From contig JAATFG010000087.1 in NCBI GenBank assembly GCA_015655355.1, forward strand, positions 1 through 36,490: DNA of 36,490 nt, given 5' to 3'. This stretch comes from Lysobacterales bacterium. Lineage in GTDB: Bacteria > Pseudomonadota > Gammaproteobacteria > Xanthomonadales > Xanthomonadaceae. Positions 1-36,490 of this stretch are shown piece by piece (position 1 is the stretch's first letter; each line of letters opens with the position of its first letter). The translations under genes and the position numbers were made by a program. The notes under the pieces were generated by a model, which saw only the letters and a program-made list of their open reading frames with translations, was not told the origin of the DNA and did not search any database.

Positions 1-1373
1 ATCCCAAAGTGCACGGCAGCCTGCTCGGCCGCCGCGGCGTCGACGACGAAGTGATGCGGCAACAAGGCATCGAAGGCATCGACCTGCTGGTGCTCAATCT
101 CTATCCGTTCGAGAAAGTCGCCGCCGACAGGAACGCCAAGTTCGACGACATCATCGAGAACATCGACATCGGCGGCCCGGCGATGCTGCGCGCGGCGGCG
201 AAGAATTTCGCCTACGTCGCCGTCGCCACCGACCCGGGGCAATATGCCGGCCTTGTAGAGGAATTGAACGCGAACGACGGCAAGCTCGGCGCGAATACGC
301 GCTTCAAGCTCTCGGTCGCCGCGTTCAACCGCGTGGCGCAATACGACGCCGCGATCAGCAACGTGCTTGCGGCGATTGAAGTCCCTTCGGACGAAGGCGC
401 GAAGGACCGCGCGCAATTCTCCGCGCAGGCCAACGGCTCGTTCCTCAAGGTGATGGACTTGCGCTACGGCGAAAACCCGCACCAGAGCGCCGCGTTCTAC
501 CGCGATCTTCATCCGGCGCCGGGTTCGCTGGCGACGTTCGTCCAGTTGCAGGGCAAGGAATTGTCGTACAACAACATCGCCGATTCCGATGCGGCGTGGG
601 AATGCGTGCGCCAGTTCGACGCGCCGGCCTGCGTGATCGTCAAGCACGCCAACCCGTGCGGCGTCGCGGTCGGCGCCAGCGTGCTGGAAACCTACGAAAA
701 AGCCTACGAAACTGACCCGACCTCGGCCTTCGGCGGCATCCTCGCCTTCAACCGCACGCTCGATGCGGCGACCGCCAAGACCATCCTCGACCGCCAGTTC
801 GTCGAAGTGCTGATCGCGCCGGATTACGAAGACGCCGCGCTGGAATACGCGAAGAAGAAAGCCAACGTACGCGTGCTGAAGATCCCGATGGCGCCGACGT
901 CGAAGGGCTTCATCGACACCAAGCGCATCGGTTCCGGTCTGCTGATGCAGACCGCCGATGATCGCGTGGTGACGCGCGACGAATTGAGGATCGTGACCAG
1001 GCTCGCGCCGACCGACGCGCAGTTCGCCGACCTGTTGTTCGCGTGGAAGGTGGCGAAATTCGTCAAATCGAATGCCATCGTCTATGCGAAGGACGAGCGC
1101 ACCATCGGCGTCGGCGCCGGGCAAATGTCGCGCGTGTATTCGGCGCGCATCGCCGGGATCAAGGCCAACGACGCGAACCTGATCGTGCCGGGCAGCGTGA
1201 TGGCCAGCGACGCGTTCTTCCCGTTCCGCGACGGCATCGACGCCGCCGCGAGCGCCGGCATCAAGGCGGTGATCCAGCCCGGCGGCTCGATGCGCGACAG
1301 CGAGGTGATCGCCGCCGCGGACGAGCACGGCATCGCGATGGTGTTCACCGGCGTCCGCCATTTCCGCCACTGA
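1..1373 (+). CDS. purH: Bifunctional AICAR formyltransferase / IMP cyclohydrolase PurH, 5'-truncated by window edge
   Basis: PurH catalyses the last two steps of IMP synthesis: formylation of AICAR with 10-formyl-THF, then cyclisation of FAICAR. The reading frame is open from the first bases, with Pro-Lys codons before the first GTG at 9, so the gene begins left of the window. About 456 residues are visible, so roughly 70 N-terminal residues of the usual ~525 are missing. The visible part starts in the MGS-like cyclohydrolase domain ([26 protein letters not shown]). It continues into the AICAR transformylase domain with the KHANPCGVA catalytic Lys-His motif, [13 protein letters not shown], and a C-terminal stretch ending in [10 protein letters not shown]. 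The TMEM175-like gene follows after 8 nt and purD lies beyond it. The truncation comes from the window boundary and is not a mutation. Confidence 0.97.
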
Positions 1374-1381
1374 GGTTTCAC

Positions 1382-2014
1382 ATGAACGACACCCGGCAGC
1401 CCGAAGACGAAATCATCCCGCACGCGGACGACCTCGGTCATCGCTACCTGGAACGGATGGTGTTGCTGTCGGATGGCGTGTTCGCCATCGCGATCACCCT
1501 GTCGGCGCTGGAAATCCGCCCGCAATCGGTCCCGGGCCAGGGCCTCTGGCAAGCGTGGTCGTTGCCGCTGCTGGTGTACTTCATGGCGTTCCTGCTGGTC
1601 GGCGGCGCCTGGATCGAGCATCGCCACGTCATGGCGCGGCTGGCGCGGATCGACCGCGTGGGCACCGCGCTGAATCTGGCGTTCCTCGGTTTCGTTGCGC
1701 TGTTGCCGATCACGGTGCGTGCGTTCCTCGAAGAGCCCGAGCGCAACGCACCGATCTATGTCGGCGTCACGCTGGCTGCCTATTTCACCCTGGCCCTGCT
1801 GTGGGCCCATGCCACGCTGGTCGGCAAACTCGCCCCGCAGGTCAATCGCGCCTTCGCGCTGGCGTGGCTGTTCAAGCTGCTGGGCATGGAAATCCTGCTG
1901 GTCGCCGCGTTCGCCTACCTGTTCCACCACAAGTGGATCGCGCTGGCTTGCGCCGTGGTCGGGGCCGCGCTGCGGTGGTGGTCGTACCGGTCCTTGCGTC
2001 GTTTCGGACGTTGA
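1382..2014 (+). CDS. TMEM175-family (DUF1211) putative potassium channel
   Basis: A 210-aa integral membrane protein. Near the N-terminus it has the family hallmark [16 protein letters not shown] in the first transmembrane helix, where bacterial TMEM175 proteins have their conserved R..FSDGVFAI pore-lining motif. About five to six hydrophobic helices follow, interrupted by charged loops ([22 protein letters not shown]). Prokaryotic TMEM175 proteins are tetrameric, K+-permeable, weakly selective channels; function here is inferred from the family. The ATG at 1382 has a GAGG 6 nt upstream and lies 8 nt after the purH stop, while purD begins 25 nt after its stop, so the three genes are probably cotranscribed. 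In-frame translation upstream of 1382 is only a shadow of purH. Confidence 0.85.
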
Positions 2015-2039
2015 GCGAACCCTCCCTGGAAGCCCATCA

Positions 2040-3326
2040 ATGAAAGTTCTTGTCATCGGTTCCGGTGGTCGCGAACACGCGCTGGCGTGGAAGCTGGCGC
2101 AAAGCGCTCGCGTCGATGAAATCATCGTCGCGCCCGGCAATGCCGGCACCGCGACCGAAGCGAAGTGCCGCAACGCCAACATCAAGGCCACCGATCTCGA
2201 CGGCCTGCTGAAACTCGCGCAGGACGAAAACGTCGGCGTCACCGTGGTCGGCCCGGAAGTGCCGCTGGTCGCCGGCGTGGTCGACCTGTTCCGCGCGCAC
2301 GGCCTGCGCGTCTTCGGCCCGACCGCGAAGGCCGCGCAGCTCGAAGGCAGCAAGGCCTTCGCCAAGGATTTCCTCAAGCGCCACGGCATCCCGACCGCGT
2401 TCTACGAAGTGCACACGAACGTCGATGACGCGCTCGCCTACGTTCGCGAAAAGGGCGCGCCGATCGTGATCAAGGCCGACGGCCTCGCCGCGGGCAAGGG
2501 CGTGATCGTGGCGATGACGCTCGAAGAAGCCGAAGCCGCGGTGCGCGACATGCTTTCCGGCAACGCCTTCGGTGACGCAGGCGCGCGCGTGGTCATCGAG
2601 GAATTCCTCGACGGCGAGGAAGCCAGCTTCATCTCGATGGTCGACGGCCAGTTCGCGCTGCCGATGGCAACGAGCCAGGACCACAAGCGCGTCGGCGACG
2701 GCGACACCGGCCCGAATACCGGTGGCATGGGCGCGTATTCGCCCGCGCCGGTGGTGACGCCCGACGTGCACGAACGCGTGATGCGCGAAGTGGTCGAGCC
2801 GACCGTGCAAGGCATGATCGCCGATGGCGTGCCGTTCACCGGCTTCCTGTATGCGGGTTTGATGATCGACGCCGGCGGCGCGCCGAAGGTCATCGAATTC
2901 AACGTGCGCTTCGGCGACCCGGAAACGCAGCCGGTGATGTTGCGCCTGCAAAGCGACCTGCTCGCTCTGGTTGAGGCGGCCATCGACGGCAAGCTTGCAG
3001 GGGTCGAAGCGCAGTGGACACCGCAGCCGTCGCTCGGCGTGGTGCTGGCGGCAAAGCCCTATCCGGAAGCGCCGATCACCGGCGAGGTGATTTCCGGCCT
3101 TGACGACGTGCCCGCGAATGCGAAGGTTTTCCACGCCGGCACCGCGCTCGACGCGCACGGCAACGTGGTCAGCGCCGGCGGCCGCGTGCTGTGCGTGGCC
3201 GCGCTCGGCGACAGCGTCGGCGAGGCGCAGAAGAACGCGTATGCCGGCGTGGCGAAGATTGCGTGGGCCAACGAGTTCCACCGCAACGACATCGGCTGGC
3301 GCGCGATTGCGCGCGAGCAAGGCTGA
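2040..3326 (+). CDS. purD: Phosphoribosylamine--glycine ligase (GARS)
   Basis: A 428-aa, full-length enzyme that ligates phosphoribosylamine and glycine using ATP, the second step of purine synthesis, in the cytosol. The N-terminal domain opens with [19 protein letters not shown]. The ATP-grasp core includes [13 protein letters not shown] (residues ~140-152), the [10 protein letters not shown] and [13 protein letters not shown] signatures, and the metal-binding [13 protein letters not shown]. The C-terminal domain ends in [13 protein letters not shown]. The ATG at 2040 is preceded by TGGAAG about 9 nt upstream and matches the canonical PurD N-terminus; the long in-frame extension upstream overlaps the channel gene and is not real. 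It is the third gene of the purH-channel-purD unit. Confidence 0.98.
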
Positions 3327-3385
3327 TCCGACGGACGTGATCGCGTAAGCGTCCGCATGGCACCGCTTCGGCGATAATCCGCGCG

Positions 3386-5608
3386 ATGCCCGCGAACAAC
3401 CTCCTCAACCAGTTGTGGTCGCACGAGAAGGCCAGCTATGGCCTGCGCGTGCTGGTCGCGCTTTCGGCGACGGTGGCGTATTGCGTTGCGACGCATGCGC
3501 TCGGGCTGGTGCCGGCGATGTTCCTCGGCATCATCGCCTCGGCGCTGGCCGAGACCGACGACAACTGGTGGGGCCGCACGAAGTCGGTGTTGCTGATGCT
3601 GCTGTGCTTCGCCGCTTCGATCGCGGCGACCACGGCGTTGTTCCCGCATCCGTGGCCGTTCGTCGCCGGGCTGGCGCTGGCGAGTTTCGGCTCCACCTTG
3701 ATCGGTGCGCTCGGCCAGCGCTACGCGAGCATCGGCACGGCGACGGTGACCATCGCGCTCTACGCGTTGCTCGGCCTCGATCGCCACCATGACACCGACT
3801 TCGCGCACGCGCTGCAAACCACGCTGCCACTGCTGTACGGCGCGGCATGGTACGGCGTGCTCAGCATCGCGTGGACGCGGCTGTTCGCCAACCGGCCGAT
3901 CCGCGAGAAGCTCGGCGCGTTGTTCTTCGCCCTGCAAAAACTGCTGCGCGCGAAGGCGGATCTGTTCGAGCCGGTGCACGACGCCGATCACCACGCCCTG
4001 CGCGTGCAACTGGCCCAGCGCAACAACGAAGTGGTGGGCGCGCTCAACGAGGCGAAGCACGCGATCATGGCGCGTTTCGGCCGCAGCGGCCGCCCGGGCG
4101 TGCAATCGGGGCTGTATTTCCGCCTGTATTTCCTTGCCCAGGATCTGCACGAGCGCGCTTCGAGTTCGCATTACCCGTACGCCGAACTGGGCGAGGCGTT
4201 CTTCCACTCCGACGTGATGTACCGCTTCCGCCGCCTGATCGCGCTGCAGGGCGAGGCCTGCGCGGCGCTGGGCGAGGCGATCCGCCTGCGCGTGCCATTC
4301 GCGTACCCGGAACGCGCGCGCAAGGCACGGCTGGACCTGGCCGCGTCGATGGATTGGCTGCGCGCGCATGTGGAAAAACCGCAGCAGCGCCTGCTGCCGC
4401 AACTGGACCTGCTCGAACGCAACCTGCGCGGCATCGAACAGCAGATGCTCGAAGCGGTCGAAGCGGACAGCACGCTGGACAACATCGACACCCGCCTGCG
4501 CGACTCCTCGCCGCACACGCCGGGCGAGATGGCCACCCGCATCCGCCAGCAGCTCACCCCGAAATCGCTGCTGTTCCGCCACGGCCTGCGCATGGCACTC
4601 GCACTCGCCGCCGGCTACGTGCTGCTGCAGAACCTGCACACGCACAACGGCTACTGGATATTGATGACCACCGCGTTCGTGTGCCGGCCGAACTTCGGCG
4701 CCACGCGCCTGCGCCTGGTGCAGCGCATCGTCGGCACCCTGATCGGCGTCGCGCTGACCTGGGCGTTCATGCAGCTGTTCCCGGGCACCGCGCTGCAATT
4801 GCTGCTGGCCTCGGTCGCGGCGCTGGTGTTCTTCCTCACCCGCACCGACCGCTACGTGGCCGCGACCGCGTCGATCACGGTGATGGCGTTGCTGTGCTTC
4901 AACCTGATCGGCGACGGCTTCGTGCTGCTGTGGCCGCGCCTGCTCGACACCCTGATCGGCTGCGCGATCGCCGCGCTGGCGTCGCTTTTCATCCTGCCGG
5001 ACTGGGGCCGCGAGCGCCTGCACGCGGTGGCCGCGAACGTGCTCGACAGCAGCGCGCGCTACCTCGACGCGGTACTCGCGCACTACCGGGAAGACCGCCG
5101 CGACGACCTCGCCTGGCGCATCGCCCGGCGCGACATGCACAACGCCGACGCGGCGCTGTCGGCGCTGATTTCGAGCATGCTGCGCGAGCCGGCGCAAATC
5201 CGCGAACGCAGCAACCTCGACGCCGGCTTCCGTTTCCTCGCCCTGTCGAACACGCTGCTGAGCTATCTGTCCGCGCTCGGCGCGCATCGCGAGAAGATCG
5301 ACACCCGCGGCGACGGCGACGAGCGCGTGCCGTTCGACCGCCGCCTGCTCGATGCCGCGGGCCAGCAGGTGCAGGCGCAGATGCGCGCGATCGCCGGCGC
5401 GCTGCGGCAACGCACGCCGGTACCGGCCGGCGATGCCGACGGCGAAGCGGCGCTGATCGCGCGCCTGGAACACGTCGATGCCGGTGCGGAAGACGAACGA
5501 TCGCTGCAGCGCCTGGTCCGCAACCAATTGGCGCTGGTGCTGCGCATGCTGCCTTCGCTGCGCGAAGCCGCCGCCGCGCTGGGCGCGGGCGCAACGCCGG
5601 AAAAGTGA
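3386..5608 (+). CDS. FUSC-family inner-membrane protein, YccS/YhfK type
   Basis: A 740-aa membrane protein with the duplicated FUSC layout. A first hydrophobic block at residues ~18-165 is followed by a long soluble helical segment (~170-390, rich in Arg/Glu/Leu and probably cytoplasmic). A second hydrophobic block at ~405-540 contains HNGYWILMTTAFVCRPNFGATRLRL..QRIVGTLIG (gaps omitted), the typical FUSC/YccS signature, and a soluble C-terminal tail closes the protein. FUSC proteins are related to fusaric-acid and aromatic-acid efflux subunits; YccS-type members have no firmly established substrate, so none is assigned. It begins 59 nt after purD with no obvious terminator between, and is followed after 66 nt by the LplT-like gene. 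Confidence 0.87.
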   Translation: MPANNLLNQLWSHEKASYGLRVLVALSATVAYCVATHALGLVPAMFLGIIASALAETDDNWWGRTKSVLLMLLCFAASIAATTALFPHPWPFVAGLALASFGSTLIGALGQRYASIGTATVTIALYALLGLDRHHDTDFAHALQTTLPLLYGAAWYGVLSIAWTRLFANRPIREKLGALFFALQKLLRAKADLFEPVHDADHHALRVQLAQRNNEVVGALNEAKHAIMARFGRSGRPGVQSGLYFRLYFLAQDLHERASSSHYPYAELGEAFFHSDVMYRFRRLIALQGEACAALGEAIRLRVPFAYPERARKARLDLAASMDWLRAHVEKPQQRLLPQLDLLERNLRGIEQQMLEAVEADSTLDNIDTRLRDSSPHTPGEMATRIRQQLTPKSLLFRHGLRMALALAAGYVLLQNLHTHNGYWILMTTAFVCRPNFGATRLRLVQRIVGTLIGVALTWAFMQLFPGTALQLLLASVAALVFFLTRTDRYVAATASITVMALLCFNLIGDGFVLLWPRLLDTLIGCAIAALASLFILPDWGRERLHAVAANVLDSSARYLDAVLAHYREDRRDDLAWRIARRDMHNADAALSALISSMLREPAQIRERSNLDAGFRFLALSNTLLSYLSALGAHREKIDTRGDGDERVPFDRRLLDAAGQQVQAQMRAIAGALRQRTPVPAGDADGEAALIARLEHVDAGAEDERSLQRLVRNQLALVLRMLPSLREAAAALGAGATPEK

Positions 5609-5674
5609 CCGCACCCGCCCTGCGCGCCACCGCGCTCTGCTAGGCTGCGGCGAGTTTCGATCCGGTACCGACGC

Positions 5675-7021
5675 ATGGCCCATGGCCCCAACCAGTTCGC
5701 ACTGCTGAAACAGCGCCGTTTCCTGCCGTATTTCGGCGTGCAGACGCTCAACGCGTTCAACGACAACGTGTACCGGCAATCGATCATCGCCCTGCTGTTC
5801 TGGCTCGGCGTGGACAGCAACGAACGCGCGCTGTACGCCAGCCTCGCGCCGGCGCTTTTCATCCTGCCGTTCTTCCTGTTCTCGGCCACCGCGGGCCAGA
5901 TTGCCGAGAAGCTGGAGAAGTCGCGGCTGATCCGCTTCACCACCGCGGCGGAAGTGTTCGTGATGCTGTTCGCCGCCGCCGGTTTCTACTGGCGCAACCT
6001 GCCGATATTGCTCGTCGCGTTGTTCCTGACCGGGATGCACTCCACCCTGTTCGGGCCGGTGAAGTATTCGATCCTGCCGTCGGTGCTGAAGCCCGAGGAA
6101 CTGGTCGGCGGCAACGGCCTGGTGGAAATGGGCACCTCGATCGCGGTGCTGACCGGCATGATCGTCGGCGGCCTGACCTTCTCGGTCGTGCACGCGCACG
6201 GCCCACTGATCGCCTCGCTCACGGTGATCGCGCTGGCGCTGGCCGGCAACCTGTGTTCGCGCTTCATCCCGCCCATCGACGCGGCCGCGCCGGGACTGGC
6301 GATCAATCCGAATTTCATCGCCGAATCGCGGGCGATCCTGCGTTTGGCGCGCAAGGACAGGTCGGTGCGCTTCAGCGTGCTGGGCGTGTCGTGGTTCTGG
6401 TTCGCCGGCACCCTGCTCACGTCGCAGTTGCCGACCTATGCGGAAACCAACCTCGGCGGCGCCAGCGATTCCGGCCTGCTGTACATCTTCGCCCTGGCGC
6501 TGTTCTCGGTCGGCACCGGGATCGGTTCGATCCTGTGCGAAAAGCTGTCGGCGCGCGGCGGGCAACCGGTCGAGCCGGGCCTGGTGCCGCTGGGCGCGCT
6601 CGGCGTGACCGTGTTCCTGATCGACCTGTATTTCGCCCGCAGCGGCGCGGCGCCGCACGCCGGCCTGAGCGTGATGCAGTTCGTGCATGCGCCGGGCAGC
6701 GCGCGCATCATCGTCGACCTGCTGGGCATCGGCCTGGCGATGGGGCTTTTCATCGTGCCGCTGTTCGCGCTGATCCAGAGCCGCACGCCGAAGTCGGAAC
6801 TGTCGCGGGTCATCGCCGCGCTCAACATCCAGAACGCGATCTTCATCGTCGCCGGTTCGTTGTGCGGCCTGCTCCTGCATTTCCTGCACTGGACGGTGCC
6901 GCAGATGTACCTCGCCCTGGCCGTCGCCAACGCGCTGATGGGCGCGCTGATCTTCGCCCAAGTACCGGAATTCTGGACGCGATTCCTGCGCTGGAATCGC
7001 TCGTTGCTGCGCATGCGCTGA
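5675..7021 (+). CDS. MFS transporter, LplT-like (lysophospholipid flippase family)
   Basis: A 448-aa major-facilitator protein with about 12 predicted membrane helices. The N-terminus (FLPYFGVQTLNAFNDNVYRQS) and the loop GMHSTLFGPVKYSILP..L..EELVGGNGLVEMGT match LplT and the transporter half of LplT-Aas fusions. In those systems lysophospholipids are flipped to the cytoplasmic face for re-acylation. No acyltransferase or acyl-ACP synthetase domain is attached, and none lies next to it. The gene is convergent with ampE, with 60 nt between the stops. It should not be read as the sugar transporter of the distant glycan locus. Confidence 0.82.
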   Translation: MAHGPNQFALLKQRRFLPYFGVQTLNAFNDNVYRQSIIALLFWLGVDSNERALYASLAPALFILPFFLFSATAGQIAEKLEKSRLIRFTTAAEVFVMLFAAAGFYWRNLPILLVALFLTGMHSTLFGPVKYSILPSVLKPEELVGGNGLVEMGTSIAVLTGMIVGGLTFSVVHAHGPLIASLTVIALALAGNLCSRFIPPIDAAAPGLAINPNFIAESRAILRLARKDRSVRFSVLGVSWFWFAGTLLTSQLPTYAETNLGGASDSGLLYIFALALFSVGTGIGSILCEKLSARGGQPVEPGLVPLGALGVTVFLIDLYFARSGAAPHAGLSVMQFVHAPGSARIIVDLLGIGLAMGLFIVPLFALIQSRTPKSELSRVIAALNIQNAIFIVAGSLCGLLLHFLHWTVPQMYLALAVANALMGALIFAQVPEFWTRFLRWNRSLLRMR

Positions 7022-7081
7022 GGCGGCCATCCATGGCCGGGCGTTCGCCGCTTTGCGCGGCAATGCTGCACAAAGCGCGCC

Positions 7082-7990
7082 TCAGCTCACCCAGCCCCCG
7101 ATCACGAAGGCGGCCAGCGCCGCCATCCAGATCAGCAACACGCGCCACACCAGCGACATCGCGTCGCGCAGTTCAGGCAATTGCGGCAGCGTCGCCACCA
7201 GGCCCGCACCGGCGAATTCCTCGGCGTCCTCGTCCAGCTCGCGGCGCACGCCGGCATGCGCGGCGGCGGTGAGGAACCCGGTCCCGAACTGGCGCCAATC
7301 CTTGCCGCCGTTGTCGCGCCACGCGGTGCGCACCGCTTCGAAATTGCCGGCCAATGCCAGCGCCAGCGTCATCAGTTGCGCGGTCGGCCACTGCAGCCAC
7401 GCCTGCAACCGGCGCGCGCCGGCGCGCGTGGCCTCGGGCAGCAAGGCGGAAAATTCGCCGGCGGCGGAAAACCCGACCAGGCGGAACAGCAACGCGCCGC
7501 ACGGGCCAAACACGAGGAACCACAGCAACACGCCGAACCAGCGCTGCAACGCGCCGACGAACACCGCCTCGACCAGGGCGCGCGCATCGTCGCGCGGCAG
7601 CTCTTGCGAAACATCTCCCGGCGGCCACAGGTTCGCCACCGCCACGGCGCGCGCATCGGCATCATGGCTGTCGAGGATCGCTTCGACGTCGACGTCCAGA
7701 TCGCGCGGGCCCCACGCGTATACCAGCACGAAGATCTCGAACAGGAAGCCCGGCAAGCCGAACCAGCCGCGCTGCAGCCACCATTGCAGCAGGCCGCACA
7801 GCAGCAGCGGCGGCACCAGCGCCAGTGCGACGCCATGGCGGCCGCGCCAGAACGCGGCGTCGCCGAACAGGCCGTCGAGCCAGCGCAGCCACGTCGCGTA
7901 CCACGCGAAGCGGCGCAGGCGCAGCACCGTCGCGGGGGCCAGATGGCCGAGCGCCAACGCAAGCAATACCGCGACGAGCAGGATGAACAT
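7082..7990 (-). CDS. ampE: AmpE-like inner-membrane protein
   Basis: A 302-aa membrane protein beginning MFILLVAVLLALALGHL, followed by the arrangement typical of AmpE/CobD-like proteins: an amphipathic region, hydrophobic segments around WLQRGWFGLPGFLFEIFVL, the YAWGPRDLDVDVEAIL stretch and FGPCGALLFRLV. AmpE is classically the partner of AmpD in beta-lactamase induction and peptidoglycan-recycling signalling; its biochemical role is unclear. No ampD is visible beside it. The gene starts 9 nt after the nudC stop and is the last gene of the five-gene minus-strand cluster starting at 10630. Confidence 0.82.
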   Translation of the reverse strand: MFILLVAVLLALALGHLAPATVLRLRRFAWYATWLRWLDGLFGDAAFWRGRHGVALALVPPLLLCGLLQWWLQRGWFGLPGFLFEIFVLVYAWGPRDLDVDVEAILDSHDADARAVAVANLWPPGDVSQELPRDDARALVEAVFVGALQRWFGVLLWFLVFGPCGALLFRLVGFSAAGEFSALLPEATRAGARRLQAWLQWPTAQLMTLALALAGNFEAVRTAWRDNGGKDWRQFGTGFLTAAAHAGVRRELDEDAEEFAGAGLVATLPQLPELRDAMSLVWRVLLIWMAALAAFVIGGWVS

Positions 7991-7999
7991 GGCCCTACC

Positions 8000-8881
8000 T
8001 TACCCGCTTCGGTGCCAACGTTCGATCAAGGCGCGCGCGATCGAGATGCGCGGCGGCAACTGCAGCGGCGCATCGTCACGGCCTTCCAGCGCGGCGCCGA
8101 TCTCCGCGCGGGTGAACCAGCGCGCGTCCTCCAATTCGCCATCGACCTGCGGCGCGTCCGGCTCGGCATCGGCTTCGAAGCCGAGCATCAGCGAGCCGGG
8201 AAACGGCCACGGCTGCGAAGCGAGGTAACGCGCGGACTTGATCCGCACGCGGGTTTCCTCGAACACTTCGCGCGCCACGGTTTGTTCAAGCGTTTCGCCC
8301 GGCTCGACGAAGCCGGCGATGCACGAATAGCGCTTTTCCGGCCACGCCGCGTTGTGCCCGAGCAACAGTCTTTCGCCATCGCTGGCGGTCACGATGATCG
8401 CCGGATCGGTGCGCGGATAATGCTCGGCATTGCAGCGCAGGCACACGCCGAGGTAACCGGCGCGGCGGAACTCGATCTCGCCGCCGCAGGCGCTGCAGAA
8501 TCGGGTACGTGCATGCCAGTGCATCAGCGCGCGCGCCAGCGCGAACACGCCGGCCTCGAACGCCGGCCATTGCGCCGCCGCACTGCGCAGATCGATGCGC
8601 GCCGGCGCGTCGAAAGCGACCACTTCGGCAGCCACCGCGAAATGCGCGATGCCCGGCTTCTCGCCGGCAGTGCTCAATCCGAGGAAGATCGACAGGCCCG
8701 GCCCGCCGCCGAGTTGCGCGCCGGTCGGCATCGCCGGCTGCTGCGCGGCGTCGCACAGCGCGTTGCCGTCCTTGTCGATGACGAGGATGCGCGCTTGCGG
8801 CCACAATGCGGCGAGCGCGGCGTGGTCGTGGCGCAGATAATCGGCACGATCCAGCGTGCCGTCGGAGAAAGCGAAATCCAT
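8000..8881 (-). CDS. nudC: NADH pyrophosphatase / NAD-capped RNA hydrolase NudC
   Basis: A 293-aa Nudix enzyme that cleaves NAD(H) to NMN and AMP; in E. coli it also removes NAD caps from RNA 5' ends. A zinc ribbon is visible as CSACG...CLRC, followed by NAEHYPRTDP. The Nudix box reads GFVEPGETLEQTVAREVFEE and conforms to GX5EX7REUXEEXGU except that the terminal G-U is replaced by T-R-V. The NudC-specific SQPWPFPGSLMLGF motif follows directly. The start is ATG at 8881. It lies between erpA (74 nt upstream) and ampE (9 nt downstream) on the same strand. Confidence 0.95.
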   Translation of the reverse strand: MDFAFSDGTLDRADYLRHDHAALAALWPQARILVIDKDGNALCDAAQQPAMPTGAQLGGGPGLSIFLGLSTAGEKPGIAHFAVAAEVVAFDAPARIDLRSAAAQWPAFEAGVFALARALMHWHARTRFCSACGGEIEFRRAGYLGVCLRCNAEHYPRTDPAIIVTASDGERLLLGHNAAWPEKRYSCIAGFVEPGETLEQTVAREVFEETRVRIKSARYLASQPWPFPGSLMLGFEADAEPDAPQVDGELEDARWFTRAEIGAALEGRDDAPLQLPPRISIARALIERWHRSG

Positions 8882-8923
8882 GCGCCGATTCTACGCCCCC
8901 TCTTCCCGACGCTACGTGCGCGC

Positions 8924-8946
8924 CCTCTCCCCCACGAGGGGAGAGG
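8924..8946. repeat. 9-bp perfect-stem hairpin in the erpA-nudC gap
   Basis: CCTCTCCCC at 8924-8932 and GGGGAGAGG at 8938-8946 form a perfect 9-bp stem with a 5-nt loop just downstream of the erpA stop. There is no T-run after the stem in the minus-strand (transcription) direction, so it is not a convincing intrinsic terminator. It could be a processing or stability element, or a small dispersed palindromic repeat. Confidence 0.55.
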
Positions 8947-8955
8947 CAAAAACCA

Positions 8956-9342
8956 TCAGACGCTGAAGCTGCTGCCGCAGCCGCAGGTGGTCTTGGCGTT
9001 GGGGTTGCGGATCACGAACTGCGCGCCGCTGAGGCCTTCGCTGTAATCCACTTCGGCGCCGGTGAGGTATTGCAGGCTGAGCGGATCGACCAGCAAGGTC
9101 ACGCCATTGGTGACGACGGCGAGGTCGTCCTCGGCGCGGTTCTCGTCGAACTCGAAGCCATACTGGAAGCCACTGCAGCCGCCGCCTTCGATGTAGACGC
9201 GCAGGGCCAGTTCGGGATTGCCTTCCTCGGAGATCAGTTCGCCCACCTTCGCCGCGGCGGTGGGCGTGAACAGCAACGGCGCGGCAACGGAACGGTAATC
9301 CGGCGCGACGGGTTTGCTCGGCAGGGAGATCAGCGTGCTCAT
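8956..9342 (-). CDS. erpA: A-type iron-sulfur cluster insertion protein ErpA
   Basis: A 128-aa A-type carrier that delivers Fe-S clusters to apoproteins, for example in isoprenoid synthesis and respiration. The core starts at [20 protein letters not shown]. The three cluster-binding cysteines appear in [11 protein letters not shown] and in the C-terminal TTCGCGSSF motif. The ATG at 9342 gives [10 protein letters not shown] and a length usual for ErpA with a short N-terminal extension. A possible upstream start at 9411 would add 23 residues with no family resemblance and was not used. It lies downstream of the DUF6776-like gene, with a 65-nt gap, and upstream of nudC. Confidence 0.95.
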
Positions 9343-9407
9343 GGGTACAGCATGGAGCCGGCGGCGCCCCAGTTCAAGCGCTCCGCTGCAACGCTCGGTG
9401 CCGGCGT

Positions 9408-10157
9408 TCAACCGCCCGCGCCGGCATCGTCCTTGCTGCTGCCGAGCGCGTCGGCCCAGCCGAAAGCCTGATCGACCGGGCCACCGCCCTGCGGGATCAC
9501 GTGCACGATCATCCGGGTCGGGGTGAAGCCGTCGGGCAGGGCGATGCTGCCTTCGACTTCCTGGAAATACTTGAATGAATACGCCACGCCGGCGTCACCG
9601 GCCGGACGCAACTGGCTCCAGCCGAGTCTTTCCGGCTTGCCGGCGCGGTTACCTTCCACGTCCACCTGCACCCGGCCGGCATTGACCGCGCCGCGGTTGA
9701 GGTTCTGGGTGAGCGTGGCGGTGAACTTCCACGCCGGGCCGCCCTGCGCCTGCAACTGCAGCTTGTGCACGTTGAGGCCGCGGCGCTGCGCGGTGCTGCC
9801 GACGAAGCGCTCGTAGAACGCCACGTCGGCGCGCAGGCCGGAGATTTCCTCGTCGCGCTCGGCCAGCGTGCCCTGCAGGTCGGTGTTGGCCTGGCGGGTG
9901 ATCTGGTCGGAGCGGGTCAGCGTGGCGACCTGCTGTTCGAGATCGGCGATCTGCGCGCGCGCGCCGCCGAAAAAACCGCTGCCGGAGGCCGCGCCGCCGC
10001 TGCCGGTGGTCAGCACCTGCCACAGGGCCCAGCTGCCGGCGAGCAGCCACGCCAGCAGCAACGCGACGAACAGCCACCACAACGCACGCAGCGCCGGCGA
10101 AAGCGGCGGATGGCCGGCGACGATGCGCGGCGAGGAAGCACCGACCTGCTTGTTCAT
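9408..10157 (-). CDS. DUF6776-type single-pass membrane protein with coiled coil
   Basis: A 249-aa protein of unknown biochemical role. A short cytoplasmic N-terminus is followed by one strong transmembrane segment ([19 protein letters not shown], residues ~25-45). After a Gly/Ser-rich spacer comes a heptad-like coiled coil (~65-115, [17 protein letters not shown]...) and then a beta-rich C-terminal domain ([21 protein letters not shown] to [19 protein letters not shown]). From memory, the equivalent Pseudomonas gene also sits beside a bactofilin and erpA. The ATG at 10157 was chosen over an in-frame GTG at 10172. It begins 41 nt after the bactofilin stop. A link to bactofilin-based cell-shape or envelope organisation is inferred from position only. 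Confidence 0.78.
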
Positions 10158-10198
10158 GTGCGGAACCTGCACGACGCAGCGCCAACGACGGACAAGAT

Positions 10199-10630
10199 TC
10201 AGTCCTCGCCGCCGACCACGCGCAGGGCCGGGGCTTCGCTGGCGGCCGGCTGTTCGGCGCCCGCGTGGATCAGGCGGCCGGTGAGCGTGGCGCCGGCGTT
10301 CATCTCGACCACCTGGTAATGCACGTTGCCCAGCACCCGCGCCTTGGCGCCGAGTTCGACGCGGTCGGCGGCGTGGACGTCGCCCTGCAGGGTGCCGTTG
10401 ATGTAGACCAGCGGCGCGCGGATCTCGCCTTCGATGCTGCCGCTGTCGGCCAGCGTCAACGTCGCCTTCGCGCCCGGCTCGGCGATGACCTTGCCGATGA
10501 TGCGGCCTTCGATGTACAGGCCGCCGCTGAACGTCAGATCGCCCTGGAGCGTGACCTGCGGGCCGATCAGGGTATCGATGCCGTGGTCGCCGTTGCGGCT
10601 GACCGGGGGCTTGGCTTTGAACACGGACAT
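10199..10630 (-). CDS. Bactofilin (polymer-forming cytoskeletal protein)
   Basis: A 143-aa protein consisting almost entirely of the bactofilin beta-helix domain (residues ~17-120), with regularly spaced turns such as DTLIGPQVTLQGDLTFSGGL, YIEGRIIGKV, GSIEGEIRAPLVYINGTLQG and GAKARVLGNVHYQVVEM. Bactofilins assemble into nucleotide-independent filaments at the inner membrane and scaffold peptidoglycan or envelope enzymes. Short disordered tails flank the domain. The ATG at 10628-10630 has AAGGAG about 9 nt upstream. Translation upstream of it is non-homologous and was excluded. It is the first gene of the minus-strand unit bactofilin-DUF6776-erpA-nudC-ampE. Confidence 0.93.
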   Translation of the reverse strand: MSVFKAKPPVSRNGDHGIDTLIGPQVTLQGDLTFSGGLYIEGRIIGKVIAEPGAKATLTLADSGSIEGEIRAPLVYINGTLQGDVHAADRVELGAKARVLGNVHYQVVEMNAGATLTGRLIHAGAEQPAASEAPALRVVGGED

Positions 10631-10845
10631 GGCAAGACTCCTTCGGAATGCGCGGGGACAGACTTCCAAGTCAAGCAGAAACCGATGCAAAAAAACCGGA
10701 CGCCTGCCGCAAACGCGCGGACCCGCGCATCCTGTCGCCTGCCGCTTGCAACGGCCGTCACGCCGCTCAGGCGGCGGACGGATGGCCGACCTATACTGCG
10801 GGCCGTCGTCACATTCCGTCGTCCGCTCCCGGAGCCGCGCCCGCC

Positions 10846-11454
10846 ATGTCCGAAGCCCAACTTTTCGTCGTCGGCATCCTGCTCGCGTGGCTGGCCGGCA
10901 TCCGCGTCTACCTGACCGTGTTCGGCATCGGCATCGCCGGCCTGTTGCATTGGGTGCAATTGCCGCCGGCGCTGGAAGTGACGACGTCGTGGTGGGTGCT
11001 CGGCACTTCCGGTGCGCTGGCGCTGGTCGAGTTCTTCGCCGACAAGATTCCGGGCGTGGATTCGGCCTGGGACCTGGTCCACACCCTCGCGCGCATTCCC
11101 GCCGGCGCCTTCCTCGCCGCGGCCACGCTTTCGCCCAATGGCGACCTCGGCCCGGGCATGCTCGCCGCCGGTGCCGGCGTGGCGCTGGCCAGCCACGTGC
11201 TGAAATCCGGCACCCGGGCAATGATGAACCTGTCGCCGGAGCCGGTCAGCAACCTCACCGCCTCGGCCACCGAGGACGTGGTCTCGATCGGCGGCATGGC
11301 CCTGGCCCTGGCGCACCCGCTGCTGTCGCTGCTCGTCGTGGTCGCCATCAGCGTGTGTTTCGCCCTCGTGGTCTGGTGGGTTTGGCGCAAACTCGCCCAG
11401 GGTGTGAGAACCCTGTTGCAAATCCACGCCCCGGCTGCCCGCGCCACCGATTGA
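10846..11454 (+). CDS. DUF4126 family membrane protein
   Basis: A 202-aa hydrophobic protein with about four to five membrane segments, matching the DUF4126 pattern: LAWLAGIRVYLTVFGIGIAG near the N-terminus, then GALALVEFFADKIPGVDSAWD, and later SNLTASATEDVVSIGGMALAL. The function of the family is unknown. The ATG at 10846 was chosen because residues upstream in the same frame have no family character. It is divergent from the bactofilin operon (215-nt shared promoter region) and precedes the signalling gene by 76 nt. A TATACT -10-like hexamer lies at 10792-10797, but no convincing -35 is seen. Confidence 0.82.
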   Translation: MSEAQLFVVGILLAWLAGIRVYLTVFGIGIAGLLHWVQLPPALEVTTSWWVLGTSGALALVEFFADKIPGVDSAWDLVHTLARIPAGAFLAAATLSPNGDLGPGMLAAGAGVALASHVLKSGTRAMMNLSPEPVSNLTASATEDVVSIGGMALALAHPLLSLLVVVAISVCFALVVWWVWRKLAQGVRTLLQIHAPAARATD

Positions 11455-11530
11455 TTCTTCCCCGAATCGCTGCAGTCCTTTACGCTGCGGGGAAGCTGCC
11501 CTGAGTCCACGGGCAGGCAAGGGGGTTGCC

Positions 11531-14500
11531 ATGTCCAGCGTGCTTTCCAGCCAAACGACGGAAGAGTCGGCGCCGCGCCGCGCGGAACGGCCACCTGCAT
11601 ATTTCTGGCGGCGTTGGGTCGGCGACGATTCGGCCTCGGCGGAAACGCCAGCGGATGCGGCGCACGCCGCCGAAGCGTCGCTCGAATCGCCACCGCCGCC
11701 CGCCGAACCGGCGCATGCGGAACCACCGCCTCCACCGCTGGCTGCGGAAGAAGACATGGTAGGCATCGCCATGCCATCGGTGCAGGCGCAGGCCGCAAGC
11801 ACCAGCGCGGCCGCGACGGCCGCCGCCGCACCGGCGCCATACGGCGATTCGCTGCTCAACGCCAAGGTCATCGACACGCCGCGCAATTACGACAGCGCGG
11901 TGGACATCGACGCGGCCATCGCCCTGCCCGATTTCAGCGTCACCCTGCCCGAGGTGGGCCTGCCCGCGGTCAAACCACCCGCCGCGCCGATCGGATCGGC
12001 CATGGAGTCCACAGTCGCCTCCGATGCCGAGGACGCGCACCACGACGTCGAGGAAATCGCCCTGCCCGATGCGACCGACGGCTTCGTCGCCGGCCCGGCG
12101 AGCAAGTCCGACAGGATCGGCACGGCCGAATTCGCGCGCCTGCAGGCCGAATTCCGCGCCAGGCTCCAGCCTGCAGAGGAAGAAGAATCCGTCACTGTCG
12201 AAGAGCCCGCCGCTGTTGTGGGCATGCCACCGTCCGCAAAAATCGTGGCGGTAGCCGATACCGTCGTGCCGGAGAACCCGCCCGACCACGACGAGGTCGA
12301 AGTGCCGGCAACGCAGATGGATTCGCTGCCGACGGCCACGACCATCGTCGCGTCGCAACCGGATCCGGCCGATCCGGAACCGATGGAGCTGACGTCGACC
12401 GAATCGGCGGCGCCGAAGATCGTGCCGCCCACGTTCGAGGTCCCCGCCTACCAGCCGCCCGCCGACATGGAGCCACTCCCCGCCCCCGAGCCGCCGGCGC
12501 GGCCGCCGGTCATCGGCAACAGCCGCAGCGGCTACATCAACCCGAACCCGCCGGCCACCGACGCCGACCTGCTGTTCGATCCGGCCGAACAGGCCCGCAT
12601 CGACACGATGATGCGTTCCGCGCAGGCCGCGCCGGAGCCGAAGCGCAAGGCCGGGGACATCGAAGTGCAGTCGATCAACGTCGGCCGCGTGGTCGATGCG
12701 CCGGACAAGCCGGCGGTCGCACTGCGCGAGGATTCGATGGTCAACCCGAAGATGCTCGACGCCAAGCCGGCAGCGAAGCCGGAACCATCGGCGAAGCCGT
12801 CCACGCCGAGCACCGACATGCACCTGCCGGACAAGACCGGCACAGCGCGTGCCGATGCCGACGCGCCGAAAGTGTCGGACAAGCTCGCCGCCAATGCACA
12901 GAAGGCCGCCGGCGAACGGGCCAAGCCCGAGCCTGCCGCGCCCGCACCGAAGAAATCCGCCGGCAAGGTGCCGAAGGCCTTGAAGGCGGTGGCGCTTGCG
13001 CTCAAGCCCGCCGCAAAACCCAAGCCCAACGCCGCGGCCCGTGCCGCCGCCGAAGAAACCGATGCCACGCCGGTGCCGGCGAACACCGCCGCCGATGCCC
13101 CGTTCCGCATTCTGGTCGTCGAGGACGACCGCGGCCAGGCCCTGTTCGCACAGAGCATCCTGCACGGCGCCGGCATGCAGGCCGACGTGGAAATGGAAGC
13201 GGACAAGGTGCTGGCCGCGATCGCGCGCTTCCAGCCGGATCTGGTCCTGATGGACCTGCACATGCCAGGCCGCGACGGCATGTCGCTGACCCAGGACATC
13301 CGCGCCACGCCGGCGCTGGCGAGCCTGCCGGTGGTATTCCTGACCGGCGACCCGGACCCGGAAAAGCAATACGAAGTGCTCGAATCCGGCGCCGACGACT
13401 ACCTGACCAAACCGATCCGCCCGCGCCACCTGATCCTGTCGGTCAGCAACCGCATCCGCCGCGCGCGCCAGAACAGCGCGCCGACCCCGGCCGCGCCGAC
13501 GATCAATCCGGAAACCGGCCTGCCCACGCGCACCCACGTGATGCAGCAACTGGCCTCGGCGGTGAAGGCGCAGGCCAGCGCAGGCCTGTTCTTCGTCGAA
13601 ATCGCCGGAGCGGTGGAACTGCGCGGGAAGTACGACTACACCAACTTCGAGCACCTGATGCTGCAGGTCGGGCGCTGTCTGGCCCAGGCCGCGTCACCGC
13701 ATCCGGTCACGCGCCTGGGCGACGACAGCTTCCTGGCGCTGGGCAACGGCCTGTCCGGCGATGCGCTGCATGCGTTTGCGCGCAGCCTGCGCGCGGCGCT
13801 GGAGCACGCCAGCTTCACCCTGCGCAACGATGCGCCGCAGCCGCTGCAAGGCGTGGTCGGTTATGCCGAACTGCCGCAGAGCTTCGTCGATGCCGGCAGC
13901 GCGCTGGAAGCCACCGAACGCGCCGCGCTCGACGCACGCAGCCAGGCGTCGGGCGTGTCCGCCTACGTCGCCGATGCGCCGCAGGACGAACTCACCCGCC
14001 TGCTCGCCAATGCCGAACTGGAACTGGCGTTCCAGCCGATCGTCGCCACCGCCGGCAACGACGAGGCGCAGTACCAGGTGCTGCTGCGCATGCGCCGCGC
14101 CGACGGCTCGCTGGTGTCCGCCGCGCAGGCGGTGCCGGTGGCCGAGCAGGCCGGGCGCATCGTCGAACTCGATCGCCAGGTGATGGAGTCGGTGCTGGCG
14201 ACACTGGCCCAATCGCAGGCCGAGGGCAATCCGCTGCGCCTGTTCGTGTCGCAGTCGCCACGCTCGCTGGCGCGCGACGACGCGGCCGAATGGCTGTTCG
14301 GCGCGCTGATCCGGCACCGCGCCGACCCGCGCCAGTTAGTCATCGACCTGCGCCTCGGCGACGCGCTGACCAACAGCGTAACCTTGGGCCAGTTCTGCCA
14401 GCGGCTGATGTCGGTCGGCGTGCAGTTCGCGTTGAGCCAGTACGAACCGGTCGAAGGCGCCAGCGCGCTGCTGACCCAGTTGCCGCTGAGTTACCTGCGC

Positions 14501-14728
14501 CTGTCGCCGCGCTACGCCGAGGTGCACAGGCAGCCGAAGCTGGCGCAGGAATTGCGCGCGATCGTCGAGCGCGCGCACCCGCTCGGCCTGCAGGTGGTCG
14601 GCCAGCAGATCGAGGAAGAACAGGCGATGAGCGCGATGTGGATGAGCGGCGTGGACTTCATTCAAGGCAACCTGGTGCAGGGCGTGGGCAGCGACATGGG
14701 CTTCGATTTCCACAACGCGGTACTGTGA
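11531..14728 (+). CDS. Receiver / degenerate GGDEF / degenerate EAL protein, FimX-like, with long low-complexity N-terminus
   Basis: A 1065-aa protein. Residues 1-520 are Pro/Ala/Glu-rich, low-complexity and probably disordered. A receiver domain follows (~524-640) with acidic pocket E531-D533, phosphoacceptor D575 (LVLMDLHMPG) and K627 (LTKPI), all intact. A GGDEF-like domain (~655-810) has GDDSF (730-734) in place of GGDEF, so cyclase activity is unlikely. An EAL-like domain (~815-1060) has QVL (849-851) in place of EAL and lacks recognisable DDFG and EGVE motifs, so phosphodiesterase activity is also unlikely. The closest familiar plan is FimX, a c-di-GMP effector for type IV pili; FimX has a PAS domain that is not seen here. 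A role as c-di-GMP receptor is inferred. The ATG has AAGGGGG upstream. The hybrid kinase starts 2 nt after the stop. Confidence 0.85.
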   Translation: MSSVLSSQTTEESAPRRAERPPAYFWRRWVGDDSASAETPADAAHAAEASLESPPPPAEPAHAEPPPPPLAAEEDMVGIAMPSVQAQAASTSAAATAAAAPAPYGDSLLNAKVIDTPRNYDSAVDIDAAIALPDFSVTLPEVGLPAVKPPAAPIGSAMESTVASDAEDAHHDVEEIALPDATDGFVAGPASKSDRIGTAEFARLQAEFRARLQPAEEEESVTVEEPAAVVGMPPSAKIVAVADTVVPENPPDHDEVEVPATQMDSLPTATTIVASQPDPADPEPMELTSTESAAPKIVPPTFEVPAYQPPADMEPLPAPEPPARPPVIGNSRSGYINPNPPATDADLLFDPAEQARIDTMMRSAQAAPEPKRKAGDIEVQSINVGRVVDAPDKPAVALREDSMVNPKMLDAKPAAKPEPSAKPSTPSTDMHLPDKTGTARADADAPKVSDKLAANAQKAAGERAKPEPAAPAPKKSAGKVPKALKAVALALKPAAKPKPNAAARAAAEETDATPVPANTAADAPFRILVVEDDRGQALFAQSILHGAGMQADVEMEADKVLAAIARFQPDLVLMDLHMPGRDGMSLTQDIRATPALASLPVVFLTGDPDPEKQYEVLESGADDYLTKPIRPRHLILSVSNRIRRARQNSAPTPAAPTINPETGLPTRTHVMQQLASAVKAQASAGLFFVEIAGAVELRGKYDYTNFEHLMLQVGRCLAQAASPHPVTRLGDDSFLALGNGLSGDALHAFARSLRAALEHASFTLRNDAPQPLQGVVGYAELPQSFVDAGSALEATERAALDARSQASGVSAYVADAPQDELTRLLANAELELAFQPIVATAGNDEAQYQVLLRMRRADGSLVSAAQAVPVAEQAGRIVELDRQVMESVLATLAQSQAEGNPLRLFVSQSPRSLARDDAAEWLFGALIRHRADPRQLVIDLRLGDALTNSVTLGQFCQRLMSVGVQFALSQYEPVEGASALLTQLPLSYLRLSPRYAEVHRQPKLAQELRAIVERAHPLGLQVVGQQIEEEQAMSAMWMSGVDFIQGNLVQGVGSDMGFDFHNAVL

Positions 14729-14730
14729 CG

Positions 14731-17475
14731 ATGCGCGCATCCCTCTTCGCATGGATGGCGTGGGCCGGCGCATTGATCGGTGCGGTGTGCGCGCTGTTGC
14801 AGGGCCTCGGCGTGGCCGCCGTCGCGTGGTGGATCCCGGCCCTGCTCGCCTGCGTAGCGGCGCTGGTGCTGGCCGCGCTGGCCGCGTTGAATGCGAAAAG
14901 CCTGGCGGTGGGAAACGAGCAGGCACACGAACGCCTCTCGCACGCGCAGACCGACAACGCGCGCCTGCTGCACGACCTGCAGAGCGCGCAAAACCGCGCG
15001 CAGAAGGCCGACCAGCGCGCGAACAAGGCCGAGCAGCAGTTGCTGGCGACGCAACAGGACGCCGAGGCGGCGGTGCTGGCCAAGGGCGAATTCCTCGCCA
15101 CGATGTCGCACGAACTGCGCACGCCGATCAACGGCATCCTGCCGATGCTGCAGTTGCTCGGCAGCGCGCCGCTGTCGCCGGAACAGCGCGGCATGCTCGC
15201 CACCGCGCAATCCTCGGCGCAATCGATGCTGCGCATCGTCGACGACATCCTCGACTACTCCAAGCTCGAAGCGAACAAGGTCGAGCTCGAAACCACCGTG
15301 TTCAACCTGCGCGACGTGATGGAAAGCGTGCTGGTGCTGCTGCAGCGCCCGGCCGAGAACAAGCGCCTGACGATGCAGTTGGAAGTCGATCCGTCGGTGC
15401 GCCTGTCGGTGCGCGGCGATCCGCTGCGCCTGCGCCAGGTGCTGAGCAACCTGGTCGGCAACGCAGTCAAGTTCACCGAGCGCGGCGGCGTGGTCCTGGC
15501 GGTCAGGCGCCTGGGCGAGAACGCCAGCCAGCACCAGCTCCGCTTCGAGGTGCGCGATACCGGCATCGGCATCGACAAGGAAGTGCAGCAGAAGCTGTTC
15601 TCCAGTTTCACCCAGGCCGACGCCTCGACCACGCGCCTGTACGGCGGCACCGGTTTGGGGCTGTCGATTTCCAAGCGCATCGTCGACCTGATGAACGGCC
15701 GCATCGACGTCGAATCGGAACCGGGCAAGGGCTCGTTGTTCTGGTTCGAGATTCCGCTGCTGAAAGTGGTCGGCGACCTGCAGGTCAACGCGATCTCGAT
15801 GCCGCAGATGCCGCGCGCGCTGCTGGTCGCGCCGGACCAGCGCCTGAAGCTGCGCCTGGGCTACCTGCTGCCGGTGTGGGGCCTGCAGATGGTGGTGGTC
15901 GATTCCGCGCACGAGGCGGCCGAACAGTTGCGCACCCAGCGCGACGTGGAAGCGCCCTACGCCTTCATCATCGCCGACCTGGCGGTGATGTCCGGGCAAT
16001 CGCGCCCGCTGCACCGCGCCTTCCTGCAGCGCCCGGCGGCGCTGGCGCCGGCCCGGCTGGTCTGGGTCCACGGCAAGGACCCGGTGCCGGCCGACCTGAT
16101 GGACGTGACCCCGGAAGGCGGTGGCGAAGGCATCGCCGGCAGCATCATCGCCCTGCACCAGGAGTTGCCTGACGCCGACGTGCGCGCAATCTTCTCGGCG
16201 TCGGCCTTCACCACACCGCAGACCGCGGAAAGCGTGATCGAAGCGACCAATGCCCGGCCGATCCTCGGCACGGTCGAACCGGAACGAGTGCCACTGGCCG
16301 AGCTGCCGCCACTGCAACCGCTCGCCCCGCCAGCGCCGAAACCCGCACCGGCCCCGCCCAGACCGGCGACGGCGGCGATCGATCCGATCGCCGCCGAACT
16401 GGCCTCGGCACTGGCCGCGGTCAGGCTCGACCCGAATTCGCTGTCGGACCTGCCCAAGCCCACGCCGGGCCTGGCCCCCACCGTCGCCGCGCCCAGGCCG
16501 CGACCGGTGCAGGAACCGAAGCGCGAGCCGGCCCGGTTCGCGATCGGCGACGGCCCCGAAACCGACATCCTTCCAGCACAAGCCGCGCCGCAACCGAAAG
16601 CCGACCCGCCCGCCGAAAGCGACGCCGAACCGAAGCTGCTGCTGGTCGAGGACAACCCGGTCAACATGGCCGTCGCCAAGGCCCTGCTCAATTCGCTCGG
16701 ATACAAGTGCGACCACGCCGGCAACGGCAAGATCGCCCTGGACAAGATGCGCGCGCACCGCTACCAGCTGGTGCTGATGGACTGCCAGATGCCGGTGCTC
16801 GACGGCTACGCCGCCAGCCGCCAGTGGCGCGAATACGAAGCCAAATCCGAATACGAAGCCAAATCCGGCGAGCCGCGCTTGCCGATCATCGCCATCACCG
16901 CCAACGCGATGATGGGCGACCGCCAGAACTGCACCGACGCCGGCATGGACGACTACCTGACCAAGCCGGTCTCGCGCGACCAGCTGGAGGCCATCCTCGG
17001 CCGCTGGCTGGCCACCCCATCCACCGCCCCGCCGGAAGCCAAGACGGAGACCGCCGCCGTGACCGAACCCGCCCCCCTGCCCGAGCCGAGTACCCACAAC
17101 AGCAGCGATCCGGTACTCGACCGCAGCGTGCTCGACGACCTGCAGGAAATCGTCGGCGCCGAAGTGACCCGGATCATCCGCCTGTTCCTCGACGACGCGC
17201 CGCGCCTGATCGCCCAGCTCGAAGACGCCAGCAACGGCGCCGGCGACATGGAAGCGCTGCGTTCGGCCGCGCACACGCTGAAATCGTCCAGCGCCAACGT
17301 CGGCGCGCTGGCCCTGTCCGAAGCGGCCAAGCGCGTCGAGCTGGGCGCGCGCGCCGGCAGCCTCGAATACCCGGCCGCCGCGGTGGCGCGGATCATCGCC
17401 GAGTTCGCCCGCGCGCGCATGGCGCTGCAACTGCATCTGTCGCAGGTCGCCAGGGCCGCGCCCACGGAAATCTAG
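14731..17475 (+). CDS. Hybrid sensor histidine kinase (HisKA-HATPase-pseudoREC-REC-Hpt)
   Basis: A 914-aa protein anchored by two N-terminal transmembrane helices (~8-55) with almost no periplasmic loop. A coiled coil follows (~60-115), then HisKA with H127 in MSHELRTPINGIL. HATPase_c shows the N box (QVLSNLVGNAVKF), DTGIGID and GGTGLGLSISK. Residues ~361-480 look like a degenerate receiver: D416 is present but the acidic pair is replaced by APDQ. A Pro/Ala-rich linker leads to an intact receiver (~634-765: E640/D641, D684, LTKPVS) and a C-terminal Hpt with H848 in AHTLKSSSANVG. It probably runs an internal His-Asp-His relay that could phosphorylate D575 of the preceding protein (inference from overlap-level spacing). 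The receiver carries an 18-bp tandem duplication at 16831-16866. The ATG at 14731 was used; a GTG at 14725 would overlap the upstream stop. Confidence 0.92.
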   Translation: MRASLFAWMAWAGALIGAVCALLQGLGVAAVAWWIPALLACVAALVLAALAALNAKSLAVGNEQAHERLSHAQTDNARLLHDLQSAQNRAQKADQRANKAEQQLLATQQDAEAAVLAKGEFLATMSHELRTPINGILPMLQLLGSAPLSPEQRGMLATAQSSAQSMLRIVDDILDYSKLEANKVELETTVFNLRDVMESVLVLLQRPAENKRLTMQLEVDPSVRLSVRGDPLRLRQVLSNLVGNAVKFTERGGVVLAVRRLGENASQHQLRFEVRDTGIGIDKEVQQKLFSSFTQADASTTRLYGGTGLGLSISKRIVDLMNGRIDVESEPGKGSLFWFEIPLLKVVGDLQVNAISMPQMPRALLVAPDQRLKLRLGYLLPVWGLQMVVVDSAHEAAEQLRTQRDVEAPYAFIIADLAVMSGQSRPLHRAFLQRPAALAPARLVWVHGKDPVPADLMDVTPEGGGEGIAGSIIALHQELPDADVRAIFSASAFTTPQTAESVIEATNARPILGTVEPERVPLAELPPLQPLAPPAPKPAPAPPRPATAAIDPIAAELASALAAVRLDPNSLSDLPKPTPGLAPTVAAPRPRPVQEPKREPARFAIGDGPETDILPAQAAPQPKADPPAESDAEPKLLLVEDNPVNMAVAKALLNSLGYKCDHAGNGKIALDKMRAHRYQLVLMDCQMPVLDGYAASRQWREYEAKSEYEAKSGEPRLPIIAITANAMMGDRQNCTDAGMDDYLTKPVSRDQLEAILGRWLATPSTAPPEAKTETAAVTEPAPLPEPSTHNSSDPVLDRSVLDDLQEIVGAEVTRIIRLFLDDAPRLIAQLEDASNGAGDMEALRSAAHTLKSSSANVGALALSEAAKRVELGARAGSLEYPAAAVARIIAEFARARMALQLHLSQVARAAPTEI
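16831..16866 (+). repeat. Perfect 18-bp in-frame tandem duplication (EYEAKS x2)
   Basis: Two identical adjacent 18-bp units at 16831-16848 and 16849-16866 encode EYEAKS twice, in the alpha3-beta4 region of the kinase's C-terminal receiver. The frame is preserved and the motifs downstream (PIIAITANAM, LTKPVS) are intact. Confidence 0.95.
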
Positions 17476-17541
17476 TTTGGACTTGCCGGCTTCACGCGCA
17501 CCGTGGCAAAGTCGCAGACAGTTGATTTTTAGGAGTCCGGC

Positions 17542-18126
17542 ATGATCGACCCGGACGGCTACCGACCCAATGTCGGTATCGTGTTGATGCGCCCGGACGG
17601 ATGCGTGTTCTGGGCACGCCGCGTGCGCCGGGACGGCTGGCAATTCCCGCAGGGCGGCATGAACACCGACGAGACCCCGGTGGAAGCCATGTACCGCGAA
17701 CTGCAGGAGGAAACCGGCCTGTTGCCCGAGCACGTCGAAGTGCTCGGCGCCACCCCCGGCTGGCTGCGCTATCGGCTGCCCGCGCGCGCGATCCGCCACG
17801 ACGAGAAGCAGGTCTGCATCGGCCAGAAGCAGGTCTGGTTCCTGCTGCGGATGAACTGCGGCGAAGAGCAGTTGTGCCTGGATGCCACCGACAAGCCCGA
17901 ATTCGACCACTGGCGCTGGGTCGATTTCTGGTACCCGGTCGAGCACGTGGTGATGTTCAAGCGCAGCGTCTACGCGCGCGCGCTGTCGCACCTGTCGCAG
18001 GCCGCGCAAGACGTGGCCGAGATCGCCACGATGCCGCCGCGCCTGCTCGAAATCCACGGCACGCACACCGATGGCGAACGCGCCCGGCGCGGCATGCGTC
18101 CGCTGAAATTCAGCCGCCCCGCATAA
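17542..18126 (+). CDS. rppH: RNA pyrophosphohydrolase RppH
   Basis: A 194-aa Nudix hydrolase that converts 5'-triphosphate (or diphosphate) RNA ends to monophosphate and so triggers RNase E-dependent decay. The N-terminus [15 protein letters not shown] is diagnostic of RppH. The Nudix box covers residues 38-60 ([20 protein letters not shown]) with the metal-binding Glu53, Glu56 and Glu57 present. KQVWFLL and the C-terminal [13 protein letters not shown] also fit the family. It is longer than the E. coli protein by about 18 C-terminal residues. TAGGAG lies 7 nt before the ATG. The gene follows the kinase after 66 nt and ends at a strong terminator. Confidence 0.97.
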
Positions 18127-18149
18127 GCGGACGTGGTCCTCGCGATGCG

Positions 18150-18175
18150 AAAAACCCGCCTTCCGGCGGGTTTTT
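18150..18175. terminator. Bidirectional Rho-independent terminator between rppH and sapC
   Basis: AAAAACCCGCC (18150-18160), loop TTCC, and GGCGGGTTTTT (18165-18175). The 11-nt arms are perfectly complementary, with a GC-rich core and a T-run on either strand, 23 nt after the rppH stop and 25 nt beyond the convergent sapC stop. Confidence 0.93.
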
Positions 18176-18200
18176 CATGCCTGCAGCGCGATGCCACGCT

Positions 18201-18950
18201 TCAGTGCATGCCGGCCTTGACCGCCAGATGCCGATCGAACAACTGGTTGGCATTGCCCAGCGACATCAGATGCGCGTAGATCCAGCCGAGGAAGCCGGCC
18301 TTGTACAGTTCCAGCACCTGCGCGTCATCGAGCTTGGCGAACTTCTCCTCGTCGATGGTCTTGAAGTCGCGCAAGGTGAAGTTCTCGCCGCCGGCGCTGC
18401 GCAGTTGCAGGCTGCGGTCGGCGAACAGGTCCAGTTCCTTGAGCTTGGCGACATAGGCATTGGTGCGCTCGGCTTCGGCGGTGAAATTGCCGAGGAAGCT
18501 GATGGTGTCGTCGAGGAACTTGGTGTTCTTGCCGTCGGCATCGAACAGCGCCAGGCCTTCGCTGTCGTTCCAGCCGTCGCATTCGCTGTCAAAGCAGATG
18601 GTGAAGCCCTCGGCGCCCTGTTGCGGCGCCGGCACGAACGGATAACGGCGCACGAACGCCGGGATGTAGGCGTTCTTTTCCCACTGGCCGTCGGCGCCGA
18701 CGAAGGTGTTCTGGCCCGGCTGCAGGCCCAGCAGGGCGATCGGCGCGAGGTTGTCGCCCTCGCCGACGAACAGGATCGGGTAATGGCGCGCGGCGAGGAA
18801 GAACTCGGCGCCGGTCAGCGGGGTGAAATGGATGTCCGCGGCGAAGCGGCAGTCGGTGGCCTGGCGCAGGCGCAGGTGCTTGTGCGCCTCGCGGTTGAGC
18901 ACGTCGATCTTCTTGTACAACAGCAGGGTGGTATTGCCGGAATCGCTCAT
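18201..18950 (-). CDS. SapC family protein
   Basis: A 249-aa soluble protein without a signal peptide, starting MSDSGNTTLLLYKKIDVLNREAH. It shows the SapC-family core: HFTPLTGAEFFLAARHYPILF, PIALLGLQPGQNTFV, WEKNAYIPAFVRRYPFVPA and the acidic CFDSECDGWNDSEGLALFD. The name comes from an S-layer-associated gene; the molecular function is not established. The ATG at 18950 has GAGAG immediately upstream and was chosen over an in-frame start at 19049 that adds 33 non-conserved residues. It lies on the same strand as GH92 and 153 nt downstream of it, so it may be its operon partner. From memory, sapC genes in Xanthomonadales and Caulobacterales often accompany TonB receptors and tryptophan-halogenase homologues, both of which occur in this locus. 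Confidence 0.88.
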   Translation of the reverse strand: MSDSGNTTLLLYKKIDVLNREAHKHLRLRQATDCRFAADIHFTPLTGAEFFLAARHYPILFVGEGDNLAPIALLGLQPGQNTFVGADGQWEKNAYIPAFVRRYPFVPAPQQGAEGFTICFDSECDGWNDSEGLALFDADGKNTKFLDDTISFLGNFTAEAERTNAYVAKLKELDLFADRSLQLRSAGGENFTLRDFKTIDEEKFAKLDDAQVLELYKAGFLGWIYAHLMSLGNANQLFDRHLAVKAGMH

Positions 18951-19103
18951 CTCTCGGGTCTCGAAAATCTGAATGGGGCCGGGCCACGAATCCCCGGCTC
19001 CGGAGCCTCGCAGATTACCATTTCCGCCCGTCCACTGCCCTTGCCCCACGGCGCCATGCGACAGCGCCGGCGGACGTGCCGCCCGCAGCCGTGGATGAAG
19101 ACC

Positions 19104-21560
19104 TTATCTGGCCAACGCCGCGCCGGCGGGACACGCGGCCGGCGGCGCATCCGCCGCATGCGTGCCCCAGCCGCGCGCGTCCGCGGCATCGGCCAACTCG
19201 TAGCGGAGCGTGCCGCCCTGCCTGAGCCTGTCCACGTCCAGCCATACCGCGGTCTGCGCACGGCCATCGAAGCTGGCTGCGGCAACATAGCGCGGCTGCG
19301 GCGCGCGTGCCCCCGCGGCCTCGACCACCAGGGTCTTGCCGCCATCAAGCGCGATGTCGACGCGGTCGAAACGCGGCGGATGCAGCAGCATCTGTCCCGT
19401 GCCCGGCATCAGCGGCGAGAAGCCGATCGCGCCGAACAGGTAGAACGCCGACATCGTGCCGAGGTCGTCGTTGCCGGTGACGCCATCGGGCGCGTTGGTG
19501 AACAAGGTCTGCACCGCATGCAGCACGGTCGCGGTCTTCCACGGCTGGCCGATCAGGCTATACAGCGTCGGCACGTGCATGGTCGGTTCGTTGTTCGGGT
19601 TGTAGCGGAACTGGCCGTAATACGAATACGCGCCATCCACCCAGGCCTTGCGCGCCGCGTGCTGCGGATCGGCCAGCAGTTCGTCGTAGGCGAAGAACGC
19701 GTCCAGGCGCTTGCCCATCGCGTCGTTGCCGCCCATTGCCTGCGCCAGATCCGGCACGTCCTGCGGCACCAGCCACTGGTACTGCCACGCCGTGCCTTCG
19801 TGGAAACCATAGGGCGAGCGCGGGCTGTAGCCGCCATCCGGCGTGGCGAACCAGTCGCCGTTCTCGCTGCGCGGCCGCGGGAAACCGGTGAAGCCGGAAT
19901 CCGCTTCGTGCAGATCCGCATCCCATTCGTTGCGCCAGTTGCCGCCGCGCGCGCGCAAGGCTGCCGCATCGTTGTCCTTGCCGAGTGCGCCTGCCAGCAG
20001 CGACAACGAACAATCGGACAGCGCGTATTCCAGCGTCGCCGACGCGCCGTTCTGCGGGTCCACGTCCATGCCCTTCGCCGGGAAGGTGCGGTCGAAGAAC
20101 ACGAAGCCGTGCTTGAGGTAGTTGTCGTTGCCGGCGCGGCCCTCGAAGCGCGATTGCAGCGGCGGCACGCCCCACGCGTTCTTGCGCAGCGCCGTCCACG
20201 CTTCGTCCTCGACGCCCTTCAAAGCGCCATAACGCCACAGATCGACGAGGAACGGCGTGACCGGATCGCCGGTCATCGTGTTGGTGTCGAAGTTCGCGTA
20301 GCCCCACTTCGGCAGCCAGCCGCCCTGCGCGTCGATCGCCAGCAGCGAGCGGCCGATGTCGCGCGAATGCTGCGGTTCGATCAGCGCCAGCAACTGGTTC
20401 TGCGAACGGTAGGTGTCCCACAGCGAATAGAACTCGTGGTACGTCCAGCCATCGGCGACATGGATCTTGTCGTCGTATCCGCGATAGCGGCCATCGGCGT
20501 CGCTGCCGGTCAGCGGTTGCAGCAATGCGTGGTACAGCGCGGTGTAGAACACGGTGCGGTCGTCGTTGCTGCCGCCAGTGATGCGGATCTTCGCCAGTTC
20601 GCGCTGCCATGCCTGCTGCGCGGCCTTGCGCATCGCGTCGAACGCGAGCGGCTTGCCGTCCTTCTCGCCTTCGGCGCGCAGGTTGGCGCGCGCACCTTCG
20701 AGATCGACGTGCGAGATCGCACTGGTCGCGGTGACGCGGTGCCCGTCCGCCAGATCGAAGCTCAGCCACGCACCGTTGTAGGGCGTGTATTCGCTTTCCA
20801 TGTTGCTGCGCGCGCCCGGCGTGCCGCCGCTCTGGCCCCATACACCGAAGGACTTGAATGGTCGATCGAATTCGATCCGGAACCAGGTGCTGTATTCGTG
20901 CCCGCCGCAGAAACTGGACGTGGTGATCTTGCCTTCGACCGCGCGGTCGCCGACCACCCACACCTGGCTGCCGATCACCCGATGCTTTTCGTTGGCCTGC
21001 GACACGTTGACCAGCACATGGCCCTGCTTCGCGCTTGCGGGGAAGGTGTAGCGCTCGGCGCCGGCGCGGGTCAGCGCGGTGGCTTCGACATCGATGCCGC
21101 CGTAGTCGGTGAGCCTCGTCCTGTAGTAGCCAGCCTGTCCGGCACCGCCATCGTCAGTGTAGTGCGAGGCGTATTTGCGGTAATCGAAGTTCTTCGCATC
21201 ACGCGTGTCGAAATCGCCGCCGGGGCCGATCGTGCCGGTCACCGGCAACACCACCACCTGCCCGCCCTGCTCCCAGCAGCCGGCGCCGGACAGGAACGAA
21301 TGGCCGAAGCCGCGGATCTTCTGGTCGCCGTCGCGCCAGCCGGCGTAATGCGAACCGACCGGGCTGACCTGGATCATCCCGAACGGCGCCGACGCACCGG
21401 GAAAGGTGTTGCCTTCCTCGCGCGTGCCGATGAAGGTGTTGACCTGCGCCGTCAGGCCCTCGCCGGCCTGCGCCGATGGCGCCAGCACGGCCACCAGCAA
21501 CGCGCAACGTGCCAAACTCCGCGACAAGCCGAACCACTTTGAAACCTCGAATCCGTGCAT
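19104..21560 (-). CDS. Secreted GH92 alpha-mannosidase
   Basis: An 818-aa exo-alpha-mannosidase of the Ca2+-dependent GH92 family. An N-terminal Sec signal (LARCALLVAVLAPSAQAGE) is followed by the GH92 N-domain (VNTFIGTREEGNTFPGASAPFGM) and the (alpha/alpha)6 catalytic domain with TYHEFYSLWDTYRSQNQ, GGWLPKWGYANFDTNTMTGDPV, KGMDVDPQNGASATLEYA, the acid-bearing NNEPTMH (E658) and GNDDLGTMSAFY (D698-D699, catalytic-base region). It has no lipobox, so it is probably periplasmic or secreted. The more usual family motif is NEPSHH, so NEPTMH is a variant; the linkage preference is not predictable here. GGTGG lies upstream of the ATG. It diverges from lacI across a 135-nt gap containing an operator-like palindrome, and sapC follows downstream. 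Confidence 0.94.
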   Translation of the reverse strand: MHGFEVSKWFGLSRSLARCALLVAVLAPSAQAGEGLTAQVNTFIGTREEGNTFPGASAPFGMIQVSPVGSHYAGWRDGDQKIRGFGHSFLSGAGCWEQGGQVVVLPVTGTIGPGGDFDTRDAKNFDYRKYASHYTDDGGAGQAGYYRTRLTDYGGIDVEATALTRAGAERYTFPASAKQGHVLVNVSQANEKHRVIGSQVWVVGDRAVEGKITTSSFCGGHEYSTWFRIEFDRPFKSFGVWGQSGGTPGARSNMESEYTPYNGAWLSFDLADGHRVTATSAISHVDLEGARANLRAEGEKDGKPLAFDAMRKAAQQAWQRELAKIRITGGSNDDRTVFYTALYHALLQPLTGSDADGRYRGYDDKIHVADGWTYHEFYSLWDTYRSQNQLLALIEPQHSRDIGRSLLAIDAQGGWLPKWGYANFDTNTMTGDPVTPFLVDLWRYGALKGVEDEAWTALRKNAWGVPPLQSRFEGRAGNDNYLKHGFVFFDRTFPAKGMDVDPQNGASATLEYALSDCSLSLLAGALGKDNDAAALRARGGNWRNEWDADLHEADSGFTGFPRPRSENGDWFATPDGGYSPRSPYGFHEGTAWQYQWLVPQDVPDLAQAMGGNDAMGKRLDAFFAYDELLADPQHAARKAWVDGAYSYYGQFRYNPNNEPTMHVPTLYSLIGQPWKTATVLHAVQTLFTNAPDGVTGNDDLGTMSAFYLFGAIGFSPLMPGTGQMLLHPPRFDRVDIALDGGKTLVVEAAGARAPQPRYVAAASFDGRAQTAVWLDVDRLRQGGTLRYELADAADARGWGTHAADAPPAACPAGAALAR

Positions 21561-21631
21561 GCTTCCACCGTTTTGGTGCGACCTCTCGCAGCCGCCATCA
21601 GTCTGGAAAATGAAACAGTGACCCCGGCCAC

Positions 21632-21660
21632 TTGCGGCCCGGGCGTTTTCATAGCATAAA
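21632..21660 (+). promoter_or_regulatory. Candidate sigma70-type promoter of lacI-fructokinase
   Basis: TTGCGG (21632-21637), a 17-bp spacer, then CATAAA (21655-21660). The match to consensus is partial, but the spacing is ideal and the palindromic operator begins 4 bp after the -10, where a LacI-type repressor would block transcription. Confidence 0.4.
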
Positions 21661-21663
21661 TGT

Positions 21664-21679
21664 TTTAGATCGATCCAAA
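21664..21679. promoter_or_regulatory. LacI-type operator O1 in the GH92/lacI divergent gap
   Basis: TTTAGATCGATCCAAA differs at a single base from the perfect palindrome TTTGGATCGATCCAAA found upstream of the receptor gene. It has the central CG step typical of LacI-family operators. It sits 16 bp before the TTG start of lacI and about 100 bp upstream of the divergent GH92 start, so it could control both directions, including autoregulation. Confidence 0.8.
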
Positions 21680-21695
21680 CCAGTCGGGAAGGGAC

Positions 21696-22730
21696 TTGGA
21701 CAAACCGCGTCGCATCACTCTGAACGACATCGCACGGGCCTGCGGGGTTTCCCGCGCCACGGTGTCGCTGGTGGTGCGCGGCAGCCCGCTGGTGCATGCC
21801 GATACCCGCCGCGCGGTCGAAGCGGAAATGCAGCGCCAGGGCTACGTGTACAACCGCGCCGCGGCGAACCTGCGCCAGCGCGTGTCCAGCGCGGTGGCGC
21901 TGGTGATCAACGACCTGTCCAATCCGTTCTTCGCCGAGTTCGCCGCCGGCGTCGACGAAGCGCTGGGCGCGAAGGGCTACGTCACCCTGCTCGGCAGCAG
22001 CAACGAATCGCCGGCGCGGCAACGCCAGGTGCTGGGCTCGCTGATGGAACATCATCCGGCCGGCATCATCCTCTCGCCGGCCGAAAACAGCAGCGTCGCC
22101 GATCTCGCCCCGGTGCTCGGCCCGCACACCCCGCTGCTGGTGTTCAACCGCGAACTGGTGCGCAGCCCGATGGCCAGGCTCGACTACGACTTCCTCGGCC
22201 TCGACAACCGAGCTGGCGCGCGCCGCGCGACCGAACACCTGCTCGCGCTCGGCCATCGCCGCATCGCGTTCTACGGCGGCCATGCCGATTCAAGTTCGTG
22301 CAGCGAACGCCGCCTCGGCTACCAGGACGCGCTGAAGACCGCCGGGATCAAGGCCGATCCGCACCTGATGATCGAAACCGCGCCGACCCGGCTCGAAGCC
22401 AACACCCACGCCGATGCACTGTTCGCCGCCGCGTCGCCGCAACCGACCGCGGCGGTCTGCTACAACGACGCCGTCGCGCTAGGGCTGATGCTCGGCCTTG
22501 CGCGCCTGGGCCGGCGTCCCGGCGACGACTTCGCGGTCACCGGCTTCGACGACATCCCCGAAGCGGCGGTCGGCCTGCCGCCGCTCACCACCATCAACGC
22601 CGATCCGCGCGCACGCGGCAGACAGGCCGCGGAGTTGCTGCTGCAACGCGCCGCGACACCGTCGCTGCCGCGCCGCACCGTGATCGTGCCCGTGCAACTG
22701 ACCGAACGGAACAGCACTCCCCATGCCTGA
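21696..22730 (+). CDS. LacI-family transcriptional regulator
   Basis: A 344-aa repressor. The N-terminal helix-turn-helix ITLNDIARACGVSRATVSLVV is followed by the hinge-helix region (NRAAANLRQRVS) and a periplasmic-binding-protein-like effector domain (~60-340) with INDLSNPFFAEFAAGV, LLALGHRRIAFYGG, CYNDAVALGLM and VTGFDDIPEA. The effector is unknown; mannose, mannobiose or a phosphorylated product would fit the neighbourhood (inference). The start is a TTG at 21696 with the Shine-Dalgarno GGAAGGGA just upstream. The only upstream ATG runs straight into a stop, and the next internal Met would cut away the HTH. The stop overlaps the fructokinase start by 8 nt, indicating translational coupling. 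Three matching palindromes nearby are its likely operators. Confidence 0.94.
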   Translation: MDKPRRITLNDIARACGVSRATVSLVVRGSPLVHADTRRAVEAEMQRQGYVYNRAAANLRQRVSSAVALVINDLSNPFFAEFAAGVDEALGAKGYVTLLGSSNESPARQRQVLGSLMEHHPAGIILSPAENSSVADLAPVLGPHTPLLVFNRELVRSPMARLDYDFLGLDNRAGARRATEHLLALGHRRIAFYGGHADSSSCSERRLGYQDALKTAGIKADPHLMIETAPTRLEANTHADALFAAASPQPTAAVCYNDAVALGLMLGLARLGRRPGDDFAVTGFDDIPEAAVGLPPLTTINADPRARGRQAAELLLQRAATPSLPRRTVIVPVQLTERNSTPHA

Positions 22731-23718
22731 CACGCGCACCAACACCATCGTCTGTTTCGGCGAAGCCCTGATCGATTTCCTCGCCGAACCGCCGCAACCC
22801 GGCGAAGCCCGCAACTTCCGCCAGTTCGCCGGCGGTGCGCCGGCCAATGCCGCGGTCGCGGTGGCGAAACTGGGCGGGCAATGCGAATTCGTCGGCATGC
22901 TCGGCGAGGACATGTTCGGCGACTTCCTGCTCGACAGCCTGCGCGACGCCGGCGCCGGCGTGCGCTACGTGCGCCGCACCGCCGTCGCGCGCACCGCGCT
23001 GGCCTTCGTCTCGCTCGATGCGCACGGCGAGCGCAGCTTCAGCTTCTATCGCCCGCCGGCCGCCGACCTGCTGTTCCGCGACGCGGATTTCGACGACGCC
23101 TGCTTTGCCGGGGCCGGCATTTTCCATGTGTGCAGCAACAGCCTGACCGATGCCGAGATCGCCGCGGCGACGCTGTCGGGCATGGCCCGCGCGCGCGCCT
23201 CCGGCGCGCTGGTCAGCATCGACCTCAACCTGCGCCCGGCGTTGTGGCCCGACGCCGCGCCGCGACTTCGCGTGTTGTGGCAAGCGCTGGAGGCGGCCGA
23301 TCTGGTCAAGCTTTCGCGCGAGGAGCTGGACTACCTGCGGGAAGGCCGCCTCGGCGACGGCGAAGTCATCGCGCGCCTGTTGCGCAATGCGCGTCTGGTC
23401 CTGATCACCGACGGCGGCGCACCGCTGCGCTGGCACGTGCGCGAGCACAACGGCGAAGTCGCCAGCTTCACGGTCAAGGCCATCGACACCACCGCCGCCG
23501 GCGACGCCTTCATCGGCGGCCTGTTGTCGCAATTGCAGCGCCATGGCGTCGACGCACGCGGTTTCGACGCGTTCCTCGCCGATACCCGCGCGCTCGAGCG
23601 CTGCCTGCGTTATGCCTCGGCCTGCGGCGCGCTGGCGGTGACCCGCCACGGCGCGTTCGCCGCGCTGCCGAGCCATGCCGAAGCGCTGGCCCTGCTCGGC
23701 GAAACCGTCGCCGCCTGA
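22723..23718 (+). CDS. PfkB-family sugar kinase, probable fructokinase
   Basis: A 331-aa cytosolic ribokinase/PfkB-type kinase. It starts with IVCFGEALIDFLAEP, has the family motif 1 as FAGGAPANAAVAVAKLGG, and motif 2 as DTTAAGDAFIGGLLSQL with the catalytic base D261. The more common motif is DTxGAGD, so the Ala in place of the first Gly is a small variation. The overall pattern resembles bacterial fructokinases. The context supports fructose as substrate: the AGE-family enzyme at 31575 would make fructose from mannose, and this kinase would deliver fructose-6-phosphate to glycolysis. The ATG at 22723 overlaps the lacI end by 8 nt. The exact sugar specificity is inferred. Confidence 0.88.
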   Translation: MPDTRTNTIVCFGEALIDFLAEPPQPGEARNFRQFAGGAPANAAVAVAKLGGQCEFVGMLGEDMFGDFLLDSLRDAGAGVRYVRRTAVARTALAFVSLDAHGERSFSFYRPPAADLLFRDADFDDACFAGAGIFHVCSNSLTDAEIAAATLSGMARARASGALVSIDLNLRPALWPDAAPRLRVLWQALEAADLVKLSREELDYLREGRLGDGEVIARLLRNARLVLITDGGAPLRWHVREHNGEVASFTVKAIDTTAAGDAFIGGLLSQLQRHGVDARGFDAFLADTRALERCLRYASACGALAVTRHGAFAALPSHAEALALLGETVAA

Positions 23719-23720
23719 TC

Positions 23721-23736
23721 GCTGCTGCGCAGCAGC
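23721..23736. other. 16-bp perfect palindrome after the fructokinase stop
   Basis: GCTGCTGCGCAGCAGC at 23721-23736 is perfectly self-complementary and lies 2 nt after the fructokinase stop. It could fold into an mRNA 3'-end hairpin but lacks a T-run, so it is listed as a palindrome and not as a terminator. Confidence 0.5.
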
Positions 23737-23777
23737 ATGCGTTGCCGCGCACATCGTGATACACATTTGCCCACCAA

Positions 23778-23793
23778 ATTAGATCGATCCAAA
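23778..23793. promoter_or_regulatory. LacI-type operator O2 upstream of the TonB receptor
   Basis: ATTAGATCGATCCAAA matches the palindrome TTTGGATCGATCCAAA except at positions 1 and 4. It lies 150 bp upstream of the receptor ATG and 102 bp centre-to-centre from O3, close to ten DNA helical turns. Confidence 0.75.
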
Positions 23794-23879
23794 AATCCGA
23801 TGCCGATCCCGTGTGCCAGACGTTTCGCGATACCGGCAACAGGCACGGAGCAATCCGGCGGGTTTTTCTCAGGCTGATT

Positions 23880-23895
23880 TTTGGATCGATCCAAA
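23880..23895. promoter_or_regulatory. LacI-type operator O3 (perfect palindrome) upstream of the TonB receptor
   Basis: TTTGGATCGATCCAAA is a perfect 16-bp palindrome centred on CG, 47 bp before the receptor ATG. It is the best copy of the motif shared with 21664-21679 and 23778-23793. Its position near the expected transcription start fits repression by the LacI-family protein encoded next door. Confidence 0.85.
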
Positions 23896-23942
23896 TCCAG
23901 CGCCATCCACGTTCATTCCACCCAGGAGAGAGGGGAACTGCA

Positions 23943-26900
23943 ATGAAGCAAGCCTGCACCCGAAACACGCTGTCCACCGCCATCACCGTGGCATTGGTAG
24001 CCGTCGCCGCACTGCCGGTCAGCGGCTTCGCCCGGCAGACCGCCGCCACGCCCGCCGATGCGCAGGCACCCACCGCGCAGAGCGCCACGTCGGCAACGTC
24101 CGGCAATGCCGCCACCGACCTGGACACGGTCACCGTGACCGGCTACCGCTATTCGATCGAGAAAAGCCTGGACCAGAAGCGCGACGCCAACGCGATCGTC
24201 GACGTGGTCACCGCCGAGGACGTCAGCAAGTTCCCGGACAAGAACGTGGCCGACGCGCTGCAGCGCGTGCCGGGCGTGATCGTCAGCCGCGACGGCGGCG
24301 AAGGCAAGAACGTCAGCGTGCGCGGCCTGTCCTCGGAACTGACCCTGACCGAATTGAACGGCAACTACATCGCCACCGCCGAATCCAACGGCGACCCGAC
24401 GCGTTCGTTCAACTACACCCTGCTGCCGTCGAACATGCTGTCCAGCGCCGAGCTGTTCAAGACGCCGGAAGCGCGCATCGACGAAGGCGGCATCGGCGGC
24501 ACCGTGATCCTGCACACGCGCAAGCCGCTGGAGATGGAATCGAACACCGGCTACGTCACCGCCGAAGGGACCTGGGCCGACACCACCCACAAGACCGACG
24601 GGCAATACTCCGGCTCGTATGCCTGGCACGACAAGGACGACCGCTTCGGCTTCTTCGTCGGCTACAGCGACCAGAAGCGCACCACCCGCACCCTGGGCGC
24701 CAGCACCGAGAACTGGCAGTGGTACGGCGACGATTACGACGCGCACCCGGCGACCGACGTCAACGGCAAGCCGTCCGGGATGAACAGCTACTGGTGGGGC
24801 GAATCCGGCTTCTACGACCAGAGCGGCAACTACTACAGCAACTTCATGATGCCGACCTCGGTCAACCTCGACGTCAAGGAGGAAGACCGCGAGCGCAAGG
24901 GCGGGCAGGCCACCTTCCAGTTCAAGCCGACCGACAACCTGACCCTGACCGCGAACTACTTCCGCTTCGACCTGTCGCAGAACTCGCAGACCAACACGCT
25001 GAAGATTCCGGAATGGAACCTCGCCCGCTACTCAGGCGACGGCAACTGGCCCGGCGGCCGCATGCTCGACGGCCTGAGCTTCGACCCCAGCGGCACCATC
25101 GTCACCGGCGCGAACTACGGCGCGCATCCGGGCAAGACCTACTACTGCGACGGCTATTCGGCCGGACAGGGCGGGCTGGCGAACACCGGCGGTTTCGGCG
25201 CGGACGACTGCACCATCCCGACGCCGCAGATCACCGGCAGCTACAACATCGAAAAGGCCAAGTCGCAGACCTTCGACCTCGAAGCCGAATGGCACGGCGA
25301 AACCGTCGATGCCGACATCAAGGCCGGCCGCACCTGGGCCAGCGGCGGTCCGTCGCTGCAGTTCTCCATGCCGATCAAACCGCGCAAGCAAACCGGGACA
25401 ATCAACAATCCCGATGGCTCGACGACCCCGATCTACACGCTCGGCAACTACGCCAGCGCGTGGAATCTGGCCGGCACGCCGACGATGGCCTTCTCGCCCG
25501 AACTGATGGCGAACCTGAAGAACGGCATCGAGGAAATCGACCTGGGCTCGACCGGCTCGTCGTGGACGCGCAACACCACCCAGCAGAAATACGCGCAGAT
25601 CGACACCACCTGGCACACCGACCTGGGCATTCTCGATTCGCTGCAATTCGGCCTGAAGTACCGCGACGGCGGCATCCACCGCAACACCGGCAACAGCTAC
25701 TGGGCATGCCCGGGCACCGATCCCGGCGATTACGACAACCGGTACTGGAATGGCCAATGCAATGACCTGGCCACCCAGTTCTCGCCGGACTTCATCCATT
25801 CGCTCGGCAATCTCGCCGGCGGCATCGATGCCAGCGCGTTCCCGGCGATCAACTATCCGGCCTACATCGCCTACCTGAACAAGACCTACGGGCCGATGCA
25901 GACCCGGGTCGAGCCCAACTTCGTCTACAACGTCGACGAAAAGATCTACGCCACCTACCTGCAGGCCAACTTCCGCACCGACCGCCTGCGCGGCAACGTC
26001 GGCGTGCGCCTGGTGAGCACGCAGCAGCATGCCGACTCCACCGACCAGATCGATTACTACAACGACTACTTCTACGACGGCGCCGACGGCAATCCGCTGG
26101 CCTGCGCGCAAGGCGACGGCATGCCCACCGGCGCGCCCGACGGCAGCTACTGCGGCAGCGAGCATTACTGGAGACTGCCGGACAGCCAGACCAATCCGGG
26201 CAGCGGGCACAGGTCGTCGTACGTGGTCAGCGCGCTCGACCGCACCTACACCGACGTGTTGCCGAGCTTCAACCTCGCCTACGACCTGACCGACGATCTG
26301 CTGCTGCGCGCGGCCGCGTCGAAGGTGGTCTCGCGCCCGAGCTACGCCGACATCGCCGCGCCGGGCAACCTGTCCTACTACAGCCAGGAATACATCAACG
26401 ACCGCCGCCTGACCGGCGGCGCCGACGAACAAGGCTGGTACGGCAGCGGCAGCAACAAGAATCTGGAACCGTACAAGGCCGACCAGTACGACCTCGGCCT
26501 GGAGTGGTACTTCCATCCCGGTTCGGTGGTTGGCCTCGATCTGTTCCGCAAGAACGTCAGCAACTTCGCGGTGCCGGTGATCCAGGACGTGACCATGCGC
26601 ATCGATGCCAGCAAGATCGAGTTCAACGGCGTGCCGGTGGACGTGCAGAATCCGGTCACGGTGCAGAATTACTCGACCCAGGCCGGCGGCCGCGACGGCG
26701 TCTCCCAGGGCATCGAACTGTATGCGCAGCACACCCTGGATTTCGGCCTCGGCTTCCAGCTCAACTACACCTACAACGACACCAACGAAGCGGCCATCAC
26801 CCTCGAGGACGGCACCAAGATCGGCAAGTCGCCGCTGGTCGGCAGCGCCAGGAACCAGGAAAACTTCACCGTGTTCTACGAGAACAGGAAGCTGCTGCTG

Positions 26901-27155
26901 CGCGCCTCGTACAACCGCCGCGGCGAAGTGGTCGATGGCCTGATCAACGGCCTGAACGTCTACGAAGAGCCGTACCAGCAGATCGACGTCAACGCGGCGT
27001 ACAACTTCACCGACGCGTTCAGCATGACCGCCTCGGTGCTGAACCTGACCAAGGAAGAGACGCGCTCGTACCTGGGCAACGACACCAAGGACCGCTTCTA
27101 CTCCAACAGCTACGCCGGCCGCATCGCGTACCTGGGCCTGACTTACAAGTTCTGA
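23943..27155 (+). CDS. TonB-dependent outer-membrane receptor (Xanthomonas/Caulobacter type)
   Basis: A 1070-aa outer-membrane transporter. The signal peptide (LSTAITVALVAVAALPVSGFA) is followed by an Ala/Thr-rich spacer, a TonB-box-like DTVTVTGYRYS, and a plug domain (~70-190) with DVSKFPDKNVADALQRVPGV, VSVRGLSSELTLTELNG and EGGIGGTVILHTRKPLE. The large beta-barrel ends in the aromatic terminus YLGLTYKF. Length and motifs match the TonB-Xanth-Caul subfamily, commonly linked to uptake of plant or animal glycans. AGGAGAGAGG precedes the ATG at 23943. Two operator-like palindromes lie in the 224-nt gap upstream. Neighbouring glycosidases suggest mannose-containing oligosaccharides as cargo (inference). 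No SusD-like partner is present, as expected for Proteobacteria. Confidence 0.94.
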   Translation: MKQACTRNTLSTAITVALVAVAALPVSGFARQTAATPADAQAPTAQSATSATSGNAATDLDTVTVTGYRYSIEKSLDQKRDANAIVDVVTAEDVSKFPDKNVADALQRVPGVIVSRDGGEGKNVSVRGLSSELTLTELNGNYIATAESNGDPTRSFNYTLLPSNMLSSAELFKTPEARIDEGGIGGTVILHTRKPLEMESNTGYVTAEGTWADTTHKTDGQYSGSYAWHDKDDRFGFFVGYSDQKRTTRTLGASTENWQWYGDDYDAHPATDVNGKPSGMNSYWWGESGFYDQSGNYYSNFMMPTSVNLDVKEEDRERKGGQATFQFKPTDNLTLTANYFRFDLSQNSQTNTLKIPEWNLARYSGDGNWPGGRMLDGLSFDPSGTIVTGANYGAHPGKTYYCDGYSAGQGGLANTGGFGADDCTIPTPQITGSYNIEKAKSQTFDLEAEWHGETVDADIKAGRTWASGGPSLQFSMPIKPRKQTGTINNPDGSTTPIYTLGNYASAWNLAGTPTMAFSPELMANLKNGIEEIDLGSTGSSWTRNTTQQKYAQIDTTWHTDLGILDSLQFGLKYRDGGIHRNTGNSYWACPGTDPGDYDNRYWNGQCNDLATQFSPDFIHSLGNLAGGIDASAFPAINYPAYIAYLNKTYGPMQTRVEPNFVYNVDEKIYATYLQANFRTDRLRGNVGVRLVSTQQHADSTDQIDYYNDYFYDGADGNPLACAQGDGMPTGAPDGSYCGSEHYWRLPDSQTNPGSGHRSSYVVSALDRTYTDVLPSFNLAYDLTDDLLLRAAASKVVSRPSYADIAAPGNLSYYSQEYINDRRLTGGADEQGWYGSGSNKNLEPYKADQYDLGLEWYFHPGSVVGLDLFRKNVSNFAVPVIQDVTMRIDASKIEFNGVPVDVQNPVTVQNYSTQAGGRDGVSQGIELYAQHTLDFGLGFQLNYTYNDTNEAAITLEDGTKIGKSPLVGSARNQENFTVFYENRKLLLRASYNRRGEVVDGLINGLNVYEEPYQQIDVNAAYNFTDAFSMTASVLNLTKEETRSYLGNDTKDRFYSNSYAGRIAYLGLTYKF

Positions 27156-27166
27156 CGTCGTCCCGC

Positions 27167-27197
27167 ATCCCCCGCGCCATGTGGCGCGGGGGATTTC
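27167..27197 (+). terminator. Terminator-like hairpin after the TonB receptor gene
   Basis: ATCCCCCGCGCC (27167-27178), loop ATGT, then GGCGCGGGGGAT (27183-27194): a perfect 12-bp, very GC-rich stem starting 11 nt after the receptor stop. It is followed only by TTCTCC, so the U-tract is short. Termination may be partial, letting some transcription continue into the halogenase-glycosidase genes. Confidence 0.6.
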
Positions 27198-27202
27198 TCC
27201 GA

Positions 27203-27323
27203 CCAACGCGAAGGATCGCGTTGGGAGTGTGCTCGCCGCGTCGCCCTCTCTCCCTCCGACGCGTGATCCTCCCCGTCGCGACCACGTTGTCGCCGATGCC
27301 CGCGGCGAGCACACTCCCAACGC
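27203..27323. repeat. REP-like palindromic element with 23-bp perfect inverted repeat
   Basis: Positions 27218-27240 and 27301-27323 are perfect inverted repeats of 23 bp separated by 60 bp. The left arm can also pair locally: CCAACGCG at 27203-27210 with CGCGTTGG at 27217-27224, loop AAGGAT, giving mutually exclusive folds. The element fills the gap between the receptor and the halogenase and ends 2 bp before an in-frame ATG (27325). It resembles the bipartite extragenic palindromic repeats common in gamma-proteobacteria; no second copy was found in this window. Confidence 0.7.
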
Positions 27324-27342
27324 CATGCCAAAGGAACCGTCC

Positions 27343-28869
27343 GTGAGCGACAGCGACAACCGGATCCGCAGCGTCGTCATCGTCGGCGGCGGCAGCGCCG
27401 GCTGGATGGCGGCCGCGGCGCTGGCCACCTACCTGGGCAAGGGCGCTGCGATTCGTTTGATCGAATCCGGGGAAATCGGCATCGTCGGCGTGGGCGAAGC
27501 CAGCGTGCCGCACATCCGCCTGTTCAACGGGCAACTGCTCGGCATCGACGAAACCGAGTTCGTCCAGCGCACCCAGGGCACGATCAAGCTCGGCATCCAG
27601 TTCCGCGACTGGGGCCGCCTCGGCGACAGCTACGTCCACGGCTTCGGCACCCTCGGCCGCTCGCTCGGGCCGCTGCCGTTCCACCAGTTCTGGCTGAAGC
27701 TGTTCCTGCAGGGACGCGCTTCCGCCATCGGCGACTATTCGCTGCAAACGGTGATGGCGCCGCAAAACAAGTTCGTCGCCCGCCAACGCGACGCGCCCGC
27801 CGGCGCGCCGCTGGCCGACATCGCCTACGCCTACCACTTCGACGCCAGCCTGTACGCGCGCTACCTGCGCGAAGTGTCGGAGAAGCGCGGCGTCAAGCGC
27901 ACCGAAGGCAAGGTCGTCGGCGTCAACCAGCGCGGCGAAGACGGCTTCGTCGAATCGGTGACGATGGAAAGCGGCGAAGTGATCGAAGGCGAACTGTTCA
28001 TCGACTGCTCCGGCTTCCGCGGCCTGCTGATCGAACAGGCGCTGAAAACCGGCTACATCGACTGGACCCGCTGGCTGCCGTGCAACCGCGCGGTGGCGCT
28101 GTCCAGCGAAAGCGGCGACGGCCCGTTGACGCCATACACCCGTGCGACCGCACGCAGCGCCGGCTGGCAGTGGCGCATTCCGCTGCAACACCGCATCGGC
28201 ACCGGCTACGTGTATTCGAGCGAATACCTGAGAGACGATGAAGCGGCGGCGACGCTGCTGGCCAATCTCGACGGCAAGGCGCTGACCGATCCGCTGCAAC
28301 TGCGCTTCACCACCGGCATGCGCCGGAAGTTCTGGAACAAGAATGTCGTCGCATTGGGGCTGGCCAGCGGCTTCCTCGAACCGCTGGAATCGACCAGCAT
28401 CTATCTGGCGCAATCGAGCATCGGCCGCCTGCTCAGCCTGTTCCCCAAGCGCGACTTCAGCCCGCTGCTGAGCGAACGCTACAACCGCGAATCCGCGTTC
28501 GAGTACGAGCGCGTGCGCGATTTCCTGATCCTGCACTACCACGCCACCGATCGCGACGACACGCCGTTCTGGGATTACTGCCGCACCATGTCGATCCCCG
28601 ATTCGCTGCACGAAGCGCTGGAACTGTTCCGCCACGACGGCCGCTACTTCCGCAACGGCGAGGATTTCTTCGCCCTGCCGAACTGGGTGCAGGTGATGCT
28701 GGGCCAGCGCATCGTGCCGCGCGGCTACCACCCGATCGTCGATGAAATGCCGGAGGACAGGCTGGTCGAACACGTCGAAGGCGTGCGCCGCATGCTGGCC
28801 GGCTACGTCGATGCGATGCCGACGCACCAGGCCTTCATCGATGCGCACTGGAAAGCACAGGCCCCCTGA
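27343..28869 (+). CDS. Flavin-dependent tryptophan-halogenase family protein (TonB-receptor-associated type)
   Basis: A 508-aa FAD-dependent enzyme without a signal peptide. Halogenase hallmarks are present: the FAD-binding GGGSAGWMAA near the N-terminus, WQWRIP (W275-P280, the WxWxIP motif that blocks monooxygenase chemistry), a lysine in GTIKLGIQF (K82, equivalent to the catalytic Lys79 of PrnA) and a glutamate in SGFLEPLEST (E346, as in PrnA). The natural substrate is unknown; related enzymes (BrvH and Xanthomonas homologues) halogenate indoles in vitro and occur beside TonB receptors. Its place between receptor and beta-mannosidase genes is unexplained. GTG at 27343 was chosen because AAAGGA lies 7 nt upstream; an in-frame ATG at 27325 abuts the repeat and has no ribosome-binding site. 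The beta-mannosidase starts 3 nt after the stop. Confidence 0.92.
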   Translation: MSDSDNRIRSVVIVGGGSAGWMAAAALATYLGKGAAIRLIESGEIGIVGVGEASVPHIRLFNGQLLGIDETEFVQRTQGTIKLGIQFRDWGRLGDSYVHGFGTLGRSLGPLPFHQFWLKLFLQGRASAIGDYSLQTVMAPQNKFVARQRDAPAGAPLADIAYAYHFDASLYARYLREVSEKRGVKRTEGKVVGVNQRGEDGFVESVTMESGEVIEGELFIDCSGFRGLLIEQALKTGYIDWTRWLPCNRAVALSSESGDGPLTPYTRATARSAGWQWRIPLQHRIGTGYVYSSEYLRDDEAAATLLANLDGKALTDPLQLRFTTGMRRKFWNKNVVALGLASGFLEPLESTSIYLAQSSIGRLLSLFPKRDFSPLLSERYNRESAFEYERVRDFLILHYHATDRDDTPFWDYCRTMSIPDSLHEALELFRHDGRYFRNGEDFFALPNWVQVMLGQRIVPRGYHPIVDEMPEDRLVEHVEGVRRMLAGYVDAMPTHQAFIDAHWKAQAP

Positions 28870-28872
28870 ACC

Positions 28873-31569
28873 ATGACGACGATCGGTTTGCATGAATTCC
28901 CGTCCCGCAACGCATCGCCGTTGCGCTTGCTGTCGGGCTTGTGCCTGCTGCTGTTCGCTGCCGCCACCTTCGCCGCCGAACCGCTGACGACGCCGCTCGA
29001 CCACGGCTGGCAATTCCGCCTGCAACCGGATGACGCGCAAGCGCCCGCGCATGCCGACGCCGCGCAATGGCACGCCGCCACGGTGCCCGGCACCGTGCAC
29101 ACCGACCTGCTTGCAAACAAGTTCATCCCCGACCCCTACGTCGGCGCGGCGGAAGCCGGCCTGCAATGGATCGGCCTGGCGAACTGGGAATACCGCACCA
29201 CCTTCGACGCGCCGCGCGAAGCCTTGCAGGACGCGCGCAGCGACCTGGTGTTCGGCGGCCTCGACACTTTCGCCGAAGTCTGGCTCAACGGTGAAAAACT
29301 GCTCGATGCGAACAACGCCTTCCGCACCTGGCGCGTGCCGGTGCAGGGCAAGCTGCACGCGCACGGCAACGAATTGCGCGTAGTGTTCCATTCACCCATC
29401 ACAATGCTACTGCCGCAGGTGCAGGCGATGCCGCACAAACTCGGCGGCAATTTCCCCTCGCCCTACGGCGACGAACCGCGCGACGCGATGACCGCCAACT
29501 TCGCACGCAAGCCCGGTTACCACTACGGCTGGGACTGGGGGCCGCGCTACGTCACCGCCGGCCTGTGGAAACCGGTAAGGCTGGAAAGCTGGAACGACCT
29601 GCGCATCGACGACCTGCAACTGCGCCAGGACGAGGTGAGCGAAGCAAGCGCGAACATCACCGCGATTGCCACGCTCGATGCGATGCACGCCGGCGACTAT
29701 CGCCTGCGCCTGTGGCAAACCGCGCCGGATGGCACGCGCACGCGCATCACCCAGCGCGACATCGCCGTCGCCGCAGGCACGAGTAAGGTGTCGGTGCCGA
29801 TGCACATCAACGCGCCGCAGCGCTGGTATCCGAACGGCTATGGTGCGCAGCCCTTGTATCGCTACGAACTGGAACTCGGCGACGCCAGGCAAACGCGCGC
29901 GCGCATCGAACGCCGCACCGGACTGCGCAAGATCGAACTGCACCGCGACCCGGATGCGCAAGGCCGCAGCTTTTACTTCGAGGTCAACGGCATTCCGGTG
30001 TTCGCCAAGGGCGCCGACGTGATCCCGTTCGACATGTTCGCGCCGCGCGTGACCCGGGCGCAGTTGCGCCGCGTGCTGCAATCGGCGCGCGACGCCAACA
30101 TGAATTTCCTGCGCAGTTGGGGCGGCGGTTACTACGAGAGCGACGACTTCTTCGACTTGGCCGACGAACTCGGCCTGCTGGTCTGGCAGGATTTCATGTT
30201 CGGCGGCGGCATGCCGCCGGCCTACGACAACGCGTTCCGCGACAACGTGGTCGCCGAAGCGCGCGAACAGGTGCGGCGCCTGCGCAATCATCCGAGCCTG
30301 GCCTTGTGGTGCGGCAACAACGAGGAAGAGGTCGCGTGGAAATACTGGGGCCAGGCCGATGAGTTGAAAACCGCCGAGCCCGCGTTCGCTCAAAAAGTCT
30401 GGAACGGCTACGTGCAATTGTTTGGCCACGATCTGCGCGAAATCGTCGCGCAGGAAGGCGGCGGCATCGCGTACTGGGCCAGTTCGCCAAGCGATGACCT
30501 CGCCGAAGTCGCCAACACGCCCACCAGCGGCGACATGCATTACTGGGAAGTGTGGGGCAATCCGGCGTATCCGCCGACGAAGTACCTCGAAATCACTCCG
30601 CGCTTCATGTCCGAATACGGCCTTCAAGCATGGCCGTCGCCGCGCACGATCGATGCGTTCGCCATACGCTACGAACAATCGATCGATTCGCCGGTGATCG
30701 AAGCGCACCAGAAATTCCTCGCCGGCAAGGGCAACGAGCGCCTGCTGAAATACGTGCGCATGGAATTCGGCGAACCGAAGGACTTCGGCGATTTCGCCTA
30801 CCTGAGCCAGGCGATGCAGGCCGAGGGCATCGAACTGGCCGCGCTGCACCACCGCGCCAGCCGCCCGTACACGATGGGTTCGCTGTTCTGGCAGCTCAAC
30901 GACGTGTGGCCGGGCGCATCGTGGTCGAGCATCGACTGGTTCGGGCGCTGGAAGGCGCTGCAATTCCATGCGCGGCGTTTCTTCGCGCCGGTCGCGGTGG
31001 CCGCGCTGCGCGATGCGCAAGGCAGGACGCAGGTGAGCCTGCTCAACGACCGCACCCGGGCCCTGCGCGGCGAACTGCATCTGCAAGTACTGACGCTGGA
31101 CGGAAAAATCCTGCGCGACGAACGCCAGCTGGTCGAACTGCCGGCATTGTCGGCAACGAAGTTCGCCGACTACGCCGATGCCGATCTGCTCGGCAAGGTC
31201 GATCCGTCGCGCACCGTCGCGACATTCGATCTGCGCGTCGAAAGCGAAGCGCCCACGCGCGGCATCGTGTATTTCAGGCCAGCGAAGGAAATCGCGTGGC
31301 CCGATCCGAACCTGCGCACCGAATTGCGCCGCGACGGCGACGGCTATGCGCTCGACCTGCACGCGGACAAGCTCGTGCGCGCGCTGTGGATCGACTTCGG
31401 CGACAACGACGCCGAACTTTCCGACAATGCGCTGAGCCTGCTGCCGGGCGAAAGCGTTTCCCTGCACGTGGCCTCGAATGCCGGCCTCGAGACGCTGCGC
31501 CAGTCGCTGCACCTGCGTTCGCTGGCCGATGCGGTGCACGCCGATCCCGTTTCCCCTCAACCGAAGTGA
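28873..31569 (+). CDS. Secreted GH2 beta-mannosidase
   Basis: An 898-aa exo-beta-mannosidase that removes terminal beta-mannose, as in the Man-beta1,4-GlcNAc core of N-glycans or in manno-oligosaccharides. A signal peptide (LRLLSGLCLLLFAAATFAAEP) is followed by the sugar-binding jelly-roll domain (GWQFRLQP, NWEYRTTF, WLNGEKLLDANNAFR, YGWDWGPR). Immunoglobulin-like domains and the TIM barrel follow, with ADVIPFDMFAPR, FLRSWGGGYYESDDFFDLADELGL, the acid/base E484 in CGNNEEE and the nucleophile E581 in RFMSEYGLQAWPS. These motifs are specific to GH2 beta-mannosidases as opposed to beta-galactosidases. It starts 3 nt after the halogenase stop and is followed after 5 nt by the isomerase gene, so the three genes form a tight operon. 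Confidence 0.95.
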   Translation: MTTIGLHEFPSRNASPLRLLSGLCLLLFAAATFAAEPLTTPLDHGWQFRLQPDDAQAPAHADAAQWHAATVPGTVHTDLLANKFIPDPYVGAAEAGLQWIGLANWEYRTTFDAPREALQDARSDLVFGGLDTFAEVWLNGEKLLDANNAFRTWRVPVQGKLHAHGNELRVVFHSPITMLLPQVQAMPHKLGGNFPSPYGDEPRDAMTANFARKPGYHYGWDWGPRYVTAGLWKPVRLESWNDLRIDDLQLRQDEVSEASANITAIATLDAMHAGDYRLRLWQTAPDGTRTRITQRDIAVAAGTSKVSVPMHINAPQRWYPNGYGAQPLYRYELELGDARQTRARIERRTGLRKIELHRDPDAQGRSFYFEVNGIPVFAKGADVIPFDMFAPRVTRAQLRRVLQSARDANMNFLRSWGGGYYESDDFFDLADELGLLVWQDFMFGGGMPPAYDNAFRDNVVAEAREQVRRLRNHPSLALWCGNNEEEVAWKYWGQADELKTAEPAFAQKVWNGYVQLFGHDLREIVAQEGGGIAYWASSPSDDLAEVANTPTSGDMHYWEVWGNPAYPPTKYLEITPRFMSEYGLQAWPSPRTIDAFAIRYEQSIDSPVIEAHQKFLAGKGNERLLKYVRMEFGEPKDFGDFAYLSQAMQAEGIELAALHHRASRPYTMGSLFWQLNDVWPGASWSSIDWFGRWKALQFHARRFFAPVAVAALRDAQGRTQVSLLNDRTRALRGELHLQVLTLDGKILRDERQLVELPALSATKFADYADADLLGKVDPSRTVATFDLRVESEAPTRGIVYFRPAKEIAWPDPNLRTELRRDGDGYALDLHADKLVRALWIDFGDNDAELSDNALSLLPGESVSLHVASNAGLETLRQSLHLRSLADAVHADPVSPQPK

Positions 31570-31574
31570 TTGCA

Positions 31575-32849
31575 ATGAACCAACCGATTCCCGCGCACGA
31601 CAGCTTCCGCAGCGAAGCCTTCCTGCGCGACCACATCCGCCGCACGATGGCGTTCTACCATCCGCACTGCATCGATCCGGCCGGCGGCTTCTTCCACTAT
31701 TTCAAGGACGACGGCCGCGTCTACGACGCTTCGCACCGGCACCTGGTCAGCAGCACGCGCTTCGTCTTCAATTACGCGATGGCCGCCAACGAATTCGGCG
31801 GCGAAGATCCGGCCTTGCACGACGAATACCTCAAGGCCGCGCGCCACGGCCTCGCCTTCCTGCGCGACAAGCACCACGACCCGCAAAGCGGCGGTTACTT
31901 CTGGACGCTGCGCGACGGCCAGCCTGAAGATGCGACGCAGCACTGCTACGGCGGCGCCTTCGTGCTGCTGGCGTATTCGGTCGCGGTGAAAGCCGGCATC
32001 GACGAAGCCAAGCCGTGGATGGACGAGCAATGGAACCTGTTGCAGCAACGCTTCTGGGACGAAGCCGCCGGCCTGTACAAGGACGAGGCCGACCGCGACT
32101 GGCACTTCAGCGCCTACCGCGGCCAGAACGCGAACATGCACATGTGCGAAGCGATGCTCGCCGCGTACGAAGCCAGCCACGACGCGCGCTACCTCGACCG
32201 TGCCCTGCTGCTCGCCAACAACATGACCCGCCGCCAGGCCGCGCAATGCGACGGTCTGGTATGGGAGCACTACGACGTCAACTGGAACGTCGACACCGAC
32301 TATCACCGCGACGACCCGAAGCACCTGTTCCGCCCGTGGGGTTTCCAGCCCGGCCACCAGACCGAGTGGGCCAAGCTGCTGCTGATCCTCGATGGCCACC
32401 TGCGCGACGCCGGCCGTGCCGCCGATTGGCCGGTGCCGAAGGCGCGCGAACTGTTCGACCGCTCGGTCGCGGCGGCATGGGACAGCGGATTCGGCGGCCT
32501 CGTGTACGGCTTCGCGCCCGAAGCGCTGCGCAAGGACGTCGAAGGCCCATCGCTGCCCGATGGCAAGAACTTCATCTGCGACGGCGACAAGTATTTCTGG
32601 GTGCAGGCCGAATCCATCGCCACCGCCGCGCGCCTGGGCGCCGCTGCCGGCGAAGCGTATTGGGCGTGGTACGACAGGCTGTGGGATTACGCCTGGAACC
32701 ACATGATCGACCACGAATACGGCGCGTGGTATCGCATCCTCGACCGCGAGAACCGCAAGTACGACGACGAGAAAAGCCCCGCCGGAAAAACCGACTACCA
32801 CACCATGGGCGCCTGCCACGACGTGTTGGCGGTGTTGCGCCGAGGTTGA
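31575..32849 (+). CDS. AGE-family sugar isomerase/epimerase, probable D-mannose isomerase
   Basis: A 424-aa cytosolic (alpha/alpha)6-barrel enzyme of the N-acylglucosamine 2-epimerase superfamily. Recognisable segments are DPAGGFFHYFKDDGRVYD, HLVSSTRFVFNYAMA, NANMHMCEAMLAAYEA, FQPGHQTEWAKLLL (H261) and TDYHTMGACHDVLAVL (H409, H415). The two histidine regions correspond to the catalytic His pair of YihS and mannose isomerases. In this context the likely reaction is D-mannose to D-fructose, feeding the fructokinase at 22723. Cellobiose or mannobiose 2-epimerase and GlcNAc 2-epimerase are alternatives that cannot be excluded without phylogeny. No signal peptide is seen. The gene is 5 nt from the beta-mannosidase and 105 nt from the following GH92 gene. 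Confidence 0.88.
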   Translation: MNQPIPAHDSFRSEAFLRDHIRRTMAFYHPHCIDPAGGFFHYFKDDGRVYDASHRHLVSSTRFVFNYAMAANEFGGEDPALHDEYLKAARHGLAFLRDKHHDPQSGGYFWTLRDGQPEDATQHCYGGAFVLLAYSVAVKAGIDEAKPWMDEQWNLLQQRFWDEAAGLYKDEADRDWHFSAYRGQNANMHMCEAMLAAYEASHDARYLDRALLLANNMTRRQAAQCDGLVWEHYDVNWNVDTDYHRDDPKHLFRPWGFQPGHQTEWAKLLLILDGHLRDAGRAADWPVPKARELFDRSVAAAWDSGFGGLVYGFAPEALRKDVEGPSLPDGKNFICDGDKYFWVQAESIATAARLGAAAGEAYWAWYDRLWDYAWNHMIDHEYGAWYRILDRENRKYDDEKSPAGKTDYHTMGACHDVLAVLRRG

Positions 32850-32954
32850 GGTTTTGCGTGCGCGTGATGCCACCCGCACGCGGTGTTCTCCGTTCTTCCG
32901 GCGCGGACAACCGCCGCGCCGTTCCCGTTTCAGCCTGACAGCGAATCCGCCGCC

Positions 32955-35900
32955 ATGATCTCCATCTCTTCTTCCCGCCTGCGCTGGCAGTTCGTGGCCA
33001 GCACCGTTCTCGCCGCCGCATTGACCGGTTGTGCCACCCGGCCTCGTGCAGCCGAGCCGACACCGGCATCGCCCGCATCGGCGAAGGCGTTGTTCTGGTC
33101 GTCCTTCGAAGCCGGTGAGCCGCAACCGAACCAAGACCGGGGTGCGAACGCTCTGGCCGTCCACGCCTCCGACGGCCCCGATTCCGCCTACACGGCCAAG
33201 ACGCTCGTCGGATTCACCGGCGTGCATTCGCTGGAATACGGCGGGAAACTCGCCGACGGCGACAACGGCTACGTGTCGCGCGAACTGTTCGACGTCTCCA
33301 TCCCGGTGACCGCCGCGACCGAGCTATCCTACCAGGTCTTCCCGCAGTTCATCGATGGCGACCTGCGTTATCCGAGCACCTTCGTCGCCATCGATCTGCA
33401 TTTTACCGATGGCACCCGGCTGTCCGAACTCGGCGCGCGCGACCAGCACGGCTTCATCCTGTCGCCGCGCGGGCAAGGCGAATCGAAGACGCTGTACGCG
33501 CGGCAGTGGAACCACGTGCAGTCGCGCATCGGCGAGGTGGCCGCGGGCAAGACCATCGACCGGATTTCGCTCGGTTATCAGGCGCCGTTCGGCGCCGCCG
33601 ATTTCCGTGGTTGGCTGGACGACATCCGCATCGACAACGTGCCGGTTGCCGCCGCGTCGAAGCATCCCAGAGACTACGTGCTGACCACGCGCGGCACCAA
33701 CTCCAGCGATTCCTTCTCGCGCGGCAACAACATTCCCGCCACGGCGATGCCGCACGGCTTCAATTTCTGGGCGCCGGCCACCAATGCCGGCTCGCTGAGC
33801 TGGTATTACGAATACGCCCGGGGCAACGACGCGCGGAACCTGCCGCGCCTGCAAGCGCTGACGCTGAGCCACGAACCCAGCCCGTGGATGGGCGACCGCC
33901 AGACGTTCCAGGTCATGCCGTCGCTGGCCGGCGGCGTGCCCGCCGCCAATCGTGCCGACCGCGCCGTGCCGTTCCGCCACGAGAACGAGATCGCGCGCCC
34001 GTACTACTACGGCGTGCGGCTGGACAACGGCATCCATGCGGAAATCGCGCCGACCGACCACGCGGCGATGTTCCGCTTCCGCTTTCCCGGCGACGACGCG
34101 AGCCTGATCTTCGACAACGCCACCGACCAGGGCGGCCTGTTCCTGTCGCCCGCCACCGGCGAACTGACCGGTTACACCGACACGCGCAGCGGCCTGTCCA
34201 ACGGCGCGACGCGCATGTACGTCTACGCCAGGTTCGACCGCCCGGTCAGCGCCAGCGGCAAGCTGGTCGCAACCGACGGCGCGAAAGACGGCAAGCCGCG
34301 CGTCAACGTGCCCGGCTACTTCCGCTTCGACGCCGGCAAGGACCGCACCGTCACCATGCGCATCGCCACCTCGCTGATCAGCGTCGAACAGGCCAAACAC
34401 AACCTCGCGCTCGAAATCGCCGACGATGACAACTTCGACGACGTGCGCGAACGCGCGCAGCGCGCGTGGGACGACAAGCTGGGCGTGATCGAAGTCGAAG
34501 GCGCCAGCGCGGATCAGCTGACCACGCTGTATTCCAACCTGTACCGGCTGTTCCTGTACCCGAATTCGGCGCACGAAAACGCCGGCAGCAACGCCGCGCC
34601 GGCGTGGCGGCACGCGGTGCAGTCTTCGGCCAGCCGGAACATCCCGGCGGGCACGACCGAAACGCAAACCGGCGCGGCGATCGCCGACGGCAAGCTCTAC
34701 GTCAACAACGGTTTCTGGGACACCTACCGCACCGAATGGGCGGCGGATGCGCTGTTCGCGCCGGACGACACCACCGAAATGATCGGCGGCTTCCTGCAAC
34801 ACTACCGCGACGGCGGATGGGTGCCGCGCTGGTCGTCGCCCGGCTACGCCAACCTGATGACCGGCACCAGCGCCGACGCCTCGTTCGCCGATGCTTACGT
34901 GAAGGGCATCGCCGGCATCGACGCAACTGCGGTCTATCAAGCACTGATCAAGGACGCCGCCGTCGCACCGCCGAACGACAACGTCGGCCGCAAGGGCATG
35001 GACGTGGCGCCGTTCATCGGCTACACGCCGAGCTCGGTGAACGAAGGCGTGTCCTGGTCGCTGGAAAACAACATCAACGACTACGCCATCGCGAACATGC
35101 TCGCGGCGATGGCGAAAGATCCCGAACCGCCGTTGCCGCGCAAGCGGCTGGAAGAGGAAAGCGCGTACTACCGCGGCCGTTCGCTCGACTACGTGCACGT
35201 GTTCGATCCGGCGATCGGGTTCTTCCAGGGACGTTCGGTCGATGGCAAATGGAAATCCGGCGCCCACGACTACGACCCCGAAATCTGGAACCACGATGGC
35301 GATTACACCGAAACCGACGGTTGGGGCTTCGCCTTCCTCGCCCCGCATGACGGTCAGGGCCTGGCCAACCTCTACGGCGGTCGCGATGGACTGGCGCGCA
35401 AACTGGACGGCTATTTCGCCACGCCCGAAACCGCGCTGCATCCCGGCGCCTATGGCGACGTGATCCACGAGATGGTCGAAGCGCGCGACGTGCGGCTGGG
35501 GCAGTTGGGCTTCTCCAACCAGGTCGCGCACCACGTGCCGTGGATGTACCTGTACGCCGGGCAGCCGTGGCGCACGCAGGCCATCGTCCGTGACGTGCTG
35601 TCGCGGGTGTTCATCGGCTCGGAGATCGGCCAGGGCTATCCGGGCGACGAGGACAACGGCGAAACCTCGGGCTGGTGGCTGTTCGCCGCGCTGGGCTTCT
35701 ATCCGTTGCAGATGGGCAGCGGCGACCTGGTGATCGGCTCGCCGTTGTTCACCAAGGCCACCGTGCATCTGCGGAACGGACGCACGCTGACGATCCGCGC
35801 GCCGGACAACAGCCGCGACAACGTCTACGTCGCCGGCGTCCGCGTCAACGGCAAGGACTGGAACAGCACCGCGATCCCGCATCGCCTGCTGGCCGAAGGC

Positions 35901-36434
35901 GGCGACATCGAATTCAGGATGTCGCCCAAGCCGGCGAAATGGGGCAGCGATGCGTCGGCGCTGCCGCCGTCGCTGACCACGGGCAATGCCTTGCCCGCGC
36001 CGCTGGCCGACTTCACCGGCGCCGGCCGTGGCATCGCTTCGACGAGTGCGGCCGGCGCGAAGGCCGACGATCTGTTCGACAACACCTCGCGTACCGAAGC
36101 GGTGTTCCCCGCAGCGAAACCGGTGACGGTGACCTACGCGTTCGCCAGGACGCCGGTCGATGCGGTGAGCTTCTACACGCTCACTTCCGGCAGCAGCGGC
36201 GGCCATCCGACCGCGTGGACGCTTGAAGGCTCGAACGACGGCAAGACATGGAAGACGCTGGATCGCCGCAGCGGCGAGAATTTCGAGTGGGCGCGTTACA
36301 CGCGGCCGTTCCAGTTGGCTACGCCCGCAAAGTACCGGAACTATCGATTGGTCGTCACCGAGGCCAGCGATCCGCAGTGGTTCTCGCTGGCCGAAATCGA
36401 ATTGCTCGGTGTGTCCGCTTCGATGCCGCGGTGA
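32955..36434 (+). CDS. GH92 family lipoprotein with N-terminal beta domain and C-terminal discoidin/CBM32-like domain; catalytic-acid position is Gln
   Basis: An 1159-aa protein with a lipoprotein signal and lipobox LTGC (QFVASTVLAAALTGCATRP). A beta-rich accessory domain (~45-240) is followed by GH92 (~245-1000) with RGTNSSDSFSRGNNIPATAMP, NNGFWDTYRTEWAADALF, GGWVPRWSSPGYANLMTGTS, GDEDNGETSGWWLFAALGFYP (D898-D900, base region) and a C-terminal F5/8-type domain (~1020-1155). The motif that in most GH92 enzymes carries the catalytic acid (NEPSHH) reads SNQVAHH here, with Q856 in place of Glu. From memory, GH92 enzymes with this Gln cleave mannose-1-phosphate-6-mannose, where the leaving group needs no acid; this is inference for the present protein. 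The ATG at 32955 was chosen because it starts a perfect lipoprotein signal; a GTG at 32883 adds 24 atypical residues. Confidence 0.93.
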   Translation: MISISSSRLRWQFVASTVLAAALTGCATRPRAAEPTPASPASAKALFWSSFEAGEPQPNQDRGANALAVHASDGPDSAYTAKTLVGFTGVHSLEYGGKLADGDNGYVSRELFDVSIPVTAATELSYQVFPQFIDGDLRYPSTFVAIDLHFTDGTRLSELGARDQHGFILSPRGQGESKTLYARQWNHVQSRIGEVAAGKTIDRISLGYQAPFGAADFRGWLDDIRIDNVPVAAASKHPRDYVLTTRGTNSSDSFSRGNNIPATAMPHGFNFWAPATNAGSLSWYYEYARGNDARNLPRLQALTLSHEPSPWMGDRQTFQVMPSLAGGVPAANRADRAVPFRHENEIARPYYYGVRLDNGIHAEIAPTDHAAMFRFRFPGDDASLIFDNATDQGGLFLSPATGELTGYTDTRSGLSNGATRMYVYARFDRPVSASGKLVATDGAKDGKPRVNVPGYFRFDAGKDRTVTMRIATSLISVEQAKHNLALEIADDDNFDDVRERAQRAWDDKLGVIEVEGASADQLTTLYSNLYRLFLYPNSAHENAGSNAAPAWRHAVQSSASRNIPAGTTETQTGAAIADGKLYVNNGFWDTYRTEWAADALFAPDDTTEMIGGFLQHYRDGGWVPRWSSPGYANLMTGTSADASFADAYVKGIAGIDATAVYQALIKDAAVAPPNDNVGRKGMDVAPFIGYTPSSVNEGVSWSLENNINDYAIANMLAAMAKDPEPPLPRKRLEEESAYYRGRSLDYVHVFDPAIGFFQGRSVDGKWKSGAHDYDPEIWNHDGDYTETDGWGFAFLAPHDGQGLANLYGGRDGLARKLDGYFATPETALHPGAYGDVIHEMVEARDVRLGQLGFSNQVAHHVPWMYLYAGQPWRTQAIVRDVLSRVFIGSEIGQGYPGDEDNGETSGWWLFAALGFYPLQMGSGDLVIGSPLFTKATVHLRNGRTLTIRAPDNSRDNVYVAGVRVNGKDWNSTAIPHRLLAEGGDIEFRMSPKPAKWGSDASALPPSLTTGNALPAPLADFTGAGRGIASTSAAGAKADDLFDNTSRTEAVFPAAKPVTVTYAFARTPVDAVSFYTLTSGSSGGHPTAWTLEGSNDGKTWKTLDRRSGENFEWARYTRPFQLATPAKYRNYRLVVTEASDPQWFSLAEIELLGVSASMPR

Positions 36435-36490
36435 CTGAAGGTCACGAACCCGCAGCCGACAACCGCTCGCGTCGAACAAGCATCTGGCCC
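36435..36490. other. Intergenic tail, no feature seen
   Basis: The last 56 bases after the GH92 stop contain no recognisable gene start, terminator or repeat. Further genes of the glycan locus may lie beyond the window. Confidence 0.5.

Follow-up and report, generated by a model that had tools for sequence, protein, structure and literature searches.

The window, a stretch of 36,490 nucleotides from a Lysobacterales bacterium (contig JAATFG010000087.1), carries a plus-strand operon in which the gene for a TonB-dependent receptor is followed by those for a flavin-dependent halogenase, a GH2 beta-mannosidase, an AGE-family protein and a GH92 lipoprotein, with a LacI-family regulator and a PfkB-family kinase encoded upstream and, on the minus strand upstream of the operon, a second GH92 enzyme and then a SapC-family protein (Table 1). 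An earlier note on this DNA had placed the halogenase gene after a TonB receptor and 3 nt from a beta-mannosidase gene, and both positions hold, the gap between the receptor end at 27155 and the halogenase start measuring 187 nt. The receptor ORF is open from 23811 and has an ATG with a signal-like N-terminus at 23943. According to an assessment by eye and hydropathy, signal-like N-termini are present on the receptor, both GH92 enzymes and the GH2 enzyme. Judged by enzyme families, the alpha-mannosidases and the beta-mannosidase, together with the conversion of mannose to fructose and on to fructose 6-phosphate, would make up a complete route. The genes identified from 18204 to 36434 include no inner-membrane sugar transporter; the window does have an MFS gene (5675-7021), but unrelated genes separate it from the operon, and MFS-type genes were labelled in 15 of 59 related loci with the receptor type of the window.

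Table 1. Coordinates of the genes and inverted repeats of the receptor-halogenase locus in the window.
Feature	Position	Strand	Remarks
SapC-family protein (PF07277)	18204..18899	-	sole SapC found in window genome
Second GH92 alpha-mannosidase	19104..21560	-	signal-like N-terminus at ATG 21560
LacI-family regulator	21696..22730	+	
PfkB-family sugar kinase	22723..23718	+	best NCBIfam match fructokinase, below the model's cut-off
TonB-dependent receptor (TIGR01782 TonB-Xanth-Caul; PF00593, PF07715)	23943..27155	+	profile matches
Hairpin, 13-nt perfect arms	27167..27194	+	directly 3' of receptor stop
Long inverted repeat, 26-nt arms, 60-nt spacer	27215..27326	+	reaches halogenase start region
Flavin-dependent halogenase (PF04820), BrvH/Xcc4156 type	27343..28869	+	Lys82, WQWRIP 275-280, Glu346
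GH2 beta-mannosidase, signal-like N-terminus	28873..31569	+	ATG 28873, 3 nt past halogenase stop
AGE-family protein (PF07221)	31575..32849	+	best NCBIfam match D-mannose isomerase, below the model's cut-off
GH92 alpha-mannosidase, lipoprotein-type signal (LTGC)	32955..36434	+	

The halogenase ORF encodes 508 aa and matches the PF04820 Trp_halogenase profile with an E-value of 1.8e-192 and 640.7 bits (cut-off 21) over residues 11-471, covering the profile nearly in full (positions 2-458 of 458). In addition to the residues listed in Table 1, of which Lys82 lies in TIKLG and Glu346 in FLEPLES, the protein contains GGGSAG at 15-20, and these motifs align in sequence with those of 9luq, Xcc4156, BrvH and PyrH. 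The catalytic residues and the predicted fold (AlphaFold2 model with a pLDDT of 86.1) are intact, so that the description of a catalytically intact enzyme, originally given for Lys82, Glu346 and WQWRIP, stands at the level of sequence; by profile and motifs the protein is a member of the flavin-dependent halogenase family, and enzymatic activity is predicted. When the model was compared with solved structures, Foldseek ranked Xcc4156 first (TM 0.93, 48% identity), followed by 9luq and BrvH. Since the protein, unlike its exported partners, shows no signal-like N-terminus by eye and hydropathy and begins straight with the FAD motif, it would act in the cytoplasm, on a substrate available there while the operon is expressed. 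The start codon is a GTG at 27343 with AAGGA 7 nt upstream. An alternative in-frame start is possible at the ATG at 27325, at the edge of an arm of the inverted repeat. In the window genome, a 2.65-Mb MAG with a completeness of 94% and a contamination of 7.5%, this gene is the sole full-length PF04820 match, two other matches (46 and 40 bits) being pieces of one ORF. All 139 halogenase ORFs from loci L004-L173 keep the catalytic Lys and Glu (a count without L084-L093 in which duplicates of some loci and the window itself are included), as do 108 of 118 halogenase ORFs of a phylum census described below; seven relatives have lost the catalytic Lys, all of them inside tandem halogenase arrays.

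The intergenic region between receptor and halogenase genes is itself structured. The core of the long inverted-repeat arm has no other copy in the window genome, allowing up to 2 mismatches, and no copy in 37 other genomes of the genus, allowing up to 1 mismatch. The gap of the window folds with a z of -7.3, and 46 of 58 such gaps (window included; L052, L056, L058 and L120 left out because of gap length) fold more than 2 standard deviations better than shuffles. These folds may serve to protect the receptor mRNA or to lower the amount of halogenase that is made. The LacI regulator would induce halogenase and receptor jointly in the presence of the glycan, and the hairpin behind the receptor gene would hold the halogenase level below that of the receptor.

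The surroundings of the halogenase gene had been described in the earlier note as a mannoside-degradation operon. The mannosidases bear out this description, and a comparison with related loci narrows it from mannosides in general to a probable N-glycan locus. Among the 59 loci with the receptor type of the window, GH2 was labelled in at least 43 and GH92 in at least 39, and the N-glycan enzymes GH47, PNGase F, GH20, GH85 and GH125 in at least 8, 4, 4, 4 and 4, respectively, all of these counts being lower bounds from stretches that differ in length. Because N-glycan enzymes recur in the loci of relatives, high-mannose N-glycans are the likely substrate of the locus. Nine of the 59 loci carry receptor and halogenase genes without any of eight labelled mannosidase or N-glycan hydrolase families, three of these nine being short stretches and not every neighbour having been identified. 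In the 21 more distant of 80 loci collected around halogenase relatives, neither GH2 nor GH92 was labelled; a PF10091 glucanase-type gene is present in 17 of them and a gene for an ABC sugar-binding protein in 15. We take PF10091 to include beta-1,2-glucanases. The receptor operons of halogenases 62-66% identical to that of the window contain ABC importer genes and a PF10091 glucanase-type gene, halogenase paralogues in the window's family adjoin pullulanase, GH13 and GH97 genes, and other relatives are found near pullulanase/amylase genes. The mannoside context had been offered as a possible clue to the physiological role of the enzyme; it loses this value because the enzyme group sits with glucanase, pullulanase/amylase and SapC-Cupin_8 genes as well. 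A mannoside-specific role was rejected because of the sister enzymes that occur with other glycan genes and of syntenic loci without a halogenase gene.

The steady partner of the halogenase, across Pseudomonadota and with differing glycan genes, is the TonB receptor. The 80 loci of relatives, which were picked by similarity to the halogenase and hold 81 halogenases, place a receptor gene upstream, on the same strand and within 700 bp in 71 of the 81 cases, with a median gap of 84 nt. Seven of the remaining ten have the receptor farther off or otherwise oriented, and three show no receptor in the stretch examined, namely L049 and L080, with less than 400 bases upstream, and L074, with a pullulanase-type gene upstream. 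Isolates carrying the operon include Pseudoxanthomonas dokdonensis DSM 21858 (L056) and Massilia/Duganella strains among L004-L042. Loci led by the halogenase in this way cannot show how often the receptor occurs without it in Massilia and kin. A phylum census that avoids similarity-led sampling was obtained by seeking PF04820 in 299 Pseudomonadota genomes, at least 36 of which gave a match at E <= 1e-80; 79 regions from 32 genomes, comprising all listed matches outside the window's family, contain 118 halogenase ORFs. Counted by ORF, 52 have a receptor no more than 300 bp away, 82 have one within 2.5 kb and 102 within 6 kb, and none was seen for 16. Counted by region, it lies within 300 bp in 50 of 79, within 700 bp in one more and within 2.5 kb in a further 16 (67 in total), leaving 12 without a receptor. 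The figure of 50 regions has a probability of 4e-35 at an assumed background of 8% per gene, the upper end of a range of 3-8% that was taken from first-look counts and the 72 TonB receptors of X. campestris (PMC1790865) rather than determined genome by genome. Both counts substantiate the receptor linkage of halogenases that had been mentioned for related bacteria in the earlier note. The halogenase gene of four loci from the window's genus lies at the operon end, 5 kb from the receptor gene. The adjacency to the receptor may reflect co-induction only.

The halogenase travels with TonB-receptor sugar-uptake operons as an optional member. Across 297 genomes of the window's family, an orthologue of the halogenase (at least 69% identity) was found in at least 20 and an orthologue of the receptor in at least 70, both counts being lower bounds because the genome-wide searches scored at most 2 or 5 candidates per genome. 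All 20 genomes with the halogenase are among the 70 with the receptor (hypergeometric probability 2.7e-14), and the two genes lie within 5.1 kb of each other in 19 of the 20, the twentieth (G279) being split over contigs. Syntenic loci without a halogenase gene, an observation that had been named in advance as speaking against the initial reading of the locus, do occur (L095, L096, L100 and L102), and in 50 of the 70 receptor genomes no halogenase orthologue was among the matches listed. Receptor-led sampling covered the window's family, with 40 of the 70 receptor genomes fetched; 15 of these 40 regions have a halogenase gene and 25 do not, the status of L113, which extends only 174 nt downstream of the receptor, being taken from the genome-wide search. 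In L095 and L096 the order is GH92 (minus strand), receptor, GH2, and in L099 it is GH92 (minus strand), a PKD/F5_F8 protein (minus strand), receptor, halogenase, GH2. Likewise, L100 and L102 show the order GH2, AGE, GH92, receptor, GH92, LacI, MFS, PfkB without a halogenase, and L103, L105, L108 and L110 are identical to this order up to LacI and end with PfkB and a halogenase. A quick receptor tree with 92 rows calls for at least 8 switches between presence and absence of the halogenase, of which 6 are forced by well-supported branches. Our search of the open-access literature listed no report tying halogenases of the BrvH/Xcc4156 type to TonB receptors, polysaccharide loci or SapC, nor a match for the variant described here, a receptor-linked optional halogenase in a probable N-glycan operon together with a cassette of receptor and halogenase genes that is widespread in Pseudomonadota.

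The alternation of operons with and without the halogenase made it possible to look for the mark of the enzyme on the receptor, since a modified receptor residue should stay where the halogenase is present and vary freely where it is absent. Between 67 distinct receptors with a halogenase (73 before six duplicates were dropped) and 25 without, no Trp, Tyr or His column gave a clean separation. A filter that required a difference in Trp/Tyr/His frequency of more than 0.3 and a frequency of at least 0.8 in one set retained position 663 (Tyr 0.82 with halogenase vs 0.24 without; His in the window), His740 (0.93 vs 0.52), Tyr1112 and His974 (both 1.00 vs 0.68) and, in the opposite direction, Trp462 (0.58 vs 1.00; Phe in the window). 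Columns of any kind that are invariant with the halogenase and at or below 0.70 without it number three, one Thr, His974 and Tyr1112. All 67 receptors with a halogenase have His974, as do 17 of the 25 without, the eight exceptions having arisen through a single change in one clade. Tyr1112, the third residue from the receptor end, is invariant in the 67 and replaced by Trp in 8 of the 25; the column has undergone about five state changes, and no receptor with a halogenase has Trp there. In an independent-pair test 1.7 of 6 pairs went the same way, none went the opposite way and the rest were equal, which is not significant. The C-terminal Tyr1112 gives a hint only, a weak lead that was selected from among all aromatic columns and could be due to chance.

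In a second comparison of diverse receptors, with 52 linked to a halogenase (non-redundant at 60%, window added; kinship not controlled) and 14 unlinked, Tyr216 (0.62 linked vs 0.00 unlinked) and Tyr1064 (0.71 vs 0.29) were the sole aromatic columns distinctly more frequent in the linked set; the window receptor has Phe at 216. The unlinked set initially comprised 19 receptors judged by their 1.5-kb flanks, from which five high-scoring ones resembling orthologues of the window receptor were dropped, three of these having a halogenase 5 kb away. Among Lysobacter loci, the halogenase of L030 is 92% identical to those of L133 and L040, with 79-81% identity for GH2 and 62-64% for the receptor. Receptors of 62-64% identity beneath a 92%-identical halogenase argue against tuning of the enzyme to a single receptor sequence, and a search for a receptor segment retained after such an exchange brought out only the generally conserved plug region. 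Over 49 loci the identities correlated with an r of 0.65 for halogenase and receptor, 0.43 for halogenase and GH2 and 0.59 for receptor and GH2; since 0.65 is about equal to the value for receptor and GH2, co-evolution does not discriminate and was set aside as evidence. The suggestion that an aromatic residue of a receptor loop is the target is thus weakened by the missing clean signature and by the exchange of receptors, which does not fit tight tuning, and retains one suggestive column, Tyr1112. A specific receptor loop as target is not supported, and a generic receptor residue or another protein is a possible target.

A large sister branch of the halogenases has the gene order receptor, SapC, Cupin_8 and halogenase, often with DUF6445. 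The best solved relatives of the Cupin_8 protein tested are the protein hydroxylases FIH and JMJD5, and no solved relatives were found by sequence for the SapC and DUF6445 proteins tested. The window differs from this cassette in that neither SapC nor Cupin_8 lies between receptor and halogenase genes, and no Cupin_8 match was found in the window. The SapC gene mentioned in the earlier note is indeed present, 5 kb upstream of the receptor gene on the opposite strand and 8.4 kb from the halogenase gene. Its product resembles a protein of a Pantoea-labelled MAG (75%), then proteins of Pseudoxanthomonas (63-64%) and after these of Pseudomonas, more than the cassette type. Among the receptor genomes of the window's family a SapC gene within 15 kb of the receptor occurs only in G000, G016 and G091. 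SapC as a tight partner in the window's lineage was given little weight, as it is rare near the receptor and does not resemble the cassette type.

Taken together, our preferred reading, which we put forward tentatively, is that the halogenase brominates or chlorinates a peptide- or protein-borne aromatic residue of the uptake system in the cytoplasm, the substrate being a prediction. Such an aromatic fits because of the open active site of relatives, the hydroxylase partner in the sister branch and the linkage to the receptor; a peptide or larger substrate has been considered for Xcc4156 and BrvH on account of that open site (PMC7336383, PMC5945002). From what is known of the family, FADH2 supplied by a general flavin reductase would, with O2 and halide, give hypohalous acid, which Lys82 and Glu346 would deliver to the substrate. 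This substrate would be peptide-borne rather than free tryptophan, and the target protein of the uptake system would be halogenated while still in the cytoplasm.

It is also possible, if rather unlikely, that the enzyme makes a diffusible halogenated aromatic compound of the indole or phenol type that repels competitors from the glycan, its placement in the operon serving induction only. Enzymes of the BrvH type can halogenate indole in vitro (PMC5945002, PMC7336383), and a small molecule is consistent with an enzyme group not bound to one glycan type, with the absence of any clean signature in the receptor, with the exchange of receptors and with the repeated gain or loss of the halogenase. 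However, no biosynthetic or efflux gene set appeared among the recurrent neighbour clusters, in which not every neighbour was identified, and pure co-induction leaves the constancy of the receptor amid differing hydrolases unexplained. The result for Tyr1112 is too weak to shift the balance between a peptide or protein target and a small molecule. That the protein is a flavin oxygenase which does not halogenate in the cell and serves, as an oxidase, hydroxylase or redox sensor, in regulation or O2 removal appears improbable; the tandem-array relatives that have lost the catalytic Lys indicate that the clade includes members unable to act by the usual route, but the window halogenase and the 139 ORFs counted above keep Lys and Glu, and Xcc4156 and two Xanthomonas companions were reported to brominate test substrates (PMC7336383). 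Halogenation of an imported aryl or indolyl aglycone, as envisaged in the earlier note, or of a glycopeptide after uptake by the receptor is very improbable, since PNGase F, GH85 and GH125 in some relatives could let glycopeptides with aromatic residues enter but the hydrolases have signal-like N-termini and the halogenase, of cytoplasmic type, has none, the group is not tied to one glycan, with relatives in settings that should provide no aglycone, beside SapC-Cupin_8, glucanase or pullulanase/amylase genes, and syntenic loci manage without the enzyme.

Extending the preferred reading of a peptide or protein target beyond this locus, one may speculate, though we regard it as doubtful, that Pseudomonadota possess a dedicated system for halogenating their own nutrient-uptake machinery, in which aromatic residues of TonB receptors or their partners are modified before export in a glycan-inducible manner by cassette halogenases with or without SapC and an FIH-like hydroxylase, and to which BrvH and the Xanthomonas 'indole' halogenases belong. 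BrvH and the Xanthomonas halogenases have been studied as biocatalysts, and our census points to TonB-receptor operons, which in one branch also encode SapC and a relative of protein hydroxylases, as the place to seek their natural substrates. Pairs of related genomes whose operons carry or lack the halogenase allow a clean comparison, by which the job of the group becomes testable. A protein target would mean a bacterial envelope modification of a new kind, and a small-molecule target would mean a direct coupling of glycan uptake to chemical defence.

Among known systems, the operon resembles the CUT loci, carbohydrate utilization loci containing TonB receptors described by Blanvillain et al. 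2007, in which receptor, sugar-degrading enzymes and a sugar-type regulator lie side by side as in the window (PMC1790865). By the wording of that study the window is a partial CUT locus, without an adjacent inner-membrane sugar transporter and with a halogenase added; the term 'halogen' occurs 0 times in the main text of the study. A marine halogenase has been speculated to make harmful species or to modulate virus-host receptor interactions, and the available text of that report describes no receptor operon for it (PMC11337851). Xcc-b100-4345 carries the site motifs ATVPHI and HGFGT (PMC8269204) as compared with ASVPHI and HGFGT in the window halogenase, the comparison being one of motifs only, and among the motifs listed for the relatives ATVPHI is found in the more distant, glucan-type group and not in the N-glycan-type group. 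The tryptophan halogenases PrnA, RebH, PyrH and Thal have the catalytic Lys/Glu pair and the FAD fold in common with the window halogenase at 30-36% identity. A role of the substrate loop in these enzymes has been described (PMC7336383), and in this region PyrH has 12 extra residues without counterpart in the window halogenase, which therefore lacks the long loop that closes over tryptophan in enzymes of the PyrH type. Free tryptophan is an unlikely substrate because these loop residues are missing and because neither Xcc4156 nor BrvH accepts it (PMC7336383). The native substrates of BrvH and three Xanthomonas halogenases were reported to 'remain unknown' (PMC7336383), in agreement with the view of the earlier note that the physiology of the group is unsolved.

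The closest likeness is to Xcc4156 (PDB 6y1w), BrvH (6frl) and the Pseudoalteromonas enzyme 9luq, which have the same fold (TM 0.91-0.93 by query length), share the Lys/Glu pair and WxWxIP and are 43-49% identical to the window halogenase. Phylogeny, which had been proposed as a check against BrvH and the Xanthomonas enzymes, agrees with this likeness. In a quick tree of 160 halogenases and four references, rooted on PyrH as the sole tryptophan halogenase included, BrvH, Xcc4156, 9luq and the window halogenase fall in one set of 139 rows, 20 of which have no receptor in the sequence stretch examined, so that these known enzymes nest inside a largely receptor-linked clade. Xcc4156 is placed in the SapC-Cupin_8 branch and BrvH and 9luq in other branches, none of the three grouping with the N-glycan-type halogenases, and the window halogenase adds a new member to the BrvH/Xcc4156 group.

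Every one of the 67 receptors accompanied by a halogenase carries Tyr at residue 1112 of the TonB-dependent receptor, and Trp occupies this position in 8 of the 25 receptors without a halogenase. The association of this residue with halogenase presence, which involves about five separate changes at the position, did not reach significance in an independent-pairs test over these 67 and 25 receptors. Among three relatives' loci (L030 compared with L040 and L133) receptor identity is 62-64%, compared with 92% for the halogenase and 79-81% for the GH2 beta-mannosidase, so that an entire receptor was apparently swapped inside a conserved operon. The gap between the receptor and halogenase genes (27167-27326) is filled by two strong inverted repeats. 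The arm core of the longer repeat had no further copy in the window's genome, and a search of 37 other genomes from this genus found none either.

In seven stretches with tandem arrays of at least three halogenases, the catalytic Lys is replaced by R, S or A in one divergent copy per array, while the adjoining copies retain it. These Lys-less copies might represent pseudo-enzyme partners, and a receptor is also present in six of the seven stretches. Single Lys-less relatives likewise occur in two further loci (L251 and L252).

The SapC gene of the window is the only one found in its genome, and its closest named relatives come from a Pantoea-labelled MAG, Pseudoxanthomonas and Pseudomonas. DUF6445 genes repeatedly adjoin cassettes of SapC, Cupin_8 and halogenase genes; a solved relative of the L134 DUF6445 protein was sought by sequence and none was found. 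The GH92 protein encoded at the end of the operon is probably a lipoprotein: it carries an LTGC lipobox, and its GH92N domain is preceded by a long extension (32955-33060).

Locations of features in the window and in loci of relatives (L-numbers)
Feature	Location	Strand	Remark
EAL-domain response-regulator gene	11531-14728		upstream of mannoside locus
Large hybrid histidine kinase gene with Hpt domain	after EAL gene; pair spans 11531-17475		upstream of mannoside locus
SapC gene	18204-18899	-	directly behind second GH92 gene
Receptor residue 1112	27144-27146		Tyr; numbered in ORF from 23811
DUF6445 gene	L134:7572-8270		family of unknown function
Halogenase starts, arrays with Lys-less copy	L174:3486, L181:6769, L183:5994, L184:6444, L185:2181, L198:6540, L200:9138		

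In a colony-morphology screen of a freshwater Sphingomonas, a single insertion is tabulated for a gene that bears the name tryptophan halogenase (PMC11340318).
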